Source: a virus
Direction: 5' to 3' (one strand)
Length of the DNA stretch: 64,000 nucleotides
Virus record (IMG/VR): IMGVR_UViG_3300029286_003689
Location: 1-64,000 of that record
Shown here: piece by piece, positions 1-64,000 of the stretch
Layout of the letters: each line of letters starts with the position of its first letter
Position numbering within the stretch: position 1 is the stretch's first letter
The notes under the pieces: model-generated
Databases searched by the model: none
What the model saw: the letters and a program-made list of their open reading frames with translations, nothing else
Told to the model about the DNA's origin: nothing
Made by a program: the position numbers and the translations under genes

Positions 1-2523
1 TTAAACGGGCTCCGCGCAAAACCGGCAACCGATAGACGAACCCGTATCCCAGCGATAGTAAGACGTAACCCGACCCCGGGAACCGCAATACACGCCGCCG
101 CCCCAATTACCGCCAGCAATCAGCTTTACATCATTGGAATAAATAGGGCGATACAACTGTCCTTTATCGCCTGGCAGATCATACCAAGCGGCTGTAACTG
201 CTGCGTCATACATCATTGTCTGCTCATCTAACCACTGCCAGAGAGCACCGCAGGCGTCTTCTACGCCTATGTTGGAAATCATACGCCTTGAGGCTGTGTC
301 TATATGGCCACCGGTAGTGCCAGGATCTCCAGCTCCATTAATGTTAGTCGCTTCGTTTGAACCTGTTGCTATTACCTGAAACTCTGGGTCAGTTAACATC
401 TTCTTCTTTACCGCTCCGCCGTCGTCAGTAAAGTCGTTCCAGTCGCGGGTGTCGGTGATCGTGGCTCCATAGACTGAGGCTGTGGATGTGCCGGTGCCGG
501 AAGCAAGGTAAATATCTACCCACTTGCTAATACCTTCACTATAAACCATACCTTCAGGCGCAGAGACTGGCCTATGGTTTAGATCCCAAATCGAAGCAGG
601 CAGAACGTCGCCAGCGACAAAATCGGTCAAGGTGTGGCCTGAAATCGTTCCTACGGCAACACAAAGCCCGTGGAAACCGCCTATTTTACGGCTGGATGTA
701 GTGCTATAGCCTGAAGGATAAGTGGTGCTGGCTGATAAGAGTATTTTAGGGGCTGTGCCAGATACGGGGACGCAAGCATAAATATAAAAGTCTTTGCCTG
801 CGCGGTTTGCAGCTGTGGTGTAATTCGTCGGGCTGGTAGTATCCCAGTTGGCCGCATTTGATACGTCTATTTCCGTCTGAGAAGTTATATAATAGACATT
901 CCCATTTATGGCAACCGATAATAAGGTTGGAGACGATATAGTGTATCTATTTACAGCTGTGCTATAAGGAGCCTTAAGCGCCCACTTATCGGCCCTGTCT
1001 CTTTGGTATAAACCAGGGAACATAGGAAGGCTTGCTTTTGTATCGGCATACGCTTTGCTACTTGGATTTAATAACTCCCATCGTGTATTCGCTAAATTAT
1101 ATTCCACGAGTGCTACATAACCAGCAGCTGGAATATCACCGGCTAATAAAGCAGATCCGCCCTGTTTGGTAACAGCATGCGCGGTTAAACCGTCTGGTGA
1201 AAAAGTCGGCGTGGTTGATGTATTGGATCCCGATGCTACAAAAGCAACTAAAGTTAAATCTGCAAGCGAAATATCCGGGCTATAATCAGCTGTTATAGCG
1301 TCTACTGTCCCAGAGGCAGTTACAATAGAAATGCTCCCAGTAGGGCCTTGTGTTCCCCTGCTTCCTGATACTGATATTGTCCAATCGGTAAAGGTGCCGG
1401 AACCGCCAATATCAAGAACATTAACTACTAAGGTTGTGCTTGAATAGCTTGTTACCTGACCGTGCATATAGTTAGCAGAGTTAGCGTCGGAGGAAATCAA
1501 AACAAATTGTCCGGCTGCAAACTGTTTTCCGGATTGAATAGTAAATGTCTTACTTCCGGTTGCTATGGCTATGCTTGAGGTTGAGGTAGCTTTAAGAGCT
1601 GCTGCGTAATTATTTGCAGCAGTAACGTCCAGGCCTGTCTGCACGCGGTCTGCGGCGGTGGCTATCTTATCTAAACCTGTTTGAACTCTGTCGGCTGCTG
1701 TAGCAACGGCATCGGCATCGGCACTATTTTTTGACGCTAAGGCTTCTCCTGCCTTTGTGGTAGCTATACCGGCCTGAGTCGTTGCAGTATCTTTATAACC
1801 TGACGTTGCTGTTTTATCTAAACCTGTCTGCACGCGGTCTGCGGCGGTTTGAACGGAGTCCGCATCTGCGCTATTCTTTGAGGATAAAGCAGCTACTGCG
1901 CTAAGCCCGGCATTTGTTTCAGCCGTCTCTGCGTTTCCTTCAGCTGTTTCTGCTGCTGTCTTGGCAACCACTGCCGCATCTCTGGCAGCCTCGCCGTCAT
2001 CAACTAAGCCACTAAGGATCTCGATATAGGCTTCAGTATCAGTACTCGTAGGTGTTTCATCTATCGGAAATTTAACACATCTTGATAATTCTTCGATATA
2101 CTGCTGAGCTATCATCGTAAGCTTATCAACCGCTTTTTCTACGTCTTCAGCATAAAACGGGCCGCCGTTCTTCCAATCAGTCTCTTGAGTAAGAAGCTCT
2201 TCGCGCGCTAAAGTGATTTTCTCGCCAGTAGCTAATAAAGGAAGACCAGAAACTACCGTCGGATAAGTAACATACTCATTATTGACATTGACAGAGTAAT
2301 TACTGGTTATCTCGGTTAAGGCCCCTGCGGTATCGGTTTTATAAAGCTTAATATCGCTTCCGTCGACTGTACTAATAGTAAAAGTAAAATCCCAATTCCT
2401 TGTGACTCCATTACCGTTATAGGTAATCTTATTCGTAGTGTCTGATATTTTCGCAAAAGCTGATGAACAAAAAATACCAAACGCCATCAATAGAATCCCA
2501 AATGAAACAAGTAGTTTCTTCAT
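1..2523 (-). CDS. DGR-diversified tail-fibre-like protein of prophage A, with signal peptide
   Basis: 840 aa. Residues 1-24 form a classical signal peptide: two lysines, a hydrophobic core, and cleavage after AFA. Residues about 25-150 resemble the N-terminal virion-attachment domain of T7-type tail fibres (YNGNGVTRNWDFTF). Residues 175-310 hold alanine-rich repeats built on ADRVQTGLDK, probably a trimeric coil, followed by a collagen-like GPTG spot. The last 200 residues form a formylglycine-enzyme/C-type-lectin-like domain ending in a variable region (about 800-837) and the conserved tail GCRFCAEPV. The C-terminal half closely matches the fibre at 42914-45250, while the N-terminal halves are unrelated. 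The start is supported by AAGGAGAG about 9 nt upstream, inside the end of the preceding gene. Role, inferred: variable receptor binding. Odd: a phage fibre with an export signal. Confidence 0.85.
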   Translation of the reverse strand: MKKLLVSFGILLMAFGIFCSSAFAKISDTTNKITYNGNGVTRNWDFTFTISTVDGSDIKLYKTDTAGALTEITSNYSVNVNNEYVTYPTVVSGLPLLATGEKITLAREELLTQETDWKNGGPFYAEDVEKAVDKLTMIAQQYIEELSRCVKFPIDETPTSTDTEAYIEILSGLVDDGEAARDAAVVAKTAAETAEGNAETAETNAGLSAVAALSSKNSADADSVQTAADRVQTGLDKTATSGYKDTATTQAGIATTKAGEALASKNSADADAVATAADRVQTGLDKIATAADRVQTGLDVTAANNYAAALKATSTSSIAIATGSKTFTIQSGKQFAAGQFVLISSDANSANYMHGQVTSYSSTTLVVNVLDIGGSGTFTDWTISVSGSRGTQGPTGSISIVTASGTVDAITADYSPDISLADLTLVAFVASGSNTSTTPTFSPDGLTAHAVTKQGGSALLAGDIPAAGYVALVEYNLANTRWELLNPSSKAYADTKASLPMFPGLYQRDRADKWALKAPYSTAVNRYTISSPTLLSVAINGNVYYITSQTEIDVSNAANWDTTSPTNYTTAANRAGKDFYIYACVPVSGTAPKILLSASTTYPSGYSTTSSRKIGGFHGLCVAVGTISGHTLTDFVAGDVLPASIWDLNHRPVSAPEGMVYSEGISKWVDIYLASGTGTSTASVYGATITDTRDWNDFTDDGGAVKKKMLTDPEFQVIATGSNEATNINGAGDPGTTGGHIDTASRRMISNIGVEDACGALWQWLDEQTMMYDAAVTAAWYDLPGDKGQLYRPIYSNDVKLIAGGNWGGGVYCGSRGRVTSYYRWDTGSSIGCRFCAEPV
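11..124 (-). repeat. Variable repeat A (VR-A) of a diversity-generating retroelement
   Basis: 114 bp aligning without gaps to the template repeat at 42723-42836. My hand count gives about 17 differences at template adenines (T on the plus strand) and about 12 at other bases. The excess at adenines marks it as a DGR variable repeat. The non-adenine changes show that the template at 42.7 kb was not its immediate donor. The last 17 bp, through the stop codon, are identical to those of VR-B. It encodes the ligand-binding face of the lectin-like domain. Confidence 0.75.
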
Positions 2524-2524
2524 T

Positions 2525-5500
2525 TTAATGCTCTCCTTTTTCTTTAGTAAATCTCTCCTTTAATTTTCTAAGTTTTATATCTGCCTGCTCTTTGGTTAAA
2601 TCACCTGATTTTACCTTTTTCCTAATTTCGCTTCGCCCTTCATAGAAGTCTCTCTCTAACCATTTTCTTACTTTCTGACGATAGGGAGATGTATCAGGTA
2701 CAATCTTAACGCCAAACATCTCACCTAATAGAGTTCTTCCGACGCCTATTTCCCGACCATATTTATCTGGCTTAGTAGATTTTATTATTCTACCTGGAGT
2801 AGAAGCGAGAATTTGAGGCGCAAGATTCTTTAAGATGTATTTCCCTTTTTCTATTGCTTTTTCATCTTCACTCAAATAATCCGGGGCTATTTTATCTTCT
2901 GTGAATGAATCGTAATTTAGAACAAAGGCATTGTAGAGAATAGGTAGTATGCCACCCATCGTTAAAGTCTGAGGCATCGCTAATTTGCCTTTCTCAACCG
3001 GATACCAACTTCCCCAAGGCAGAAAATAGGTTAAATCTATCCAATTCAGATCTCCATTTGCGTCTCGTCCCGGTAATAACAATACTGATTTACCACGTAT
3101 ATAATCAGGTTTTAACCTTTCTTCATCATCTTTACCTATGCCTAAGAGTCCTCTTGATAAAGCATTAAGCGTTGCCATGCCAGCAGAGAATAATATGAAT
3201 TTTTCAGGTTTACGTATGGCAAACTCAACTAAACGCGGAAGTACCTTGGCTGACCAAGTGATGAATGGAAAAAAGCTCTGTCTTGCATAACCCACTACTT
3301 CTGATGTTTGAGAATAATCAAAAAGTAGTTTATCGGCGAATTTTACTGCTTCTTCTGGAGATCCCCCTTGATCTAACACGTAACGGGCAATAACGGTTTT
3401 TGAAGCATCTTCTACTGCGCCGTATAGTACTGCCGGCGAATGCACAACTTCAGCTATATTATTGGCCCATATCTGAATTTGCTTATAAGGATTGCTGGGG
3501 TCTTCGTCTATATGAAAAGCTAACTCTTTTAATTCCTGCGCAGAGTAAGTATTGTGATAAAGCCCTCTATCTCTGAGTAATTTATAAGCCTCGTCTTTTG
3601 CTACGAATGATTTAATCCCCTTGGCTGCTACTACAGGATTATAAATAGGGACATCTCCCATCCAAGCCATAAGGGTATTAGTAACTATGTTCCGGGAGAC
3701 TGCCGCGGGGCTATAGGGAACCTTAAATAGCTTCCATATACTGTTGGCGTCTCTCCACATCTTGCCGAATTCGGATTGCATCGTATTCCACTTAGATACC
3801 TCTTTTACTAAATCTACCGGGACGTACTGCTCAGCCAGCACCCCATATTTCTTACCGGAAGGCATCTTGTCAAAGCCTTCTACTCCCTTATGTCCTATAA
3901 TGCCGGGTAAAGTCGCTATGGTATTAAATGCCTTGACCGTATAGACCATCTCTATCATTCCAAAAAGGCGTTTTTGTAAAGGATAGGCGGCAGTTTTAAT
4001 AAGCCCTAACTCTTCCCGGGCGTTTCTGCCTAATTCAATTAACTCTTCTTGGGAATACTCGGCTATTTTCTTTTTTGCTGATGGCCATGTACCGTATTGT
4101 GCTTCTAAAACCTTGCGGCCAAATTCTTCATCCGTCATCTTATGCTTCAAGCTTTCAAACCTTGCGCGGATAGCTTTCGACGGAAAATAACCAAAATTAC
4201 GCTTATTTTTCTCAAACTCCTTTGTGTCGTAGAAGAACGGAAAATACTGACCTACGTTATTCCAGAATATCTCGTCGTTAAGAAGCCCTAATTTTCTGGC
4301 TTCATTACCCCATACAGCTAATTCCTGCCGGGCTCCTTCAGTTAATTTACTCAATTCAGTATCTTTTACGGTGTCGCCAAACCTCTGTAAGCTCTCGGCT
4401 ATATACTGCTGTTCTTCTTTACTTAATTCACTTATTGGCTCAATAAGTTCCTCTCTTAATTTCTGCTGCTGGCCCTGGACAAGCTTTCTTCTTTGTCTCA
4501 ATATTTCCATTGCCGTATCATTAAGCCCGCCTCTCTCAAAAAAAGCAGAAGCATGAAGTTTTTTTCCAAGATTCTCTATGGCCTTGCTATAAACATTCCA
4601 AGCTTTATCTCTTGCTTTCTCGCTATAAAATGGCAACCTAAGGCCTCCTCTTTCAATCCATTCCTTGAGTTGAGGTTGTATTTCAGGAATTCTGCGAAGA
4701 GAAAGAACGTATTCCTTTAAGGGTTTCATTGCTGTTTCAAAATCACGTAACTTAGTGATTACATACTGCCATTCTTTATCTTGCCCTATGGTAGTCTCTA
4801 TTTGTGCGGTAAAATTGGGGGCCAATTTGCGGCAGATCTCCGGATCCATAGTGTAAGCGGCCACATAGTCAGCGAAGAGTTCAGGTTTGCTATTGCGGTA
4901 TGATTTAAAGGATTTTGATACGGAAGCAGGATCAAACGGCCTCATCTGTTGAGAAACCGCTTTTAATTCATCCCTAACGGCTTTCTTTTTGGATATCTGG
5001 TAGTCTCCCAGAACATCGTCGAGAAAATGCCCGGTTTCATGAAACAAGGTTTTTTCATCAGCAACGCTTCTTACCCGGATAAGCCCATTCTCTCCGAGCA
5101 TAGGGTAATATACGCCAAGCCACTTCTTCATACGCTTGGACACCTGTAGCTTTGGGCCTATCTCACGCTCAAAAACTCCGGTAATATCCCTGCCCTGATT
5201 TACCTTCCAAGCTTCGTTCTTCTCCCACTCCATATTACCTATAGCAGTAGAAGGCGGGACAGTCTTAGGTTTAACGCCTAATTTTCCTGATACGGATGCC
5301 TTGGATTCTTCTTCGGGTGATGCTGAGGGAAACGCGGAAGATTGCTTTTCTGGAAGGATATAGCTTACTTCTATTTCTTCGGGGGATCTGCGGACTATCT
5401 CAGCCTGTCCGCCCTTATCTTCTACATCGGTAATAAACGCTTCAACTTCTTCATCGGTCTTAAATAATTTGCTTCCTGCTAACTCAACGCCTTCAGCAGC

Positions 5501-8122
5501 AATTTCACTTTGTGCTTCCTCTTCTGCGATACGAACAATTTGCTCAATTTCGGATTCGTCATAACCTTGCTTTTTAAGTTCTTCCCGGAATTTTTCATCA
5601 GTTACCTCCTCTTCAAGAACCTCTGACTCTTTTTGTAGAGAATCTTTATATCCATTTATTAAATCTTCAAATATCGCCTGCTGCTTCTGTGTAACAGGGT
5701 TACCGTTTAATACCTTGTCTATTATAGCAAGGGTATTCTTTTTGGTATAGCCTTTATCTCTAAAATAATCTGGGAATGTAGAAGAGACTCCTATCCATTG
5801 CCCGGATTCAGTAGGCATGCGTTTGCCGGCTTCTCCTTCAGCAATCTGCTGACGCATTACCTTAGCATGCTCTAAATCCTCAGAGAGTACATTAACAACA
5901 CTCTTGATAATTTTTGCTTTGACAATCTTCTGTGCTTTAATCAGCGGAGTTTCGCTGCCTTGAGTAGGTATCTCAACATGAACGTGATAAGGCGTTTGCT
6001 CAGTATCTTCTACTGCTAAACCTAAATCTTGAGCAGCTTTAACCACCTCTTCATGAGTTAACCCAGTTCCTTTAATCTTGATATCTGCTGCGCGGCCAGT
6101 TAAATGAGTGCTATTTTCAGCCGGTTTGTATCCGCGTTTCTTTAAATCCTCGTTATATTCTTTCGTCCGGTATCCGCTGCTAATCGTTACCTGCTTTCCG
6201 AGTGCTTCCTGCAGTTTATTTATTTTAAAAAGAAGTTCTTCGTCAACCTTTACCTGCTCAATAGGCAGTGGTTTTTTAGCTTGATTAAAATTCTCTTTGG
6301 TTATCGGCTTTAAACCTTTCTTGCTTAAAACTTCATTGGTTTCTTCAGAAGCCTTCTTATTGTTTCTCTCAATAAACTGATCTTGTAATTCCGCTTGCCG
6401 TTTATTGATTGCCTCTAACCTGGCTTTAACCTCTGGGGTTTGCTTTTCTTTCTTTAATCGTATTTCCTCATCGATTAAATCTCCATGCTCTTTTCCTTCA
6501 TTATTAAGCCAATCTTCCTCGGATAAATCCGCTTCTTCAGGCTGCGCGACTGGATTAGCTTCTTTTATCTCGTTATATAATTCCTTCAGGTTAAATATTT
6601 CAGCCTTCTCCAGCTGCTTATCGCCAATCTTCATAATGGCTATCTTGTCATTACCTAATTTCTTGCCATCTACATAACCGCCTATTTGAGCTGAGTATTT
6701 ACCTCCTGCAGCCCCCATGTTGGCTAAGCTCTCTACGGCGTCGCCTCTTAAAACATAACCTTTAATGAAATCTGCCGCGGCTTCTCTGGGAGTTAATGTA
6801 GCATCTGATATTATGTTTCTTGTCTTGTCTAATAATTCCTTTGGGACTTCCGGCAAGCTATCTAAAGGCGCGCCACCTTTACTATCAGGAAGCTTCATAG
6901 CTTGATACTTGCCTTCGGCGTCCATAATTCCTACATCTTGAACGTCATCAGGGTTCACATCGTTATTAGTAACAATATCGGCATGCATATTAGCTGTCTC
7001 GTCGGTAATAACCGTTCCGTCTTTGAGGCGGATAGCAAGAGGGACGGGAGATTTTTCTTCAAAACCTATTGTTTTATTTATAACCTCATCAACTTTATCT
7101 ATCGTCTGGCTGATTTCATCTTCAGTTAATCCTTGTTTTAATCCCTCGTTGATAACTTGGCTATGTAGATCGTAACGAATATCATCTATGTGGGGGGCCT
7201 CAAATACGCCCAAGGCACCACCTGATACAGTTCCTGCCAAAATACTCTCCGCAAGCCCATCGGTAAGCCTATCCCATAAAGGACGCGGCTCTTTCCAATT
7301 AAGTACTTTAAGCGAATTCTCAAATACCTGCTGGCTGCCTTCTTCAATTAAGCCCTCTTGTAAGGCGGTTCTAAATACTCTTTTTAAGATATGGCCGCCC
7401 TTCATCCAGTTGCCTAAAACAGTATTCTCAAGAGCAGTTTGTACGGCGCCATCTAATACTGCCAAATCTGTGGCTTTCAGAGGATCAACGCCGTTTTTGA
7501 TTGATTCCTCATACATATCACCGGAAATAGCAGGAAAGAATGTTGCTGCGCCAGCAACGGGAGATCTTGTAAGTGCTGTAACACCGGCAGCTACTCCAAG
7601 CATAGGCAGGTTTTCAGCTGCCAAAGCCATTGTTTTTCTAAAAGGATGCTTCCAACCTAACAAGACTGCAGGGTTCGGGCTTTCTATGCCTTTGTTTGCA
7701 GCTTCATTGAAGAAATTCTTTACATCTCCTCCTATCTCTGCTATTGAATCACCAAACTTGAGAAAAAAATTATCAATAGCATCTCCGGCTTTACTGTTCT
7801 TACCTTTTTCTATGCGTAACCATGGAATGCTTTTTAAACCGGGGAAAGGTACTAAGGGGATGGTTTTTGATTTAGTCTCCTCGACAATATCCTTACCAAT
7901 AAACTCCATACCTGAGCCAAGCCCTGCAGGGATCCTCTCTACCCCTCTAAATAACGCTTTAGCCGAATCCATCCAGACATTGGCGGTATCTAAGGCGCGA
8001 AAAGTAACCTCTTCCGGTGAAGATGTAGGTTTTGCAGAGCCGATATCAAAACCAGTATCTAACTCCTCTGCGCCGTTTTCATTTTCTTTTATTGGGATAG
8101 CACTGGTAACATCAAAAGACAT
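2525..8122 (-). CDS. Giant internal virion/injection protein with two zinc-peptidase motifs
   Basis: 1865 aa, at the position of T7 gp16 (the ejected lysozyme-like core protein). Near residues 630-725 is an M15/VanY-like domain with STHLTGRAADI (His, Asp ligands) and YHVHVEI (His ligand), predicted to cut peptidoglycan. Near residue 1028 is HETGHFLD, an HExxH-type zincin motif. Hydrophobic segments occur near the N-terminus and in the last quarter; long charged helical stretches lie between. The C-terminal part shares style and some motifs with the 1360-aa protein at 45803-49885. Its stop lies 1 nt before the fibre start. Inferred role: ejected with DNA, locally digests cell wall and possibly proteins. 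Confidence 0.75.
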   Translation of the reverse strand: MSFDVTSAIPIKENENGAEELDTGFDIGSAKPTSSPEEVTFRALDTANVWMDSAKALFRGVERIPAGLGSGMEFIGKDIVEETKSKTIPLVPFPGLKSIPWLRIEKGKNSKAGDAIDNFFLKFGDSIAEIGGDVKNFFNEAANKGIESPNPAVLLGWKHPFRKTMALAAENLPMLGVAAGVTALTRSPVAGAATFFPAISGDMYEESIKNGVDPLKATDLAVLDGAVQTALENTVLGNWMKGGHILKRVFRTALQEGLIEEGSQQVFENSLKVLNWKEPRPLWDRLTDGLAESILAGTVSGGALGVFEAPHIDDIRYDLHSQVINEGLKQGLTEDEISQTIDKVDEVINKTIGFEEKSPVPLAIRLKDGTVITDETANMHADIVTNNDVNPDDVQDVGIMDAEGKYQAMKLPDSKGGAPLDSLPEVPKELLDKTRNIISDATLTPREAAADFIKGYVLRGDAVESLANMGAAGGKYSAQIGGYVDGKKLGNDKIAIMKIGDKQLEKAEIFNLKELYNEIKEANPVAQPEEADLSEEDWLNNEGKEHGDLIDEEIRLKKEKQTPEVKARLEAINKRQAELQDQFIERNNKKASEETNEVLSKKGLKPITKENFNQAKKPLPIEQVKVDEELLFKINKLQEALGKQVTISSGYRTKEYNEDLKKRGYKPAENSTHLTGRAADIKIKGTGLTHEEVVKAAQDLGLAVEDTEQTPYHVHVEIPTQGSETPLIKAQKIVKAKIIKSVVNVLSEDLEHAKVMRQQIAEGEAGKRMPTESGQWIGVSSTFPDYFRDKGYTKKNTLAIIDKVLNGNPVTQKQQAIFEDLINGYKDSLQKESEVLEEEVTDEKFREELKKQGYDESEIEQIVRIAEEEAQSEIAAEGVELAGSKLFKTDEEVEAFITDVEDKGGQAEIVRRSPEEIEVSYILPEKQSSAFPSASPEEESKASVSGKLGVKPKTVPPSTAIGNMEWEKNEAWKVNQGRDITGVFEREIGPKLQVSKRMKKWLGVYYPMLGENGLIRVRSVADEKTLFHETGHFLDDVLGDYQISKKKAVRDELKAVSQQMRPFDPASVSKSFKSYRNSKPELFADYVAAYTMDPEICRKLAPNFTAQIETTIGQDKEWQYVITKLRDFETAMKPLKEYVLSLRRIPEIQPQLKEWIERGGLRLPFYSEKARDKAWNVYSKAIENLGKKLHASAFFERGGLNDTAMEILRQRRKLVQGQQQKLREELIEPISELSKEEQQYIAESLQRFGDTVKDTELSKLTEGARQELAVWGNEARKLGLLNDEIFWNNVGQYFPFFYDTKEFEKNKRNFGYFPSKAIRARFESLKHKMTDEEFGRKVLEAQYGTWPSAKKKIAEYSQEELIELGRNAREELGLIKTAAYPLQKRLFGMIEMVYTVKAFNTIATLPGIIGHKGVEGFDKMPSGKKYGVLAEQYVPVDLVKEVSKWNTMQSEFGKMWRDANSIWKLFKVPYSPAAVSRNIVTNTLMAWMGDVPIYNPVVAAKGIKSFVAKDEAYKLLRDRGLYHNTYSAQELKELAFHIDEDPSNPYKQIQIWANNIAEVVHSPAVLYGAVEDASKTVIARYVLDQGGSPEEAVKFADKLLFDYSQTSEVVGYARQSFFPFITWSAKVLPRLVEFAIRKPEKFILFSAGMATLNALSRGLLGIGKDDEERLKPDYIRGKSVLLLPGRDANGDLNWIDLTYFLPWGSWYPVEKGKLAMPQTLTMGGILPILYNAFVLNYDSFTEDKIAPDYLSEDEKAIEKGKYILKNLAPQILASTPGRIIKSTKPDKYGREIGVGRTLLGEMFGVKIVPDTSPYRQKVRKWLERDFYEGRSEIRKKVKSGDLTKEQADIKLRKLKERFTKEKGEH

Positions 8123-8133
8123 TTCTCCTCCGA

Positions 8134-9672
8134 CTACTTTTTCTCCCGCTGCTCTTTATGCGTAAAATCCCCGGCCTTGCTCATTACCTCTTCAAAACTT
8201 CCGTCAGGATAAACTATTGCTTTGTTGCCAAATTTATCGTAACAAAGCTTACCTTTTTTCGGGAATGCTGTAATGTCCGGGTTATCTTGCAACCGCTGCT
8301 TCCTTATTTCATCATGCGCTATCTGAATAACCTGCTCACCCTGGGCATTCTCTGTCTTGGCTCTCTTGATGGTATTCATTAACACAAAAGGAGCAGTGAT
8401 TGGATTGGTTAACTGTATTGCATCCCAAGCTCCACTCCAAAATCCACGCTGTGGATTAGCCCCCTTCTTATTTCCCGACGATAAAGGTAACTCTTTAGCT
8501 TTTTCTGTGGCCGCGTCTACTAATATAGCCAGCCTATCGCGGCTTATATTCTTGTTGTCTTTTAAAGCTTGAAGCAAGAATTTACTGATTCCTTCAGTAT
8601 CTTTTGCAGTAAAAATATCTTTTGCTAAACCTTGAAACCCTTCATTATTAAAATCTTCGGCAAGATACCCGCCACCCTTAGATTCAAATACCTTTTTCAT
8701 TGCTTCAGCCATTTCAGGGTCTTTAGTGGCAACGCTTCTTATAGTCTCAGTAGAATTTTCCCAGTTTAAATCTCCGTTAGCTATCTTGCCTATGTAATCA
8801 AATCTATCTTTTACCCTACTCTCCAGCCTGATTTTCTCCGCCTCTGACTGTAAAGCATCATAGCCTTTAACAAGCTTAGATTTTAATTCATCGTAGCCGG
8901 TTTGACTGATCTTATCTTTTACGCTGTCTAAAAGGCCCTGAGATGCCTCTAAGTTCCCGGTATTCTTCAGAGTAGAGATAGTAGATGATTCAATAATCTT
9001 CTTTGCTATTTCTTCATTGTTTACTTCTCGCGTAGCTTTATCAAACCGGCTACTGTAGGGTATGGCAGAGTTAACCGCATCATCTATTGCAAACCCTAAA
9101 GACTTCCCGTCCCGAATTGTGGCCGCATCGTTAGTTTTTTGAGTGATATTTGACTCAATACTATTCTTTAAATTCTGCCTGTATTGCTCTGCTTCATGGC
9201 TCACTAAGCCATTACGTACAGAAGAATAATAGGTATCTAAGGCAGGGGCTAATTTGTTGTACTGATATTGCGATAACCCGTCGAGATACTGTTTTTTTAC
9301 ATCTTGAAATGTAATGTCAGCCTCTTTAGTTACGCCATCTGCATGCCCTAATTCACGCACTAAATATCCTCTTGGGCGCTGTATGTCTTGACCGTTAGTA
9401 TCCTTAACTGTCTCTTCATTTTTATTGTAAAGACGATTCTGCCAATCTTGACGGAAAGCAGTCTCGCGATTCAAAACTTCCATATCCTGCTTTTCGTAGG
9501 CTATTCTTGTAATGTGCTGGGCTATTTTTTCTCCTACTGCTCCAAAATTCTGCAGCGCTCTTCCTGAATCCCCACCAAACGCTTCATCTGGGGGTCTTAA
9601 CCGAGAAGGGCCGGATAGGCTGGGAACAACTGTGTCTACTTTTCTTTCATACGTAGGTACTTTAATGCCCAT
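8134..9672 (-). CDS. Internal virion protein (T7 gp15-position, helical)
   Basis: 512 aa, almost entirely helical and charged, without signal or membrane segments. It lies between the small gp14-like protein and the giant core protein, the order seen in T7-like ejection modules. The syntenic protein of prophage B is at 49875-51335 (486 aa), with the same length class and composition. No enzymatic motif seen. The function is inferred from position: part of the internal core or ejection conduit. Confidence 0.6.
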   Translation of the reverse strand: MGIKVPTYERKVDTVVPSLSGPSRLRPPDEAFGGDSGRALQNFGAVGEKIAQHITRIAYEKQDMEVLNRETAFRQDWQNRLYNKNEETVKDTNGQDIQRPRGYLVRELGHADGVTKEADITFQDVKKQYLDGLSQYQYNKLAPALDTYYSSVRNGLVSHEAEQYRQNLKNSIESNITQKTNDAATIRDGKSLGFAIDDAVNSAIPYSSRFDKATREVNNEEIAKKIIESSTISTLKNTGNLEASQGLLDSVKDKISQTGYDELKSKLVKGYDALQSEAEKIRLESRVKDRFDYIGKIANGDLNWENSTETIRSVATKDPEMAEAMKKVFESKGGGYLAEDFNNEGFQGLAKDIFTAKDTEGISKFLLQALKDNKNISRDRLAILVDAATEKAKELPLSSGNKKGANPQRGFWSGAWDAIQLTNPITAPFVLMNTIKRAKTENAQGEQVIQIAHDEIRKQRLQDNPDITAFPKKGKLCYDKFGNKAIVYPDGSFEEVMSKAGDFTHKEQREKK

Positions 9673-9682
9673 TTATTTTCTC

Positions 9683-10306
9683 CTAATTAAGCTTATAAGG
9701 ACTCCATGCTGTGGTAAAACTATGTCCGCCAACGCTCTGTTTTCCTGTATTAACTAACTTCCCTCCACTTGCCAGGGTTCCTCCCATTGCAAACATAGAT
9801 CCAGCCGTTCCTAATAGCGTAGATGTCATATTTATTCCTGCAGCGCGCTTAGCTTCTTTCCCTGCGAATTTATATAAACCAGCCTGAGATCTCAAAACAT
9901 TCGCCTGCTCATTTGCTTCAGTATTTATGTTCCACGACTCAATATTTGCGTTATACCTAACATTTGCTTCATCAAGCTTTCCTTTGGCAAAGGTATCTCC
10001 TGCGATATCTTCCGCAGTTACGCCATATATACCCATTGCCGCCATAGTGGCTTTCTGCGCTCCTGCAGTTTTTGCTATTGAATTCTTAAGGTCTTTGGCA
10101 TCTCTGGCCGCCTTATCTTGAACAAGGGTTACTTGATTCTCTGCCGTTTTCTCTAAAACAGTTGCTTCGCGTTCATTCTCATCGGCTAAATATTTATAGT
10201 ATTTATTCTTAGATTCCCCCTCAGCATATTGTCCATAAGCCATCATTCCGCCAGCTGCGGCAGTAACAACTAAACCAGTAACAGTTAAAGAGACCGGGTC
10301 GCACAT
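9683..10306 (-). CDS. Small internal virion protein (T7 gp14-like)
   Basis: 207 aa beginning MCDPVSLT, a start typical of podovirus small internal virion proteins. A hydrophobic N-terminal helix (about 8-25) and a glycine/alanine-rich hydrophobic C-terminal stretch (about 165-185) flank a helical centre. In T7, gp14 forms the outer-membrane part of the ejection channel; assignment here rests on size, hydrophobic ends and synteny with 51347-51739. Confidence 0.6.
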   Translation of the reverse strand: MCDPVSLTVTGLVVTAAAGGMMAYGQYAEGESKNKYYKYLADENEREATVLEKTAENQVTLVQDKAARDAKDLKNSIAKTAGAQKATMAAMGIYGVTAEDIAGDTFAKGKLDEANVRYNANIESWNINTEANEQANVLRSQAGLYKFAGKEAKRAAGINMTSTLLGTAGSMFAMGGTLASGGKLVNTGKQSVGGHSFTTAWSPYKLN

Positions 10307-10308
10307 CG

Positions 10309-10788
10309 CTATCTTCTCCTAAGAGTAAAATAATGAAACAGAATATTATCTATGCCATAAGGCTCAGGTGGTTCTATCTTGGCGCCACACATCTTGAGCC
10401 ATTTTATAGACTGCGTATTGCGAGTATCTACATAATTCTCCAGCGTCGGGTATACCTCAAGGAAGAGATCAATAAATTTTCTGCTTTCTTTTACTATAGC
10501 TTTACTGATTTTCTTAAATTCATCAGTTGCTAAAAGCCATACCGTCGCACTCTCAGCTAACAGCGTCGCAGGGACTATTCCAAACATAGCAATAACTTTA
10601 TCTTTGTATTCGATGCTTAAACACTTAACCGACATTTCAACAGATAAACGCAAAGCCGCTTCTGGAGTATGATGATGACTGGCCCATATCTCATCTATGT
10701 CTGATTGACGCAGGTTGTCCTTCATTGTTTCTACGTCCCCTGTCTTAGAATTTCTTACGATGATTCCGTTTTTATTGTAGTAATTCAT
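10309..10788 (-). CDS. T7 gp13-like / DUF2833 acetyltransferase-fold virion protein
   Basis: 159 aa. The pattern LRQSDIDEIWASHHHTPEAA, then VIAMFGIVP and VWLLATDEF, matches the DUF2833 (Phage_T7_Gp13) family, which has a GNAT-like fold. A GNAT-like C-terminal pattern (NTQSIKWLKMCGAK) is visible. In T7, gp13 is needed for virion assembly but no acetyl transfer is established. It lies between the tail tube and internal proteins, 1-2 nt from each neighbour. The syntenic gene in prophage B is 51741-52154. Confidence 0.75.
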   Translation of the reverse strand: MNYYNKNGIIVRNSKTGDVETMKDNLRQSDIDEIWASHHHTPEAALRLSVEMSVKCLSIEYKDKVIAMFGIVPATLLAESATVWLLATDEFKKISKAIVKESRKFIDLFLEVYPTLENYVDTRNTQSIKWLKMCGAKIEPPEPYGIDNILFHYFTLRRR

Positions 10789-13461
10789 TTAACCACCAAG
10801 AATTGTGACGGGAACGATTGATAAAATAGTAAAAGGAAATGGCGCTGTTTGTCTAAAAAACACCCTTCCGCTCTTCTTGTAACCACCTGGTATTGCCTGC
10901 TCGTGAAAACCAGAGAATAACTCTATCGGTTCACCTATTGCTTCACTGGTACGTCCTATCTTTATAGGGTCAAGGCTATTTTCAGATGATCCGATAAAAC
11001 CGCCTCTTGAATTAAGTAAATGCATTCTTAATCTTGCAACATTAGCAAGCTTTCCGTGAGTCGTTCCGACGTCAGTATTGATATCCCCATCTAAAGGTTC
11101 TACGTCGCATATATACGGCAGGCCCACATGAATAATTGAAGCTGGGTTAGATAACACTATCTCTCCGTCTTCAACCACCATTCCTTCTATCCAGTTTCCG
11201 TCAGCAACTACTGAAACGGTTTTGCCTTCAAGGTGGTCTAAATCAGGGACTGTCGTGATTGTTTTTCTAACCTCGCCGTCTTCTTCATAAGCCGTATACT
11301 CTGTGCCATCTATATCGCTATCGTCTTCCGGGTCAGTTAGTTCAAAGGCATTAGCAGAAGCGTTTGCAACCTTAAACCTTTTTCCGTTTAATTCAGTCAT
11401 ACCCTTTACTTCCAAGATGTCTACGAGGTCACCGTTTGCAAAACCATGCGCTTCTTCAGTGGTAATTACTACCGGACTGGCCTGAGTAGCTCCGGTTATT
11501 GTCATCGGATTATCGTAACTTATCCCGCAGTCTACGAAGAATTGCTTACGCGGATCCGTTGAGATCATCCGTTTAACCATCTTCTCAATAAATCTTTCTG
11601 TGCCGCGTTTTATAACCATCCAAACCTCATCATATCCAACAGTGGCATTAGGTATCGTCCAAATAGACTCTACCTGTCCGTCGGTATCATGCCAAGCCCA
11701 AGCAACTATTTCTTGCTCTCTAAGATAAGTCATAGACAATAACATGCCGTCATCCCTTACCAACCAAACCAAGCTATCAGGTTCTTTTTGGTAAGCCATA
11801 TCTATAATTCTGTGTCCTTCAAAGAGTTGATTTGAAAGCAAACTTAAAGGATCTCCTGTATAGCCGTCCGAGATATAATCGTATCCTAAATCCCAAACTA
11901 CTGTCCCCATGGGCTGAACGTATATAACCCTATTGCCTATCACTACCGGCAACACCTTTGAGCTACCGCGGCCTTCCTGAAGCTTTGGATAAACGGTTGT
12001 AGGGGTTAAGACTCCTTCCGATGATGAACCTATGCTCCATGCCCTTGAAGACGTAAAGGCAAGAATATCTCCTAATAAAATAAAGCTCTTTACGGCGTCC
12101 ATTTTTCGGCTGGGTAAACGTATACTTATGCCATCAGAATCAACCAGGGGGTCGCTTCTGCCAAAATTTATGTAATTATTTGTCCTTGTACTCCAAACCC
12201 CAAGAATTTCAGACTTCGTTGCACCAAAGACTAACCTGTCTTGCTCAAACATACAAGTAGCCGGATAACCTCTCTTTTCCGACCATGAACCCTCTGACCA
12301 AAACTCTGTTGCCGCGGTCGCTCCGACTTCCTTCAATACTTCCGCAGTTACCACTGTCGCGCTTGTAAATGCAGTTATTTTTACTATCCCGACCTGTGTA
12401 AAAGCATCTGTGCTCAAATCAACATTTATCGTCCCGCTTGTAAAAATAGTACATTTTACCCGGACAAGAACGGCATCGTCTTCATCAAAATCCCCGTAAG
12501 TATTGTGGTTGATGTCCCCATCGTAAGAAGTAAAACTCCTTACAGAAGACCAAGTTGTGCCACCGTCTATTGACTTCTCTATTTTAATAGTGCCTGTCCA
12601 GATTCCATGTGTAACAAGACGCCACGTGCCATTAGGCCCGCATTTTATTGAAGTAGTTTCTCCGACGGCAGTAAAGGCTTTTGAAACGAATTGACTTTCT
12701 ATATTATGCTCAAGTTTAAATAAGGCTCCTATGTGACCTACTTCAAATAATGCTTTACTTGCCGTAAGTGTAATTCCGCTACCTGTCACGGCGTTGGCGG
12801 TAAGAGTTAAATCCTCGTCTATGTTTTGCTGCATAAACGGGCCTTCTTCAAATGGATATAAGGCAATTCGCCAGCTATAATGAGAATATCTTGTAATAGT
12901 CCGGGGGCAAAAATCATTGTGGGTAACGTAGAGTACATCAGCCGATTGAGTGAATTGAAGGTCTTCCAGATCATCTTCAGCGTACGGTGTTTCTATTTCG
13001 TATATGTCTGAGGCTTCCCAATCAGTGACGTTGCCTGGAGGGGTTGCGTGGCCAGCGCCAGAGGTATGATTCGTCTTTGAACGATAAACAATACCGCCTA
13101 CCTTAACAAAATCTCCTATGTAGTAAACTGTGGCTGTTACCCATGCCGCTGTTGTCGTCGGGGCTATGAGCTGTCCGTCATTCATGTAAAATCGGCAATA
13201 ATACTCTCCGAATTCTATTGAATATACCTGATCAGCAGAAAATTCAAATCCTACTCCCCGGCATTTCTTATCGCTGTATTTTGGCTTCTTGATGAAATAG
13301 AGACCTGGTCTATTAGAGGCACCGCCATGGGGATGAGGAAAGGTGTTGCGTAGCCTGCGGCATCCTGAACCATAACGCTGCAGGTCTATGCGTGACCATA
13401 GGCTTGGAGCAAACTCTCCTCCGGTAAAAGCCGGCTTTAGTACTTCTATTTTCTGCGCCAT
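10789..13461 (-). CDS. Tail tubular protein B-like (nozzle/stabilisation) protein
   Basis: 890 aa. The N-terminus (PAFTGGEFAPSLWSRIDLQRY, then RNTFPHPHGGASNRPG) is the signature opening of podovirus tail tube/nozzle proteins of the T7 gp12 type: TGGE...R.DL..Y..G...RN...P.GG...RPG. The rest is beta-rich. It forms the distal tail tube through which DNA passes. The homologous role in prophage B is at 52151-54190 (679 aa); this copy is longer because of inserted domains around residues 200-370. Confidence 0.8.
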   Translation of the reverse strand: MAQKIEVLKPAFTGGEFAPSLWSRIDLQRYGSGCRRLRNTFPHPHGGASNRPGLYFIKKPKYSDKKCRGVGFEFSADQVYSIEFGEYYCRFYMNDGQLIAPTTTAAWVTATVYYIGDFVKVGGIVYRSKTNHTSGAGHATPPGNVTDWEASDIYEIETPYAEDDLEDLQFTQSADVLYVTHNDFCPRTITRYSHYSWRIALYPFEEGPFMQQNIDEDLTLTANAVTGSGITLTASKALFEVGHIGALFKLEHNIESQFVSKAFTAVGETTSIKCGPNGTWRLVTHGIWTGTIKIEKSIDGGTTWSSVRSFTSYDGDINHNTYGDFDEDDAVLVRVKCTIFTSGTINVDLSTDAFTQVGIVKITAFTSATVVTAEVLKEVGATAATEFWSEGSWSEKRGYPATCMFEQDRLVFGATKSEILGVWSTRTNNYINFGRSDPLVDSDGISIRLPSRKMDAVKSFILLGDILAFTSSRAWSIGSSSEGVLTPTTVYPKLQEGRGSSKVLPVVIGNRVIYVQPMGTVVWDLGYDYISDGYTGDPLSLLSNQLFEGHRIIDMAYQKEPDSLVWLVRDDGMLLSMTYLREQEIVAWAWHDTDGQVESIWTIPNATVGYDEVWMVIKRGTERFIEKMVKRMISTDPRKQFFVDCGISYDNPMTITGATQASPVVITTEEAHGFANGDLVDILEVKGMTELNGKRFKVANASANAFELTDPEDDSDIDGTEYTAYEEDGEVRKTITTVPDLDHLEGKTVSVVADGNWIEGMVVEDGEIVLSNPASIIHVGLPYICDVEPLDGDINTDVGTTHGKLANVARLRMHLLNSRGGFIGSSENSLDPIKIGRTSEAIGEPIELFSGFHEQAIPGGYKKSGRVFFRQTAPFPFTILSIVPVTILGG

Positions 13462-13462
13462 A

Positions 13463-13747
13463 TTAGCTTAAAAGAGTACTTTCTCCGTCTTTAGTTTTTT
13501 TCTTGTCTTTCCCTACTATCTCGCCTTCTTTTAACTCAAAGGTGACTATCTTGCGCCATTCATTGTCTTCATAGCCGCATATCCTGGCCTTTATCTTGAT
13601 CTCTACTTCATCGTCGCGTTTAACGTCTTTGCCTTCGATAAAAGACAACGGTAAATCTACTTTCGGAAAAGTTTCCTTCGGGAAATCCGCTTCTGATGCA
13701 GGGTGGTCAATAAACTTATTATCTCTTTTTGTTCCTAAGCTTTTCAT
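13463..13747 (-). CDS. Small hypothetical virion-operon protein
   Basis: 94 aa, lysine- and glutamate-rich, with a beta-type centre (DDEVEIKIKARICGYEDNEW) and no recognisable domain. It sits between tail tube A and tail tube B genes with 1-9 nt gaps, so it is co-translated with them. I do not recognise it. It could be a tail chaperone or connector plug, but nothing in the sequence shows this. Confidence 0.55.
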   Translation of the reverse strand: MKSLGTKRDNKFIDHPASEADFPKETFPKVDLPLSFIEGKDVKRDDEVEIKIKARICGYEDNEWRKIVTFELKEGEIVGKDKKKTKDGESTLLS

Positions 13748-13756
13748 GGCTATCTC

Positions 13757-14362
13757 CTATCTTGAGTCCTCAAACGATGAGGTTTGTTTCTGTTTTACAT
13801 TACTCTCTCCGTCATTTATCCTGGCGGCATCACTTACCATTGACAAATATATACTAAGCAGGGTTTTCATCTTATCCTGATCTCCTGTTAGTGGGATTGC
13901 TGCATGAGTGGCTACAAGAAAAGATAATGCCATGGCAGCTGAGACATCAAATTTTGAAACATCGGTTACTTGATAGGTAAATTCTATGTAGGCTTCTTCA
14001 GAATTGCAGGCAATAACTTCTTGATTTAATTCGGGTATAAATACTTTCTCATGCTCAATAGGTTTTGGGTCAGGATCACCTGTATCAAGAAACACCTTTC
14101 TAACACACAGGCATTTTGCGGGAATAGCATAAACGTAACTCCAACCCGGAATCTCTTGGTCATCCAATTCAACAAGAAGTTCCTTTACCTTGGCAAAACC
14201 CCAATTCTTAGCTCTAAGAACATTATCCCGGCAGAATGGAAAAATACGATTAAGAGTCCTAACTTTTTTATCTGTAATATCTTCTAAAGAATCAAGCGGG
14301 TCTTCGTTTAGGTGCCCGAGAGCTATGTTGCTAATTACTAAATCATCTACTGTCTTTGGCAT
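13757..14362 (-). CDS. Tail tubular protein A-like (gp11-type adaptor)
   Basis: 201 aa. It opens with a helix (VDDLVISNIALGHLNEDPLDS), then CRDNVLRAKNWGFAKVKELL and YVYAIPAKCLCVRKVF, the pattern of T7 gp11-like tail adaptor proteins that join portal to nozzle. The paralogue in prophage B is at 54187-54798. The ribosome-binding region GAGGGTAAAA lies inside a 23-bp direct repeat (14362-14384). Confidence 0.75.
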   Translation of the reverse strand: MPKTVDDLVISNIALGHLNEDPLDSLEDITDKKVRTLNRIFPFCRDNVLRAKNWGFAKVKELLVELDDQEIPGWSYVYAIPAKCLCVRKVFLDTGDPDPKPIEHEKVFIPELNQEVIACNSEEAYIEFTYQVTDVSKFDVSAAMALSFLVATHAAIPLTGDQDKMKTLLSIYLSMVSDAARINDGESNVKQKQTSSFEDSR

Positions 14363-14373
14363 TTTTACCCTCG

Positions 14374-14405
14374 AAAATTAAGGGGGCTACCAAAAAGTAG
14401 CCCCC
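14374..14405 (-). terminator. Intrinsic-type hairpin before the tail adaptor gene
   Basis: A perfect 9-bp stem, GGGGGCTAC (14382-14390) with GTAGCCCCC (14397-14405), 6-nt loop, followed on the minus strand by TTAATTTT. It lies between gene 14412-14756 and the tail adaptor. It is probably a partial terminator or an mRNA-processing hairpin that adjusts expression of head versus tail genes. Confidence 0.6.
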
Positions 14406-14411
14406 GTTAAT

Positions 14412-14756
14412 CTATTTTTTCTGTCTCTCTTTAGCCTTTTTGACAATAGCCCTTATCTTCTGCTGGCTTATGTCTTTCGCCAATACTTCCAGTAACTCAT
14501 CGTTATTCAACACTTCCGCGTCTTTAATACCGCGGCTCTTGGCTTCATCAACCAATTCTAAACGCGCGGCTTCCGCAGCGTTTGCCGGCTCCTGTTGGCC
14601 AGAAGCTTCTTTTGCCGGGGCCGCCAGATGCTTCTCATCTAAAAGCTTAAAATGCTTTGGCGGATTCTCTTTAGGATCAGCCTCAACTATCTGGCCTTTC
14701 TCATAAAAAGAATTCCGGAACCCGTAACAATCTTTCAAAACCTCATATTTTGCCAC
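14412..14756 (-). CDS. Small head-region protein with helix-extension-helix-like C-terminus
   Basis: 114 aa, starting at GTG after a strong AAAGGAGG. N-terminal beta part (YEVLKDCYGFRNSFYEKGQ), alanine/proline-rich linker, and a C-terminal helical segment (residues 65-105) resembling short SAP/HeH or Rho-N-type domains. In prophage B the protein at 56544-57203 also ends in such a segment (TLAELKKIAKEKGIKLP). Position suggests head completion or a head-tail joining accessory. Flanked by 23-bp direct repeats. Confidence 0.5.
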   Translation of the reverse strand: MAKYEVLKDCYGFRNSFYEKGQIVEADPKENPPKHFKLLDEKHLAAPAKEASGQQEPANAAEAARLELVDEAKSRGIKDAEVLNNDELLEVLAKDISQQKIRAIVKKAKERQKK

Positions 14757-14801
14757 AGCTACCTCCTTTTTTTACCCTCGAAAATTAAGGGATTTTATTT
14801 A

Positions 14802-14957
14802 TCAGGTTTGAACTGCTGTCCTTGAAACTTCATACCAGTGAGAACCATTAGAAACAAAGGTGACTACGTAATACTTTCCTGCAGATGTCCCCAGTGTTAA
14901 TGTCCCTACTGAACTCACTAAGGTTGCATGAAAAGTAATAACCTCCTTTATAGCGGA
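14802..14957 (-). pseudogene. Possible remnant of a small virion protein
   Basis: An open frame of 52 codons whose sense strand encodes LGTSAGKYYVVTFVSNGSHW followed by a short tail and TGA. This reads like the C-terminus of a phage decoration or fibre protein. A strong AAAGGAGG lies near its 5' end, but the only ATG at a suitable distance (14930-14928) is in another frame and stops after three codons. A one-base change would restore a short gene, so it is either a frameshifted gene or a leftover. Low confidence. Confidence 0.3.
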
Positions 14958-14960
14958 TTA

Positions 14961-14988
14961 GCCCGGAAGGTTTTTAAGGCTTCCGGGC
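14961..14988 (-). other. Strong hairpin behind the cement protein gene
   Basis: A perfect 9-bp GC-rich stem, GCCCGGAAG (14961-14969) with CTTCCGGGC (14980-14988), 10-nt loop, no T-tract. It lies directly downstream of the Bbp16-like gene and may act as a 3' mRNA stabiliser for the highly expressed capsid/cement messages. The equivalent place in prophage B also has hairpins (54847-54888 and 55407-55437). Confidence 0.6.
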
Positions 14989-15005
14989 CATCCTGCTTGG
15001 TTTGC

Positions 15006-15407
15006 TTAGGCTATATTAACGTCCGGTGTTAAGAACGCATCTATCGTACCGCCGGTGAAAGCATGGTTTCCTTCGGTAAAATACAACCTTAAGAATCTCT
15101 TAAGGCCCGGAGGAAGCTTAATCTTCCAGACGATGGTATTAGCCGCTAATTCGGCCTCAGTGAGGTCTTTCTCGGCTAAGTTAACCGCGGCAACGTTAAA
15201 GGCTTCGGCGGAATCGGTCTGAATAGCAATATTCAGCGTTCCGTCATCTTCAGCGGTTGCTCCGGCTGTCCCTACCCTCACAACCAGGTAGAGTTCTTCT
15301 CCTACTGCGTCACCGGCTTTGCTTAAGTCAATGACGTTGGTACTGGCGCCGGTAAAACTCGTCATTAACTGGCCTTCTGCTAAGATCAAATGCGCGTCTT
15401 TAATCAT
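15006..15407 (-). CDS. Bbp16-like capsid cement protein
   Basis: 133 aa. The opening MIKDAHLILAEGQLMT, the middle VGEELYLVVRVGTAGAT, and PPGLKRFLRLYFT near the C-terminus are the pattern of the Bbp16 family, which cements capsids of BPP-1-type phages. It follows the major capsid gene, as in BPP-1. Prophage B has an unrelated or highly diverged protein at the same place (54910-55386). Confidence 0.8.
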   Translation of the reverse strand: MIKDAHLILAEGQLMTSFTGASTNVIDLSKAGDAVGEELYLVVRVGTAGATAEDDGTLNIAIQTDSAEAFNVAAVNLAEKDLTEAELAANTIVWKIKLPPGLKRFLRLYFTEGNHAFTGGTIDAFLTPDVNIA

Positions 15408-15475
15408 GATATTTCTCCTTTTTTTAACGTTGTTAACGTTCGCTTTTATGCTACTTATTTATTTGCAACCTACTT

Positions 15476-16498
15476 TTACGCTGTGACTATTGACTCAGAA
15501 TTCAGGATCTTATCGCAACGGCGAATAGGTATACCCATGAACGTGGTCAGGGATTTACCATTCTCAAGCTCGCGGATAGTCAAATTCACATTGCTCTTGT
15601 TGTACGCTTTGATATCCAGAGCGGTCTTAACTTCTTTGTTGCAATACCACGCTGCGCGGCCAGAAGCTAAGCTCGGAACTTTATTCATCGCCTGAATCAT
15701 GAACTTAATCAGGTTAGCTGAACCGTCAACTTGATCACCGGCTTGCGCTAAGAGAGAAATATCCAGGTTGGCGATACGAACGGCGAATCTCCAGTCTCTC
15801 ACGCAAAGACCTAAGTCCTGGTAGAACTGGTCAACGAAAGCCAGATACTGCCCTGCAGGAGTCTGGTCATCGTTTACAAGCTGTTTACCCAAGTCGTTAT
15901 GGGTAATGCCTGCCTTGGTTGCGCGGGGATAAAACGCGTGGATGGTATTCTCTCCCCAGATTACTAACCACATAGACGTAACATCGGTCTGGCCAGCTAT
16001 GGCTCCGCCGTCTATTACGTTCTCGGAAGAAGCTACGGCTGCGGCGAGAGACGAGTAATACGGAGATAAACCTGTAAACCTCTCCGGATTGGTCTCTACA
16101 TTGCCGTAGAAGAGCGTAGTGGCCATTTCTTGAGACAATGCCTCAATGAATGGCGCGTTTTCGGAAATTCTGAAAGCCGCCTTGTCAACCGCGATATTGA
16201 CAAGCAATTCATCAATTTTACCCATGCCTTCAAGGTGCCCTGCGGTAAAAAGCTGCTGCCTTGTCTGGGATTTAGAGGGCTGAACGCCTCGGTTAATCTG
16301 TCTCCACGCAACGGTAGGAAGGCCCGTACGTATTGTGGATTTGTGCCCGGTGGTCGTGTTACCTTCAATGAACACGAGATCGGAAAGTATCTCGTTCTTT
16401 TCGTTCATCATTTCTGAAATACGTGCTATCTTTCCGTTCGGGTCAAGCCTTCTGGCATGATCCATTAGTGTTAAATTCGTATTGCCGATAGTACTCAT
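15476..16498 (-). CDS. Major capsid protein (Bbp17-like)
   Basis: 340 aa. LTLMDHARRLDPNGKIA followed by NEILSDLVFIEGNTTTGHKS and TIRTGLPTVAWRQINRGVQ is the characteristic N-terminal region of BPP-1-type major capsid proteins (HK97 fold). The length fits the family. The scaffold gene lies immediately upstream and the cement gene downstream. The capsid of prophage B (55446-56381) belongs to a different family. Confidence 0.85.
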   Translation of the reverse strand: MSTIGNTNLTLMDHARRLDPNGKIARISEMMNEKNEILSDLVFIEGNTTTGHKSTIRTGLPTVAWRQINRGVQPSKSQTRQQLFTAGHLEGMGKIDELLVNIAVDKAAFRISENAPFIEALSQEMATTLFYGNVETNPERFTGLSPYYSSLAAAVASSENVIDGGAIAGQTDVTSMWLVIWGENTIHAFYPRATKAGITHNDLGKQLVNDDQTPAGQYLAFVDQFYQDLGLCVRDWRFAVRIANLDISLLAQAGDQVDGSANLIKFMIQAMNKVPSLASGRAAWYCNKEVKTALDIKAYNKSNVNLTIRELENGKSLTTFMGIPIRRCDKILNSESIVTA

Positions 16499-16521
16499 GG
16501 GTTCTTTCCTTTCTTTTTAGG

Positions 16522-17343
16522 CTACTTCATTGAGTCGCCGTAGAATAAGGCGCCGTCTGATTTTTCGCCTGTTTTGTTTTTACCATCTATAAGTTTATCT
16601 TCGCTTATGGCTTTCCCTACTTTCAGGAAGAAGTTAACCATCTCTTTCTGGTTGCCTACTCCTGTTTGATTCAGAAACTTGCGCAAATCTGGAGTACCAA
16701 AACGCTCAATCGCCTTACTGGCAAAAATAAGCTCTTTTTGATAATCCACAATACCGGCTTCTTTCAGGGTAGCAATAGTTGCTTCTTTCCATTCCTTTTT
16801 GGTTTGGTTAAATGTTTCAACTAAACCATCTTGAAAGGATTGAATATGCTTTACCTGAAGGTCAATTAACCTCTGGGCCTTTTCTTGAGAGAGGTCTAAT
16901 TCCTTAGCCACTGTCTTGAATTCCTCAAGCATCGGCTGGTTAACCTTCATCCCATCAGGCACTGTGAAATCGGTATAGGCTTCGGGTGCGCCTTTACCTG
17001 ACGCTAATTTCTTTGCATCTTCTTTAGCCTTTAGAAGCGCCGCCTGCTTAACCTGATCTTCCGCGGAGAGCTGGTCTTTAGGGGTATCAAGAAGGCGTTT
17101 CTCTTCTTTAGCCGTCTCAAGTTCAGTCCTCTTGGCTTTCTCAGCATCATTCAGGGTTGTCGGATCTGCTTCTAATATTCGCTTCTCTTCTGCTACTTGA
17201 GCTTCCTTTTCAGCGGTTATTTCTTCTGCTGTCTTTGCCGCAGCCGGAGCTGCGCCAGAGGCCTCAGCCTTATTCTCGCCCCCAAGTAAACTCTCTTCTT
17301 CTTTGATCTCATCTGCTGGTGCTACTGCTGTTGGTTCTGGCAT
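16522..17343 (-). CDS. Capsid assembly scaffolding protein
   Basis: 273 aa. The first half is extremely alanine/glutamate/lysine-rich and coiled-coil-like (about 40-120); the second half is helical with a conserved-looking centre (AYTDFTVPDGMKVNQPMLEE). Position between the Bbp19-like gene and the major capsid gene, acidic composition and helical content fit a scaffolding protein. No protease motif seen. The functional equivalent is at 57215-58093, with an apparently common PDGMKVN / FPEGANKE type region. Confidence 0.65.
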   Translation of the reverse strand: MPEPTAVAPADEIKEEESLLGGENKAEASGAAPAAAKTAEEITAEKEAQVAEEKRILEADPTTLNDAEKAKRTELETAKEEKRLLDTPKDQLSAEDQVKQAALLKAKEDAKKLASGKGAPEAYTDFTVPDGMKVNQPMLEEFKTVAKELDLSQEKAQRLIDLQVKHIQSFQDGLVETFNQTKKEWKEATIATLKEAGIVDYQKELIFASKAIERFGTPDLRKFLNQTGVGNQKEMVNFFLKVGKAISEDKLIDGKNKTGEKSDGALFYGDSMK

Positions 17344-17386
17344 TTCTCTCTCCTTTGTTTGCTCCTGCCGGGGATATACGAATCAG

Positions 17387-17704
17387 TTAAATATCGTCTG
17401 TCTCCGGAGGAATTTCTTTTTTAAGACTTTCTTGTTCTGATTTATATTCGTTCTGCATTTGCAGAAAAGCTTCTGGGGTTATATCAGCCCAGAAGAGTTG
17501 ACCTATAGATTGTTTTCCACAATTAAAATCTGTTTTGTTGTCGCCGGCAAAAGGGTTACGTAACACGCCGGATACACTCAACAAACGCCACATTAACCGT
17601 CTACCTTCAGCTAAACGCAAGACCCGGACAATATCACTAAGCTCGCGTTCCCTGAGCCTCTTGTCTCGTTCAGCTATTTTTTTACCTCTCTCTTCAGCGT
17701 TCAT
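17387..17704 (-). CDS. Bbp19-like phage protein
   Basis: 105 aa. The segment LAEGRRLMWRLLSVSGVLRN, then NPFAGDN and SIGQLFWADI, matches the Bbp19-like family found next to portal genes of BPP-1-like podoviruses. Function unknown; its fixed place beside the portal suggests a head assembly role. It overlaps the portal stop by one base. The prophage B counterpart at 58093-58407 has the same FFARAIYQTSGIF core. Confidence 0.7.
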   Translation of the reverse strand: MNAEERGKKIAERDKRLRERELSDIVRVLRLAEGRRLMWRLLSVSGVLRNPFAGDNKTDFNCGKQSIGQLFWADITPEAFLQMQNEYKSEQESLKKEIPPETDDI

Positions 17705-19446
17705 TATTTCTTACCCTCTTGAACCTTTTGAGGAACGTCTTTGCCGGTTAAAGCTTTTATCACTGCATCAAGAGCAGTTCCCTCTCCCACTTTTGCTTGA
17801 GAAAGAGTCTTGGCGCCTTCAGCTGCTTGCATGCCTGACTGCATCTGTTGCTGCTTTAGAAGAGCTTCTTGTTTAGCCTTACGCATAGCAGCCACAATTT
17901 CAGCACTCCGTACAAGCCTTGCTGGAACACCCTTCATTTCGCTAAATGTCTCTATAATTTCATCAATATCAATCTTGTCTTCTGGCCCAGATTCCGGGAA
18001 TACCTTTCTTAACTCACCTACGAATTGACACAACTCTTGGATAGCCTGCGTCCCTATAGCCTTTTGAGCTTGCGAAAGTACTGAGATAAAATCGATCTTA
18101 ATATCCTGACCTTGTAGTTCTTCGGGAATCTCTGGAATCATGCCAAGAGCGAGCATTATTAAAAATGTTCTGCTTATCAATAAATCAAGGAAGTCTTCAA
18201 TTACGTCAAGCACCGGGCCGAGCATCATTAGCTTCTCTTCATACTTCTTTGCTATCTCTTCGGCGGTTACCTGTCTGCGATCAGACTGAAGAAGCATGAG
18301 AAATAAATCGGTATAGAAAGCCCTGCTTACTGAAGCGCGCGTATTCTCAATACTCTTGTCTACATCTGCAAGGCTAATCTGGACTTGATACGCAGGTCTT
18401 ACACCGGCGTCCGGAAGGTTAGAAGAGGATGTGGTTATTCCGCCAGGAGCAGTGTTTACCTCTCCTGAAACATTAGCGTCTTTTTGCAGTGGGGGCTTTA
18501 ACTGTAAGTCAAGAGCAAGATACCTGTCTTTCTGTAGCTTCTGAAGGCCTTTAGAAGCACCTAAAGCAAGCCAGCCCGGAGCACCCTTGCCATAAATATC
18601 CGCTGAAGTAGTAACTCCCCAGACAGCAGTCAAAACAGGGAAATCGTTATAACCACCTATGCGTAAGAAAGTATCTGCTGGGGATCCTGACTCCCATTGA
18701 ATTGACCGGTATTTCATATTCTGGAAATCTGCCTTATCCGGCACCCGGTCATCATTTTCTTCAATAAGATGGATTACTTTAATCCATTGACCTAATTCAG
18801 CCGCCCTCTTTGATTCATAGGATTTCTTTACGGTATCGCTTACGTTGTCTTTGCCAAACTCCTTAACGAGTTGGTCAACGGTCATCCAGAATTCACGCGC
18901 GAATCCGTTAACTCTTCCATCTGGGCCAACGCTTAAGAAATATTCGCCTGCGGTAAAATTCCTGGCTCTAACAACAGAATCAAAATCTTCCCCGATATAC
19001 ATTGCCGCTGTCCCAAAGCTTCCCAACTCTTCAAAGAACGAAGTCAATGCCCCGTAGATATTTGAGCGCTGGAAAACATTACGCATACGCTCTTCCACGG
19101 TATCAAGCCACAGTTTAACGTTTTGATTATCCATTAAGTCTTGGTCAGATACTCCAAGCTTAAACCAAGGCCTGACCTGAGAAGTCATACCGCTTGAGAT
19201 ACCAGAGCCAAGAGTCCTGCTACAATATTGAGGGTGCTCGTCAAGAAGCGTCTTATGATCTATAGCCTTTCCGTCATTAGGCTGATCATCAAAAAAGCCC
19301 CGTGTGGGGGCCTCATAGAGTTTGATATCTTTATACGTCGGCCAATACCGTTGACCTTCGCTCTTCATTGCGCTAACGCGCTGCTCAAACATTGCCCTGA
19401 GCAATCCTATACCAACCTTCTTTTTTTCTACTACTGCTTCAGGCAT
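17704..19446 (-). CDS. Portal / head-tail connector protein
   Basis: 580 aa. YWPTYKDIKLYEAPTRGFF, the SGISSGMTSQVRPWF segment, and ELGSFGTAAMYIGED are typical of the podovirus head-tail connector family (Head-tail_con). It forms the dodecameric vertex through which DNA is packaged. The family is about 500-700 aa. C-terminal residues 450-560 are helical and glutamine-rich. The syntenic portal of prophage B is at 58407-60206. Confidence 0.85.
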   Translation of the reverse strand: MPEAVVEKKKVGIGLLRAMFEQRVSAMKSEGQRYWPTYKDIKLYEAPTRGFFDDQPNDGKAIDHKTLLDEHPQYCSRTLGSGISSGMTSQVRPWFKLGVSDQDLMDNQNVKLWLDTVEERMRNVFQRSNIYGALTSFFEELGSFGTAAMYIGEDFDSVVRARNFTAGEYFLSVGPDGRVNGFAREFWMTVDQLVKEFGKDNVSDTVKKSYESKRAAELGQWIKVIHLIEENDDRVPDKADFQNMKYRSIQWESGSPADTFLRIGGYNDFPVLTAVWGVTTSADIYGKGAPGWLALGASKGLQKLQKDRYLALDLQLKPPLQKDANVSGEVNTAPGGITTSSSNLPDAGVRPAYQVQISLADVDKSIENTRASVSRAFYTDLFLMLLQSDRRQVTAEEIAKKYEEKLMMLGPVLDVIEDFLDLLISRTFLIMLALGMIPEIPEELQGQDIKIDFISVLSQAQKAIGTQAIQELCQFVGELRKVFPESGPEDKIDIDEIIETFSEMKGVPARLVRSAEIVAAMRKAKQEALLKQQQMQSGMQAAEGAKTLSQAKVGEGTALDAVIKALTGKDVPQKVQEGKK

Positions 19447-19448
19447 AT

Positions 19449-19697
19449 TTATCCTAACTTAGTTTTCTGGCCGCCTAAAATGGCAGGCATAAGAAGATTA
19501 ACTCCTGATGTATCACCGGAGTCCGATGTCTTAACTGTGCTACTTATACCGTATTTAACAGCTGCGACTTGCCGTCTTTTCTTTTCTGCAAGATTAGAAG
19601 AAGTAACATCTGTGGAAGATTTTATTGCCGTTGAAGGAGGAGGTGTCGCTGTTTTAGATGTTGTGGTGCTTGGAGTATCTCCGCCACCGAAACACAT
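19449..19697 (-). CDS. Small Ser/Thr-rich protein, first gene of the portal operon
   Basis: 82 aa starting MCFGGGDTPSTTTS and rich in Ser, Thr and Ala; a lysine-rich centre includes AEKKRRQVAAVKYG. Prophage B has a similarly disordered 80-aa protein in the same place (60207-60449) with the analogous ATEAKKAKAVRSALYKTGGG. Both precede the portal. Function unknown. It is the first gene after the leader at 19722-19865, so it may head the late transcript. Confidence 0.6.
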   Translation of the reverse strand: MCFGGGDTPSTTTSKTATPPPSTAIKSSTDVTSSNLAEKKRRQVAAVKYGISSTVKTSDSGDTSGVNLLMPAILGGQKTKLG

Positions 19698-19721
19698 ATT
19701 TCACTCCTTTGTTTGAGAGTT

Positions 19722-19797
19722 AAAAAAATAGGGCTGTCCCCGCTCGTCGACGAGAACAGCCCAAAAAAATAACCAACCTGCTGTGCACAGATTGGTT
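19722..19797 (-). terminator. Tandem intrinsic terminators between terminase and portal genes
   Basis: Two consecutive stem-loops each followed by a seven-T tract on the minus strand: AACCAA...TTGGTT (19771-19797, T-run 19763-19769) and GGGCTGT...ACAGCCC (19731-19762, T-run 19722-19728). The second is the stronger. They would end transcription from the terminase genes and also from the local promoter at 19835-19863. Confidence 0.75.
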
Positions 19798-19828
19798 AAA
19801 ATGATTTGTGAGGCGCTACCTCACGCGT
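19722..19828 (-). ncRNA. Candidate late-leader RNA of about 107 nt (three hairpins, two terminators)
   Basis: From the predicted start near 19828, the minus-strand transcript folds into a hairpin GTGAGG/CCTCAC (19808-19824), then AACCAA/TTGGTT with inner palindrome CTGTGCACAG (19771-19797) followed by AT7, then GGGCTGT/ACAGCCC with inner CTCGTCGACGAG (19731-19762) followed by ATTTTTTT. It has its own promoter and ends before the first gene of the portal operon. Either it is a discrete small RNA, or a leader whose terminators must be overridden to express head and tail genes. A similar layout precedes the terminase of prophage B. Confidence 0.5.
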
Positions 19829-19834
19829 AATTAT

Positions 19835-19863
19835 TTTATATCATCTACTTGTCATTTTGTCAA
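19835..19863 (-). promoter_or_regulatory. Sigma70-type promoter for the portal/head-tail operon
   Basis: On the minus strand TTGACA (19858-19863), a 17-bp spacer and TATAAA (19835-19840). The -35 box is embedded in the 19-bp element ACTTGACAAAATGACAAGT (19847-19865), which recurs exactly at 22298-22316. The element contains the direct repeat TGACA-AAA-TGACA and inverted ends ACTTG/CAAGT, so it looks like a regulator site overlapping the -35 box. Confidence 0.7.
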
Positions 19864-19866
19864 GTC

Positions 19867-21360
19867 CTATTTGTTTGCGAAGGGGTCGTAATCGTTCTTG
19901 GCGAATTGAGGCTGTTCGTTAGACTTCTTTTTAGTAATGGGAAAGGCAAAGGTAATTGCGGGAGCATCTGCCCTGCTTGGTGAAGCAAGACCCCTATCTT
20001 TCATTGTCTTTTTAGACTCAAGGACTATCTCGCCTTTTAAATTTGGATAAGATTCCGGGCCAGTTAAATCGTCAATTAACTTTTGGTCATCAGGAACACA
20101 ACCGCCTTCTTCAAGCCACTTCTTCATCTTGCCCCACATCTCAGCGCGCTTATTAGCATATCCGGGCGTTGTTGATTTAGAGCCAAAAGAACAAAGCAGC
20201 CATTGCCGATTCATCTGTTTACCAAAAGAATAAACGCCTGTGCCGTAACCTAAGTCAATAATAACTCCGTCGGCTTTCTCTCTATCTTCCCATGCGGCCA
20301 CTGCTGCCGCTATCAAAGCGTCATTGTCATTCTTCTGGAATGTTTGCAGTTGCCGATATACCAAGCCTTGTCGTATACCAATAACTATTTCATCCCCGCC
20401 AGTCCAAGCCATATCTACGCCGATTATTTTGGGAGCAAAATTATATTTATGCGCTTCTATCTGCCTGCCGCGGGCTGCCTCTGCTAAATCAGTAGGAATA
20501 AATTGCAGATCTCCAGCTTTAGGAAAAAGCCCAAGCACGTGCACACGCACCCAGTCGCTATCTATTCCTAAGTCATCAATCCACTCTCTAACCTTTTTTT
20601 GGTTAACGAGCATTGACTTACGAATATCAAGCTGCCATTGCTTCCAGCGATGCCGCATCTTTCCCCAGCATTCACGAAAGCGGCCGGTATTTCTGGTAGG
20701 GTTTCCAAAGACAAGCCACAGTATCTGAGTTCCTAAGTCAGTTAACGCACCTTCTGCTGTCTCCCATATCTTGTCAGGAATAGCTGAAGCCTCATCAAAA
20801 ACAAGGAGTATGCGCTTGCCTTTATTGTGTAAGCCGGCAAAAGCCTCAACATTATGCTCACTCCAAGGAACCTGATCTATTCTCCAGGTACGCTCATGCT
20901 CTTTGCTCTTGGCGTATATGGCTGTAGCTGTAAGTTCAAACCAGTGCTTAGCTATAAAAAGCCTGTACCATTTACTAAGTTCAGCCCACGTCTTAGTGCG
21001 CAGCTGAGTCTCTGTGTTAGCAGTAACAACTCCGCGCGTATCTTCAAAGGTCGATAAAGCCCAAAGGATAATCCAAGCAACCAGCGCGCTCTTACCAGGC
21101 CCATTACCTGAAGCCACCGAAATCTGGACAACATAGCTTACAGCTTCCTGAACCGTCTTTTTACCGGCTTGCAACTGATCCCGAATGTACTTTAAAACCT
21201 CTTCCTGCCATTTATCCGGGCCTGTGTATCCTTCAAGCTCATCTTCACCCCACCTAAAAGAAAAAAGAACCCAGCCGTACGGATCCTTTTCAAATGAAGC
21301 CATGTCTTCAACAAGCTGAAGTTCGGCTTTTATTTCTTCTTCGCGGTCGAGCTCTGGCAT
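19867..21360 (-). CDS. terL: Terminase large subunit
   Basis: 497 aa. The packaging motor: an N-terminal ATPase with Walker A-like SGNGPGKSALVAW (about residue 83) and Walker B ILLVFDEAS (about 186), and a C-terminal nuclease with acidic residues in IIGVDMAWTGGDE, VIIDLGYG, and a final Asp in SRADAPAI. It overlaps the small subunit gene by 31 bp. It is not of the same family as the prophage B TerL (60819-62165). Confidence 0.85.
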   Translation of the reverse strand: MPELDREEEIKAELQLVEDMASFEKDPYGWVLFSFRWGEDELEGYTGPDKWQEEVLKYIRDQLQAGKKTVQEAVSYVVQISVASGNGPGKSALVAWIILWALSTFEDTRGVVTANTETQLRTKTWAELSKWYRLFIAKHWFELTATAIYAKSKEHERTWRIDQVPWSEHNVEAFAGLHNKGKRILLVFDEASAIPDKIWETAEGALTDLGTQILWLVFGNPTRNTGRFRECWGKMRHRWKQWQLDIRKSMLVNQKKVREWIDDLGIDSDWVRVHVLGLFPKAGDLQFIPTDLAEAARGRQIEAHKYNFAPKIIGVDMAWTGGDEIVIGIRQGLVYRQLQTFQKNDNDALIAAAVAAWEDREKADGVIIDLGYGTGVYSFGKQMNRQWLLCSFGSKSTTPGYANKRAEMWGKMKKWLEEGGCVPDDQKLIDDLTGPESYPNLKGEIVLESKKTMKDRGLASPSRADAPAITFAFPITKKKSNEQPQFAKNDYDPFANK

Positions 21361-21920
21361 GTTCTTTGCCTTGCTTTCTTTAATTGTTCTGCGAGATTTT
21401 CTAAGCCTCTGTGTTCAGTGATATCGGTGAACATTTTTAAATGTTTACCCAAGAGTTCTTGAGCCCTCAGTCTATCAACAACCTTTATTGTTTTTGCCGT
21501 ACCGATATGCTCACGGTCTTTACCATAACCATCAAACAATTCTTCTGTTTTTATTTCTGATATTACTTTTGCAAGAGGCTCAGGCATATCCTTAACCGGT
21601 AGAAGATTACCGTCTTCATCATAAGCCATCCTGATATCGATTTCCGCCGCTTTTAATAAACCCCTTAAAATCCTGTTTACATCAAGCTTAACGACTTTGA
21701 AGCGCTCTTCCAGTAATTCATTGATTCTTCCTCTAATCATAACATTTGTTAACAGCCGGGAAGCCTGCGCTTGCGCTGTGTGCGCTGAATACCTTGCTCT
21801 TATGGCTGCTTGCGTACCGTTATAATCTTTAATATACTGCAAGCAAAAATCCTCTTGCTGTGCTGAAAGAGGACGGGCTTTTTCTTTTTTTTGTTTTTTA
21901 TCTTTAAGTTCTTTGCTCAT
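21330..21920 (-). CDS. terS: Terminase small subunit (Terminase_2 type)
   Basis: 196 aa. After a lysine-rich tail, LSAQQEDFCLQYIKDYNGTQ and AAIRARYSAHTAQAQASRLL form the helix-turn-helix DNA recognition region of the Terminase_2 family (residues 18-65). It recognises the packaging start and recruits TerL. It overlaps terL by 31 bp and is coupled by ATGA to the 67-aa gene upstream. Confidence 0.8.
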   Translation of the reverse strand: MSKELKDKKQKKEKARPLSAQQEDFCLQYIKDYNGTQAAIRARYSAHTAQAQASRLLTNVMIRGRINELLEERFKVVKLDVNRILRGLLKAAEIDIRMAYDEDGNLLPVKDMPEPLAKVISEIKTEELFDGYGKDREHIGTAKTIKVVDRLRAQELLGKHLKMFTDITEHRGLENLAEQLKKARQRTCQSSTAKKK

Positions 21921-22120
21921 GGTTTAAACATCCTTATACTTTCAATGAGAGGTATCCCGTTACACTTAACGCTCTCGCCAATCTCATTATTATAAAAATA
22001 AGCTCGTTTTGCTTTTAAATTACCTTCTTCAATCTTAAAACCAACAACTACTGAAAACCCCCTTAGTATAGCTACACATGCCTTAATACGATTTATTAAC
22101 CTTCCCCGGTGGTTACCCAT
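21917..22120 (-). CDS. Small hypothetical protein upstream of terminase
   Basis: 67 aa, basic N-terminus (MGNHRGRLINRIK) and beta-type second half. It has a GAGGGG ribosome site, starts one base after the stop of the preceding 47-aa gene, and overlaps the terS start by 4 bp (ATGA). The coupling argues that it is a real gene. No family recognised. Confidence 0.5.
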   Translation of the reverse strand: MGNHRGRLINRIKACVAILRGFSVVVGFKIEEGNLKAKRAYFYNNEIGESVKCNGIPLIESIRMFKP

Positions 22121-22264
22121 CTACCCCTCGCGCTTACTAAGGCGTAAGCTAATCCGGGCTATTTTGAGTTCACGCTTGGCTACCGCCAACATCATCTTCG
22201 TATATATGATCTCAAAATAATCGCCTACCGCTAACCTTACTATTTCCTCTCCAACTGCTATCAT
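22121..22264 (-). CDS. 47-aa small protein, first gene of the terminase operon
   Basis: Reads MIAVGEEIVRLAVGDYF then a helical, basic tail ending LRLSKREG. The start is supported by GGGAGGGG 5 nt upstream; the stop abuts the next ATG. The 3' end of the gene also holds a GCTTAC/GTAAGC hairpin. Likely a small helical DNA-binding or structural accessory. No family recognised. Confidence 0.5.
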   Translation of the reverse strand: MIAVGEEIVRLAVGDYFEIIYTKMMLAVAKRELKIARISLRLSKREG

Positions 22265-22285
22265 TCTTCCCCTCCCGTTAATCTC

Positions 22286-22316
22286 GGCTTATCATAAACT
22301 TGTCATTTTGTCAAGT
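22286..22316 (-). promoter_or_regulatory. Second copy of the 19-bp TGACA element, putative terminase promoter
   Basis: ACTTGACAAAATGACAAGT at 22298-22316 is identical to 19847-19865 and again places TTGACA (22309-22314) upstream of late genes. At a 17-bp spacing the -10 would be TAAGCC, which is poor; TATGATAAG lies a little closer. An activator acting on the shared element could make up for the weak -10. It lies 3 bp behind the last early gene and 34 bp before the terminase operon. Confidence 0.5.
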
Positions 22317-22319
22317 TGT

Positions 22320-22739
22320 TTACGCGACATCCAATCTTATAAGTTCTCTTTCAATTACGCTTAGATATAAATTCTGCCACGCCAATGCCTCTCTCTTCTG
22401 AAAATTCTTGCAGTTAGAAATATAACTCATATATGGCCACTCATCTTTGACATAAGCCAAGCCAAACGGTTTTGGGATTTCCTCTTTTTTTATTAGGCCT
22501 TCAGGACAAACTATACAGAGAGAAGAAAGAAACTTTGAATATTCTTGCCATTTACAGTCTTGTAAAAAATCGGCGCGAGACACTTTTATTTCAAAGCCCC
22601 TAAGCCAACGATGTTCCGTATCCACAAGCATAGCGTCAATCCTTAAAGATCCATAAGTATACTCAGGAACCAAAATCTGTCCCCAATGGCAGGCCTCAAA
22701 TTTCTTTTTCATTAACCCATAAACTTCTTCAGAGGTCAT
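22320..22739 (-). CDS. MmcB-like PD-(D/E)XK nuclease-fold protein
   Basis: 139 aa. RIDAMLVDTEHRWLRGFEIK followed by VSRADFLQDCKW is the nuclease-type core of the MmcB (DUF1052) family: D (in RIDA), then E-x-K (FEIKV). Family members act in DNA repair; phage copies may trim or process DNA. Last gene of the early operon, overlapping the zinc-ribbon gene by 4 bp. Confidence 0.7.
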   Translation of the reverse strand: MTSEEVYGLMKKKFEACHWGQILVPEYTYGSLRIDAMLVDTEHRWLRGFEIKVSRADFLQDCKWQEYSKFLSSLCIVCPEGLIKKEEIPKPFGLAYVKDEWPYMSYISNCKNFQKREALAWQNLYLSVIERELIRLDVA

Positions 22740-22945
22740 ACTTCTACCTCTTTCTTTTTTTTAAATTCAATCTTCTTCCAAGCAGGGGGAAAAGGAGACA
22801 TAAAAATCACTGTTCCTTTTTCAATCCGCTCACACCTTTCGCAATACCGTGTCATATCCGCAAAGAGGAGATCAAGCTCAAGAAACCCGGAAGGAGTTGT
22901 TTTGTATTTCCATCTATGCAGGCCCAGCTTACAGAGTAAGCTCAT
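22736..22945 (-). CDS. DUF1660-like zinc-ribbon protein
   Basis: 69 aa. LLCKLGLHRWKY at the N-terminus and YCERCERI form a Cys/His pattern (C5, H10, C34, C37) like small phage DUF1660 zinc ribbons. The prophage B equivalent at 63617-63793 keeps CLLGWHRW and KCERCGKIG. Lysine-rich C-terminus. Overlaps both neighbours by 4 bp. Function unknown. Confidence 0.6.
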   Translation of the reverse strand: MSLLCKLGLHRWKYKTTPSGFLELDLLFADMTRYCERCERIEKGTVIFMSPFPPAWKKIEFKKKKEVEV

Positions 22946-23295
22946 TTTCTTCTTCTCCTTAAAAGCTCCTCTACAGCATCGCTTCCGCCTAAAAACATAT
23001 CTATAGAGACGCCGAGAGAAACTGCTTCTTTGATTCTCTTACGAACTTCTGGCTTTCTTAGTTCTTTATTCACGAGCTGCTCAGTTTCTTTTAGCCACTT
23101 CCTAACCTTGGAAGATTTAAGCAGCTTCCTGTGTGGTTCTTTAATACTTAACCCGACCTGTAACACTGGTAACTCCGAAGATATTATTTTTAATTTTTCC
23201 ATCGCTCCCCCTTTATAATAATCACACTCAAAAACCTCAGTGTCGGATTCTTTGCATAGCTTCTTAAAAATACAGGTCTCGCAAAGACTTTTCAT
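22942..23295 (-). CDS. Cysteine-cluster N-terminus fused to a helical domain
   Basis: 117 aa. Residues 1-28 carry four or five cysteines (LCETCIFKKLCKES then VFECDYY). The remainder is helical, with SIKEPHRKLLKSSKVRKWLK and a basic end (RRRRK). In prophage B the same Cys segment ends at once with a stop (VFECDDYREQ, 63963-64000), so this gene looks like a fusion of a small metal-binding protein with the next reading frame. An internal ATG (AMEKL) could alternatively start a separate helical protein. Confidence 0.5.
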   Translation of the reverse strand: MKSLCETCIFKKLCKESDTEVFECDYYKGGAMEKLKIISSELPVLQVGLSIKEPHRKLLKSSKVRKWLKETEQLVNKELRKPEVRKRIKEAVSLGVSIDMFLGGSDAVEELLRRRRK

Positions 23296-23843
23296 TTCAG
23301 TACCTCATCAATATTGATATCACTCTCTACTTCATTGCCCCAGGCGTCCCAACCAATCGCTCTCTCACGTGCGAAAAGTTCAATTTTACTAATACCCCCC
23401 CCCAGCAAAGAAACAATCTTATCGCGCGCCTCTTCCGGTTTTTGGCTATGTTTCCTGAGTGGGGATGCTATTATTTGAGAAACTGAGTTGTCTACTCTCC
23501 GGGGGTGTCCTTTGGTAGCCAATAGGCAAGGCTCTGTGTTTCCCCGGGTCCACCGGCCTAAGCCAAAAAAGTATTTACCGTTTTTCTTATTGAGCTTTAC
23601 CCATTGGAAAGCGATTGTTTTATATTTGAATCCCCAAGCGCTTATTACTTCCAAGGCTTCTTTGAGCATCGGATAAGTAGCCCAAAGAAATAAAACAGCA
23701 TCCTCCGAAGTAATATCTTTTACCGGGAGTGCTTTAATATCCTCTAAGCGCATCCCCTTGTAGTGATTAGCCATAGTCCCCTGGCAACCTTGATCTTGAT
23801 AATTCCAAGGTGGATCAGCATATATAATTTGGTATTTTTTCAT
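23292..23843 (-). CDS. MT-A70-family N6-adenine DNA methyltransferase
   Basis: 183 aa. The catalytic DPPW lies at residues 10-13 (IIYADPPWNYQDQG). LFLWATYPMLKEALEVI, WGFKYKTIAFQWVK and GNTEPCLLATKGHP follow as in MT-A70 phage enzymes. Full length for the phage branch. It would methylate adenine in phage DNA, probably against host restriction. Overlaps its neighbours by 4 bp. Confidence 0.85.
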   Translation of the reverse strand: MKKYQIIYADPPWNYQDQGCQGTMANHYKGMRLEDIKALPVKDITSEDAVLFLWATYPMLKEALEVISAWGFKYKTIAFQWVKLNKKNGKYFFGLGRWTRGNTEPCLLATKGHPRRVDNSVSQIIASPLRKHSQKPEEARDKIVSLLGGGISKIELFARERAIGWDAWGNEVESDINIDEVLK

Positions 23844-24151
23844 AGATATTTAATTTTTATTCCTAACTCTTTAGCTCTCGTTATCTCTGCCCGCGTTCCT
23901 TTGCTATTTTCGCTATTAGGTAACACCCAAACCTCATCCGATACCTCAAGCCAAGCCATAGAATAACGGTAATAATCTTCAATGGTTAATGTCTTGTCAA
24001 AAAAGTGAAATTGGTAATCAAGCCACGGACAAAAAGGAGCATCCCCTTGTTTTAAAACTTCAACACTTTTTTTTATCCCGTCGTGGATATTGCTGAGACA
24101 GCCTAAAATATTATCTGCACTATACTTACCTGCAATGTAAATTCTTTTCAT
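23840..24151 (-). CDS. Nucleoside deoxyribosyltransferase-like (DUF4406-type) protein
   Basis: 103 aa. MKRIYIAGKYS, then APFCPWLDYQFHF and SDEVWVLPNSENSKGTRAE and a terminal ELGIKIKYL describe a small Rossmann-like fold of the nucleoside 2-deoxyribosyltransferase/DUF4406 group. The phage substrate is unknown; salvage or modification of nucleotides is plausible beside three methyltransferases. Confidence 0.65.
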   Translation of the reverse strand: MKRIYIAGKYSADNILGCLSNIHDGIKKSVEVLKQGDAPFCPWLDYQFHFFDKTLTIEDYYRYSMAWLEVSDEVWVLPNSENSKGTRAEITRAKELGIKIKYL

Positions 24152-24177
24152 ACTATCTACCTTTTTTAAGGCCTCCT

Positions 24178-24417
24178 TTATCCGTATTGTCTCTTCTCGT
24201 AATCACCACCACCCGCGGCTTTCCGATAGATATTTTCAGTGGCTGTAGACTGCTTATAACTTAAGGGCTTATTCGGATCTCTTTGCGCCAATGTCAATAT
24301 GCTCAAGATAAAACCCTTTTCCCAGTCATTAGCCTTATAGCCTAAATCTTTAACCTGCTTAAGTAAAATTATAGCTTCTTTGCATAGCATATTAGTGCAT
24401 GCTCCCAGCTGCGCCAT
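24178..24417 (-). CDS. Conserved early protein shared by both prophages
   Basis: 79 aa. It aligns with the protein at 63412-63630: both have NDWEKGF/NAWEMDF, LSYKQ/LSQKQ and YRKAAGGG/YRKSQGGG. Conservation between the two prophages supports a real gene; function unknown. The spacing of WE, KQ and YRK is characteristic of small phage proteins near replication genes. Confidence 0.6.
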   Translation of the reverse strand: MAQLGACTNMLCKEAIILLKQVKDLGYKANDWEKGFILSILTLAQRDPNKPLSYKQSTATENIYRKAAGGGDYEKRQYG

Positions 24418-24562
24418 ATCCTGCGCGCTTGCCCTGTCTTATCCCAGCCGTTTGTTTTTTCTTATACTGATTTTCGCATTTCTTAGGCGCAGGACAAAAC
24501 AACAATCCTTCACTTATTTGCCGGCCACAATTCCAACAAAAACCCGTAGGTTCTAAAGCCAT
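24392..24562 (-). CDS. 56-aa zinc-ribbon protein
   Basis: Too short for common ORF filters. Reads MALEPTGFCWNCGRQ then LLFCPAPKKCENQYKK: four cysteines (9, 12, 23, 29) of a treble-clef/ribbon type, then a basic tail. Its ATG shares a base with the stop of the GroES-like gene, and its end overlaps the next gene by 26 bp. A Cys-ribbon protein of similar size occurs in prophage B (62773-62970). Confidence 0.55.
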   Translation of the reverse strand: MALEPTGFCWNCGRQISEGLLFCPAPKKCENQYKKKQTAGIRQGKRAGYGAAGSMH

Positions 24563-24831
24563 TATCTAATTACCACGGCTATCCGGGCCTCTGGCAGCGC
24601 AAAATAATGCTCTTTGTCGTAGTCAAACTCAGTTGAAGCTGGCGCGGATATGATTATCTGATCGTTACGCTTAATGCCACTTTTGCACTGCGCGCCTACA
24701 TCTATAACCCGAAATACTGAACCGGATTTAATTACCCCCTTAGCGATATCCGGTACTACTATTTGCCCACCTTCTTCTTCAATCAGCTGCACAATTACAA
24801 ATTCACCTATTGCTTTTGGTCTTTTGCTCAC
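24562..24831 (-). CDS. Phage-encoded GroES-like co-chaperonin
   Basis: 89 aa. IGEFVIVQLIEEEGGQIVVP, then GSVFRVIDVGAQCKSGIKRN and AR IAVVIR at the end fit the Cpn10 fold (about 95 aa family): an N-terminal strand, roof loop region and G-I-x-x-x-D pattern. The mobile loop (residues 17-28) is short. Phage GroES analogues (e.g. T4 gp31) remodel host GroEL for capsid folding; by analogy it may serve the capsid. It is expressed with early genes. Confidence 0.65.
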   Translation of the reverse strand: MSKRPKAIGEFVIVQLIEEEGGQIVVPDIAKGVIKSGSVFRVIDVGAQCKSGIKRNDQIIISAPASTEFDYDKEHYFALPEARIAVVIR

Positions 24832-24848
24832 TTGATACTCCTTTCTGT

Positions 24849-25715
24849 TTAGTTAAACAATCTCTTGAATGCGCTATGATGTTTAATTTGTGGCCAATTA
24901 TTCTTAGCTCTCGTATTGATAATTGCCGGTCGACTCCAAGCACACGCAAATAACTTATATTCCTGGGAATATTTTATCTTCCCCTCTGGATCCCGGTAGA
25001 GCTGCGCGAAAGGAGTAGCCCCGGCTTCATAGATCCTCCGACACCTGTTTTCTTCTTTCTGCATATCTTTTCCAACCACCGTATAGCAATATATTTTATG
25101 TTGATTGAAACCTGCCTCATTCAATATAGCCACGGCGTCCTCTAAAACCCCTATTTCCTTTGTATTATCACAAGCAAGAAAAATCTGCTCTATGCTCAAA
25201 CCTTTAATTGCAGAGGCAAATTTCTTAGTCAAAAGGTATTTATCTAACCCGCCCGCAAATTTTATTCTGTGTTGGGTTTCAAGCATGCTTAAAACTTTCC
25301 CTATATGATTATCGCTACACTGGATAAAATTATTGTCTTGTAGTATGTTTCCAGCGGGAAAATCGTCAAACTCTATTATCCCTTTACTCACACGACAGTT
25401 TTTGCAATAGCCAGGGCCCCAACCTACCTTGTCACAACCGCGTGAAGTTATCGTTATACCTTGTTTCAGAAACTTCCCAGCTGAAAAAGGTTCCCTACTC
25501 TCTCCATCTATGGCAGGGCCACCTATTTTCACAGTTGAAGCATTATTTTTCCACGCCTCAGCTAATCTCTGAGCCTTAACTTTATCCCATGTAAAAGCTA
25601 CTGAAATAAGAGCAAAATCGTAATAAGGAGTAAAGAGCCCTGGCTCATCAAAATAAGCATCCTGATCAGTAGGAGAAAACTTAGTTTTGCTTGGGAATAT
25701 CCGTGCAACCTTCAA
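24849..25715 (-). CDS. Phage radical-SAM-like protein with unusual cysteine spacing
   Basis: 288 aa. It belongs by pattern to a phage-associated family that starts MKVARIFPSKTK, contains FALISVAFTWDKVKAQ and VKIGGPA, then TSRGC..., KFAGGLDKYLL, IFLACD and SRPAI near the end. Relatives normally carry SRGCxxxCxxC for an iron-sulfur cluster. Here the cysteines are in GCDKVGWGPGYCKNC, i.e. C-x9-C-x2-C, an insertion in the cluster loop. Role unknown; modification of nucleotides or proteins is plausible. Overlaps the methyltransferase gene by 4 bp. Confidence 0.6.
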   Translation of the reverse strand: MKVARIFPSKTKFSPTDQDAYFDEPGLFTPYYDFALISVAFTWDKVKAQRLAEAWKNNASTVKIGGPAIDGESREPFSAGKFLKQGITITSRGCDKVGWGPGYCKNCRVSKGIIEFDDFPAGNILQDNNFIQCSDNHIGKVLSMLETQHRIKFAGGLDKYLLTKKFASAIKGLSIEQIFLACDNTKEIGVLEDAVAILNEAGFNQHKIYCYTVVGKDMQKEENRCRRIYEAGATPFAQLYRDPEGKIKYSQEYKLFACAWSRPAIINTRAKNNWPQIKHHSAFKRLFN

Positions 25716-27274
25716 TTTAATAACTCCTTACATAGCGCTTTCGCGAGCTCAACCGGAACGGCATTGCCTATCTGCTTAACCTGCTCTTCTCTGTTGCCTT
25801 CAAATTTATAGTCATCTCCGAAGGACATTGCACGCGCCAACTCGTGAGGTTTAAGCATGCGGAAATGAATATCCAGTTTTTTCCCGTTAATTATTGGTTG
25901 AATTAAAGATATTGCTCCGGCTCCCGCTACTGTCATAATTGGTTTGTCTACTGACCGGGGAGCTGAGCAACTTTGTTGACCTAAAACGAAAGGCTCGCAT
26001 AAAGCAAATTCTTCTTTAGTGCAAAGTGTAGGAACTGGGGAGTCTATGGAACGGATGCGTTTTCCTCCTCCGGTTTGAGTTATCCCTACTAAGAAAGGTT
26101 GTACTAAGGCCCCTGCCCCATGCCCCGTAACCGCAGGAAGCGGTTTATTTATACTACGACAACGTGGATGTTGTCCTTTGCGTTCAGTAAAATTAGGAAC
26201 AATAAACGGTTCGCATACTGCAAACCTATCTTTTGTGGTAACTGTGGGCGTTGGTTTATCAATTGAATGGGCCTTGCCGTTGCCATAATATTCCACAAGA
26301 AACGGACTACAAACTCCGAAATGTTCTTTTGTAGTTTGAGCCGGCAATGGCTCTTTAACTGAAACCGGCTTACTATTGCGATTGAACTGGACAATAAAAG
26401 GCTCACAAAGTGCAGCGTGATTCCCACTGGTAGTAACTGTAGGCATTGGACGGTTTATTGAACGGGCATCATTCGTTCCGTAAAGCATTACCAAAAAAGG
26501 CTCAAGCTCTTTACTGGAGAATTTTCTTAAGCCAGCATAAATCCTATTCATAGTATTCTGACTTAAGGGTTTCTTTCGGGAGAATATACTCTGCCCTGGA
26601 ATACTCCAGTCTATGATTTCCCGCGCCGTTCTCCAAGGCTTAGTCTTACCAAACAAATTACTGCTGCCGTCAGGCGTATGCGTAGGATCCGGCCAGTTGA
26701 TTTTCCTATTTCCTCTCCGGGCAATAATAAATAGCCTTTCGCGCGTGGTAGGATCCCCGTAGTAAGCTGCATTAAGTACCCGAAAATCTACCTTGTAGCC
26801 TAAAGACTCTAAAGCAATTATAAATGCCCGGAAAGTTTCGCCCTTACGGCTTTTCATTGGACGTCCGCGCTTATCGAGGGGCCCCCAAGACTGAAACTCC
26901 TTGACGTTTTCTATAAGAATGTTCTCAATGTATAAAGCTTCAGCCCAGCGCACAATCTGCCAGGCTGACGCCCTGGATTGATCAGAACACGGCTTCCCAC
27001 CGCGGGCGTTAGAGTGATGGGTACATTCTGGGGAAGCAACGAGTATTCCTAAGCGACCGCCAGGAACAACTTTTCTGGGATTGACGTTGTCTATATTCTC
27101 GCAAATATGCTTTGCGTAAGAATGATTAGCTGAATGTGTAGCAATAGCAATCCCCCAATGATTGATAGCAATAAGCTTAAGTATAAGCCCTAAAGATTCA
27201 CATGCTTTTTTAAGCCCGGTTGAAGTGCCACCGCCGCCGCAAAAAAGATCAACTGCAAGGATAGTTTTATCCAT
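25712..27274 (-). CDS. C5-cytosine DNA methyltransferase with tandem-repeat insert
   Basis: 520 aa. Motif I DLFCGGGGTS (9-18), catalytic Cys in SPECTHHS (84), ENV in LIENVKEF (122-124), TTRERLFIIA (177-186), and C-terminal QIGNAVPVELA (501-511). Between residues 258 and 465 lie six repeats of about 32-37 aa with consensus RSI(D/N)KPxPTVTTK then F(A)LCEPF(L/I)V, in the place of the target-recognition domain. Protects or marks phage DNA. Overlaps neighbours at both ends. Confidence 0.85.
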   Translation of the reverse strand: MDKTILAVDLFCGGGGTSTGLKKACESLGLILKLIAINHWGIAIATHSANHSYAKHICENIDNVNPRKVVPGGRLGILVASPECTHHSNARGGKPCSDQSRASAWQIVRWAEALYIENILIENVKEFQSWGPLDKRGRPMKSRKGETFRAFIIALESLGYKVDFRVLNAAYYGDPTTRERLFIIARRGNRKINWPDPTHTPDGSSNLFGKTKPWRTAREIIDWSIPGQSIFSRKKPLSQNTMNRIYAGLRKFSSKELEPFLVMLYGTNDARSINRPMPTVTTSGNHAALCEPFIVQFNRNSKPVSVKEPLPAQTTKEHFGVCSPFLVEYYGNGKAHSIDKPTPTVTTKDRFAVCEPFIVPNFTERKGQHPRCRSINKPLPAVTGHGAGALVQPFLVGITQTGGGKRIRSIDSPVPTLCTKEEFALCEPFVLGQQSCSAPRSVDKPIMTVAGAGAISLIQPIINGKKLDIHFRMLKPHELARAMSFGDDYKFEGNREEQVKQIGNAVPVELAKALCKELLN

Positions 27275-27440
27275 TAAGACGCTTCTCCCCTGTTAATTTC
27301 TTTAGCCTTTGATAATTCCTGCGTGCCTTGCTGGCATGGATCTCGCCTGTTGAACCGTTTTTATAATACTCTCCTGTGGTAGTTGGAATACCGCGTAAAA
27401 ACAAACTCTTCCTAATCTTCTTTGCTCTCCTATGGCTCAT
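27267..27440 (-). CDS. 57-aa basic early protein
   Basis: Reads MSHRRAKKIRKSLFLRG, then TTTGEYYKNGS and ASKARRNYQRLKKLTGEKR. About one third of the residues are Lys or Arg, so nucleic-acid binding is likely. The start overlaps the HD-domain stop (ATGA) and its end overlaps the methyltransferase start by 8 bp. The tight coupling supports translation. Too short for common ORF filters. Confidence 0.6.
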   Translation of the reverse strand: MSHRRAKKIRKSLFLRGIPTTTGEYYKNGSTGEIHASKARRNYQRLKKLTGEKRLNG

Positions 27441-28000
27441 TTTTTCTCCTCAGCTTTCTCTTGAAGTGTGGCTATCTCGTCGCAAAAATACATAAGCTTA
27501 ACGATAGGATAATGAAACCAAGCATTAGCCATTCCTTCATTTCTCAGGTTATACTCACCCTTGTGCTCTTGCCCTGGATCCTGAAACTCCACTAAGCCAT
27601 ATACTCCCATGTGATAGAGAATCATCTTCTCTTCCAATTCGGTAAGCTCTATAAACTTCTTAATTCTCTCCAGCGATAACTTAGCATGGCCTGCAGGCTG
27701 CATTTTGTTAAAAGAATACGGTTTCTCTTTCCCAATATAGGCCCCTATCTTACAGACATCATGAAGCAGGGTGGCAATGACAACCGAATACACCGGGACT
27801 TCTAAATGAAGTGCATCAATAAATCTTCTAAGGTTCTTGAGTACGTTGAGTGAATGGGTAGCTAAGCCTCCTGAATAACAGCCGTGAAATCTTGTAGAGG
27901 CAGGGGATTCAAAAAACCCATCTTTAATAAGCCACTCTATCAGCTTATCCATGCCTTCCCGCTTAGTTAACTCCAGTAGCTTAATGATCTCTTCCTTCAC
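27437..28000 (-). CDS. HD-domain phosphohydrolase
   Basis: 187 aa. Metal-binding residues are visible: H in GCYSGGLATHSLNVL (about 48), HD in VIATLLHDVCKIG (78-79), and later H in LYHMGVYG and D in MYFCDE (about 172). It belongs to the HD superfamily acting on nucleotides. Phage HD proteins of this kind may hydrolyse dNTPs or signalling nucleotides; the substrate here is not evident. It is in the middle of the nucleotide/DNA-modification cluster. Confidence 0.75.
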   Translation of the reverse strand: MKEEIIKLLELTKREGMDKLIEWLIKDGFFESPASTRFHGCYSGGLATHSLNVLKNLRRFIDALHLEVPVYSVVIATLLHDVCKIGAYIGKEKPYSFNKMQPAGHAKLSLERIKKFIELTELEEKMILYHMGVYGLVEFQDPGQEHKGEYNLRNEGMANAWFHYPIVKLMYFCDEIATLQEKAEEKK

Positions 28001-28735
28001 TTAACCCTCCTTGTTTAGAATTATGATTTTAGTATTAACCTTAGTCCCGCTTTCTTCAAAAGAGCAGTCCGGCAAATCAATTACCTCGCTTATCAAAGAC
28101 TGTACTGCTCTGTATTTTTTCTGCAATTTCTCTGTTATCATTGAAGGCGCCACCGCAACAATACGCCCACTCTTTTTAAGCAGAGAATAAGCGTGAAGAA
28201 TATGGCTTACATCTTGCCCAGAGGTAAAAGGCGGATTCATTATAATCCTATCAAACTTCTTCTCTGTATAAGTCAAGAAATCCTGACAGATAGGAGCAAA
28301 GCCTAATGCTTTTAATTTGGCGCACTTCTCATTATCCACTTCAATAAGAGTGCTTCCTTTGGGAAGATATTTTGCTATTGCTCCATGCCCAGCGCTTGGT
28401 TCAAGAACGTCATCGCCCTCTAAGATTTCAGCAAGATTTATCAGTTCCATAGCCACTTCATCAGGAGTTTCAAAAAACTGGTAAGTCTTTTTCTTGTCAA
28501 TTACCCTACCTTCTTCTAAGACTTCTTTTAATTGTGAGGCTATGCTATCTTGAAAAATATGACACTTAGCGGAGCGATTCCACTTACCGCCGAGCAATTC
28601 GAGTATTTTATTAACTTCTAAATACATTTTTCTATCAAGCTGTTGTGGCGGTAAATAATAATTACTGCCTGAAACCTTACCTGCTTTTAAGACCAATTTT
28701 ACTTCTGTTGATATTTCAACATTAAATATTTTCAC
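28001..28735 (-). CDS. Class I SAM-dependent (N6-adenine type) methyltransferase
   Basis: 244 aa, starting at GTG (GTGA overlap with the preceding stop; AAGGAGAG at ideal distance); an upstream ATG 60 nt earlier is less likely. SAM motif DDVLEPSAGHGAIAKYL (about 112-128), acidic VDNEKC, and catalytic NPPF in RIIMNPPFTSG (about 168). The N-terminal 80 residues (KVSGSNYYLPPQQLDRKMY) are as in DUF4942-like phage methylases. Third methyltransferase of this operon. Confidence 0.75.
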   Translation of the reverse strand: MKIFNVEISTEVKLVLKAGKVSGSNYYLPPQQLDRKMYLEVNKILELLGGKWNRSAKCHIFQDSIASQLKEVLEEGRVIDKKKTYQFFETPDEVAMELINLAEILEGDDVLEPSAGHGAIAKYLPKGSTLIEVDNEKCAKLKALGFAPICQDFLTYTEKKFDRIIMNPPFTSGQDVSHILHAYSLLKKSGRIVAVAPSMITEKLQKKYRAVQSLISEVIDLPDCSFEESGTKVNTKIIILNKEG

Positions 28736-29283
28736 CCTTCTCTCCTTATTGTTTGGCAAACTTCGCAGCTGTCCGGGTAATAAAGATGATCGCAATATCC
28801 TGATGGATTGCGGATAGCTTTATCCAGAAAACAATGCGGGCAGGTTTGCTCTGGTGTTGGCCGCTTAATCTGTCCCAAGAGATAACGGCTTGTCTCTTTT
28901 TCTAAGTATTCTCTTGCTTCGGGGAAATCAAATTTTCCAGGTACAATAATTGCGTAAAAACCGCGTTTTAATAATTCATCTCTCCATTTTTTTTGTTCTT
29001 CACTGGGAGAAGATTTGACCTTCAACTCCGTAAACATACCGTGCCAACCGGCGCGCGGCTCCAAGATAGTCACATCAGGATAACCTGCCTTATACCCCAT
29101 ACGCTTAAGCTTGATAGCTACGCCCCTGCTTAATTTCATGCCTTGAGTAGAAGCGCAAAATAAAATACTCCAAGAATTCAATAAAAATACATACCACTCT
29201 TGGAGCGTCTGTTCTTCATGCTTGCGAATAAGTACTCTTTCTTCTCCGCCAAATTTTCTATTGCGATATCCAAATCTTCTCAT
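28732..29283 (-). CDS. VRR-NUC domain nuclease
   Basis: 183 aa from the ATG that overlaps the previous stop (ATGA); a longer frame to 29343 has no better start. The nuclease core reads GYKAGYPDVTILEPRAGWHG then MFTELKVKSSPSEEQ: D, E-x-K and a Q of the VRR-NUC (PD-(D/E)XK) fold. A C-terminal zinc-like cluster (TCPHC, CDH, SCEVC, about 145-180) is an extra. Probably a Holliday-junction or flap nuclease. Confidence 0.75.
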   Translation of the reverse strand: MRRFGYRNRKFGGEERVLIRKHEEQTLQEWYVFLLNSWSILFCASTQGMKLSRGVAIKLKRMGYKAGYPDVTILEPRAGWHGMFTELKVKSSPSEEQKKWRDELLKRGFYAIIVPGKFDFPEAREYLEKETSRYLLGQIKRPTPEQTCPHCFLDKAIRNPSGYCDHLYYPDSCEVCQTIRREG

Positions 29284-30056
29284 TTTATCTTCATCCCTGC
29301 CAGTAACTGCGCTATAAGTGGAGACACTGGAGTCTTCTTCCATTCTTCACCTTCTTTAATCTGCTGACCAACGTGCCAAACTTCCCATTCCTTCTTGGCA
29401 GTTACCAAGAACCAGGGCCAAAGCTTTTTTATTCCTGCCTTATTTTTTATATAGCTTGCACAAATTCTATTAACAACTTCTTCGGGGACTTCTACGCCTC
29501 TCATTTTTTTAAGCTTTCCTAAGAGCTTATAAACATTAAATCCCTTACTTACTTCTTCCATCTGTTTTTGAGATTCTTCTTTAAAAGCAGCCCAATAAGG
29601 CTGTGTTCTTTCTCTATTCTTCTCTATTCTATTCAATTCTATTCTTCGTGAGGACTCGCTGAGCACACTGTGAGGGCTCATTGAGGAGTCATTGAGTTTC
29701 CTTATTTTCTCTGGGATTAACTCAAGATATGGGGAAGGTGGTAATGGTAGGTGCGATCTTGACGGCCATTGTATAATTTGCCGGTTGTGGAACCCTTTAA
29801 TAAAAGCATAAATCTTATTGTCTACCCGGTATTCTATGTATTTTCCGTTGTTTCTTATCTGACTATAAAGAGGTTCGGTGTCAATTATATCGTGAGGGAA
29901 TATCTGGGCTTTAAGGGTTAGGTGTTTTACCTCAAAGACTCCGGTATCTTCACAGTTACACCAAGTACCTGCATAAAATAGTCGCCCGGAGAAAGGAAGC
30001 ACCGCTATCTCTTCATCCGTAAAGAATTCCGGATCAAGCTGTCTTTTTCTGGCCAC
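29280..30056 (-). CDS. Replication-initiator/organizer-like protein
   Basis: 258 aa. KRQLDPEFFTDEEIAVLPFS followed by RLFYAGTWCNCEDTG and LKAQIFPHD is the winged-helix N-terminal type of phage replisome organizers. The middle (residues 100-150) is disordered, and the C-terminal helical part (YKLLGKLKKMRG...) may load the host helicase. The phage origin could lie in the low-complexity middle (about 29590-29660, with TATTCT repeats), but this is a guess. Confidence 0.6.
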   Translation of the reverse strand: MARKRQLDPEFFTDEEIAVLPFSGRLFYAGTWCNCEDTGVFEVKHLTLKAQIFPHDIIDTEPLYSQIRNNGKYIEYRVDNKIYAFIKGFHNRQIIQWPSRSHLPLPPSPYLELIPEKIRKLNDSSMSPHSVLSESSRRIELNRIEKNRERTQPYWAAFKEESQKQMEEVSKGFNVYKLLGKLKKMRGVEVPEEVVNRICASYIKNKAGIKKLWPWFLVTAKKEWEVWHVGQQIKEGEEWKKTPVSPLIAQLLAGMKIK

Positions 30057-30057
30057 G

Positions 30058-30417
30058 TTATTCTCCCGGTTCTTCCTCTGATGAAGTTCCCTCTTTTATC
30101 CGATCAAGGAACTGAATGTCTTCTACGTGCAATTCTATAACTGATCTCTTTTGCTCATCCTGCTCCCATGACCGAGTAACCAGCCGGCCTTCAACAAATA
30201 CGTGGCTGCCTTTCTTAAGGTATTTAGCGCAGTTTTCCGCGCGTTTAGCCCATACAGTAGCAGTAATAAAAAGCACCTCTTCTTTATCCTGTCCGTCCTT
30301 TTTCTTAATGATGTGATTTGACGCTATCCTTAAATTACAAACTGCGGTATCTTGCGGAGTAAATCTTAATTCAGGTTCTTTGGCTAAGTTTCCAACAATA
30401 AACGTTCTATTAAACAT
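30058..30417 (-). CDS. ssb: Single-stranded DNA-binding protein
   Basis: 119 aa. Starts MFNRTFIVGNLAKEPELRFT, followed by KEEVLFITATVWAKRAENCA and KGSHVFVEGRLVTRSW: a classical OB-fold SSB. The usual DDDIPF interaction tip is replaced by a short acidic end (EEEPGE), so contacts with host partners may differ. It lies between the initiator and the recombination genes. Confidence 0.9.
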   Translation of the reverse strand: MFNRTFIVGNLAKEPELRFTPQDTAVCNLRIASNHIIKKKDGQDKEEVLFITATVWAKRAENCAKYLKKGSHVFVEGRLVTRSWEQDEQKRSVIELHVEDIQFLDRIKEGTSSEEEPGE

Positions 30418-30428
30418 GCTTCCTCCGG

Positions 30429-30728
30429 TTATAATAGATGCAGTTGTTCCTCTTTTATGTGCTCTGTTTGATTTTGGTAAATTCTTACAGCCCGTACGTG
30501 ACTACACTCTAACCCCTTACGACCTCTTTGACAGTTGCACGCCAAACGACCCATAAGCTCTCTTATGGTATAGGTAGTTATGTTGTAGCCCGGAATAGGC
30601 AGGCATTGGTAGAGACCATCAGTTATTTTGCGAACCAGCCCTAACTCAAGAAGCTTTTTTATTTTCTGACTAACTGGTTGTTCAAAAGTTCTTGTCCCTG
30701 CGTTATAATGCTGAATAGTCTCTACCAT
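30429..30728 (-). CDS. SWIM-type zinc-finger protein
   Basis: 99 aa. The C-terminal half holds CNCQRGRKGLECSHVRAV, i.e. C-x-C-x8-C-x-H, a SWIM-finger ligand pattern. The N-terminal half looks like a winged helix (KKLLELGLVRKITDGLYQC). It lies between recT and ssb, so a role in recombination is likely by context. Similar small SWIM proteins occur beside phage recT genes. Confidence 0.6.
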   Translation of the reverse strand: MVETIQHYNAGTRTFEQPVSQKIKKLLELGLVRKITDGLYQCLPIPGYNITTYTIRELMGRLACNCQRGRKGLECSHVRAVRIYQNQTEHIKEEQLHLL

Positions 30729-30739
30729 ACCTCTCCTTT

Positions 30740-31780
30740 CTATTGGCTTGCGTATGCCTTACTTACTTCCCTGATTAACTCATTAGCTTTATCAATATTC
30801 GGTATCTCCTCTACTTTTTCAAAGCCTAACCCGCCGAGAATAGCAGTAAATCTTTCTTCATTGTTCAGTTTCTTCCTGCAATTTTCAATCGTAATCAGAA
30901 TATTTTTTGACAGTGGAGATACTATTGCCGGCCCTAACTCCTTTTTTTCTTTAAGCGGCGCCCCAGTTGTTTCTATTGCAGGCTCTTCCCAGGTTGTAGT
31001 AACTGGAAGATCAAGGGCGTTATCAATGCCTTTACGGTATTCGCGGCTGGTCTCATCGATGGATATGGCGCGCTGCATTTCTACGGACAGAGGCAAAAGC
31101 TTAGCCAGCTGTATCAAAACCGTCTTCATGCACATTGCGTCAGGATCCTTGGCCCAGGGAGAGCTTGGGTAAAAATTATTCTTATCTTTATCGTATGTCT
31201 TGGAATGCTTCTTACCATGTTCTATACACTCTGCTTTTGACATAAACCGGAATACGCAACCGCCAGATTTCATTTTGGCAATAGCGTAATATCCTACTGC
31301 GGGCCCGCGATCTCCCAGTACCGGCTTATGCTTAATAAAGCTATCCGTACCGTAGTTATAGTCAAACTGGTCTTTCTCATGCACGGTCTGCATTTCAATG
31401 GAGAGAGTACTTGCGTGCCGATAAAATAACTCAGCTAAGCCCTTGTATCCTATAAGTGCCTGTACCTCTGGAATAACCACCCAGTTTTCGCCTATCTTGC
31501 GCTTATTTTTAAACGGCAAGAGGTACGCGCGGCCAGCAATAGGCTCAAGCCCAAGCTGAGCAAGCACAAATAAACTACCCATAAAGCTTTCCGGTGTGCA
31601 CTTAAGCAACTCCGGATTAAGTCTTATTGATGTCAATGCTATTCCAACAAGTCTCTCCGGACTCATGAATGCCGGCAATGTTTGAGCAAAATCCTTAGAT
31701 GCTCCTCTAATTAACGCCTCTAAACTCTTTTGATCTGTCGCTTTACTTATCGCTCCCGCTACATCTGTTTGTTTAGCCAT
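30740..31780 (-). CDS. recT: RecT-family single-strand annealing protein
   Basis: 346 aa. FAQTLPAFMSPERLVGIALT, SFMGSLFVLAQLGLEPIAGR, IPEVQALIGYKGLAELFYRH and WAKDPDAMCMKTVLIQLAKL are the core RecT blocks. It anneals single strands produced by the adjacent YqaJ-type exonuclease. C-terminal residues 250-346 are a variable tail with GLGF...EEIPNIDKANELI. A phage recombinase of this type may also recombine the two related prophages. Confidence 0.9.
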   Translation of the reverse strand: MAKQTDVAGAISKATDQKSLEALIRGASKDFAQTLPAFMSPERLVGIALTSIRLNPELLKCTPESFMGSLFVLAQLGLEPIAGRAYLLPFKNKRKIGENWVVIPEVQALIGYKGLAELFYRHASTLSIEMQTVHEKDQFDYNYGTDSFIKHKPVLGDRGPAVGYYAIAKMKSGGCVFRFMSKAECIEHGKKHSKTYDKDKNNFYPSSPWAKDPDAMCMKTVLIQLAKLLPLSVEMQRAISIDETSREYRKGIDNALDLPVTTTWEEPAIETTGAPLKEKKELGPAIVSPLSKNILITIENCRKKLNNEERFTAILGGLGFEKVEEIPNIDKANELIREVSKAYASQ

Positions 31781-31790
31781 TTGTTCCTCC

Positions 31791-32759
31791 TCACTTTTTT
31801 ACTGAAATCCGTAATACTCGTTTTTCTTTTGGTTTCGCATACTTCTCGTATAAACCCGGTTCTTCTCTTTTGAATAATTCGACGTCAACCCTCCTCTCTT
31901 TCTGGTTTTTCCAGGTAATTCTGTATTTTGCTGTTACGCCAGTTTCGTAAGTTTTTAGCATTGCCCGCAGCGTATTCTTTTGCTCGTCAATTTCTTTTTC
32001 AAGCACTGCGTAGTCTGCCTGCATAGAATCAAGGCTCTCGCATACGCGACTGGCATCATCGCCAAGCTCTATAATGCTTTCACTGGCAGCTTGCGGATAG
32101 AGCCTATAGAGGATATCGTCATCTTGTGAAGTTACCTGCATAGGCATAACCTTCGGGACAATAAAGGTATTCCAGAAATAAACTTCTTTTTCTACGATAT
32201 TATTAAGAGTCTCTGGAGCAACTATATTGATGTACTCTTTAGGCATATCAGGAAGGTTAACCTTTGCATCCGCTCTGACAAAAACTTTCCACAGAAAAGC
32301 TGTGTTTCCGATAAGCACCGCGATGTACCAGATAGGCAATCCGGTTACAGCCATATAGTGAAGGCATTGTACCTGGTATTCTTGTGGGATCTCTTCTACC
32401 TGCCACTCGCTCATCTTGAATTGATTGGCCGTTTTACACTCAAGCCCTGCAGGTTCACCAACCACAAGACGGTCTATATTGGCCCCAAGGAATGAGTATT
32501 TTGGATGGAAAAACATCTTTTCCGCCGGCACTACCTTCTTACCTGTTTCATCCATAAAAAACTCAGCTACGGCCTGCTCAAGCTTATTGCCGAGCTTTAC
32601 AGGAGTATTATCGGAAATATCAAGCGGGGTAACCTGTCCTGTCTTAATAGCCCATACCTCAAGAGGGGTTCTGTACCTGGAGAGACCAAGAATTGCCGCG
32701 GCATCGCTTCCGCCGATGTAGGTTTTACGCGCTTCTATTTGTTCTTTTGTCCAATCCAT
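31791..32759 (-). CDS. YqaJ-type phage exonuclease (RecE/lambda exonuclease partner)
   Basis: 322 aa. TYIGGSDAAAILGLSRYRTP, then GNKLEQAVAEFF, LGANIDRLVVGEPAGLECKT with D and E-x-K active site, and EYQVQCLHYMAVTG: the YqaJ viral recombinase family. It resects dsDNA ends for RecT. C-terminal residues 215-322 are helical. Preceded by a strongly structured leader (32785-32935) and a tRNA. Confidence 0.85.
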   Translation of the reverse strand: MDWTKEQIEARKTYIGGSDAAAILGLSRYRTPLEVWAIKTGQVTPLDISDNTPVKLGNKLEQAVAEFFMDETGKKVVPAEKMFFHPKYSFLGANIDRLVVGEPAGLECKTANQFKMSEWQVEEIPQEYQVQCLHYMAVTGLPIWYIAVLIGNTAFLWKVFVRADAKVNLPDMPKEYINIVAPETLNNIVEKEVYFWNTFIVPKVMPMQVTSQDDDILYRLYPQAASESIIELGDDASRVCESLDSMQADYAVLEKEIDEQKNTLRAMLKTYETGVTAKYRITWKNQKERRVDVELFKREEPGLYEKYAKPKEKRVLRISVKK

Positions 32760-32784
32760 TTATTACTCCTTTTAGTTTATTGAT

Positions 32785-32935
32785 ACGAGAGTCCGCGCTT
32801 GTATCGGAACCACCCGTCTTTACATAGGCGCGGTACTCTCTCGATGATTCTTTCCTCATGGCACGTCCGGGGAGACGTTCATCTAATTGCCACTTCTTAT
32901 TTCCGGGCTGTGGTTAGCAGACCCTCACCACCCTA
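32785..32935 (-). ncRNA. Structured leader of unknown type between tRNA and exonuclease gene
   Basis: No ORF. On the minus strand a hairpin ACGTC/GACGT with C-rich loop is nested in GTGGCA/TGCCAT. Then CGAGAGAGTACCGCGC pairs imperfectly with GCGCGGACTCTCG around about 40 nt (roughly 32785-32845). GATAC...GTATC overlaps that stem and could form an alternative pairing. This could be a cis-acting RNA controlling the exonuclease/recT genes, a tRNA remnant or a processed small RNA. It matches no family I know. Confidence 0.35.
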
Positions 32936-32939
32936 TTTA

Positions 32940-33011
32940 TTGCGGGGGTGGGAATCGAACCCACGCTTATCCGGGTATGAACCGGACGCCTTTCCGCTTG
33001 GCTACCCCGCG
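32940..33011 (-). tRNA. tRNA-Met (CAT anticodon)
   Basis: 72 nt, CCA not encoded. Acceptor CGCGGGG with CCCCGC and a C1/A72 non-pair; D-arm GCC...GGC; anticodon stem TCCGG/CCGGA with loop TTCATAC; T-arm GTGGG-TTCGATT-CCCAC; discriminator A. C1/A72 is the hallmark of bacterial initiator tRNA, but only two of the three G-C pairs of the initiator anticodon stem are present (C29-G41 instead of G-C). It could also be read by lysidine synthetase as Ile(CAU). Confidence 0.85.
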
Positions 33012-33091
33012 AGATCTTAGTTTTCGCTTCAATTTCTTTATAAGCCTAAGACTATTTTGCAAAACAATATAAGCACCTATGCCAGTAATCG

Positions 33092-34648
33092 TCATTTCGT
33101 CTCTACGAGTAATTCTCCGTCAGTAACGATAGTCACGAAGAATTGAAACTCTTTATCTGCCTCTATCTGCTGTAGGAATTCTGCCCGGACAGTTTCATCA
33201 AGATGTTCAAGCTTATCCACGCAGATCAATTTAAGTGGATTGTCTTTTGCGAGAATACGAGCAATATCAAGACAGGTAGTTACTTGTTTGGCTGTGGATA
33301 GGTTTGACAGAGGCAAACCATTTATCGTTACAATTCCGCGTCCATCAACCCCAAGGCCCTTAACCGGTAATTCTACTGTGGCAAGCAAATCATGCGGTTT
33401 AAGCCTGGCTATCTCAACGCATTTATCGTAATGCTCAGCCTTAGCCATTTCTTCTTTTAGCCGGGCCTGTAGCGCGCCTACTTCTTTAGCTAAAGGAATA
33501 AAAGACTTCATATATTCGGCTTCTGTGCAGCGGTTATTTATCGGGGCTATATCAATAGGCTGATGTACGTCAATAAAAAACTCGGCTTCCTTTTTCTTAG
33601 TTTTAAGCCGAGCGAATTCTTCCTCTTTATTCTTAGCGATATTTTTTGTTTTTTCCAGTGTTGTAGCGGCAATAGTACCGCTTCTTTCTCTTAGAGTAAC
33701 CTTTACCAATACGTCAGCTTTTGATACGAGATCATCCCTCTGCTTTTCAAGCTTTTGTATTTGGCTATTGATATCATCAACTTCTTGGCTAATGGCACTC
33801 AGCTGTTCATCAATATCTTCCTTTATTTTCTTTAAATCAGAGGCTTCTTGCTCATAAGCCTCTTTTACCTGCAAACCATATTTATTATCTATGGCTTCTA
33901 CTTCTGTTTCGTATGCCTCTAATACCTTACGATTTTCTACAATGTCCCTGTTTGTTTCTTGAGCGGCGTTGAGCTCTGCAAATAGTTCTCCGAGGTTTAC
34001 CTTCTCCCAAACGCCTATCTCGTAGTTATCCGGCAACCTTTTTGCTATGGCCAAGCATTCATCATCTGTAGCCTTTACCTTAGAGTTTGCTTCACGCCTT
34101 GCTTCATAAAACCACTCTTCCAAGGCTTTTAACACTTGCAGACCATGCTTCTCGTAATTTACCTTTGGGGCTTCTCCAAACCATTTTAGAGCTTCATTCG
34201 ATGTTACAGTGATAGGCAGAAGGCTAAGCAAAATATCCGTCTGCTCAGTATCCTTTTTTTGCATGAAGTCGACCGGATTAAAAGCGAATACATCTTTACC
34301 CCGTTTTCCGTTAGTCCCAAATAAATCCTTAAGGAAGGTCTCAGGGGCCTTTACCGGCACCCCACCCTGCGTTACTTTAACCGAACCTTCATCTAAGCCA
34401 GCTTCATCCTCTTTAACAGTCCGGCGTATATTTATCCCGTTGTCGGTTTCCAGTTCAATGTATGCCTTGTCTGCGCCCGTACGCACAAAGCGCGCGCGGC
34501 GCTTAGTGTTATAAAGGGCCTTTTCTATAGTCTCAAGAATTGAAGTTTTACCTCGCTCATTGCCGCCAGATATCACATTTACTTTACCGGGATTGATAGC
34601 AAGTTCTTCAATCCCCAAACAATCCTTAATTACCAGTCTCTTAATCAT
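33092..34648 (-). CDS. SMC/RecF-like ATPase of a recombination cluster
   Basis: 518 aa from the ATG preceded by GGAGGAG. KRLVIKDCLGIEELAI then Walker A GGNERGKTS (about 27-35); a central coiled coil (about 215-390); C-terminal signature-like LPLSNLSTAKQVTTCLDIAR and Walker B LKLICVDKLEHLD. The D-loop region has Asp-Lys in place of the usual Asp-Glu, so hydrolysis may be altered. The usual partner nuclease gene is not adjacent. Probably acts in DNA-end processing for recombination or replication. Confidence 0.75.
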   Translation of the reverse strand: MIKRLVIKDCLGIEELAINPGKVNVISGGNERGKTSILETIEKALYNTKRRARFVRTGADKAYIELETDNGINIRRTVKEDEAGLDEGSVKVTQGGVPVKAPETFLKDLFGTNGKRGKDVFAFNPVDFMQKKDTEQTDILLSLLPITVTSNEALKWFGEAPKVNYEKHGLQVLKALEEWFYEARREANSKVKATDDECLAIAKRLPDNYEIGVWEKVNLGELFAELNAAQETNRDIVENRKVLEAYETEVEAIDNKYGLQVKEAYEQEASDLKKIKEDIDEQLSAISQEVDDINSQIQKLEKQRDDLVSKADVLVKVTLRERSGTIAATTLEKTKNIAKNKEEEFARLKTKKKEAEFFIDVHQPIDIAPINNRCTEAEYMKSFIPLAKEVGALQARLKEEMAKAEHYDKCVEIARLKPHDLLATVELPVKGLGVDGRGIVTINGLPLSNLSTAKQVTTCLDIARILAKDNPLKLICVDKLEHLDETVRAEFLQQIEADKEFQFFVTIVTDGELLVETK

Positions 34649-34665
34649 TGTCTCCTCCAATCCCG

Positions 34666-34779
34666 TTAATGAAATATAGCCCTTAAAACTAAAAGAATCC
34701 CTGCTATCGCTATGCTCCCCAGCACAACCACCGCATTAAATGGGGATTCTTCTATCCTCTGCCTATAGTAATCGTTCAT
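34666..34779 (-). CDS. 37-aa single-pass membrane protein
   Basis: Reads MNDYYRQRIEESPFNAVVV followed by a hydrophobic helix ending LVLRAIFH. The start is supported by GAGAGGA 6 nt upstream; the longer open frame to 34854 lacks one. One transmembrane segment (about 14-34). Unknown function. Confidence 0.45.
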   Translation of the reverse strand: MNDYYRQRIEESPFNAVVVLGSIAIAGILLVLRAIFH

Positions 34780-34780
34780 A

Positions 34781-34861
34781 CTAATCCTCTCTGATGTCTC
34801 TTTCGTGTCCGGGGTCATCCGGATCATACTGCTCTTCTTCATCAAAAATTTCATTAGGCAT
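34781..34861 (-). CDS. 26-aa highly acidic small protein
   Basis: Reads MPNEIFDEEEQYDPDDPGHE then RDIRED; half the residues are Asp or Glu. It fits exactly between neighbours: it starts 1 nt after the previous stop and ends 1 nt before the next ATG. Possibly a DNA-mimic-like antagonist, but this is inference from charge only. Confidence 0.4.
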   Translation of the reverse strand: MPNEIFDEEEQYDPDDPGHERDIRED

Positions 34862-34862
34862 C

Positions 34863-35045
34863 TTATTTTGGCTGCAAAAACAACTGCTTAAACTCGTCCC
34901 GGAAAAACAAAAGTTTTCTTTGCTTAGCTCTCGTTTTCTGTGGTTTTAGCCCAGGAAGTATATCTGTCCAGTTGTTCCGAACGTATCCAAGGCTAAGGTG
35001 TAATTCTGCTGCTATTTCTTCAACTCCTATAAATTCGCTTTGCAT
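34863..35045 (-). CDS. Small HTH DNA-binding protein (excisionase-like)
   Basis: 60 aa from MQSEFIGVEEIAAELHLSLG; a longer frame to 35087 overlaps the previous gene. The EIAAELHLSLGYVRNNW segment is a helix-turn-helix of the MerR/excisionase type and the tail is basic. It may be the excision factor for the integrase at 37755-38747 or a transcription regulator. No enzymatic domain. Confidence 0.5.
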   Translation of the reverse strand: MQSEFIGVEEIAAELHLSLGYVRNNWTDILPGLKPQKTRAKQRKLLFFRDEFKQLFLQPK

Positions 35046-35046
35046 G

Positions 35047-35319
35047 TCAAGACTTCTCTTTCTTATAGCGACGACACTTGGCAACATAACAAACTTTTTC
35101 GCGAGCTAATTTCCTATCTCTTTTCATCCTTTCATGCGCTATAACCGCCATCATTTTGCCATTCAAGTCGTTTAATGTTTTGTTCTTCGACTGTCTTATC
35201 CAATCAAGAACGATTCCAAAGACAAAACATTCTAAACTTACTAAATCTGCGTTACACACTTCCCTGTTATTTCTTTGGATATAATTTTTAACTGCATCCT
35301 TATTAATAAAATTAGCCAC
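35047..35319 (-). CDS. Small basic hypothetical protein
   Basis: 90 aa, mainly helical, with a lysine/arginine-rich C-terminus (ERMKRDRKLAREKV then CRRYKKEKS). The N-terminal part (INKDAVKNYIQRNNREVCNA) has a histone-fold-like amphipathic pattern, which I cannot confirm. Early operon; probably binds DNA. Confidence 0.5.
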   Translation of the reverse strand: MANFINKDAVKNYIQRNNREVCNADLVSLECFVFGIVLDWIRQSKNKTLNDLNGKMMAVIAHERMKRDRKLAREKVCYVAKCRRYKKEKS

Positions 35320-35341
35320 TTATCCCCTCCTGCAATCTTTG

Positions 35342-35536
35342 TTAAGTTTCGTCAACCTTTCTTACTTGACGCTTATAGAATCCTGGTTTAAACTTGGTAA
35401 CATAAAGCCCCTGTTCTATGAGATACTGGATTTCTTGGGTTAATGTACGCATATTGGCTTCGGCCTCATGTTCTATGCTTTTACGTAAGGCTGCTGGTAA
35501 TCTTAAATAAATGATTTCAGTACGTTTATCAGACAT
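35342..35536 (-). CDS. Arc/ribbon-helix-helix DNA-binding protein
   Basis: 64 aa. TEIIYLRLPAALRKSIEHEA then MRTLTQEIQYLIEQGL is the ribbon-helix-helix fold of Arc-type repressors. A terminator-like hairpin and T7 tract abut its ATG, and there is no Shine-Dalgarno site. Translation may depend on readthrough or a leaderless message. Probably an early regulator. Confidence 0.65.
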   Translation of the reverse strand: MSDKRTEIIYLRLPAALRKSIEHEAEANMRTLTQEIQYLIEQGLYVTKFKPGFYKRQVRKVDET

Positions 35537-35560
35537 AAAAAAACTGCTACTTTAAGCAGT
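35537..35560 (-). terminator. Hairpin terminator abutting the RHH gene start
   Basis: On the minus strand ACTGCT, loop TAAAGT, AGCAGT, then seven T, with the next base being the A of the ATG of gene 35342-35536. The stem lies inside the 3' end of gene 35552-35827. It would limit transcription of the whole early operon, so it may be an attenuator. Confidence 0.6.
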
Positions 35561-35827
35561 AGCTAATTGTTCTTTGACAAAAGGGCCTAAATTTGCCCCA
35601 CAATCAATTTTCTCAGTTTTGGCTACCCTTGTATTATTTGCTAAAACGCGTGTCACTATGGGACTCTGGTGCGTTTCGCTATGCTTGAAGGGTATACCCC
35701 TATTTGAATATGGCAGAAGCCTCTGGTTACTTTGAAAACAAAGGCATGAAACAACGGTAATTTGTTTCCATTGCTTACATTTTTCTGTACATTGCGCACA
35801 AAGTTTATTTACTCCAGATAGAGGCAT
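35552..35827 (-). CDS. Cysteine-rich small hypothetical protein
   Basis: 91 aa. The N-terminal KLCAQCTEKCKQW and SCLCFQS supply five cysteines, perhaps a zinc site. The rest has low similarity to anything I know. It is translated directly after the regulator at 35828-36064 (its ATG adjoins that stop). First operon of the lytic direction, so a regulator of early events is possible. Confidence 0.45.
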   Translation of the reverse strand: MPLSGVNKLCAQCTEKCKQWKQITVVSCLCFQSNQRLLPYSNRGIPFKHSETHQSPIVTRVLANNTRVAKTEKIDCGANLGPFVKEQLATA

Positions 35828-36064
35828 TTAATTAACCTCACCATTTAGGTGTTGTTTCTGATCAAAAAAATATTGAATAGGCTTATTAAAAAAATTAGCT
35901 AATGTAGCAATTTCATTAGCGTCTGGGGTGGTTACGCCAGTTTCCCAATTTATAAGCGTCGGACGTGATATGCGCAAACCTATTTTATCTAATTTAAACA
36001 TCAGATCAGTTTGGGTGAGTTCTTTCTCTTCCCGGCATTTTCTTAATTTCTCGGCGATAAACAT
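35828..36064 (-). CDS. XRE-family HTH regulator (Cro-like)
   Basis: 78 aa from the ATG preceded by AAGGAGG at 11 nt; a GTG start 12 nt upstream is too close to the ribosome site. AEKLRKCREEKELTQTDLMF, then ISRPTLINWETGVTTPDANE is a canonical XRE helix-turn-helix. First gene of the long leftward early operon and transcribed divergently from the larger regulator at 36190-36744, so Cro-like. Confidence 0.75.
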   Translation of the reverse strand: MFIAEKLRKCREEKELTQTDLMFKLDKIGLRISRPTLINWETGVTTPDANEIATLANFFNKPIQYFFDQKQHLNGEVN

Positions 36065-36100
36065 TTTACTAAGCACCTCCTTTTTCTTTAACTGTTTTAA

Positions 36101-36129
36101 GTATACTACACCAGTTAGGTTTTGTCAAG
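36101..36129 (-). promoter_or_regulatory. Leftward early promoter (pL/pR-like) of prophage A
   Basis: TTGACA (36124-36129), 17-bp spacer, TATACT (36101-36106) on the minus strand: near consensus. The spacer carries CCTAACTGGTG, a likely operator. It fires toward the Cro-like gene and the whole early operon. It is about 60 bp from the start of the divergent regulator, so repression by either HTH protein is expected. Confidence 0.75.
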
Positions 36130-36189
36130 TATTTTTTTACAATATTTTTTATCTTGCAACATTACAAAAAGAGGAGTAAAATTACGAGT

Positions 36190-36744
36190 ATGAACATGAA
36201 AACTACATTGAAATTTAAAGACTTGTTAGCTAAATATCGCGACCGCGAAAACTTGTCAAAAACTGATATTGCTCAAAAGATAGATGTAACGGTTAGCTAT
36301 ATCATCGATATTGAAGCTGGCAGGAAGAAACCGCCAACATTGGAGAAATGCCAAAAACTGATAGAAGTTTTAAAATTAACTGCTGAAGAAGCGGGGGGAT
36401 TCATTAAATCCGCACTTTATGAAAGGGCCTCTAAAGAAATACTGGAATTTCTAAAATTGCAATCTGAACTTAAAGATTTGTTTGTGGATAAAGCTATACG
36501 AGGGGTTTCTTCTGTTAAGGAAGATCGCAATACTCTGTTCGTGCAAGTTCCTAAAGAATTTGCTTATATTATCAAAAAACATCCAGAGATATTTGCCGCC
36601 ATCCAAGACCCAATCGCCATTAATGCGTTGCTTATTACCTTTAAAAATACGCAAGATATTAAGAATACTATTAAGGCCCTTTTGGAGACTATACCGAGTC
36701 TTACTCCGGAAAAGAGGCGGGCGTTATTAGCATTATGTAGATGA
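36190..36744 (+). CDS. XRE-family HTH regulator (CI-like repressor candidate)
   Basis: 184 aa from the second in-frame ATG (AGAGGAG upstream); a frame extending to 36154 exists. LLAKYRDRENLSKTDIAQKI then TVSYIIDIEAGRKKPPTLEK is the XRE domain (about 10-65). The C-terminal 110 residues are helical, without the LexA-type Ser-Lys protease, so inactivation by RecA-stimulated self-cleavage is not expected. Divergent from the early operon. Confidence 0.7.
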   Translation: MNMKTTLKFKDLLAKYRDRENLSKTDIAQKIDVTVSYIIDIEAGRKKPPTLEKCQKLIEVLKLTAEEAGGFIKSALYERASKEILEFLKLQSELKDLFVDKAIRGVSSVKEDRNTLFVQVPKEFAYIIKKHPEIFAAIQDPIAINALLITFKNTQDIKNTIKALLETIPSLTPEKRRALLALCR

Positions 36745-36757
36745 AGAGGGATAAGTT

Positions 36758-37048
36758 TTGAAGATTGGCGGATGGGAAGTTAATAAGTTAGAGGTAATAG
36801 TAGGCGCTTCTTTGCTACTGTTAATCTTATTAGGATTTTTACTTACGATTGGGACTATCTTTGGCATCCCGAACAAGCTGTCAAATGCCTTGATGGCTGG
36901 AGGCTTAATAGTAGGTATCCCCTATTTTCTGTGTATAGTGGTTGGTACGCTTTTTCTGCTTCCCGTATTTCTATTCTATATACTTAAAACCTTGTACATT
37001 ATTTTTACTAACCCACGCCCAATTAAAAAAACAAAATGGAAAGAGTAA
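36758..37048 (+). CDS. Two-helix membrane protein of the immunity region
   Basis: 96 aa, starting at TTG after GAGGGAT. Two hydrophobic segments (about 14-35 and 45-83), basic end (KKTKWKE). It is transcribed with the repressor, so expressed in the lysogen; superinfection exclusion is a plausible role. Overlaps the lipoprotein gene by 13 bp. Confidence 0.55.
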   Translation: MKIGGWEVNKLEVIVGASLLLLILLGFLLTIGTIFGIPNKLSNALMAGGLIVGIPYFLCIVVGTLFLLPVFLFYILKTLYIIFTNPRPIKKTKWKE

Positions 37049-37548
37049 TTTCATTCTTATTGATATTGCTTATCTCTGGCTGCGCAACGCTATCTTCCTT
37101 ACCACAGAAGACATCCGAAGTTGACTTTAATTCCCTCAATACTGGTCGTACTGCAATGTGGACTTATGAAGACAGTACCTTCTTTGACAATATGGACAAG
37201 GAGATGATCTTTCTTGCAGCTAAGCATGGTTTATCTGTAAATGATTTTATTATCCGTAGGGCTTCTTTTGAGGAGGGGGTTTTATTTGGATATCACGATT
37301 CTACTGCCCACGATTGGAATGTAGTAGCTGGAGTCTATATTAAACAGTTCGAAAAAAAGACTGCGGTTAAAGTGATAGCAAAAACCTCAAAAGATTTCTC
37401 TCTGGTTGGAAATATTGGAGACACTACCTCTGCCGGTTGGCCGCAACTTATTATTAGCGCGATGCAAGATTATATCGTAAAGGAATCATTAACTTCTAAT
37501 AGACCTACAAAACATTTAAGAGTAGATGAATCCAAAAGACAGGATTAG
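37036..37548 (+). CDS. Prophage lipoprotein (lysogenic-conversion candidate)
   Basis: 170 aa. Signal sequence with lipobox LLISGC (Cys about 16), then a soluble domain with no family I recognise. Co-transcribed with repressor and integrase, so likely made in the lysogen and placed on the cell envelope. Superinfection exclusion, by blocking a receptor, is a fair hypothesis. Distinct from the prophage B lipoprotein (45311-45640). Confidence 0.6.
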   Translation: MERVISFLLILLISGCATLSSLPQKTSEVDFNSLNTGRTAMWTYEDSTFFDNMDKEMIFLAAKHGLSVNDFIIRRASFEEGVLFGYHDSTAHDWNVVAGVYIKQFEKKTAVKVIAKTSKDFSLVGNIGDTTSAGWPQLIISAMQDYIVKESLTSNRPTKHLRVDESKRQD

Positions 37549-37554
37549 GATATT

Positions 37555-37755
37555 ATGGAGCTAAAAGATAGGATAAAAATACTCAGAAAAGAAAAACACT
37601 TAACCATGTTGCAACTTGGCAAGGGAGCTAAAGTAGCTGAGTGTACTGTCTCTTATTGGGAAAAGGGCCGTCAGGAACCTAATACTATGCAAAGAAGACG
37701 GCTATGTCGCTTCCTCGGAATTACTCAATCTGAATTATTTAAAGGGGTAACCTGA
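37555..37755 (+). CDS. Small XRE HTH regulator beside the integrase
   Basis: 66 aa. MELKDRIKILRKEKHLTMLQ, then AKVAECTVSYWEKGRQEPNT is an XRE helix-turn-helix. It shares one base with the integrase start, so it is coupled to it and may set integrase levels or act as a directionality factor. Confidence 0.7.
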   Translation: MELKDRIKILRKEKHLTMLQLGKGAKVAECTVSYWEKGRQEPNTMQRRRLCRFLGITQSELFKGVT

Positions 37756-38747
37756 TGTCATCTCTCTACCGCAGAAAAGAGATCTACTGGCTCTCCTTCC
37801 GGTACCATGGAAAAGCCTACTGTATAAGTCTTGGTACTCGGGATCGCTCCACTGCCATCTATCTAAAGGCCAAAAAAGACCAAGAAATGGCTGAAGGTAA
37901 ATATATCATTCGCCAGGATGTTTCTTGTGAGGAAGTACTGAAAGACTACATGGAAACTTCGCAGCATCGTAAAACAAAAAAAACTAACGATAACGATGAG
38001 TCCAGGATAGAAAAATTTCTAAAGCAGAGCGGGATAACTAAGGTTAATCAGATAACAGAGAAAAGGCTGCAGGAATACCTTAACCATCGCATCAATAAAG
38101 ATGGGCTTGCGCTTTCATCAGCTAACCGGCTTATAGCTACCTTTAAGGCATGGCTTAATTTCGCTGTCAGGCGCAAGATTATCTTTGAGAATCCTATACG
38201 ATATTTTAAAGGATATAACCCGGGCCAACGGCATTTTAAATTATTGACGCTTGATGAGATTAAAACAATAATAGATTCAGCAGAAAAAAATCCACGAGTG
38301 GAACTTGCTATTTGGTCTGGACTATATGCTGGGATGAGAATAGAAGAAGCCTATGGGTTAGAGTGGCCAGACATAGATTTTGAGAATGACGATATAACAA
38401 TCAAACGAGGCGGGGAAGTTATAACTAAATCCAAAAAAGAGCGCATTGTCCCTATGACAGAAAAATTCAGGGAAAAGCTTCTATCGGCCAGAAAAAATTC
38501 AGGTCGATGCTTTGATTCTGTCAATCACAAACGCATAGTCGCAAACTTCATAAAATCGACTAAGATAAAGGGTATTAATTTTAAAAGCTTTCGGCATGCT
38601 TATGCTTCTTATTTATTAATGAGTGGAGTTGATCTCTATACTGTATCTCAGCTTTTAGGACATTCCAGCGTGAGGGTAACCGAACAGCACTACGCACACC
38701 TGATAAAGGATCATAAAAAAGCCTCAGTAAAGAAGCTTCCTTATTAA
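37755..38747 (+). CDS. int: Tyrosine recombinase / prophage A integrase
   Basis: 330 aa. N-terminal arm-binding part, SAM-like core-binding domain (TEKRLQEYLNHRINKDG), and catalytic residues: Arg in YAGMRIEEAYGLEW (about 196), Lys in the beta-hairpin (TKSKKERIVPM), RH in INFKSFRHAYASYLLMSG, LGHSS, and Tyr in TEQHYAHL (about 313). All are present, so it should be active. The attachment site is expected immediately downstream, where a truncated tRNA-like sequence lies. Confidence 0.9.
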   Translation: MSSLYRRKEIYWLSFRYHGKAYCISLGTRDRSTAIYLKAKKDQEMAEGKYIIRQDVSCEEVLKDYMETSQHRKTKKTNDNDESRIEKFLKQSGITKVNQITEKRLQEYLNHRINKDGLALSSANRLIATFKAWLNFAVRRKIIFENPIRYFKGYNPGQRHFKLLTLDEIKTIIDSAEKNPRVELAIWSGLYAGMRIEEAYGLEWPDIDFENDDITIKRGGEVITKSKKERIVPMTEKFREKLLSARKNSGRCFDSVNHKRIVANFIKSTKIKGINFKSFRHAYASYLLMSGVDLYTVSQLLGHSSVRVTEQHYAHLIKDHKKASVKKLPY

Positions 38748-38772
38748 GATTCACTACAAAAATCACTACATC

Positions 38773-38804
38773 AAAAAAAATAAACCCTTGTAAATCAAGG
38801 GTTT
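38773..38804 (-). terminator. Intrinsic terminator between integrase and tRNA-like fragment
   Basis: A perfect 9-bp stem, AAACCCTTG (38782-38790) with CAAGGGTTT (38796-38804), 5-nt loop. On the minus strand it is followed by ATTTTTTTT. It would end leftward transcription from the tRNA-like sequence. It has no T-run for the integrase direction. Confidence 0.75.
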
Positions 38805-38820
38805 AAGGTAAAACTTGCCA

Positions 38821-38845
38821 GTCCTACCACTGAGCTACCTCGGCA
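38821..38845 (-). other. Truncated tRNA 5' sequence, candidate attachment junction
   Basis: On the minus strand GCCGAGGTAGCTCAGTGGTA is the 5' acceptor strand and D-arm of a bacterial tRNA. The following bases (GGACTGGCAAG...) do not continue a tRNA: no anticodon arm, no T-arm. It is 75 bp behind the integrase. Integrases often use tRNA genes, so this is the best candidate for attL/attR. Which side is host DNA is not certain. Confidence 0.5.
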
Positions 38846-39075
38846 AAATTTTATGTGTTTAATTTTCAGTAACTTACAGCAATAACTTACTTTATCGTCG
38901 CAATCCTGGCTTAGACATCTTTAGAGTTATTTATCCTTATTAAGATGTCTCTTGACAGATAACATTAACAGAACATTAACAGTAAATCCATCCCTAAAAT
39001 TTCCCTTAGAACAACGGATAGTATTATCTATCCTCACCTTAAAATCTTTGTTTGTAGGGCTTCCTACGCAGAGAA

Positions 39076-39103
39076 ATTATAGCACAGACTTAGAAAGGCG
39101 CAA
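39076..39103 (-). promoter_or_regulatory. Leftward promoter upstream of the tRNA-like fragment
   Basis: TTGCGC (39098-39103), 16-bp spacer, TATAAT (39076-39081) with an extended TG (TGCTATAAT). No ORF follows; the first recognisable item downstream is the tRNA 5' sequence at 38844. It therefore looks like the original promoter of the host tRNA gene. Confidence 0.6.
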
Positions 39104-39305
39104 GATATTTTTCGTTGAGATGTGATATCTTCTTAACCCACACTCATTTAAAAATATCCTCCAGCGGATGATCCTCTTTGTTTCCTCGATAAGCTTCCTG
39201 TGCCGCCAGTTCCACCACCAAGTAGTCAGACTAATCATCTTTGCCACCTCCTAACTAATAGACGCAAGGGATGGCAAAATCTAACAGAAATATTTTTTAG
39301 GAGAG

Positions 39306-39348
39306 AGCCGGTAGATACTGCGTGGTTCGGCGGCCACATCTACCGGCT
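39306..39348 (-). terminator. Long hairpin ending the late operon of prophage B
   Basis: Perfect 11-bp arms AGCCGGTAGAT (39306-39316) and ATCTACCGGCT (39338-39348) with an inner GTGG/CCAC stem. It lies about 40 bp behind the last gene of the lysis cassette. The T-tract is weak on both strands, so it may be a Rho-assisted or processing site. Confidence 0.5.
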
Positions 39349-39386
39349 TCTTAGAAGAAGCAGGGAGGAACTGCTCCTTTGGAATT

Positions 39387-39863
39387 TTATATTAACACTA
39401 ATGGTAAGGTAATTTGTATCCACGCTCCGCGGCCACCTTCATTAACTACATCGGCTCTAAACTTCCACACTGGCCGGTTCATCTTAGTAGCCCAGAAACC
39501 TATCAATAAAGGCAGTAAGGCCACTCTAAGGCCAAAACCAAGCCAGTGATGGCTTACGTAGGCGTATGGCGCCAAGGCAAGTGCTATACCAAGGCCATGC
39601 AGGTAGAAGTTAATAAACCTCTCCGGCGCGCCTTTCTTATTCCAGTAGGTTGTTAAGGCGCCAAACATAAGACCGAAGGATAAAAGGTAAGCCCACCAGT
39701 AAGATAATTTAAAGCCTGCCAAGAACCACAGGGCTATAAAAGCTACCGTGGGGCATCCCATATCCCGCCACTTGGTATTCCAGCTGTCAGAGCCTCCCAT
39801 CCGGTAAAGGATAAAAGAGGCTATGGCCGCGGCCAGGGTTAAGAAAATCTTTAAGGCAATCAT
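39387..39863 (-). CDS. Polytopic phage membrane protein
   Basis: 158 aa with about five hydrophobic segments (about 3-21, 40-57, 60-75, 88-105, 110-125) and a soluble end. Last gene of the late operon of prophage B, next to a one-helix protein that overlaps its start by one base. Position in a lysis-type cassette suggests a holin-like or envelope role, but no family is certain. Confidence 0.5.
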   Translation of the reverse strand: MIALKIFLTLAAAIASFILYRMGGSDSWNTKWRDMGCPTVAFIALWFLAGFKLSYWWAYLLSFGLMFGALTTYWNKKGAPERFINFYLHGLGIALALAPYAYVSHHWLGFGLRVALLPLLIGFWATKMNRPVWKFRADVVNEGGRGAWIQITLPLVLI

Positions 39864-40210
39864 TAAAACTCTAACCTTCCGCCTGCGCGGCCACCTACGC
39901 CGGTCCGGCCATCGCTTTCAGCAAATCCATATCCTTCTACAAAAGGAATAGGCAGCCACCACGGCCGCTTTTTAACCTCTTGTTTCTGCTGTTGGCTGGG
40001 TGAATAGTCAATATGGCTAAAGCTGAAAGGGTAGACTATAAATTTCTGCGATTGGCTCTGATTCGGCATAAAGAAGGCCCGCCAAATGGTGAAACCGACC
40101 AAGACGATCAAGGCCAGCCATACCACAAACTGCACGTTCTTGGCGTTAGTTACCGGGCTAATAAACCCTGAGAAGAATTTTTTAATATCAAATTTCTCGG
40201 TCTCGGCCAT
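39863..40210 (-). CDS. One-helix membrane protein with outer-membrane-like C-terminus
   Basis: 115 aa. One transmembrane helix (about 28-48), a glutamine/lysine-rich linker, then WWLPIPFVEGYGFAESDGRT and a C-terminal GGRLEF, ending in Phe like beta-barrel proteins. It may link the inner membrane and outer envelope during lysis (spanin-like topology), though it lacks a lipobox. Overlaps the next gene by 1 bp. Confidence 0.45.
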   Translation of the reverse strand: MAETEKFDIKKFFSGFISPVTNAKNVQFVVWLALIVLVGFTIWRAFFMPNQSQSQKFIVYPFSFSHIDYSPSQQQKQEVKKRPWWLPIPFVEGYGFAESDGRTGVGGRAGGRLEF

Positions 40211-40222
40211 GGTACCTGCCTT

Positions 40223-40321
40223 TCATTTTTTGGGTTGGATAGTCACAAACCCGTATTTGACTAAAAACCACATGCTTGCCATTCCGACGAGCCATGCCAC
40301 TAAAATTATTGCTATAATCAT
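40223..40321 (-). CDS. 32-aa membrane peptide
   Basis: Reads MIIAIILVAWLVGMASMWFL then VKYGFVTIQPKK: a single hydrophobic helix with a basic end. The start has a strong AAAGGAGG 6 nt upstream. It lies between the CAP gene and the one-helix protein. Likely a small holin, pinholin or lysis regulator. Too short for common ORF filters. Confidence 0.55.
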   Translation of the reverse strand: MIIAIILVAWLVGMASMWFLVKYGFVTIQPKK

Positions 40322-40337
40322 CTTATTCCTCCTTTGT

Positions 40338-40676
40338 TTACCAGCCGCGTATCGTCACGTATACTTGGTATTGGTCGACGTGAAAAGCGCAGGCAAGGTT
40401 GTCGTTAAATAAAATAATATCTCTATGTCCAGGACTGTTCGCGAATTGCTCAAAGATTATTGCGCGGACAGTCTCGTAAGGGTTATGGAAGAAGCCTCTA
40501 ACTGCGCAGGCTTCTGATTTGCCAGGCCGCAGATGTTCCGGCGCGTGGCATAAGTCTTGCGTTCTGGCCATGTGTAAGCAATGCCAAAGGCAGTTTTGAT
40601 TCTCTTCCCAATTATCCATCTTAATCGGGTGCCTGCCGTTCTGCCTCCTGAAGTCGTTAAGGATATTCTTAATCAT
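40338..40676 (-). CDS. CAP/SCP-domain protein in the lysis cassette
   Basis: 112 aa. CLWHCLHMARTQDLCHAPEH, then IIFEQFANSPGHRDIILFND and a final VYVTIRGW match the CAP fold (cysteine-rich secretory/PR-1 type; motif SPGHR-x-x-I-L). The conserved His pair (H33 region and SPGHR) is present. It lacks a signal peptide. Bacterial CAP proteins bind or process cell-envelope components; none is a classical phage endolysin, yet it lies where one is expected. Overlaps the holin-like gene by 8 bp. Confidence 0.65.
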   Translation of the reverse strand: MIKNILNDFRRQNGRHPIKMDNWEENQNCLWHCLHMARTQDLCHAPEHLRPGKSEACAVRGFFHNPYETVRAIIFEQFANSPGHRDIILFNDNLACAFHVDQYQVYVTIRGW

Positions 40677-40953
40677 TTTTTAATCCGCTTTGCTTAAGCA
40701 GTAAGTCTATCCCCGCTTTTATTTTTGGAATGCACTCTACTCTGTCCTTAACTTCCTGCAGGGTTTTATCGACCTGTTTATGTACTATGTCGCAGACCTT
40801 TTGCTGGACGGTTTCTTGCTCCAGCTTTTCGGTTTTCTCGTCCAATCTTTCATAGACCCTGCTTATCTGTTTGTCTGTTCTTACGTAGGTGGCAATGCTA
40901 AATATCACTACAGATAATATCCCGCCACCAGCTATCCACTCTAAAGGATTCAT
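40669..40953 (-). CDS. Small membrane-anchored coiled-coil protein (XhlA-like)
   Basis: 94 aa. N-terminal membrane helix (about 5-25), then a charged coiled coil (SRVYERLDEKTEKLEQETV). The arrangement resembles haemolysin XhlA-type lysis accessory proteins, in reversed orientation. Overlaps both neighbours. A holin accessory is likely from context. Confidence 0.5.
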   Translation of the reverse strand: MNPLEWIAGGGILSVVIFSIATYVRTDKQISRVYERLDEKTEKLEQETVQQKVCDIVHKQVDKTLQEVKDRVECIPKIKAGIDLLLKQSGLKND

Positions 40954-41267
40954 TGCTTCTCCTTTTTGAGTAACGCTTCAGCTTCCTTGACGGTAAACCC
41001 TAACTTGAAGAGTTCGCAGTTAGGATCATCTTTGTATTCGTGCTGGTAGCGTTCCTTTACCTCTTTGGTAACCTGGTCCTTTACCTCGACTACCCTGTGC
41101 GTGTCGCTGCTCTTTCCGGTCTCGCCGTCTTTTAGCTTGCCGGTTACCTGCCACGCTTTAACCTCGGTCAGCTTCTGGGTTAAAAAAGCCTTTGTTTCTG
41201 CCGGGTAATGCTCAAGGCAGTAGTCTACGTCGTATCTTGTGTTAAGGTGTTTCGGGAATCCTTTCAT
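40950..41267 (-). CDS. Conserved small phage protein (KGFPKHLNT family)
   Basis: 105 aa. It starts MKGFPKHLNTRYDVDYCLEH, an opening I associate with small hypothetical phage proteins near tail or lysis genes. The rest is charged and helical. Possibly a fibre-assembly chaperone, given its place between the DGR and the lysis genes, but there is no direct evidence. Overlaps the next gene by 4 bp. Confidence 0.5.
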   Translation of the reverse strand: MKGFPKHLNTRYDVDYCLEHYPAETKAFLTQKLTEVKAWQVTGKLKDGETGKSSDTHRVVEVKDQVTKEVKERYQHEYKDDPNCELFKLGFTVKEAEALLKKEKQ

Positions 41268-41280
41268 ATTCTCCTCCTGG

Positions 41281-41592
41281 TTAGGTGAATGTATAGTATC
41301 GGTCTATTTTCTTTATCGTCGTGATAAAGGGTATTTCAGTCTTATATTTCTCTATCTGATCACGCAGGACGTTGGAGCCGGTAAACATCACGGATATTTT
41401 GTCGTCTAATTTAAACTGTAACGTCATGCACAGCTCGCAATTCGCTTTCTTATAATGGCTATCTTTAATTCTATAATCCAATACCGTAATCTCTCGATTA
41501 ACCACGTCATCGAGTTTTATCTTATTGCCTTCTAACGGCATAGTTTCCCGGGCGAATTCGTTAAATCGCTTGGGCTGTTTTTCCGGCGACAT
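41281..41592 (-). CDS. OB-like small protein coupled to the DGR reverse transcriptase
   Basis: 103 aa. After a short basic leader, LEGNKIKLDDVVNREITVLD, then LCMTLQFKLDDKISVMFTGS and IPFITTIKKIDRYYTF form an alternating beta pattern with one helix, like an OB-fold nucleic-acid-binding domain. Three Cys occur. It has its own AGGAGATA ribosome site and overlaps the RT gene by 32 bp. It is not the helical-bundle Avd accessory protein. Inferred: binds template RNA or cDNA during mutagenic homing. Confidence 0.6.
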   Translation of the reverse strand: MSPEKQPKRFNEFARETMPLEGNKIKLDDVVNREITVLDYRIKDSHYKKANCELCMTLQFKLDDKISVMFTGSNVLRDQIEKYKTEIPFITTIKKIDRYYTFT

Positions 41593-42592
41593 TTAATATC
41601 TCCTGTAGTTTGTCCAGCTGTAGCTTAAGGCCTAAGTTGTGGCAGTTGGCCCAGCGCATCCATCCGGTATATGAAGCGATGCAAGAGCGAAAGTATATAA
41701 GGGTGATCCTGCCCGCGGCCAAGAGCTTAGGTAATATCTTTAAGCGGCGCTTTACTCTTATCGCCGTTGACTTTCTTAAGAGTACGTACTTTGGAAAGTG
41801 CCGGTAACCTAAGAAGTCAACGCCTTGGGAGACCGGGAAGAGTTCGCATTTGCTCATCTTTAAGCCAAGCGTTTTATCTAAAAATATCTTTAAGTATTTA
41901 GCAATCCGGCGCAGTTCTGCTTTGTCGTTATGGAAGAACAAGAAGTCATCGCAATAGCGCACGTAATTTTTGACCTTGTAGACGTGCTTGACGTACTGAT
42001 CTAACTCATTAAGGTAGATGTTACCGAACCACTGGCTGGTGTAGTTTCCGATCGGGACGTTCTGGCCGCCGCCAATTCCGTAAATAATAGCTTTGATTAG
42101 GTTCAGAGTATCTTTGCATTTAATCTTGCGCTGTAAGATATTAAAAAGAATGTCGTGTTTTATAGACGGGTAAAACTTAGAGATGTCGCATTTAAGGCAA
42201 TACTTATTTACCCGGACAAACTCCATAGTCCGCTGGCTTCCGGCGTGCAGACCTTTACCATCGATGCAGGCGTAGGAGTCGTGAATAAACATCGGCTTGT
42301 AAATTGGTTCAAGGATGTTCATTAAAGCGTGATGGACGATTCTATCTGGTGCAAACGGTACGACGTAAATAATACGCTCCTTGGGTTCGTGGACATATTT
42401 AATACGGTATACCGATGTCTTAAATTTTTTGCTAACTAACATCTCTTGTATCCTCTTTAGGTTCTCGTCTATATTCAGGTCAAAGACTCTTACCTGGCGT
42501 TGCCAAGTTTTACCTTTACGTGTTTTGGCATAAGCGAATTTTATATTCTCGGTTGAAGTGATTCTCTCGTAAAGATTGCCATGCCTCTTCAT
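41561..42592 (-). CDS. Diversity-generating retroelement reverse transcriptase
   Basis: 343 aa. RT motifs: YCLKCDISKFYPSIKHD (catalytic D136), the DGR-type IGNYTSQWFGNIYLNELDQ (181-199, in place of the QGxxxSP of other RTs), YVRYCDDFLFF (YxDD Asp 215, 216), LKMSKCELFPVSQGVDFLGY. A C-terminal thumb with WMRWANCHNLGLKL. No maturase or endonuclease domain. The enzyme copies the template repeat RNA with errors at adenines. It lies directly downstream of the template repeat. Confidence 0.9.
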   Translation of the reverse strand: MKRHGNLYERITSTENIKFAYAKTRKGKTWQRQVRVFDLNIDENLKRIQEMLVSKKFKTSVYRIKYVHEPKERIIYVVPFAPDRIVHHALMNILEPIYKPMFIHDSYACIDGKGLHAGSQRTMEFVRVNKYCLKCDISKFYPSIKHDILFNILQRKIKCKDTLNLIKAIIYGIGGGQNVPIGNYTSQWFGNIYLNELDQYVKHVYKVKNYVRYCDDFLFFHNDKAELRRIAKYLKIFLDKTLGLKMSKCELFPVSQGVDFLGYRHFPKYVLLRKSTAIRVKRRLKILPKLLAAGRITLIYFRSCIASYTGWMRWANCHNLGLKLQLDKLQEILNVAGKTAQAI

Positions 42593-42658
42593 TGTTTATA
42601 TGGGTCGGAAGATTTTCGGTTTCCCTACTAACCTTCCAGCCCCTCCGTTGTGTATTTT

Positions 42659-42676
42659 GCCTTGTAACGGCAAGGC
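42659..42676 (-). other. Hairpin in the RNA between template repeat and RT
   Basis: GCCTTG (42659-42664), 6-nt loop, CAAGGC (42671-42676). On the minus strand it lies about 45 nt downstream of the template repeat, where DGR template RNAs need structure to prime cDNA. The region 42593-42722 has no supported gene; an open frame reading through the template is a by-product. Confidence 0.45.
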
Positions 42677-42722
42677 TAATGCATCCAGCCAGGAGTTTAT
42701 TTTCTCCGCACATTCCCCTGTA

Positions 42723-42836
42723 TCCGCGCAAAACCGGCAGCCGATATTCGTATTCGTATTCCAGCGGTAGTTATTCGCATTTCGATACCGGGACCCCGCA
42801 TTCGCGGCGTTACTCCAATTACCGCCAGCCATCAGC
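42723..42836 (-). repeat. DGR template repeat (TR)
   Basis: 114 bp aligning without gaps to the variable repeat at 42924-43037 (offset 201 bp). All 13 differences are at adenines of the sense (minus) strand, of 27 adenines present; none of the other 87 positions differs. Its asparagine (AAT/AAC) codons are the classic DGR source of codon variety. The downstream flank replaces the GAGCCCGTTTAA of the variable repeat by GATACAGGGG, giving the IMH*/IMH difference. Confidence 0.9.
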
Positions 42837-42884
42837 AACCGATGACGCATTAGCCTGTGAAACTCTACTTTTCAAAAAACATCG

Positions 42885-42897
42885 CGGACGTGGTCCG
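42885..42897 (-). other. Hairpin downstream of VR-B (IMH-associated)
   Basis: CGGAC (42885-42889), 3-nt loop, GTCCG (42893-42897), on the 3' side of the fibre stop codon at a distance of 16 bp. Hairpins/cruciforms just behind the variable repeat promote target recognition in characterised DGRs. The stem is shorter than usual. The same place behind VR-A is outside the window. Confidence 0.45.
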
Positions 42898-42913
42898 TGT
42901 CCGGTCTACTTCG

Positions 42914-45250
42914 TTAAACGGGCTCCGCGCAAAACCGGCAGCCGATACTCGAAGCCGTAGCCCAGCGGTAGTAAGTCGCAGTTCGAGACCGGGACCCCGC
43001 ATTCGCGGCGTAACCCCAATTACCGCCAGCCACCAGCTTAATATCACCACCTGAATCTGAGTTGTCCACTTCGGTAGCGCCTGGGTCAGCAGAAAAAGTT
43101 GTATAAACAGAACCTTTTGCGCCAGGTAAATTTCCCCAGTATCCGGTTGAGCCATAAGGATAATATGTTTGCGTCCTTAGCCATTGGTTCATTACACCGC
43201 AGGCATCCTCTACGCCTATGTTTGATATCATACGCCTTGAGGCTGTGTCTACGTGGCCGCCGGTGGTCCCCGGGTCTGCTGATCCGGTAATGTTGGTCTC
43301 TTCGTTTGAACCGGCTGCTATGGCCTGGAATTCGTCATCCTCAAGCATCCGTTTCTTAACGGCTGCTCCGTCATCGGCAAAGTCCGACCAGTTCCGGGTA
43401 TCTGAAATTGTTCCGCCGTAAACTGAGGTTGTGCTGCCTCCGGTCCCCGAGGCGAGGTAGATATCTACCCACTTATTAGTGCCTTCGCTAAATACCATGC
43501 CTTCCGGGTTCGATACTGGCCGGTGCAGGAGATCCCAAATTGAAGCTGGAAGAACGTCGCCAACGGCAAAGTCGGTTAAGGTATGGCCTGAAATCGTTCC
43601 TACGGCAACGCATAGCCCGTGAAAACCGCCAATCTTGCGGCTTGTTGAGGCTGAGTAGCCTGATGGCGTGGTTGAATTGGCTGATACCTTAATCGTGGGA
43701 GCTGCGCCGGACCCAGGCACGCAGGCGTAAATATAGAAGTTTACTCCTGCTCTGTTTGCGGCCGTCCTGTAATCTGTCCCGCTTATCGTATCCCACGACG
43801 CCTCTAAGGACAAATCTACCTCTGCTTGAGCAGTCAAGAAGTAGACTGTTCCGTTGATGTCTACGCTGAGTTTGTTGGGTGTCAAAATGATGTACCTATT
43901 TGCTGCTGTTGAGTAGGGTGTCTTTAAAGCCCACTTCTGGTCGCGCTGGTAAAGGCTTGGGTAAAGGGCTGCTAACTTTTCGGCAAGATAACCGGCTGAG
44001 GCGTCACCTGAGACGTTCTTGACTTTTTCGTCGGTTCCTCCGCCAGCAGGATTAAGTAATTCCCACCTGGTGTTAGCGAGATTATATTCTACGATTGCCA
44101 CAAAGCCTGCTCCAGCGATATCTCCGGCTGCTAAGGCTTGACCGCCTTTCTTAGCGATGGTATGAGGTGTCAGGCCGTCAGGAGCAAATGTCGGGGTTGT
44201 GGATGTATTGGCGCCGCTTGCTACAAAGAAGCAAATAGCCAAATTTGACAGAGTCATATCCGGGGTGTAGTCTGCGGTTATTGCGTCTACTGTGCCTCCC
44301 GCTGTGGCGATAGGTATACCTGCGGCTGAGGCGGCATAGGCTGCTGCTTGGTCTCTGGCAGTCTCGGCGGCTGCTTGGGCCGTCTCGGCGTTGACTTCTG
44401 CGGCCTCTGCGTTAGTTTCCGCAGTCTCGGCGTTCGTCTCAGCGATTTCAGCGTTGGTCTCTGCTGTTTCCGCTGCGGTTTGGGCGGCCTGCGCTGCGTT
44501 CTTGGCCGTTACTGCGTCGTCTTTGGCTGTTACGGCTGTGTCTCTGGCGGATTCCGCGGCCACTTGCGCGACCTCTGCGTTAGTTTCCGCAGTCTCGGCG
44601 TTCGTCTCAGCCAACTCCGCGTTGGTCTCTGCTGTTTCCGCTGCGGTCTTTGAAGCTGCTGCTTCTGAGGCTTTGGTAGATGCTGTTGCTGCGCTCGCTG
44701 CGGCGGCGTTCTGAGAAACTAAGGCTGCGGCCGCGCTGGCTGCTGCCGCGACTGCGGCCTCGTCGGCGTCAAGTATTGTGTTCTCTATGCCGTCTCCGTC
44801 GTCGTTCCATTTTAAGCCTTTACCCGGGTCCGGTTCGGCAACTGTAAGGTCTGTGGTCCCGCCGATCTTAGTCTTTAAGGTTCTTTTAACCTCTTCTTTT
44901 ATATCCTGAACTCCGGCTACGGCTTTATCAACCATTGCTTCAACCACTTTAGCTTGGAAACCTGCCGAGGTAGTCAAGGGTACGGCTTGCGACTTTGGAA
45001 TATCCCTACCAATAACAACGTAATAATCGTCAGAAGGAGCGTCTGCAAAAGTTACGACTCCTCCTGGTGTATCGTCGTCAAATTCAACAGTATAATCACT
45101 GCCAAGCGTCTGTAAGGTCTGAACGCCCGTTTCTACGTCCTCAAGATAGACACGGATATTTGCTTCGGCTATCAAAGCAAAACCGAATGAGAACTCCGTC
45201 GTTACTCCGTTGCCAAGCGTTTTTACTGGTGTATAATTGTCAGCTATCAT
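42914..45250 (-). CDS. DGR-diversified tail-fibre-like protein of prophage B
   Basis: 778 aa, with AAGGAGG 7 nt upstream. Residues 1-125 form a T7-fibre-like virion-binding domain (GNGVTTEFSFGFALI) without a signal peptide. Residues 160-310 are alanine-rich heptad repeats such as AETAETNAE, a long coil. A domain (about 315-400) shared with the prophage A fibre precedes the conserved C-terminal half. The lectin/FGE-like domain ends in the variable region (about 738-775) and GCRFCAEPV. Inferred: trimeric receptor-binding fibre diversified by the DGR 64 bp downstream. Confidence 0.9.
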   Translation of the reverse strand: MIADNYTPVKTLGNGVTTEFSFGFALIAEANIRVYLEDVETGVQTLQTLGSDYTVEFDDDTPGGVVTFADAPSDDYYVVIGRDIPKSQAVPLTTSAGFQAKVVEAMVDKAVAGVQDIKEEVKRTLKTKIGGTTDLTVAEPDPGKGLKWNDDGDGIENTILDADEAAVAAAASAAAALVSQNAAAASAATASTKASEAAASKTAAETAETNAELAETNAETAETNAEVAQVAAESARDTAVTAKDDAVTAKNAAQAAQTAAETAETNAEIAETNAETAETNAEAAEVNAETAQAAAETARDQAAAYAASAAGIPIATAGGTVDAITADYTPDMTLSNLAICFFVASGANTSTTPTFAPDGLTPHTIAKKGGQALAAGDIAGAGFVAIVEYNLANTRWELLNPAGGGTDEKVKNVSGDASAGYLAEKLAALYPSLYQRDQKWALKTPYSTAANRYIILTPNKLSVDINGTVYFLTAQAEVDLSLEASWDTISGTDYRTAANRAGVNFYIYACVPGSGAAPTIKVSANSTTPSGYSASTSRKIGGFHGLCVAVGTISGHTLTDFAVGDVLPASIWDLLHRPVSNPEGMVFSEGTNKWVDIYLASGTGGSTTSVYGGTISDTRNWSDFADDGAAVKKRMLEDDEFQAIAAGSNEETNITGSADPGTTGGHVDTASRRMISNIGVEDACGVMNQWLRTQTYYPYGSTGYWGNLPGAKGSVYTTFSADPGATEVDNSDSGGDIKLVAGGNWGYAANAGSRSRTATYYRWATASSIGCRFCAEPV
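42924..43037 (-). repeat. Variable repeat B (VR-B) of the DGR
   Basis: 114 bp at the 3' end of the fibre gene, 87 bp from the template repeat. 13 differences from the template, all adenine-directed and giving A to G, T and C. Fresh, clean pattern: the element has homed recently, or homes regularly, into this copy. Confidence 0.9.
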
Positions 45251-45274
45251 GATAATGCCTCCTTAAGATTTGGG

Positions 45275-45304
45275 TTGACAAAGGGTTTAAAATGGTGGTA
45301 GACT
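45275..45304 (+). promoter_or_regulatory. Promoter of the plus-strand cargo genes
   Basis: TTGACA (45275-45280), 18-bp spacer, TAGACT (45299-45304). The expected start falls at or next to the A of the lipoprotein ATG (45311), and there is no Shine-Dalgarno site, so the message may be leaderless. Divergent from the fibre gene, whose start is 25 bp away. Confidence 0.5.
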
Positions 45305-45310
45305 CTGGTT

Positions 45311-45640
45311 ATGAAAAAGTTATTTATCATGCTTCTTTTAATTCCTTTCATTCAAGGTTGCGCTATTGGCTTGCTTGCAGGTGGCGTTGGCTATGGCGTC
45401 GGTCAAGGCCGAAAGGGCAGCGCCAAACTCATAGAAGCAAAAGCCAAATATTCCGAGAACTACAACAACTATAAGCTCGGTATGGAAAAAATTAATCTTG
45501 AGAGAGAACAGTCTAAATTACCGTCTCAACCTATCCTTGACTTTGAAACTTGGTTGCAACAGCAACCTCTTACGCCCGAAGAAATAAAAATGTTTAAATA
45601 CTACAAAGGGCAAACTGTAAAAGAACTAACAAAAAAATAA
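45311..45640 (+). CDS. Prophage-encoded lipoprotein (cargo gene)
   Basis: 109 aa. Signal sequence MKKLFIMLLLIPFIQGC with the lipid-modified Cys at about 17, then a glycine-rich stretch (LLAGGVGYGVGQG) and a charged helix. Opposite in strand to the whole late operon in which it sits, with its own promoter. This is the usual organisation of a lysogenic-conversion (moron) gene. Role unknown; envelope change or superinfection exclusion plausible. Confidence 0.65.
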   Translation: MKKLFIMLLLIPFIQGCAIGLLAGGVGYGVGQGRKGSAKLIEAKAKYSENYNNYKLGMEKINLEREQSKLPSQPILDFETWLQQQPLTPEEIKMFKYYKGQTVKELTKK

Positions 45641-45642
45641 CG

Positions 45643-45816
45643 ATGAAAAACTTACCGGATGAGGGATTAATCTTAAGCAGGGTGCGCGAAGAAAATAAAC
45701 GGTTACTTACTTCACGATGGAAAGCCCCTGTTTTTATGATAATCTGGTTAATATTAGCTGTAATTTTATTTTTCATTGGATACGCAGTTATTTTTTCTAA
45801 GATTAATCATTCGTAG
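45643..45816 (+). CDS. 57-aa membrane protein coupled to the lipoprotein
   Basis: Reads MKNLPDEGLILSRVREENKR then a basic region and one transmembrane helix (about 29-51, VFMIIWLILAVILFFIGYAV). It starts 2 nt after the lipoprotein stop and runs 14 bp into the 3' end of the opposing giant virion gene. Too short for common ORF filters. Probably works with the lipoprotein. Confidence 0.55.
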   Translation: MKNLPDEGLILSRVREENKRLLTSRWKAPVFMIIWLILAVILFFIGYAVIFSKINHS

Positions 45817-48800
45817 AAAGCCTCCCAAATATCTGTTCCCATTGAGTCCCGCCTGGAGTATTTAGAAGAATTGCCCTAATAAAGTTGTTTATCTTTTTAT
45901 CATCATCTTCCGCTCTAAACGATGTGCTCAACTTACGAAAAAATTTATTACTAAATTCCACGGCCGGTATCGGATTAGAACCGTATTTAAATGACTGAAT
46001 TACGGTTCCAAAAAAAGGAACAGTCTGTAGTCCATTTTCTACTATTTCCTGTTCTATCGTTTTCTCTTCATCGTCTGGCTCTTCGCCACTCATAGCATCT
46101 ATAAGCGCCCTGATCCCACGTCTAATCCCTACCTCTGTAATAGTAGCGAGGCTTAGAAAGAAGAAAATATTCATCGCCTGACTCATACGACCTTCTTTTA
46201 TACCAGCTCGCCATAAGTCATGTCGGACAAGGCTCCAACGGTTCAACATAAAAGACTGGAACTGAAAAATCAGCTTATTCACCGATTTATAATGTGTTAT
46301 TTTATCTCGCGTTAGAATGGCTGGGGCATCTTTAAAAAATGAACTGGATTGTGTTCTCCGAACTATCCTTTGAGCATAGTCTATCCCGTCCGGGTTAGGA
46401 TTAGAAAAATCGACCTCAATATTGTTTTCATTGCAGTATTTCTTATAGGCCCCAGCAGCGATTGAAGAAGCAGTTAAACGGTCGAGATTTTGCAATGCCC
46501 AAAAGCCTGCCTTTTCGACTTCTGATACAACTCCCTTTCCTTCCCCAAATTCCAGAAAGGCGGGATCATCTCCAATTCTTTCTTTTACCTCTGGGAAATT
46601 ATCCAAAATAAACTTTCGCCAGTCTTTATTACCGGCTATGGCGTACGCTCCTTCAAATGCGTAGTTCCCAATTAAAGCCGCCCCATCCATAAGGGCGGTC
46701 GGCTGAATAAGCGTTGAAGAAAGCCTATACGCGAGGACTGCCGCACCGGTATGCTTTCTAAGTGTGTCTAAAATATTATGCCTCTCTCCGGCGATTTTGC
46801 CTTTCCGCGCTATTAAATCAACCCAGTCTCTCACTATTTCTTGACCTAATTCACCTACTGCTTCGGCGTATTCCTCCGAAGAAGCCAATTCTCCAAGCCA
46901 CTTTGTTTCTTTACCCACAGTTACAAAATAAGCAGCGTTATCAACGTGCTTAAGGAATACCTCCATTGCATTAAGCTTAATCTTTTGCTTCCCGCCAACC
47001 CTACGCATAGCAAAACCATGCTTAACGTTCTTTTTAGGAGCAAGACCAAATTGTTCGACACTATCGCCAAAGCGTGATCGTATTTCAGAAGCGCTCATCT
47101 TCTCGAAATCCGTCATAAACGGAAAGTAGTTTTTGACTGCGTAAAAAGGTTCGTTATAGACAAGACGCATAATTTCCGAAATAAGGGGCCTAAATGTTTC
47201 AAGCTTTTCTCGCATTAAGTCATAAAATTTCGTTTCTTCGTCGGTAAGTATGATATTTTCTATTTCCTGTTCGGTTAACCCCATATTGATAAGCTTCTCT
47301 GTCCCGCCTTCCTGCATTTTTGCGGCGTACACGCCTATACGTTCAAAATTAAGGACATCAAGCTTTAATTTAGTAGCCAACTCTTTAACCGTATCCTCTG
47401 CGTCATTTTTAAGCTGTAAATACGTAGTAAAAGCCTTATCTATAGTCTGTTTAAATGTTTGGTAGTTTGCCCCCGCATACTTCTTAAAACCATCAAGTAA
47501 GTCAAAAATTACATCCATAGGAGTTATGGCGAGGTCAAGGTCTTGGAGCTTATTAAGGGCGTCTGTGTATTTATTTTTAAGTTTCTCTCCGGCATTAAGC
47601 TTTTCGCCTATTGGCGCCCGGGTAGATTCTTTTTCTTCGAGAGGCTTGGCGTCTCTCCGGATTTCTGCAAGTGCGGCCTGCTTTCTTTGTTCTTCCGCCA
47701 TCTGCCGTAATCGTAACTTAGCTTGTCCGATACGCCCCAACTCATCTATCGTATCTGATAATTCCTCCAACTCTTCGGTAGATATATCGGCTAAGGGCTT
47801 GCGCTCCAGAATATCTAATTGTTTTAATACCTCTTTAGGCATTTCTATTTCTTTACCCTCTTTTATTGCCCGTTCGATATATTCCCTTGTGCCTTGCAGG
47901 GCCTCTATGGTTTCGGTTCTATGCCCCTGTAACTCAAACTCGTTGACGAGCGCATCGATCGTCTGAGCGTATTCGACGGCTATGGTATTTGATGATTTTG
48001 CGCGTTCGGTAGATTTTTTAATATTACCCACTATCTCCGAACGTGTCTGTTTCTCCTTCATCTGACGCAGGCGCGTTACCACCTTTGGCAATTCTCTTGC
48101 CAAATCTTCTTTGGTTTGAATATTCTTTATAAGCCGTAAGAATTTACCTCTTTCATCAAGAGGAAGTCTTGCGGCTTCTATCATCTCAATAAGTTCACCC
48201 TGAACCTTTGAAATTTCTTCTTTTGTCTGTATCCGGCCTTCTTTTATCCCTTGCTCTGTGGCCTTAATCTTCTCGTTAAGAAGCGTGGTCTCGCGTTTAG
48301 TGATTAACTCCGGCCGGTTAGATTTTATCTCATCAATTAGGTCTTTTCGTGACCTTTCAAGTCCCTGTAAATACTCCTTAAGGCCAACCTCGTCATTAAC
48401 CTCTACTCCGAAATGATTGCGTAGCTCCTCCATAGCCTCGTCTGGCTTTAATCCGCCCTCTTTAGTAATATAAAAAGCTGGCGTGCCTTGTAACTCTTCT
48501 TTCAGATAAGCGTCTCTGTATTTTGTTATCCTGCCCTTAAAATACTGCCGAACAGTATCAATCTCCTGTAAAGCGTCCTTTGAGATTTCTACGCGCGCCT
48601 GGCGCTCTTCCATACCCTGTATTTGGCGCTGTAATGGGGTAATGCCAGAAACATCTGGCTTAGATTTTTCAGGCTTGATAAACTCTGAAACCTGTTTTTC
48701 TTTAGGCTTAGCCTCCTCTTCCTTAATCCCAATACTTTCCCTAAACTGTTTTATTATCTCTCCGCGCTTATTTATGTCTTTTTCTTGTGCTAAATCCTGG

Positions 48801-49885
48801 ACAAGCGTCTCAACTTCTTTTTTTATGGCTTCTCTTTTTATTGTCTGGGTTTCTCCTCTTGCCTCAATGACCGCTCCAGGTAATGATAAAAGACCTAAGC
48901 CGGCGGCCATCCTTGGGGCTGAATCAAGGAGCTGAGCTTTCCATTCCTCAAGAGACGGCTGGGCGTCCGGATTCTTTTCAATGGTTGCAGCAAGAGATTG
49001 ACCGCCGAGTTGGATTGCGTTTTGTATCTCTTCCTCTGCGATTTCCATTCCTACCGTCTTGGCGTATTTTTTTATGAAGTTAAAGATAAAGGTTTGACCG
49101 GCTTTAGTGCTCAGGGTTTTGGCTACCTGTTTACGTATTAACCCTCCGAAAGTCTTTTTTACTACTGGACCGCCTACTAAGAACATCTCCCCAAGCTCAA
49201 CAACTCCGGTAAGTGTCCCCGCTACTAAAGCTATGGGCTGGGCGGTTTTTCTGGATATGCCCTTTCCCACCATATCCAAATACATTGATCCACCTTCGCG
49301 CTCAAGGATGTTCTTTATTACACCGTAGGCAAAACCAGTTTTCATACCAGCGACAAATGCTCCGGGAACGGTTATGATCTCTTCCGGAAAAGCTACTTGC
49401 GGGCCTGCCTGGCCTGCTACGGCTGCAATCGTCCCAAAGCCCATGCCCATAGGAAAGCCCCATTTAAGACCTTCAAAGGTTGAACTAATCATATAAGGTA
49501 TTTGCTGGGCGGCCTCTCCGATAGTGCCTTTAATCGGATGCTCCACAAGAGAAAGGTCTTTATAAGGTCCGGCCATAGTAATATGGTAATCTCTTTCTTT
49601 CGTGCCCTTTTGCAGAGCTTCTTCGTCGGACATCTTACCCTGCATAGCCGAGGCGCCGTAAAGGCTGTATGTTTTCTGAGCAGTATCCATGCCGATTTTG
49701 TATCTTATATAGTTAGGCAAAGAAACATAGTCAGGCTCTTTGACAAGAAGCTTGCCTTCTTCCAGAACACCCTCCGCAGAAACACCGCCAAACTCCGCAA
49801 ATGGGTCGTTCTTAACAGGGGGCACGGATTCTTGTCCTTCTTCAAGAGCCACTCCGCCAAATTCTTCAAAAGGATTATTTGGCAC
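45803..49885 (-). CDS. Giant internal virion protein of prophage B
   Basis: 1360 aa, starting at GTG and overlapping the previous gene by 11 bp. The N-terminus repeats the motif NPFEEFGGV / DPFAEFGGV (residues 3-34), perhaps a peptide that binds a partner. Hydrophobic helices at about 140-200; a coiled coil at about 370-790; a C-terminal part (PFYAVKNYFPF..., FQSFMLNRWSLVRHD) as in the giant protein of prophage A. Neither the M15 nor the HExxH motif of that protein is present. Position: ejection core (gp16-like). Confidence 0.65.
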   Translation of the reverse strand: MPNNPFEEFGGVALEEGQESVPPVKNDPFAEFGGVSAEGVLEEGKLLVKEPDYVSLPNYIRYKIGMDTAQKTYSLYGASAMQGKMSDEEALQKGTKERDYHITMAGPYKDLSLVEHPIKGTIGEAAQQIPYMISSTFEGLKWGFPMGMGFGTIAAVAGQAGPQVAFPEEIITVPGAFVAGMKTGFAYGVIKNILEREGGSMYLDMVGKGISRKTAQPIALVAGTLTGVVELGEMFLVGGPVVKKTFGGLIRKQVAKTLSTKAGQTFIFNFIKKYAKTVGMEIAEEEIQNAIQLGGQSLAATIEKNPDAQPSLEEWKAQLLDSAPRMAAGLGLLSLPGAVIEARGETQTIKREAIKKEVETLVQDLAQEKDINKRGEIIKQFRESIGIKEEEAKPKEKQVSEFIKPEKSKPDVSGITPLQRQIQGMEERQARVEISKDALQEIDTVRQYFKGRITKYRDAYLKEELQGTPAFYITKEGGLKPDEAMEELRNHFGVEVNDEVGLKEYLQGLERSRKDLIDEIKSNRPELITKRETTLLNEKIKATEQGIKEGRIQTKEEISKVQGELIEMIEAARLPLDERGKFLRLIKNIQTKEDLARELPKVVTRLRQMKEKQTRSEIVGNIKKSTERAKSSNTIAVEYAQTIDALVNEFELQGHRTETIEALQGTREYIERAIKEGKEIEMPKEVLKQLDILERKPLADISTEELEELSDTIDELGRIGQAKLRLRQMAEEQRKQAALAEIRRDAKPLEEKESTRAPIGEKLNAGEKLKNKYTDALNKLQDLDLAITPMDVIFDLLDGFKKYAGANYQTFKQTIDKAFTTYLQLKNDAEDTVKELATKLKLDVLNFERIGVYAAKMQEGGTEKLINMGLTEQEIENIILTDEETKFYDLMREKLETFRPLISEIMRLVYNEPFYAVKNYFPFMTDFEKMSASEIRSRFGDSVEQFGLAPKKNVKHGFAMRRVGGKQKIKLNAMEVFLKHVDNAAYFVTVGKETKWLGELASSEEYAEAVGELGQEIVRDWVDLIARKGKIAGERHNILDTLRKHTGAAVLAYRLSSTLIQPTALMDGAALIGNYAFEGAYAIAGNKDWRKFILDNFPEVKERIGDDPAFLEFGEGKGVVSEVEKAGFWALQNLDRLTASSIAAGAYKKYCNENNIEVDFSNPNPDGIDYAQRIVRRTQSSSFFKDAPAILTRDKITHYKSVNKLIFQFQSFMLNRWSLVRHDLWRAGIKEGRMSQAMNIFFFLSLATITEVGIRRGIRALIDAMSGEEPDDEEKTIEQEIVENGLQTVPFFGTVIQSFKYGSNPIPAVEFSNKFFRKLSTSFRAEDDDKKINNFIRAILLNTPGGTQWEQIFGRLSTND

Positions 49886-51335
49886 GCTTTAAACCTTTCT
49901 TTTCTGCTTCGGCTACTTTATCTTTTGGAATAAATCCAATAGTTCCATCGGAAGCCACCATTTTTACGGTATCTTTCGGCTGGACTTTTGGTATGGCTTT
50001 TTCGTGGTAAGCTTCGGTATTTTTAACGGCTTCACTCAGTTCGTTCTTGATATATTCCGTGGAAACCTCTAAAGCGGCTTCGTCCGGGTCTTTACCGGCT
50101 CTCACCTTATCCATAAGCATAGACCACATCTCGTATTGTGCCTCGATGCGCTTTGACTTAAGACCGTAGACAGAGGATTGTGCCTTAAGGGTATCTAATG
50201 CCCGGTTGAAATTTGGCTTTTTTATGAAGAGACTATCAACGCCATATTTGGTATCGGTAAGCAAATCAACCATCTGCGATTTTTCTATCTTGCCATCTGA
50301 ATATGCCGAAATAATATTCGCACGAAAACGGGCGAGTTCATCAAAACTGGCTTTATTAAAGAAACGCCTTTTGTGTAAATCTTTAGCTTGAGTAACTAAC
50401 TTGACGTATTCCTCCGGATCAGTTTTCGCCCTTACCGTCTTAGAGCTTAGGATAGCGTTTCTCATCTGTTTGGCGAACTCCGGACGTATCTGTTTAGCCT
50501 CAAGCGCCTTATCAACTGTCAAGATGTCTACCTTAGAACTGTCTAATAGGTAATTCGTCAGTAGATTATCTTCCGCTTCATTCTGGGACTTCAACAGCCC
50601 TTCTTCTCTTAGCTTTTTGTTCTTCTCGACTATACTGCGAAGAGTAGTCATATCCTCCGGGCTGTCAATATCGTTCTGTATGTCCTGTTGATTAAGTAAA
50701 AGCTCTGCTTTGTCGGGATCGCTTTCGGCAGCGCCATACATAAACATTTTCATTGAGTCGCGGTGGTAATTCTTTAGCAACTTATCTGTTTTGTCTTTTC
50801 CGATGGTTCCTGTGGCAGATGTCTCCAATGCCTCACGGGTTAACTGATAAGAATTCTTTAATTTATTGGTGTCAAAGGTTCTTCCCAACTGCCTGAACAT
50901 CTCTAAATTTTTATCGATGCTGTCGTTTGTGCTGCTTTCAACATTAACCACTGTCTGCTTAATCCCCCACTCCGCATTGTCAAGCTGATATTGGCTCTTA
51001 AGCCGGTCGCTGCTTCTTAACCATTCCCCACGAGAAAGAAGGCCGACCTTCTCATTGTATTGGCTGAGTATCTTATCGTAATCCGCGTGGAGCTTGCCAA
51101 GAGACTCTTGGTTGGTTGGGTCGCTTTCGTTGGATATGCGCCACTTATTCGTAGCGTCGAGCATTTGCATATTAGCATCTGCCAAGTAATCATTTATATT
51201 GGCAAGGTCTTTCCTCTTCTCCAACTCCGCAAACCCTAAAGCTGTATCTGCGAGACTGGCTAATCCCTCGGCCGTCCTGTCCTGCGGAATCGTAACGTCT
51301 GTAACTTCTCTCTTGGCTAATTGCCTGCGTGCCAT
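49875..51335 (-). CDS. Internal virion protein of prophage B (gp15-position)
   Basis: 486 aa, highly charged and helical; the end PKDTVKMVASDGTIGFIPKD is a small beta piece (SH3-like) found at the ends of such proteins; the prophage A counterpart ends similarly with LCYDKFGNKAIVYPDGSFEE. Same place and length as 8134-9672. No catalytic motif. Ejection core assignment by synteny. Confidence 0.6.
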   Translation of the reverse strand: MARRQLAKREVTDVTIPQDRTAEGLASLADTALGFAELEKRKDLANINDYLADANMQMLDATNKWRISNESDPTNQESLGKLHADYDKILSQYNEKVGLLSRGEWLRSSDRLKSQYQLDNAEWGIKQTVVNVESSTNDSIDKNLEMFRQLGRTFDTNKLKNSYQLTREALETSATGTIGKDKTDKLLKNYHRDSMKMFMYGAAESDPDKAELLLNQQDIQNDIDSPEDMTTLRSIVEKNKKLREEGLLKSQNEAEDNLLTNYLLDSSKVDILTVDKALEAKQIRPEFAKQMRNAILSSKTVRAKTDPEEYVKLVTQAKDLHKRRFFNKASFDELARFRANIISAYSDGKIEKSQMVDLLTDTKYGVDSLFIKKPNFNRALDTLKAQSSVYGLKSKRIEAQYEMWSMLMDKVRAGKDPDEAALEVSTEYIKNELSEAVKNTEAYHEKAIPKVQPKDTVKMVASDGTIGFIPKDKVAEAEKKGLKRAK

Positions 51336-51346
51336 ATATATCCTCG

Positions 51347-51739
51347 CTAACTAAATAATTTTCCCATTCCCAAAGACAAGTTTCCTAAGCCGCTCAATAA
51401 CTGGGTCCGGGCCTGTGAATATACGTTTTCTATCTGGGTATCGTAATTATCTTTAATCTGGCCTATATCTTCCTTGCCTTTCCTGAACGTACTGGTTAAG
51501 ACACCCATAGGCGTATCATCTTCTCCGGTCAAAGATATGCCTGAATTCAAGAAAGAAACCTTCTGCGCTGCGGCCAAGGCGTTTGTTTCCCGCGCTCTTT
51601 CGGTTGCTTTAAGTTCGCCTTCCTTCTTTAGCGCCTCAGCTTGCTTCTTGGCGCTGGAATTGGATGAGGCCATGCCTGCGGCTGATAAGCCTAATCCGGC
51701 ACCTACCAAACCCCCCATCAAAATAGTCTCTAATCCCAT
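51347..51739 (-). CDS. Small internal virion protein (gp14-like) of prophage B
   Basis: 130 aa. A glycine-rich hydrophobic N-terminus (ILMGGLVGAGLGLSAAG), a charged helical middle (KKQAEALKKEGELKATERAR) and a hydrophobic C-terminus. Shorter counterpart of 9683-10306, which has the same GI(S/Y)G-type middle (LNSGISLTGEDDTPMGVL). Likely part of the ejection channel. Confidence 0.55.
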   Translation of the reverse strand: MGLETILMGGLVGAGLGLSAAGMASSNSSAKKQAEALKKEGELKATERARETNALAAAQKVSFLNSGISLTGEDDTPMGVLTSTFRKGKEDIGQIKDNYDTQIENVYSQARTQLLSGLGNLSLGMGKLFS

Positions 51740-51740
51740 G

Positions 51741-52154
51741 TTAAGCCTCCTGGAATACCATAGCCCACATTTTATAATCTCTATTTTTAAGGAATTTTAT
51801 CTTTGTCCCTTCGCAAATAAACCCTAAGAATTTATGCCACTTATTTAACTCTTCGCAGTCAAGGCTCAAGGTCTCAATGCGTTTGGCGCCTATCCTGTCT
51901 TTTAATTTATGGATAAAGTCTTTTATCTCCTGGCCGTCAAAGCTGTTCATCAATACCGAACACACCAGAAATCCCTCATAGTTTTTCTCGGCGTAATTGC
52001 GGTAAAAAATGATAGCCTTGACTATGCCTTCTTTTTCTAATGTCCAACCTTCATACATCTTCAAAATGGACTTTAGCTTATTGACTAAATCTCCGTCTCC
52101 AAAATCATTTAGTTCTATATTGGATAAATCCTCTTCTACGAATTCCCGTATCAT
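51741..52154 (-). CDS. GNAT-fold protein at the gp13 position
   Basis: 137 aa from the ATG that overlaps the nozzle-gene stop (ATGA); a longer frame to 52235 lies inside that gene and is unlikely. The sequence (EGWTLEKEGIVKAIIFYRNY, GAKRIETLSLDCEELNKWHK, FLGFICEG) reads as a GNAT acyltransferase. Same place as the DUF2833 protein of prophage A, but with little sequence in common. Possibly structural. Confidence 0.6.
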   Translation of the reverse strand: MIREFVEEDLSNIELNDFGDGDLVNKLKSILKMYEGWTLEKEGIVKAIIFYRNYAEKNYEGFLVCSVLMNSFDGQEIKDFIHKLKDRIGAKRIETLSLDCEELNKWHKFLGFICEGTKIKFLKNRDYKMWAMVFQEA

Positions 52155-54190
52155 AGTTTTGTCCCGTAATTGGCATCGCACATAATTGCCGTAATATGCA
52201 AAGGAAGCGGCTCTCTTTGCCTGACATAAAGACATTTTTCGGTCTCAAAGCTGTCGTCAAAAACTATTTCCCTGCTATCTCCATCCATAGGCAGAGGCGG
52301 CAGATCGTAGTATCCGGCTGGGTCAAAATTCTGTATTTTCTCCATCCTATACAAGGAAGGCCCTATCTCTCCACCGGCTGAGGCAACAAACCTTAGTTTC
52401 GCTTTATTTATGTTCTTAACCAATGTCTGGGTATTAAGGCCCTGTATCATAAAGCCAAGATTGAATGTTTTAATAAGCCCTTCGTATAATATGCCGATAC
52501 AGGCAACGGTAACTTCCCGGTCAAGCGTTAATACTCCGCCAGCCGAAACGGTATATTCGCCTAAATAACCGCCATCTCCGACGACAGATACTTCCATATT
52601 GGCGTAATCGGTTAGTCCGGATATCGTGCTTGCGCTTTTATACCATGAGGAGTAACTGTTCTGTGTAGGAGTAGTCAAGACTTCAACCTTAACAGTCGTT
52701 GCGTTTACATATTCAGTTATCTCAAAAATTCCTTTCTCAACACCTGTTGCGGTTTTATAATGAATCCGTCTGCCGACATCAGAAGCAGAAAAATCGTTCT
52801 CCGAAGAGGTTATTGCATCTGTCCCGTTAAAGGTAATCGTGCTGTCATATAAATCCTTGAACACTACGGAATTATCAAGATAAATGCAGTCTTTCATAAG
52901 TTCGGCTACATACCGCCAGTATGCCTCTCGATCCGCTTCTTCGCTCTCCTCGTCGGTATAGAATTCGTGGCGCAAAGGAAACTCTACCTCGCTGGCAAGA
53001 CGCTCAATGAACACGCCGTTGTCTCTTTCAATAAGAGCGAACAGGTCATCTTCGCCGGTATTTGGGTTATACATCTTGGCTATATCAAGAAATACGCCTT
53101 CCGTGTCGTGTTCATGCCAACCGACTATTCTCTCAATTTGATTAAAGTTCAACGATAAGAGCGCTCCGTCGTTCCTGAGCATAAAAACAAGGTCATTGCG
53201 GCCTTTGATGTAAACCAACTTCTTAATGCCGGTTTTCGTAATGTCGTAGCTGACAAAATTAGTATCGTCGGACTTAAAGCTTTCAGTAAGCAGGTCATAA
53301 GAAAAGTAGTCTACATTACGACCGAGGGCGTTAATATAGAACAGGAAGAGGTCTTTTCTTATCGGTTGCGTATTGTCTGTTCCGTCGGTATTCGTGATCG
53401 TGGCTTCTACCGAAGCAGGGGTTATCGGTTCGCTAACTGAGCCTCCGTTTACCGCAATCAAGGCTTGGGAAGAGCCTACAATAAGGCTATTTGAACCCCC
53501 CATAAGCCATATAATGGCCTCTGTAAGGTCTGAAATCGCAAAAATAACGGCATCATCGTCGTCAACCTCAGCCGGGACCGTAAAATCATCGTAAGAACCG
53601 GCTACGCTGCCGTAGATATTGGTCTTTTTCTTGCTGGGGCCTCCATACCAAAGCCTGCCCTTGTAAAAGCGTACACAGGCAGGCCAGCCGGTGGATCCGC
53701 TTGAGGGATCGTCAAATGGGTCGGAAGTTCTGGTAAAGGTGGCTAAGGTAAAGCTGGTTGCGCTTACCCGTGTAAGCTTCCTTGGTTCATAGCTATTGTG
53801 CACCGCATACATCACGTCGGCGTTTTGGTCGTATGATAATTCCTTACAGTGAGCCAGAGTATAAGGTGAAGCTACGTCTAAATCGCTGCCTCCACTCTGG
53901 ACAAGTCCGATATCTCCATTCTCATCGTAACTTAAAAATTTTATGTGGCCGTTATAGAAAAGTGCTATATAATCCTGTTCATTAGAGAATTTAAACTCTA
54001 CAAAACGGCAATCTTGAAATTTAAAGATAGTTTCAAAGCCTGGCCGGTAAATCGCATTACCCTTAAAATTGGAAAAGAAATTCCTAAAGACATCCGCCCC
54101 GCTTGTATAAATAGGCAGATCATACCGGCCGTTAAGATCGTGGTCTAATTTGCCTCTTGAGAAATTATTAAAGCCAGTGGATATCTTCAT
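52151..54190 (-). CDS. Tail tubular protein B-like nozzle protein of prophage B
   Basis: 679 aa. ISTGFNNFSRGKLDHDLNGR then YDLPIYTSGADVFRNFFSNF, KGNAIYRPG is a diverged form of the podovirus nozzle opening. The rest is beta-rich. Follows the tail adaptor with a 4-bp overlap. Shorter than the prophage A version (890 aa). Confidence 0.75.
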   Translation of the reverse strand: MKISTGFNNFSRGKLDHDLNGRYDLPIYTSGADVFRNFFSNFKGNAIYRPGFETIFKFQDCRFVEFKFSNEQDYIALFYNGHIKFLSYDENGDIGLVQSGGSDLDVASPYTLAHCKELSYDQNADVMYAVHNSYEPRKLTRVSATSFTLATFTRTSDPFDDPSSGSTGWPACVRFYKGRLWYGGPSKKKTNIYGSVAGSYDDFTVPAEVDDDDAVIFAISDLTEAIIWLMGGSNSLIVGSSQALIAVNGGSVSEPITPASVEATITNTDGTDNTQPIRKDLFLFYINALGRNVDYFSYDLLTESFKSDDTNFVSYDITKTGIKKLVYIKGRNDLVFMLRNDGALLSLNFNQIERIVGWHEHDTEGVFLDIAKMYNPNTGEDDLFALIERDNGVFIERLASEVEFPLRHEFYTDEESEEADREAYWRYVAELMKDCIYLDNSVVFKDLYDSTITFNGTDAITSSENDFSASDVGRRIHYKTATGVEKGIFEITEYVNATTVKVEVLTTPTQNSYSSWYKSASTISGLTDYANMEVSVVGDGGYLGEYTVSAGGVLTLDREVTVACIGILYEGLIKTFNLGFMIQGLNTQTLVKNINKAKLRFVASAGGEIGPSLYRMEKIQNFDPAGYYDLPPLPMDGDSREIVFDDSFETEKCLYVRQREPLPLHITAIMCDANYGTKL

Positions 54191-54798
54191 CTCTTATTAA
54201 AGTTCTCCGGATTATCGGCTGTCCTTGCCTGCTTGAATTTAGACCTATTTATCCTTATAGGACGGTTTTCTTGCCCGTTTAATGCGCTTGCCTCTGCCTG
54301 ATCTGACCTCTTAAGGGTATTTAAAGCAGTGAGTTTGTCCGGGTCCTGCGTAAGCTGCAAAGACACCTTCTCACCTAATTCGGCGCTCAGTGCCATGATA
54401 AACTCTGCGGAAAATTTAGTAACGTCGGTTTCGTCTTTGATGTATCTTACTTCCATACCTTCGTCATATTCCTCGTCGGTAAGTATCTGGTTTCCCTCAA
54501 CTGAATAATTATTTTCCTTATCCTGAACCTCACCAATACCTAAAAGCTTAAGGCAGTCCTTGGGATATTCATAGGCGTAGGCATAACCGAAGGCAGGGGT
54601 CTCTTCTAATTGAGCCACAACCTTTCGGCCAAGGGCAAAATTAGGCATAAGCTTCTTAAGCATAAACTGGCGGCAGATGTCATACCAGATTGCGAATACA
54701 CGCTCTACCGCAGTCTGCGGGTTATCTAAGCTATTTATGCTTTCTTTGCCTCCTAAGCGACTATATGCAAGATTACAAATCTGTTCTGGTGAATTCAT
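54187..54798 (-). CDS. Tail tubular protein A-like adaptor of prophage B
   Basis: 203 aa. EQICNLAYSRLGGKESINSL, then VERVFAIWYDICRQFMLKKL and FGYAYAYEYPKDCLKLLGIG show the gp11-type pattern seen also in 13757-14362. The basic C-terminus (RPIRINRSKFKQAR) may contact DNA or the portal. Confidence 0.75.
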   Translation of the reverse strand: MNSPEQICNLAYSRLGGKESINSLDNPQTAVERVFAIWYDICRQFMLKKLMPNFALGRKVVAQLEETPAFGYAYAYEYPKDCLKLLGIGEVQDKENNYSVEGNQILTDEEYDEGMEVRYIKDETDVTKFSAEFIMALSAELGEKVSLQLTQDPDKLTALNTLKRSDQAEASALNGQENRPIRINRSKFKQARTADNPENFNKR

Positions 54799-54846
54799 AT
54801 TCTCACCTCTTATCTCCTAATGAATCCGATTAAATATCTATCTTTA

Positions 54847-54888
54847 GGGGCGGGAGAGAGGAGCCGGAAAACCCCTCTCCCCCTCGCC
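54847..54888. other. GC-rich imperfect hairpin between cement and tail genes
   Basis: GGGGCGGGAGAGAGG pairs imperfectly with CCTCTCCCCCTCGCC around a 12-nt loop. No T-tract on either strand. In the position of the 14961-14988 hairpin of prophage A, so likely an mRNA-stability element or partial terminator. Confidence 0.45.
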
Positions 54889-54909
54889 TAAGCTTAGACT
54901 AACTGATTG

Positions 54910-55386
54910 CTACGCAGGAAACTGTATTAAAATCTCCGCTTCAATCGTACCTACGCCAGCACCTTGGGTATTTACCGTGGCGGTTACATTAACTCCGCCT
55001 GATGGTTCTGATTCTGGGGATACACCAAGAAGCTCGGCAATGGTCTTAGTTTTATCCGCAGAAAGTATATCAATCGCATACGTTCTTGCAGCCGCGAAAG
55101 AAATACCATCGACAAGGATATCCTTGTCGACTACTGCGTTGTTATCTGACCGATGAAGCCCAAAATCAACATCAGTCAAATCGGTTACTACCGCACTTCC
55201 GAACGGGAAACGAATACCGATAATCTTTGCAGAATAGGGTAAGTTTCTCGCCAGAATATGGACGTCTCCATCCGCGGCACCAGACGTAATACTAATTGCT
55301 GCCTGAACTATGCGCGGATAAATCCCGTTACCATATAACGGGTCTTTAGGTTTTGCTGTATATCCTAACGTGTTAACAATAGCCAT
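54910..55386 (-). CDS. Probable capsid decoration protein
   Basis: 158 aa, beta-rich. It follows the major capsid gene, separated by a hairpin. NGIYPRIVQAAISITSGAAD and DVDFGLHRSDNNAVVDKDIL have the look of capsid decoration proteins, but I cannot name a family. Occupies the slot of the Bbp16-like cement protein of prophage A. Confidence 0.55.
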   Translation of the reverse strand: MAIVNTLGYTAKPKDPLYGNGIYPRIVQAAISITSGAADGDVHILARNLPYSAKIIGIRFPFGSAVVTDLTDVDFGLHRSDNNAVVDKDILVDGISFAAARTYAIDILSADKTKTIAELLGVSPESEPSGGVNVTATVNTQGAGVGTIEAEILIQFPA

Positions 55387-55406
55387 CTCAAACCTCCTTA
55401 TTTAGC

Positions 55407-55437
55407 CAGGCGCTCAAGCTTTAAGCTCAAGCGCCTG
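55407..55437. other. Hairpin between capsid and decoration genes
   Basis: Arms CAGGCGCT (55407-55414) and AGCGCCTG (55430-55437) with a further imperfect inner stem around CTTTAAG. No T-tract. Probably stabilises the capsid mRNA or lowers expression of downstream genes. Confidence 0.55.
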
Positions 55438-55445
55438 ACGATTGT

Positions 55446-56381
55446 TTATATTGTGGTCGTTACGATTATTACCCTGGCACCCTCAGTCCTCATAGCGTTG
55501 ATCCAGAGGTCTATGGTGATATCCATTGAGTTGACCTTATTCGGGTTTTTCTCAACAGACAGGTCTCCTATTTCCATAGCAACGGCTACGGATTCAGGAG
55601 TTAGCGCAAGGCAGTTCCTTACGGTCCCGCTTGAAGGAGTTTCATCAAGCACGGGGCTTGTAACGGTAAGGCCCGTTTCGCTACCGGCGAACAAAGCCAC
55701 TTCAAACAAACCGGCTTTGCTAATTTTCCCGTCGGCAATCGGTTTTGCGTCCATATACAGGCTGTTGATAAACTTATCATCAGCCATTAACGCGCTGTTT
55801 TCCTTGCCCGTGATACAAAGCACGGAACCGCGTATCAGATCATACGGCAGATCGTTGTTGATGAACTTCTGGATAACCCCGTTGAGAATCGTGGAAGAGA
55901 TACCAGCAGTTCCGGCAACGGTAAGAACGCCATCAGTAGCAGCGCTGACTGATGTAGGAGCTGCGTCGGGCTGTCCGATAAGGACGGCGCCCTGAGCGGC
56001 TGAGGCGATAACGCGGTCAATCACGCGCTCTTTAGCGTTAACTAATTGTTTCAGGATGTCACTGGTGGGGTCTTTTAGAAGCTCATTGATGTCATATTTC
56101 GCATCGATGGTGATGGTTTTGGTGAACCGGCGCTTTGTTAACTGCCTGTTATCCACCGAATAATCGCCGTAGGACTTATTCGGGTTGCGGGTTGACACTT
56201 CTTCCAGCTCAATGCGGCCAATGCGAGCCAGATTGTTTGTTTTGCCTTTGGAAGGCAGATACGTTACTACCTTTGACCCTCCCAAAAGGGATTTGGTCTG
56301 CTGAGCCAACTCCATAAAGTTATCCTGGAAGATGAGCTTAGCAGCCTGGTCGATGCTCGGACTGTAAGTGTTGCTTGCCAT
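55446..56381 (-). CDS. Major capsid protein of prophage B
   Basis: 311 aa. NTYSPSIDQAAKLIFQDNFM, SKVVTYLP, RRFTKTITIDAKYDINELLK and KERVIDRVIASAAQGAVLIG, with a C-terminal MDITIDLWINAMRTEGARVI, resemble the Phage_capsid_2-type group of podovirus capsids. Unrelated to the Bbp17-like capsid of prophage A in spite of the same gene order. It should still adopt the HK97 fold. Confidence 0.75.
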   Translation of the reverse strand: MASNTYSPSIDQAAKLIFQDNFMELAQQTKSLLGGSKVVTYLPSKGKTNNLARIGRIELEEVSTRNPNKSYGDYSVDNRQLTKRRFTKTITIDAKYDINELLKDPTSDILKQLVNAKERVIDRVIASAAQGAVLIGQPDAAPTSVSAATDGVLTVAGTAGISSTILNGVIQKFINNDLPYDLIRGSVLCITGKENSALMADDKFINSLYMDAKPIADGKISKAGLFEVALFAGSETGLTVTSPVLDETPSSGTVRNCLALTPESVAVAMEIGDLSVEKNPNKVNSMDITIDLWINAMRTEGARVIIVTTTI

Positions 56382-56543
56382 CTGTTACCTCCTGTTTAAG
56401 TTGTTTAACTACTTACTCACCTGGTCGAAAAGTGTCCGCGTTTCAGCGGGTTTTCTTGATGTTCTTAGGTGAACATCCAAGACCTTTCGCACCGGGCTTC
56501 TTAAACAGAAGGTGTCCGGGCATTTCTTTGTTGCTAAAAATTC

Positions 56544-57203
56544 CTAACCAATTACTAACTTATACGCCTTCTCGTAGCTGACGTTTGCCGGTAATTTAAT
56601 CCCTTTTTCCTTGGCTATCTTCTTTAATTCGGCCAAGGTAAAGGTCTTGTCGGCCCCGGGTCCTGCCCCCGTGTTATCCTGCTCTTCTTTAAGAGCCTCT
56701 TCGTTTGTTTGCGGCTTGGGGCTTGCGGCCTTCTTTTCGCTACCGTCCACAAACAAATTAGGAAGTTCGACGAAGTTATATCCTTTCGCCTCTTTATCAA
56801 TATCTTTTCCGAGTATGTGTTTAGAATACTCAATGTAGGCGATTTCCCGGGCGTGGCGTAAATCAGAAGCCCTATACGCCGGAATAAGCCTTAAATTCTT
56901 ATAGCAGGCCAATTCCTGTAATTCTTCCCAGCTTAAGTCTTTGATGTTCTTGCCGACGACAGAAGGTTTTCCTTCTATCTTTTCGACTTTATCTATATAC
57001 ACGCTTCTAAACATCTCAAACCTCTGCGTAAATCTCTTGTCGCCCTTAATAGCGATCTGCAACAACCTATTCTGTACGTTAGGCATGATGAAATCTTCGT
57101 GGCACTCAGGCATAATGACTATCACGCCTTCAAAATCCACAATGTCGCTTCCCAGTTTACCGCTTGTCCTGTAATCTCCGCTTATCGTAACTTTTAGTAA
57201 CAT
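56544..57203 (-). CDS. Head-region protein with SAP/HeH-like end
   Basis: 219 aa. An N-terminal beta part (LLKVTISGDYRTSGKLGSDI), a helical middle (DLSWEELQELACYKNLRLIP), a proline/glutamate linker, and a C-terminal TFTLAELKKIAKEKGIKLPA. It lies between scaffold and capsid genes. I do not know the family. The last 30 residues probably bind DNA or a partner, as in 14412-14756. The 160-bp gap to the capsid gene holds only a weak hairpin. Confidence 0.45.
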   Translation of the reverse strand: MLLKVTISGDYRTSGKLGSDIVDFEGVIVIMPECHEDFIMPNVQNRLLQIAIKGDKRFTQRFEMFRSVYIDKVEKIEGKPSVVGKNIKDLSWEELQELACYKNLRLIPAYRASDLRHAREIAYIEYSKHILGKDIDKEAKGYNFVELPNLFVDGSEKKAASPKPQTNEEALKEEQDNTGAGPGADKTFTLAELKKIAKEKGIKLPANVSYEKAYKLVIG

Positions 57204-57214
57204 TTTCGCCCCCT

Positions 57215-58093
57215 TTATTTTTTGTATGTTGCTTCTAATTTATCAATTAACTTCTGCTTTTCTTCCGCTGTATGAGAACGCTGGCTAAGAGCCGCGATCT
57301 CCGCCCTTATTGATTTCCTGGTCGCTTCAACATCTCCGCCACCACCTGCGCCACCCCCTCCACCTCCGCCATCAATTTCTGGTTTAATTCCGTAGGCTTT
57401 GATGAAGTTGTTTGTAAAGCGATAGATAATCCCCAAATGTTCATTAGGTATTTTCTCTAAAGCTTTGCGATCCTCGGCTGAAAGATGTTTTGCCAAAACA
57501 TTAGCTGTCTCTCCGGCGGTTTTTTGATAATCTGCACCGTCTTTACCAAAAGACTCTTTCAAGATTGCTTCCATTCCGTCCTTTGAGTATCTTTGCGCGA
57601 CAACGCTCTTCTCAAGTTCCGAGTAGGAAGCTATAATCTTATTACCGATTGCCTTTGGAGTTCCGTTGTCGTAAAGCATTTTCGCTATCTTACCGGCAAT
57701 CTCTTTATTTGCTCCCTCCGGAAACTTATAGTCCTCTATCTTGGTATCTCCGCGAAGAGTAGCGAGGTAAGCATTGATTACTTCGGGAGTATCTTTCTCA
57801 AAATCCGGCACGACCATCTTTTTACCGGCCAAGCCATCTAAGTTATCAATGAGCTTAAAGACATCTTCCTGCGTCTTTATTTTCTTAGCCCAACCTTTTT
57901 CGGCGTATTCCTTGGGAACGCTGAATTGCTGCGCCCCTTGACCTGCGCCTTCACCGGACCCGGCACCGCCTTGTCCTTCACCAGCGCCAGCCCCCGCGCC
58001 TGCTCCGCTGCCTGTTCCTGCACCGGCCGCACCGGCGCCTGCTCCGGCTCCTGTCCCTGCTCCCGTGCCTTCTTGTTTCTGTTCCTCTGCCAT
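57215..58093 (-). CDS. Scaffolding protein of prophage B with Gly/Ala-rich leader
   Basis: 292 aa. Residues 9-55 are a low-complexity Gly/Ala/Glu tract (repeats of GAGAG), followed by a helical body (VPKEYAEKGWAKKIKTQEDV, YKFPEGANKEIAGKIAKMLY) and another Gly run (about 242-252). Position, acidity and helical content fit scaffolding. Codon use in the Gly tract is GC-rich compared with neighbours. Confidence 0.65.
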   Translation of the reverse strand: MAEEQKQEGTGAGTGAGAGAGAAGAGTGSGAGAGAGAGEGQGGAGSGEGAGQGAQQFSVPKEYAEKGWAKKIKTQEDVFKLIDNLDGLAGKKMVVPDFEKDTPEVINAYLATLRGDTKIEDYKFPEGANKEIAGKIAKMLYDNGTPKAIGNKIIASYSELEKSVVAQRYSKDGMEAILKESFGKDGADYQKTAGETANVLAKHLSAEDRKALEKIPNEHLGIIYRFTNNFIKAYGIKPEIDGGGGGGGAGGGGDVEATRKSIRAEIAALSQRSHTAEEKQKLIDKLEATYKK

Positions 58094-58407
58094 TATTCGC
58101 CCCTTTCTATTGCGGATAAGACATCCTTATCCAATATTTTCCGGAAAAATAAGATATATAAAGTTTCCATCCCCTTTTGAAATGCTAACTGCTGACCTTC
58201 TAATGCCTGCGGATTATGAGCAAAATCCGGCGCTTCAAATATCCCCGAAGTCTGATATATTGCCCGCGCAAAGAACTTTCCGTCATCCGTAGAGAATAGA
58301 CGGTTAGCGCAATCCTTTAACATCTTAACCTGCTCGGCTCTCTTTGCGTCCAACTCGGCCTTTAACTTAGCCGCGTCTTGAAGCTTGTCTACTGTGCTTT
58401 TTTCCAT
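58093..58407 (-). CDS. Bbp19-like protein of prophage B
   Basis: 104 aa. After a coiled N-terminus, GKFFARAIYQTSGIFEAPDF and FQKGMETLYILFFRKI form the Bbp19-like core seen at 17387-17704. It shares one base with the portal stop and one with the scaffold start. Head assembly role presumed. Confidence 0.6.
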   Translation of the reverse strand: MEKSTVDKLQDAAKLKAELDAKRAEQVKMLKDCANRLFSTDDGKFFARAIYQTSGIFEAPDFAHNPQALEGQQLAFQKGMETLYILFFRKILDKDVLSAIERGE

Positions 58408-60206
58408 TACCTTCCCTCCTCCGTTTTTGTTGCTGCCACGTCTTTTTTCGCCCCCGCTATATTTCCGGCTATCTCCGAGCCGGTCTTACCAGCCTGTAAC
58501 TGTAACATCTGTGCCTGCATTTCGGCCTGTGCCGCAATCTTGGTTTTAAAATCATCCGCACTTATTACAAAGCTGCCTTGGATATTTAATGCCTCTTTAA
58601 AATCAGTTAAGAACTTATACCAATCAATAGCCTCAATGATGGCCGGATAAGCCCCTGCGAGAGCCATAATGATATTTAACATCTGCATAAGACCTTCAAG
58701 CTTCTCTGTCCGGGTCAATTTCTCAAGCTCATTATTGAATTTAATCTTATACCAAGGCTTACCCGCTGCTTTACACGCTAAAACAGCGTCGGGAATAATC
58801 ATCTCTGTCTTGCCACGATTTAAGAAGGCTTTGACTATATCAGGGAATAGACGAGGATTAACCCCTAATACTCCCATATCCTCAAGGATTGATACGCTTC
58901 TATGAGTTAGAGGCTCTAACATCTCCGTCTTTTGCTGCTGTATCATACCGGCCAAAGACCTGCCTCTTATCGCATACCGTTGCAACATTTCGGTTGCCGT
59001 CTTGCTCGATTTATTGTTGAAGTCAAGTAAAACGTCAATTTTAAATGCTGTGGTAATTTTTTCATTAAGATATGGGATAAGGAATTTAACTAAGTTAGAC
59101 GGATCGCCTACGTCGTGCAATGGGAATACTGGTGATCTTTCCCCTGCGGCGAAGGCTTGATTAAATACAGTCAATCCCTCGGCCGATGTGTCCAAGACGT
59201 TATCGCCGAGAATAGCATTACCCCACATACCAAGAGCTGGACTTGCCTGTTTCTCCATAATCTCAATGACCTTGCCAACCATATAGTTTACGCTGCGGAT
59301 GGTGGCAATAAGCATTGTCCCGCTGGACCGGCCGTAAACCTCACCCCTAATCTTGATTGCGCGGCACACTGAAACAGGAAGCCTCTTATAATCTTCTTCG
59401 TAGAATGGCTGATCGGCGTTATCATCCAAGAACCATACGCCTCTGTATTTTGCCCCGCGCTTACCTTCCAATTTCGGGTCAAAATCTTCTCTGGGGATAA
59501 TTCCGTGAACGATATTGAATTCTTGGTTGAAGTCTTTCTTCTTATAGGCGTCTTGGATTGCTTTAGGAAGCTTCTCCAGCATTTCTTTATTTATCTTCCC
59601 CTTATCCTTGGCAAACTCATTGACTATACGATTGGTGCGCCAGCGATACGGAACAAAGATAATATCAACCAACCCGTTCTTGCCTTCGTCAATGATGAGG
59701 TTGTCTACGCCGTAATTGCGGAATATTAGCGCGTTCTCTTCAATTCCCTGCTTAAATGAACTATTAGGGAAAGCCCCGATACCGCTTGTGCCAAATCCGG
59801 ATTGGTCGTAAAAATACGCCTTCATAGCCGTATTAAGGCCAGCCTGGCTATGGTTCATGTGGGACAATAGCTTCCTGGTGATATACTGAAAATACTTTGA
59901 TACCTTTGAGGCGTCGGCTAATTCCAAGACATCGTCGCTTGGCTCTAAGGTTAACGCTCCGTCTCCGGTCCCCCAACAAACACCCTGCAAATAGTCCCCT
60001 GCTTGGTTAACAGAGATAGCGGATGTGGGGTCGTCTATACACTCATCCCTTTGCTCGCCTTGGGTAAGCTTGCCCTGCGTAGCGTAAGTAGGCTCAACGC
60101 CAATTCCGATAATCTTGGAAATGGAATTCCAAAGAGCGACATTGCGCTCGCGATTAGTCTTTAATGTCGTGTATAAATCTTTTATGTTTTGGAAGTCTTT
60201 TTTCAT
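58407..60206 (-). CDS. Portal / head-tail connector protein of prophage B
   Basis: 599 aa. It keeps the connector-family plan: N-terminal helix with NRERNVALWNSISKIIGIGV, then CWGTGDGALTLEPSDDVLEL, YDQSGFGTSGIGAFPNSSFK, and NNKSSKTATEMLQRYAIRGR in the C-terminal half. Forms the packaging and ejection gate. Low similarity to the prophage A portal. Confidence 0.75.
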   Translation of the reverse strand: MKKDFQNIKDLYTTLKTNRERNVALWNSISKIIGIGVEPTYATQGKLTQGEQRDECIDDPTSAISVNQAGDYLQGVCWGTGDGALTLEPSDDVLELADASKVSKYFQYITRKLLSHMNHSQAGLNTAMKAYFYDQSGFGTSGIGAFPNSSFKQGIEENALIFRNYGVDNLIIDEGKNGLVDIIFVPYRWRTNRIVNEFAKDKGKINKEMLEKLPKAIQDAYKKKDFNQEFNIVHGIIPREDFDPKLEGKRGAKYRGVWFLDDNADQPFYEEDYKRLPVSVCRAIKIRGEVYGRSSGTMLIATIRSVNYMVGKVIEIMEKQASPALGMWGNAILGDNVLDTSAEGLTVFNQAFAAGERSPVFPLHDVGDPSNLVKFLIPYLNEKITTAFKIDVLLDFNNKSSKTATEMLQRYAIRGRSLAGMIQQQKTEMLEPLTHRSVSILEDMGVLGVNPRLFPDIVKAFLNRGKTEMIIPDAVLACKAAGKPWYKIKFNNELEKLTRTEKLEGLMQMLNIIMALAGAYPAIIEAIDWYKFLTDFKEALNIQGSFVISADDFKTKIAAQAEMQAQMLQLQAGKTGSEIAGNIAGAKKDVAATKTEEGR

Positions 60207-60449
60207 TTAGTTCCCCAGCAATGTATCCCTTTTTTTAACGTCGCCTGATAACAACTCGGCTCCGGAACTTCCGCCGCCGGTTTTATATAATGCGCTTCTT
60301 ACGGCTTTGGCTTTCTTGGCTTCTGTTGCTACAGATGACTCTGCTTCGGATGTATCTGTGCCACCACCACCCCCGCTTGTTTCCTCTTCTTCCGGGAAGA
60401 AATAATCGCTAAAAGGCCACGTCATTACTCTGCCAAAATCTTCACCCAT
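60207..60449 (-). CDS. Small Gly/Ser/Glu-rich protein before the portal
   Basis: 80 aa. WPFSDYFFPEEEETSGGGGG, then a lysine/alanine stretch. The counterpart of 19449-19697; both share the K-K-x-x-x-V-x-x-x-L/G centre. Disordered, perhaps a portal plug or assembly aid. Overlaps the next gene by 8 bp. Confidence 0.55.
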   Translation of the reverse strand: MGEDFGRVMTWPFSDYFFPEEEETSGGGGGTDTSEAESSVATEAKKAKAVRSALYKTGGGSSGAELLSGDVKKRDTLLGN

Positions 60450-60822
60450 TTTTCCTTACCTCCTCGTATAATTGCTTTGGAGTTATGATCCACCATTTAT
60501 TGATACCTAAGAAATCCTTGCATATTCCGACGCAGGTTCTAAAGAACTTAAAACGCGGGTTAATCAACTCAACCTCACGCGCCATATATTCAGCGACAAT
60601 ATAACCGGCTTGAACTGCTTCTAAGGCCATATCGTTGGAATTTTTGGAGTAGTAATACATTCCTATCCCGCCAGTCGTCGGGTTAATCATAATGCTGGTA
60701 TTCTCAACAGGCCCGGCACACAGCAAGAAACAGTGGTTAAACTTCTTATGCAAAAACCAGTTCCACCACTTCGGCTTATTGATATTTTTAAAGACTACGT
60801 AGAATTTACGTCTATACTTCAC
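60442..60822 (-). CDS. Conserved phage protein between terminase and portal
   Basis: 126 aa. KFNHCFLLCAGPVENTSIMI and TCVGICKDFLGINKWWIITP then QLYEEVRK is a pattern I know from small phage proteins near terminases, with Cys/His spaced as in papain-like folds. Catalysis is not shown. Prophage A lacks it at this place. Confidence 0.5.
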   Translation of the reverse strand: MKYRRKFYVVFKNINKPKWWNWFLHKKFNHCFLLCAGPVENTSIMINPTTGGIGMYYYSKNSNDMALEAVQAGYIVAEYMAREVELINPRFKFFRTCVGICKDFLGINKWWIITPKQLYEEVRKNG

Positions 60823-62165
60823 TTGTGCGCTCCTACTCTATGGTTAACGCGCTTTACCTGTTGCCCAGACTCTCCTACTGCAATCTTGCCTAAGAGATAT
60901 TTAATACCGTACACGGCCATCATAACGCTGTCGGCGTGGTCCGGACTTTCTATACCGTCGTTTCTCATCTCTGGCTTAGACTGGATATAAACCTTGCCGT
61001 TCTTTTGATACTTACGCTTAATGGTTTCAAGTTGTTTAATTACCTTCTCGTGTTTGCCTAAGATAAGCCATTCCTGGTCTGTAAAGTCTTTTAAAACAAG
61101 GTAGCCGTCTGCGCGCTGGTTACCGGCGTTAATCTGTAAGCTCTCTCCAGCTCCGTCAAAGCCTTGAATATCCTTAATTGACTTTGATAATGAAACATAC
61201 ATCGGGTATCCTAAACCGCCCTTGTCAACTATTGAGAGTGTCGGCTGCCATAGGCTCTTTAACGCTATGGTCTTGCCAACGCTTAAATCTGTGTCTCTGT
61301 CGCTCCAGGCGCGTTGATCTACCAGTTCCCAATGAACATTGCTTTTACGCTGGAGTAATGAGGCAACACACATATCCCCGCCGCCACCGGAAAAATCAAC
61401 ACCCATTACGGATTGAGGAATAAATAAGTCTCCGAAGGGCTGTAAGGTCTTAGCGATATCCAGCTTGGCAAAGTTAAAAAGATAATCCTCTGCCTGGTCT
61501 AACGGCTCTCCCAGCCAGATATGGTTATAATCAGCCTCGTTGTTTCGTTTGCACTCTTCGGATTCTACGATTAAGGCTTGGGGACATTTTGGGTTATCAG
61601 TATAATTTATTTTGATATGAAGGCAGTCTGACCGGCCAGCGCAAAATACGTACACCGGGTCATTGCGGACAAACCTGTTCATCGTAAAGAATATTTTGGC
61701 GTTCTCTTTACGGATTGTCGGGATTAAAGCGTCAAGGGTTCTCTTGGTTATTGCTTGGGCCTCATCAATCCAGACAATATCAACGCCTTCCATACCCTGA
61801 ATGTTGACAGCGCCTTGCTCGCGGAAGCCGCGGAAGTTAAAGGCCGTGCCGGTCTCGCGGTGAGTTATCTTGCTTGCCAATACTTCAAAATAGAGAAAGT
61901 TCTTGCCGATTAACTCGGATAAAAGGGTATAGACTGATTCCTGAATAGTATTTTGAATTTCACGGCCGCATACGATACGCAAGCGCGATAGCTTCTCAGC
62001 CAGGTATAATAAGAGCCTTCCGACTGTCTGGGATTTGGCGCCGCCACGGCCACCCTCAATCAAAAAATACCGATACTTGTTGATGTCCGTGATTAACGGC
62101 ATCAGCTTAGACGGTATTTCTGATAAGATTTCCGGAAGCTCTAACTCCATAACAGCGCTATCCAA
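60819..62165 (-). CDS. terL: Terminase large subunit of prophage B (Terminase_3-like)
   Basis: 448 aa. Walker A FLIEGGRGGAKSQTVGRLLL (about 33-52), Walker B GVDIVWIDEAQAI (about 130-142), C-terminal nuclease Asp in MGVDFSGGGGD, SIVDKGGLGYP and IESPDHADSVMMA. Of the PBSX/Terminase_3 class, unlike the TerL of prophage A. Overlaps terS by 8 bp. Confidence 0.85.
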   Translation of the reverse strand: MDSAVMELELPEILSEIPSKLMPLITDINKYRYFLIEGGRGGAKSQTVGRLLLYLAEKLSRLRIVCGREIQNTIQESVYTLLSELIGKNFLYFEVLASKITHRETGTAFNFRGFREQGAVNIQGMEGVDIVWIDEAQAITKRTLDALIPTIRKENAKIFFTMNRFVRNDPVYVFCAGRSDCLHIKINYTDNPKCPQALIVESEECKRNNEADYNHIWLGEPLDQAEDYLFNFAKLDIAKTLQPFGDLFIPQSVMGVDFSGGGGDMCVASLLQRKSNVHWELVDQRAWSDRDTDLSVGKTIALKSLWQPTLSIVDKGGLGYPMYVSLSKSIKDIQGFDGAGESLQINAGNQRADGYLVLKDFTDQEWLILGKHEKVIKQLETIKRKYQKNGKVYIQSKPEMRNDGIESPDHADSVMMAVYGIKYLLGKIAVGESGQQVKRVNHRVGAHK

Positions 62166-62619
62166 TTTTAATCTCCAAGTTCTTACCAGCTATTTTAATA
62201 GCGGGCATTTGGGTAAATTTAACTTCACCGCTTAATTCAGTCTCAATCTTATCAACCCAACCAAAGTTCTTTAAGGCGAAGATTGCGCCGGTGCAATTTG
62301 AACCGGACAATAATCTCTCGTAATAAACAGACATTAAGGCTCGCGCTCTTTTTATAGTGTGAGTAAACTCTGGCTTTACTTCATACTCATAGAAGCTGTG
62401 TCTATCCGCAAAACCACAAAATAAAGCTAACCCTGAAATAGTAGGAGAATATTTTCTTAGAGTAGACTTACTCTTTTTTGTTCTCATTAAGCCAACGTCA
62501 ACATAAGCTTCGGTATTAAAATAGTCTCGGATTTTGTTTTCTAACTCCGCAGCAGATTTATAAAATGGCGGGCGGCCTTCGGGATTTTTTTTCTTTGGGA
62601 TTATCTTTTTCTTTTTCAT
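62158..62619 (-). CDS. terS: Terminase small subunit of prophage B
   Basis: 153 aa. Lysine-rich start, then NPEGRPPFYKSAAELENKIR and YSPTISGLALFCGFADRHSF, a terminase small subunit/DNA-packaging pattern with HTH. The end (KFTQMPAIKIAGKNLEIKIG) is a beta tail. First gene behind the promoter-terminator leader at 62635-62743. Confidence 0.7.
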   Translation of the reverse strand: MKKKKIIPKKKNPEGRPPFYKSAAELENKIRDYFNTEAYVDVGLMRTKKSKSTLRKYSPTISGLALFCGFADRHSFYEYEVKPEFTHTIKRARALMSVYYERLLSGSNCTGAIFALKNFGWVDKIETELSGEVKFTQMPAIKIAGKNLEIKIG

Positions 62620-62634
62620 CGTCGAGCTTCCAAT

Positions 62635-62671
62635 AAAAAAGCCAGTTTCCGCCGTTCGAACGGTAACTGGC
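62635..62671 (-). terminator. Terminator between late promoter and terminase of prophage B
   Basis: GCCAGTT (62641-62647) pairs with AACTGGC (62665-62671) with an inner palindrome CCGTTCGAACGG; on the minus strand followed by six T. It lies 16 bp before terS. The shape (7-bp outer stem, inner palindrome, purine bulge) copies the last terminator in the leader of prophage A. Confidence 0.7.
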
Positions 62672-62707
62672 TTTATAATCTATTTAGACAGGGAGCGACC
62701 CTATCTT
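62635..62707 (-). ncRNA. Candidate late-leader RNA of prophage B (about 70 nt)
   Basis: From a predicted start near 62707: hairpin AGGG-TCGCT-CCCT (62690-62702), then the terminator at 62635-62671. Same order as in prophage A: promoter, small hairpin with a UxGCx loop, terminator, late gene. No ORF. Either an antitermination leader or a small RNA. Confidence 0.4.
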
Positions 62708-62713
62708 GCCTAC

Positions 62714-62743
62714 ATTATCGCACTACCCTCTATTATAAAGCAA
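62714..62743 (-). promoter_or_regulatory. Putative late promoter of prophage B
   Basis: TTGCTT (62738-62743), 18-bp spacer, GATAAT (62714-62719). A second TATAAT (62732-62737) overlaps but has no recognisable -35. It lies behind the last early gene and before terS, so it is probably the terminase/late promoter. Confidence 0.5.
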
Positions 62744-62772
62744 GGGATACTCACGAGGACTTGGGAACGAAA

Positions 62773-62970
62773 TCATCTTATAGCCAACTCCGTAGCCTGT
62801 TGCTTAACTCTCGTAATAGAAACTGATACTCTCCGGTCTGTCTTTCGTAAAAATTCATCGAAATATTTTCTCCCCTGTTCTAATTTTCTTTTATGCTGAC
62901 ATTCTGGCACTCCGCAAGTTTCTTTTATTTTTGGTCGTTTGTTACAGTAGGGACATAACCCTGCCATCAA
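62773..62970 (-). CDS. Small zinc-ribbon protein of prophage B
   Basis: 65 aa. GLCPYCNKRPKIKETCGVPE then CQHKRKLEQG: Cys at 6, 9, 17 and 22 and a His make a ribbon; the C-terminal helix is basic. Comparable with the 56-aa ribbon protein at 24392-24562. Adjoins the deformylase gene. Last gene of the early operon of prophage B. Confidence 0.55.
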   Translation of the reverse strand: MMAGLCPYCNKRPKIKETCGVPECQHKRKLEQGRKYFDEFLRKTDRRVSVSITRVKQQATELAIR

Positions 62971-63399
62971 TCATCTCCTTTCGCTTGAGACTAAATCTGT
63001 TATTAGTTTACCGTCCATATGGTCTATCTCGTGCTGAATAAGGCGCGCTTCAAATCCCGAAGCTTTTTTCTTTTTACCATTGCTTATATACTCAATCATC
63101 CAAGCTCGCTCAACATCGCGCCACACATTGGGGATTGATAAGCAACCTTCCTTCTGTTTATCTGTGCCCCATCTGTTTATAATTACCGGATTAAATAAAA
63201 CACGCTCTTTGCCATTATGAATATACCAGGCAAACCTTAAGGGTATGCCGATTTGAATTGCTGCCAATCCTGCGCCTTTAGTCCATGCTGTCTTATTAGC
63301 CTCTCTCAACTTCCTGATTAAATCTAATTCTGCGACCTCTTCCTGTGTCGTTTTCTTAGAGACCTGATGAAGTATCTCTTTGTCTGTTATTATTTCCAT
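62971..63399 (-). CDS. def: Phage-encoded peptide deformylase
   Basis: 142 aa. All three motifs: GAGLAAIQIG (G-x-G-L-A-A-x-Q, about 42-51), EGCLSIPN (Cys metal ligand, about 84-91) and QHEIDHMDG (HExxH, about 121-129). Length is short, as in phage deformylases without the C-terminal extension. Removes formyl groups from nascent proteins. No counterpart in prophage A. Confidence 0.9.
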   Translation of the reverse strand: MEIITDKEILHQVSKKTTQEEVAELDLIRKLREANKTAWTKGAGLAAIQIGIPLRFAWYIHNGKERVLFNPVIINRWGTDKQKEGCLSIPNVWRDVERAWMIEYISNGKKKKASGFEARLIQHEIDHMDGKLITDLVSSERR

Positions 63400-63411
63400 C
63401 TCCGTCCTCCC

Positions 63412-63630
63412 CTAATTGCTTCTTTTTACCTTATCGCTTCCAATATAAATGCCTCCGCCCTGAGACTTCCGGTAAACCTTCTGTAATGCGTCGCCTTGTT
63501 TCTGCGATAGATTTCTTCCCTTATCAACCTGTTCTTCTATGGAGATCATAAAGTCCATCTCCCACGCGTTCAGGGTGTAGTCTGAATCCTTAATTTTCTC
63601 AATAAGTATTTTGGCGTCATTGTTTAACAT
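63412..63630 (-). CDS. Conserved early protein (homologue of 24178-24417)
   Basis: 72 aa. NAWEMDFMISIEEQVDKGRN, LSQKQGDALQKVYRKSQGGG match the prophage A protein in WE, KQ and YRK-x-x-GGG. Unknown function. Overlaps the zinc-ribbon gene upstream by 14 bp. Confidence 0.6.
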   Translation of the reverse strand: MLNNDAKILIEKIKDSDYTLNAWEMDFMISIEEQVDKGRNLSQKQGDALQKVYRKSQGGGIYIGSDKVKRSN

Positions 63631-63793
63631 TGACCGTCTCCTGTAAAATTATTTTACCTGTCCTTAAGTTCATCGTTCCTATCTTGCCGCAACGTTCACA
63701 TTTATATTCATTGAAGAAATGATGCTCTCCGAAAGCAAGATGTGTATAGACTACCCACCTATGCCAACCCAAAAGACAACGAATAAAAATCAT
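63617..63793 (-). CDS. 58-aa DUF1660-like zinc-ribbon protein
   Basis: Reads MIFIRCLLGWHRWVVYTHLA then YKCERCGKIGTM: Cys 6, His 11, Cys 32, Cys 35, the ribbon pattern of 22736-22945 in prophage A. Coupled by ATGA to the 50-aa gene upstream. Too short for common ORF filters. Confidence 0.6.
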   Translation of the reverse strand: MIFIRCLLGWHRWVVYTHLAFGEHHFFNEYKCERCGKIGTMNLRTGKIILQETVNVKQ

Positions 63794-63942
63794 CCCTTGC
63801 CCTCCTCTACCTTAAAAATTCTGCCACTGCCGTCAAACTCAATCTTAAGCGTCTTTCCTTCTTGCTTAAGATACTCCGCTACTTCCGGCCAAAGCACGAA
63901 GCGTAAGTCTTTCGGCACCCCCTCTATCACCAACTTAGCCAT
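63790..63942 (-). CDS. 50-aa small early protein
   Basis: Reads MAKLVIEGVPKDLRFVLWPE then VAEYLKQEGKTLKIEFDGSG. A GGAGATA ribosome site precedes it, and its end overlaps the next gene (ATGA). Alpha/beta, unknown family. Tight coupling supports it. Confidence 0.5.
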   Translation of the reverse strand: MAKLVIEGVPKDLRFVLWPEVAEYLKQEGKTLKIEFDGSGRIFKVEEGKG

Positions 63943-63962
63943 TATTTATCTCCTTTCGGTTT

Positions 63963-64000
63963 TTATTGTTCCCTGTAATCGTCGCACTCAAAAACTTGAG
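63963..64000 (-). CDS. 3' end of a Cys-rich early protein (partial)
   Basis: The last codons read QVFECDDYREQ and stop (TAA at 63963-63965). They match the EVFECDYY of the prophage A protein at 22942-23295, which continues for another 90 residues. The gene starts outside the window. Confidence 0.4.
   Translation of the reverse strand, partial: QVFECDDYREQ

Follow-up and report, generated by a model that had tools for sequence, protein, structure and literature searches.

The leader that precedes the portal operon of prophage A appears to be one member of an RNA element that is widespread among phages and has not been described before; the hosts of these phages are probably Omnitrophota. Comparison across relatives shows a conserved leader structure, covariation, a self-complementary terminator apex and a position before structural genes, and it suggests that the apex stays able to pair between two copies of the RNA while its sequence changes. 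The window, that is, the whole 64,000-nt stretch of DNA analysed here, belongs to a 75-kb virus record holding two phages, prophages A and B. Late leaders with terminators are already known; a terminator apex selected for self-pairing would be new, and no published description of such a family was found in the search listings, which come mostly from outside subscription journals.

Leader locus and operator-like element of prophage A

On the minus strand, the terminase stop is followed by a promoter, hairpin H1, terminators T1 and T2, a Shine-Dalgarno (SD) sequence, an 82-aa ORF and the portal gene. The terminase large subunit gene (19867-21360, minus strand, from protein annotation) ends just 5' of the leader promoter (19835-19863, minus strand), which reads TTGACA (19863-19858), a 17-nt spacer and TATAAA (19840-19835) and likely starts transcripts at about 19828 on the same strand. 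Folding delineated H1 (GTGAGGTAGCGCCTCAC, 19808-19824, minus strand), and H1-type hairpins occur in relatives as well. Terminator scanning and folding placed T1 at 19770-19798, with a 7-T run after the apex palindrome CTGTGCACAG, and T2 at 19731-19762, with TATTTTTTT after the apex palindrome CTCGTCGACGAG, both on the minus strand. The 82-aa ORF (19449-19697, minus strand), a weak match to phrog_831, was delimited by its SD, an ATG at 19697 and alignment with relatives, and it is followed by the portal, or head-to-tail connector, gene (17704-19446, minus strand; PF12236).

The RNA from 19835 to 19718 folds at -49.7 kcal/mol, where shuffled sequences give -25.7 kcal/mol (z -7.4) and none of 200 reached so low an energy. 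Across the window, the terminator scan found no excess (14 observed against 12.7 expected), and the promoter scan, whose rule demands a -10 ending in T, did not pick the leader promoter; the significance of the locus therefore rests on its conservation in IMG/VR relatives. At the gathering score, Rfam 15 returned only a tRNA in the window and nothing in six relatives and eight sources. A sequence-only reading of this DNA had proposed a near-consensus promoter followed by a hairpin and two T-tailed terminators, an arrangement that is confirmed by sequence, fold and recurrence in the relatives. Its placement of the leader 5' of the portal operon is borne out, with promoter, H1, T1 and T2 all preceding the 82-aa ORF and the portal gene. 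Since the gap between T2 and the SD leaves no room for a second promoter, transcripts of the genes behind must pass T1 and T2, as that reading also held, and a small RNA arising from the leader is supported as a possibility. The same reading called this RNA constitutive, which finds no support: the leader promoter is probably regulated, because it bears an operator-like repeat that recurs upstream of the terminase operon.

This element, ACTTGACAAAATGACAAGT, has the form TGWCA-N3-TGWCA and lies over the -35 and the spacer (19847-19865, minus strand), as seen by self-search, pattern search and comparison with relatives. A second copy, also ACTTGACAAAATGACAAGT (22298-22316, minus strand), was found by self-search 5' of a small ORF and the terminase operon, and it occupies the same place in relatives. 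These are the only two matches to the motif in the window, and 100 shuffles gave none. The relatives L004, L005, L006, L009, L010 and L011/L085 carry the motif at three places per phage: one copy lies 5' of the terminase operon, one in the leader promoter and one between the terminator and the SD of the 82-aa homologue, close to the SD. The window has no third copy, and its second terminator stands there instead; one terminator followed by the third copy is the pattern in L004, L005, L006, L009, L010, L011 and L121, and the stretch read from L125 holds no third copy. Within 1.02 Mb of loci, the motif occurs elsewhere only in L007 and L093, and L008 carries one family site. Each virus record holds 1-5 motif sites, with 2-3 clear packaging-region sites per phage, and no copy was found in the early control region. 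A 1.5-Mb host MAG contains five motif places, only one of them outside the prophage contig, which points to a phage regulator and led us to reject a LexA-like host regulon. An operator-like sequence, TGTCAATCTGTCA, recurs in identical form at another position in four relatives (G002:33702, G003:8052, G006:2945 and G004:C3:16571).

A candidate binder of the element is a 66-aa HTH_3 protein (Pfam) encoded next to the integrase (37555-37755, plus strand), for which no link to the site was found. Conserved in G001, G002 and G003, it is the best conserved DNA-binding protein of the window in the three longest relatives (66-72%). The window's RHH protein (35342-35536) was set aside as the regulator; no relative of it occurs in the records compared. 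Other leader phages without TGWCA-N3-TGWCA keep the RNA, and the promoter operator differs by phage group.

The portal and GP7 capsid protein of prophage A are of a type known from podoviruses such as BPP-1, and we take them to resemble those of epsilon15. Omnitrophota is the probable host phylum, because a close relative, L085, with a terminase 82% identical, sits in an Omnitrophota MAG. The prophage also encodes a Cpn10/GroES-like protein (24562-24831; 74-82% in relatives) and a tRNA-Met(CAU) gene (32939-33012).

The RNA family and its terminator apex

Leaders of the phage-A family were gathered by terminase-based searches and pattern scans. They lie between terminase and portal in L004, L005, L006, L009, L010, L011/L085, L121/L128 and L125, and the order promoter, H1, terminator is retained in all eight, with a TA at the same 17-nt spacing after the -35. 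More distant relatives, including L012-L016 and L086, have no leader, and R2, a search model described below, finds none in 40 such sources. A scan for CTTGACAAAATGACA-N9-TA returned 41 stretches, in which the phage-A family is represented by L009 and by nine of the other 40 (L112, L119, L121, L124, L125, L128, L131, L134 and L136, recognised by terminase matches); the remainder look like chance promoters.

Covariation of the terminator was assessed on 10 distinct sequences: eight of the phage-A family, with both window terminators, plus that of prophage B (L006 being identical to L005). In this set, 97.5% of stem cells are paired and 11 of 12 pairs show two-sided change, a result reached in 0 of 500 shuffles. 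All 10 terminators carry a tip palindrome of 10-12 nt, counting G-U pairs in the L004/L011 type. A palindromic apex as a general trait of Omnitrophota terminators was rejected: a Watson-Crick apex palindrome of at least 8 nt is absent from 42 terminator-like host hairpins and from 82 called by another detector in the same 400 kb. Among 193 hairpins in other loci, palindromes of at least 10 nt belong to leaders, save in L111 and L133, which are perfect inverted repeats throughout, and four others reach an 8-nt palindrome.

A sample not selected by palindrome was obtained from an alignment of gpW proteins, which led to 74 loci. After L264 was dropped as too short (78 bases upstream) and duplicate upstream regions were merged, 53 distinct regions remained, a count that excludes leaders from two palindrome-specific scans. 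The script detected Watson-Crick palindromes of 10 nt or more at the apex in 48 of the 53, and reading three apices by hand brings the number to 51; the gpW query proteins were first found beside leaders, so these figures show the constancy of the apex within the group, not the frequency of leaders. The hand-read cases (L277, L284 and L285) comprise one mis-pick by the script and two palindromes with G-U pairs or a broken end, and L308 and L313 have no apex palindrome. Upstream of gpW leaders (for example L182, L186 and L248), there is a conserved inverted repeat, TACTA-N5-TAGTA or TACCAGA-TCTGGTA, then AACGACC about 15-20 bp upstream of the TTG of the -35, which is likely an activator site.

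The alignment of 21 gpW leaders (A9) yields a consensus H1, an outer stem CCCAAU/AUUGGG and the terminator. When the palindrome is taken as pairs, 96.8% are paired, and the two central apex pairs, which are impossible within one chain, are Watson-Crick in 21 of 21 sequences, with 5 and 6 two-sided changes. In a wider set of 21 distinct apices drawn from the terminase-based, gpW-based, prophage B and R1/R2 samples, the central tetranucleotide is self-complementary in 20, compared with a mean of 3.7 and never more than 12 in 20,000 shuffles. Eight different palindromic centres occur among the distinct apices; relatedness inflates the covariation counts. Of the 21 gpW leaders, 13 have AU at the centre of H1 and 7 have GC, giving GAUC or GGCC; these counts go by the AU/GC centre, and a looser GATC/GGCC census was set aside, GGCC also matching GGGCCTGATC. 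This type does not extend to the H1 loops of the window, prophage B, L006 and L125, and the window's loop is not self-complementary. Pairing between the H1 loop and the terminator loop was considered by eye and dropped, as consistent complementarity was not found.

Two search models extend the family. Model R1, built from the phage-A-family and prophage B terminators, had matches with E no higher than 0.01 in 19 of 285 Omnitrophota genomes. Half of its 22 loci have a palindromic apex (11 loci in 9 genomes), including apices new to the training set such as CTCGTATACGAG and CTGGTGCACCAG, and a gpW-like gene follows six of these 11; the other half are ordinary or fully symmetric terminators without a leader-type apex and were discarded. 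Model R2 was trained on gpW leaders only. It also matches the window leader (27 bits, E 0.0026), L005 and L004, and at E up to 0.1 it gives no match to L006, L009, L010, L011, L121 or L125; R1 connects the two groups in the opposite direction. We take phage-A and gpW leaders as one RNA family, of which R2 recovers the phage-A members only partly. In Omnitrophota, R2 matched 18 of 384 genomes at E up to 0.001, and its matches in G350 and G044 were rejected as tRNA-adjacent ordinary terminators. In three other phyla, it matched 4 of 297, 3 of 299 and 2 of 288 genomes. Only one of 13 R2 loci inspected from those scans and one further search is leader-like, namely L342, a MAG locus labelled Deltaproteobacteria with apex CGCAGCTGCG 5' of an unidentified ORF.

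The leader RNA of prophage B (62629-62713, minus strand) scored 42.5 bits with R2, which was not trained on it. Its H1 spans 62706-62686 and its terminator 62672-62640, with apex CCGTTCGAACGG; it precedes the terminase small subunit gene (62619-62158), and its promoter differs from that of prophage A. The two prophages also have in common diverged repeats of the same tail-end ORF region (window 1-1300 and 42700-44500; 60-80% identity), and an ORF of prophage B (L154:10269-11363; record 70269-71363) is reverse-transcriptase-like, with a YVDD motif seen by eye. Scans of viral contigs for two of the palindromes returned 29 and 11 stretches, many of them 5' of structural genes. PHROGs assigned seven of ten downstream ORFs to structural kinds (gpW, tail tube, portal, capsid, head protease, connector and scaffold); one matched a family of unknown function and two matched nothing. 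Two leaders per contig occur in G063, 15 kb apart, and in IMGVR 3300013138_000003.

Leader copies also occur in five islands (G110, G343, G035, G085 and G045), with a gpW-type upstream region and without the outer stem. No structural gene was found among their ORFs of at least 90 aa. The leader lies about 0.6-0.8 kb 5' of a large ORF, and a serine-recombinase-like ORF followed by a MiaB-like ORF was seen in four of the five, the fifth contig coming to an end. Pfam, applied to the L358 copy only, assigned NrS-1 polymerase HBD, DUF5906 and D5_N domains to the large ORF, and resolvase/recombinase and radical SAM/UPF0004 domains to the next ORFs. G110 and G035 have a perfectly palindromic apex; in G343, G045 and G085 its centre is asymmetric. 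Omnitrophota islands of this kind (loci L357-L361, L206 and L331-L336) hold a leader copy, iteron-like GACACTTTG-type repeats and variable neighbours, together with a primase-polymerase/D5-like ORF and a serine recombinase beside a miaB-like gene. From their gene content, the islands appear to be satellites, and they may have pirated the leader module or may use it in trans.

Proposed late switch and its alternatives

We give about an even chance to the leader being a late-operon attenuator that is read through late in infection and whose RNA can homodimerise. A regulated late promoter would make a leader RNA of about 60-105 nt ending at T1 or T2, and the head and tail operon would be expressed only upon read-through by RNA polymerase. 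Promoter firing would be set by a phage-specific DNA-binding protein at the operator, TGWCA-N3-TGWCA here and other palindromes elsewhere. The constant part would be the RNA, comprising H1 and the self-complementary terminator apex, through which two leaders would pair apex to apex, much like the symmetric kissing contacts in OLE and GOLLD; either this pairing or a factor acting at H1 would then govern read-through or leader stability. Promoter control varies by phage group while the RNA stays, which marks the RNA as the conserved device. That the terminators work in vivo and are read through, that leaders dimerise, in which direction this acts and through which regulator are points that we infer. 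Several observations weigh against the attenuator: the gpW-trained model recovers only some of the phage-A leaders, the H1 loop of the window lacks self-complementarity, symmetry is not always kept in the apex, its centre being asymmetric in three satellite-like copies, and a strict Watson-Crick palindrome could equally reflect a constraint at the DNA level. A more elaborate version, possible though on the unlikely side, is that the leader acts in trans and recognises itself: terminated leaders would accumulate and pair with new leaders through the apex, so that read-through tracks leader dose and hence genome copies; the palindrome would serve as a specificity tag, and the leader under a helper-type promoter in the Omnitrophota islands would be their means of sensing, exploiting or jamming the switch.

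A protein-centred alternative, which we regard as rather unlikely, is that a phage DNA-binding protein of the lambda Q, AlpA or GafZ type loads at TGWCA-N3-TGWCA and carries polymerase past T1 and T2, the apex being incidental. The element is phage-specific, recurs at the terminase promoter and is placed between -10 and -35, with a terminator downstream, much like AlpA and GafZ elements (PMC7969949, PMC11150451). However, the third copy before the SD in relatives is not within a recognisable promoter, leaders of other phages keep the RNA without the element, no Q-like protein is recognised and apex covariation is left unexplained. Such a protein may nevertheless act at the operator as well, which is compatible with the attenuator. 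It is quite improbable that the element is instead a repressor operator with stoperator-like roadblock copies, its terminators insulating late genes so that they stay silent in the lysogen. The overlap with the -35 fits this, as do the third copy behind the terminator in relatives and the second terminator that stands there in the window, but only 2-3 clear packaging-region sites exist per phage and none at the early control region, and neither the need of late transcription to pass T1 and T2 nor the conservation of the RNA would be explained.

T1 and T2 might instead be ordinary boundary terminators that stop terminase transcripts, beside a spurious promoter; terminators are common between operons, and the consensus scans show no excess. 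We nonetheless hold this very unlikely, as H1 and the promoter upstream of it are conserved in relatives, and prophage B and the satellite-like islands hold leader copies with no terminase gene in front. The least probable reading treats the palindrome as DNA within a cos/pac packaging site, carried by satellites for helper packaging. Strict Watson-Crick dyads of up to 12 bp, proximity to terminase genes in phage A, phage B and the gpW group, and presence in satellite-like islands speak for it, against which stand two copies in one contig, positions 5' of tail-tube, capsid and protease genes, the many different palindromes within one group and the conservation of promoter and H1 alongside.

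If the attenuator and its homodimer are right, a small phage RNA would be added to the short list of natural RNAs for which evolution points to homo-oligomers, and RNA-RNA contact as a late switch could be tested directly on transcripts of 100 nt. Gene regulation in the phages of a largely uncultivated phylum would also become more approachable, and the presence of the leader RNA in satellite-like islands would place it in the contest between phage and parasite.

Comparison with known systems

In the lambda pR'/Q late leader, a promoter is followed by a terminator before the late operon, and in HK022 put, a nascent two-hairpin RNA makes RNA polymerase resistant to termination in cis. In phi29-type phages, a packaging RNA takes the role of a terminase small subunit in the packaging motor. 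A packaging RNA had been suggested for the present leader too; this is unlikely, because terminase subunits are present and family leaders precede tail, capsid and protease genes, twice in some contigs, unlike the phi29-type RNA. AlpA of Pseudomonas and GafZ of the Caulobacter GTA are described as having a binding element between -35 and -10 and a terminator downstream (PMC7969949, PMC11150451). The leader resembles Q, AlpA and GafZ systems in having a promoter, an element over the -35 and spacer (a match in position only) and T1 and T2 before the operon, and it differs in its conserved two-hairpin RNA with a self-complementary terminator apex. As in the sequence-only reading, no Q-like protein was recognised, nor did Pfam or PHROGs recognise a cognate Q-, AlpA- or GafZ-like antiterminator among the proteins scanned, which covered only some small ORFs.

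The operator-like sites recall mycobacteriophage stoperators, which are reported as repeated repressor-type sites in phage intergenic regions (PMC9283540). In cluster A mycobacteriophages these are many and genome-wide, whereas here 1-5 near-symmetric sites per virus record were found, at packaging operons. For the islands, the closest printed parallel is the PICMIs, small islands with an integrase and a primase and without capsid-remodelling genes, whose search model uses DUF5906 and allows serine-recombinase domains (PMC10803314). Unlike PICMIs, the satellite-like islands described here adjoin a miaB-like gene, show no AlpA and carry a copy of the leader RNA.

Palindromic hairpins that pair two RNAs are also reported for retroviral dimer initiation sites (PMC5874298 and PMC4264320), to which the leader is similar without homology, its palindrome topping an intrinsic terminator. 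In OLE and GOLLD, palindromic tetranucleotides that switch at adjacent positions have been argued to be symmetric intermolecular contacts, and genes for ROOL and GOLLD occur in phages and prophages (PMC12286853). In the same manner as in OLE and GOLLD, adjacent loop nucleotides that are unable to pair within one chain covary in the leader apex. Whereas OLE, GOLLD and ROOL are large, solved homo-oligomers, the leader is an RNA of about 60-105 nt with a terminator and a putative homodimer contact.

Follow-up and report, generated by a model that had tools for sequence, protein, structure and literature searches.

The diversifying locus of the Bordetella podophage BPP-1 offers the nearest comparison for the DGR examined here. 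Like the latter (DGR-A, with the reverse transcriptase RT1), it combines an Mtd-type target and the same TR/RT order with a temperate podophage that has a tRNA att site. The BPP-1 RT is 38% identical to RT1 over 93%, and in structure the best match is to the DGR RNPs 8ub7-8ubf. BPP-1 carries a single DGR and has Avd (bbp7), whereas no Avd was found near RT1; the sole Avd of the record is part of a second DGR. RT1 is instead followed by a small gene, ORF103; Bbp4 of BPP-1 was considered as its homologue and rejected, as the two proteins showed no similarity. In roughly one DGR in four, according to PMC7290462, no accessory gene has been recognised. By sequence comparison, RT1 belongs to a clade of DGR RTs that lack Avd and are accompanied by ORF103, a protein of ~100 aa with a predicted OB-fold-like structure, which usually overlaps the 3' end of the RT gene and is sometimes fused to it.

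The window, the whole stretch analysed, comprises bases 1-64000 of a 75,018-bp IMG/VR record. PHROG annotation of the record revealed two complete podophage structural gene sets, both on the minus strand, of which set B is additionally accompanied by integrase, repressor, recT, exonuclease and replication genes (Table 1). The att core at the A/B junction sits between the lysis-side genes of phage A and the integrase of phage B; at the corresponding place, L008 and L009, which are relatives, have an intact tRNA-Phe directly next to the end of the phage. The record probably represents two podoprophages in tandem that meet at this core, and the integrase, the repressor, the tRNA-derived core and the ends of the relatives all support the preliminary description of the element as carried by a prophage. 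A single large phage with duplicated modules is disfavoured by the two terminases, two portals and two capsids together with the att core. Counting DGR-A, three DGRs lie within the record or adjacent to it.

Table 1. Positions of the DGR and phage features within the window
Feature	Coordinates	Strand	Details
Second Mtd-type target gene, phage B	1-2523	-	840 aa; Mtd_2nd E 5e-17; near-identical gene on L005
VR2 of DGR-B, third repeat copy	11-124	-	L005 TR: 0 non-A, 15 A mismatches
Structural set B	terL 19867-21360; portal 17704-19446; capsid 15476-16498; tail 10789-13461	-	PHROGs
HTH repressor-like gene, phage B	36154-36744	+	HTH_3 E 1.2e-11; PHROG transcriptional repressor
Tyrosine integrase, phage B	37755-38747	+	PHROG integrase E 1.9e-61; Phage_integrase E 3.4e-23
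att core GCCGAGGTAGCTCAGTGGTAG, A/B junction	38824-38844	-	21 bp; 5' part of tRNA-Phe
ORF103, accessory candidate	41281-41592	-	103 aa; OB-fold-like model; overlaps RT stop region by 32 nt
RT1, DGR reverse transcriptase	41561-42592	-	343 aa; IGNYTSQ and YCDD; RVT_1 E 3.9e-18
TR1, template repeat	42723-42836	-	114 bp; 27 adenines; 9 AAY codons
Stem-loop, IMH-associated hairpin candidate	42885-42903	-	CGGAC-9nt-GTCCG; 20 nt downstream of VR1; pairing read by eye
DGR-A target, Mtd-type receptor-binding fibre	42914-45250	-	778 aa; Pfam Mtd_2nd E 3.5e-16
VR1, variable repeat	42924-43037	-	114 bp; all mismatches at TR adenines
Structural set A	terL 60819-62165; portal 58407-60206; capsid 55446-56381; tail 52151-54798	-	PHROGs

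DGR-A runs along the minus strand in the order target, TR, RT and ORF103. VR1 occupies codons 738-775 at the 3' end of the target gene, whose product has the Mtd_2nd domain and a C-terminal GGNW...GSR...YRW...GCRF pattern; VR1 would thus lie in a C-terminus with a C-type-lectin (CLec) fold. TR1 and VR1 differ at 13 of 114 positions, all of them among the 27 template adenines and none among the other 87 positions (hypergeometric p = 4.6e-10; reached in 0 of 200,000 permutations). The adenines were replaced by G (5), C (5) and T (3), in every case at codon positions 1-2. The best match to TR1 in the window was VR1 (101/114), followed by VR2 (85/114) and then by a best background match of 49/114. 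The TR/VR similarity ends sharply at an IMH-like 3' boundary, after GCGCGGA, and a candidate stem of 5-6 bp, read by eye ~20 nt downstream, appears to keep its pairing while its bases differ between phages (GCCGAA/TTCGGC in phage B, G018 and C43). The RT1 ORF is intact, its catalytic motifs are all invariant and conform to the DGR-clade pattern ([I/V/L]GxxxSQ and YxDD), and no inactivating change was seen in them. Its best PDB sequence match was the DGR RT 8ub7 (E 3e-57), and among solved structures it is most closely related to those of DGR RNPs. The repeat coordinates, mismatch counts and RT motifs reported in the preliminary description were exact, and its claim of a complete DGR holds: a TR, a VR in a C-type-lectin-like C-terminus and a DGR RT are present, together with a candidate IMH-like boundary and hairpin. 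DGR-A is a system of an already known kind.

The left end of the window falls within another DGR. The record ends at the VR2 repeat, and neither this copy nor its target ORF at 1-2523 appeared in the preliminary description. The contig L005 is 99.98% identical to window positions 5675-1 over 5,675 bp and contains, beyond window position 1, a TR, an RT that shares 90% identity with RT1 and an ORF103 homologue with 95% identity. Given the near-identity of the overlap, we infer that L005 shows the continuation of this genome past position 1, here termed DGR-B. The DGR-B TR is identical (114/114) in three phages, phage B (as seen on L005), G018 and C43, and their VRs differ from it at adenines in 15/15, 17/18 and 15/15 cases. 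Compared among themselves, the three VRs have 21 variable sites, of which 20 lie at template adenines. Across 32 pooled RT1-type loci the mismatch rate was 0.65 per template adenine against 0.013 elsewhere, in TR/VR pairs picked by an adenine-tolerant search and thus preselected for adenine bias; for this reason the three-phage comparison is the cleaner evidence. Identical templates with different variable repeats in three phages amount to a natural replicate of adenine mutagenesis. This adenine-restricted diversity among related genomes, the outcome looked for in the preliminary description, strongly supports the earlier claim that the element is active or recently active, and the sequence patterns suggest that DGR-A may be active today.

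On a tree of DGR RTs, RT1 fell in the ORF103-type group. The RTs of this type formed one group (79 rows, SH-aLRT 99) separate from the Avd-type RTs. HMM searches detected ORF103 next to an RT1-type RT in 39 of 42 viral-contig loci and in 71 of 80 GTDB-genome loci; the loci were collected by similarity to RT1, so that these numbers describe a clade and are not a survey of all DGRs. Avd was detected in none of the ORF103-carrying loci (39 viral and 71 genome). The sole Avd loci in the RT1-type set (L151 and L153) were both without ORF103, and 3/42 viral and 7/80 genome loci had neither gene. None of the 16 RT2-type loci had ORF103, nor did BPP-1, VP58.5, ACA1 or phiARM81mr. When the search was reversed and started from ORF103, a DGR RT was found in the flank in 67 of 78 loci, and Avd in none; the flank examined held no RT at 11 of the 78, and three records (G053, G054 and G056) had ORF103 without any RT. 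ORF103 was found on either side of the RT, in many phyla and in unrelated phage modules, and in three loci from MAGs of different origin (L089, L102 and L104) RT and ORF103 formed one fused protein. Among 50,697 phage records there were two ORF103 matches in all, both beside DGR RTs, one of them ANMV-1. From its mutual exclusivity with Avd and its fusions to the RT, ORF103 seems to be a substitute for Avd in the RT1 clade. The gene lies within the interval 41281-45250 covered by the preliminary description, where it went unrecognised.

The AlphaFold2 (AF2) model of ORF103 (pLDDT 89) has the strand order b1-b2-b3-a-b4-b5, which is that of an OB fold, the fold being defined as a five-strand beta barrel with a helix between strands 3 and 4. 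Foldseek searches of the PDB returned weak matches (E 0.05-0.7, best 0.056), largely to OB folds, namely the Rvb1/2 insertion domain, RPA and HIN-200; against the viral library, the best matches were RT-containing proteins. The model of a fused RT-ORF103 protein comprised a DGR RT fold (TM 0.87-0.89 to 8ub7/8ubd), a low-confidence linker and an OB-like domain. ORF103 is thus predicted to be OB-fold-like. Its profile gave nothing significant against PDB sequences or NCBIfam, one sub-threshold match in Pfam, and in PHROGs a single weak match, to the uncharacterised phrog_19665. PMC10053308 states that Wu et al. 2018, the main published survey of DGRs, proposed a further DGR-associated protein without a Pfam family, and this unnamed accessory protein may be ORF103.

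The second DGR of phage A is located at 70.3-73.7 kb of the record, outside the window, upstream of terminase A on the right-hand phage. Its parts are RT2, bAvd (E 1.9e-15), TR2 and, encoded near early genes, two small targets of 149 and 176 aa with an Lcl_C domain, so that Avd, RT, TR and VR targets of an Avd-dependent system are all present. RT2 is a distant enzyme, ~35% identical to the RT1 type, and grouped with the Avd-type RTs on the tree. Mismatches to TR2 fell at adenines in 16/18 cases for VR3 and 11/13 for VR4, the non-adenine mismatches being confined to the last two bases of the compared stretch. VR3 and VR4 occupy record positions 71979-72085 and 73182-73288. The two DGRs of phage A probably act independently of one another, each with TR/VR pairs of its own. 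Phage B has no Avd-DGR at the matching place. Dual DGRs recurred in two other phages. G018, a 43.6-kb podophage, has both RTs, bAvd and an adenine-biased TR/VR pair; its ends fall in the gap separating two neighbouring genes, as would be expected if the genome were circularly permuted. C43, a contig of an Omnitrophota MAG whose exact 141-bp terminal repeat marks it as complete, has an Avd-DGR with two Lcl_C targets and an ORF103-DGR with an Mtd-like target; its tape-measure gene and serine recombinase indicate a long-tailed phage of a different morphotype. In two further records, G043 and G045, the Avd-type RT lies upstream of late genes of the A type, and the sequence breaks off within a target of the Mtd type. 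The occurrence of the pair in the window phage, G018 and C43 indicates that it appears repeatedly with virion modules that are unrelated to each other. Two targets served by a single DGR have been described before; in the literature searched, which did not extend to the main survey of Wu et al. 2018, no phage was reported to have two DGR RTs.

Several other readings of these data were weighed. The record could be a chimeric assembly of two phages at the 21-bp core, given that terminase, portal, capsid and tail genes are all present in two full sets and that the junction, a short shared core, is covered by no second contig; a scan of viral contigs found no A/B junction. A search for integrase relatives yielded only one, a distant one. 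We consider a chimera rather unlikely, as the order lysis genes of A, att, integrase of B is biologically expected and falls exactly at a tRNA-derived core, and 21 bp is shorter than the usual final assembly words. Even a chimera would leave the main conclusions intact, since phage A accounts for DGR-A as well as the Avd-DGR, and their pairing was confirmed in G018 and C43. The similarity of VR2 to TR1 (85/114), with differences enriched at adenines (17 of 29), raises the alternative that VR2 is a second target of DGR-A, served by one RT and one TR. This has hardly any probability left: the other 12 differences are at non-adenine positions, so that TR1 is not the VR2 template, and the near-identical L005 runs into its own RT and its own TR, which has no non-adenine mismatch to VR2. 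VR2 is accordingly assigned to DGR-B.

It is similarly very improbable that the repeats of DGR-A are a fossil retained by drift without recent mutagenesis. Events cannot be dated from one genome alone, but VR1 has zero non-adenine differences, three independent VRs were found on an identical TR, and the RTs are intact in close relatives, all of which favours recent mutagenesis. Another alternative concerns ORF103, which in an otherwise ordinary DGR might be a generic phage nucleic-acid-binding or lysis-region gene located after the RT by chance, with a host protein acting as any accessory factor. Some copies of ORF103 do occur without an RT, and crAss-like and other Avd-less DGRs exist without a recognisable ORF103. 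We nevertheless regard this as improbable, because ORF103 has been kept beside the RT across many phyla, in two orders and with three separate fusions, because its matches in the 50,697 phage records are beside DGR RTs only, and because ORF103 and Avd exclude each other.

Collectively, these results favour, with a probability of about 85%, a functional-looking DGR of a temperate BPP-1-like podophage in which ORF103 would take the place of Avd, accompanied by a probably independent second DGR with Avd. By analogy with BPP-1, RT1 would insert nucleotides at random opposite adenines while copying the TR1 RNA, and the resulting cDNA would take the place of VR1, which encodes part of the C-type-lectin-like fibre tip, and so alter receptor binding. 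ORF103 may do the nucleic-acid-binding job of Avd by holding the TR RNA or the cDNA on the RT, while the second DGR, with its other RT lineage and Avd, would diversify the two small Lcl_C proteins. Somewhat less securely, though still on balance, we favour the wider proposal that there is a widespread Avd-free DGR branch with an OB-fold accessory, and that some phages stably keep an OB-type DGR for the receptor-binding fibre and an unrelated Avd-DGR for small non-virion lectin-like proteins, as a pair that moves between morphotypes. If this is true, the RT-fused OB-fold partner would name the missing component for one large branch of DGRs, and its conservation would allow a direct test of the role of Avd. 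Two independent mutators acting on two protein classes also raise the question of what, beyond the receptor tip, a phage must diversify.

Other described DGRs share some of these features. The DGR of the archaeal virus ANMV-1 (PMC4372165) resembles DGR-A in its 114-bp repeats and Mtd-like target, and an ORF103 homologue (AJP62065, annotated as hypothetical) lies directly after its RT. It differs from the window phage in being an archaeal virus, in having a single DGR and in its RT, which, despite the presence of ORF103, forms a long branch that falls outside the main group. An Avd arrow is drawn in the ANMV-1 cassette in the figure of PMC4372165, and this assignment should be revisited. The lineage 3 DGRs of crAss-like phages (PMC7290462) share with DGR-A the target-TR-RT order without avd, but those of cr55_1, cr7_1 and LMMB have no ORF103 by sequence and their RTs are on another branch. 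In Quimbyvirus (PMC8008677), as in the window phage, a virion protein and a non-virion protein are both diversified within a single phage; Quimbyvirus uses one RT for both targets, whereas the window phage has two unrelated RTs with separate TRs.

The repeats of 21-bp period within the phage A fibre gene likely encode a coiled coil, and they have the potential for large indels. The two very large proteins encoded directly upstream of the fibre genes are probably internal virion proteins, and an endolysin-like domain was found in one of them.

Features of the two probable prophages, within and beyond the window
Feature	Position	Location
21-bp-period repeats, AETNAE-type heptads	44323-44668	inside fibre gene
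1865-aa protein	2525-8122	directly upstream of phage B fibre gene
1360-aa protein	45803-49885	directly upstream of phage A fibre gene
tRNA-Met (CAT) gene	32939-33012	phage B early region
Second complete DGR, made up of RT2, bAvd, TR2 and two VR-bearing Lcl_C targets	record 70269-73703 (L004:12270-15704)	outside window

Homologues of the accessory candidate ORF103 are present in contigs L186, L188 and L230, and no reverse transcriptase was found when the whole record of each was searched. The Omnitrophota MAG carries an additional RT (438 codons; RVT_1, E 3e-37; G051:C44:41513-42139) distant from its prophage.

A single TR is common to contigs L007-L009. At L008:2146-2459 and in L009, a block of non-adenine sites is mismatched between the VR and the neighbouring TR, as if the template had been exchanged after the last homing. 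At L035:257-1567, at least four VRs within 1.3 kb appear to share one TR.
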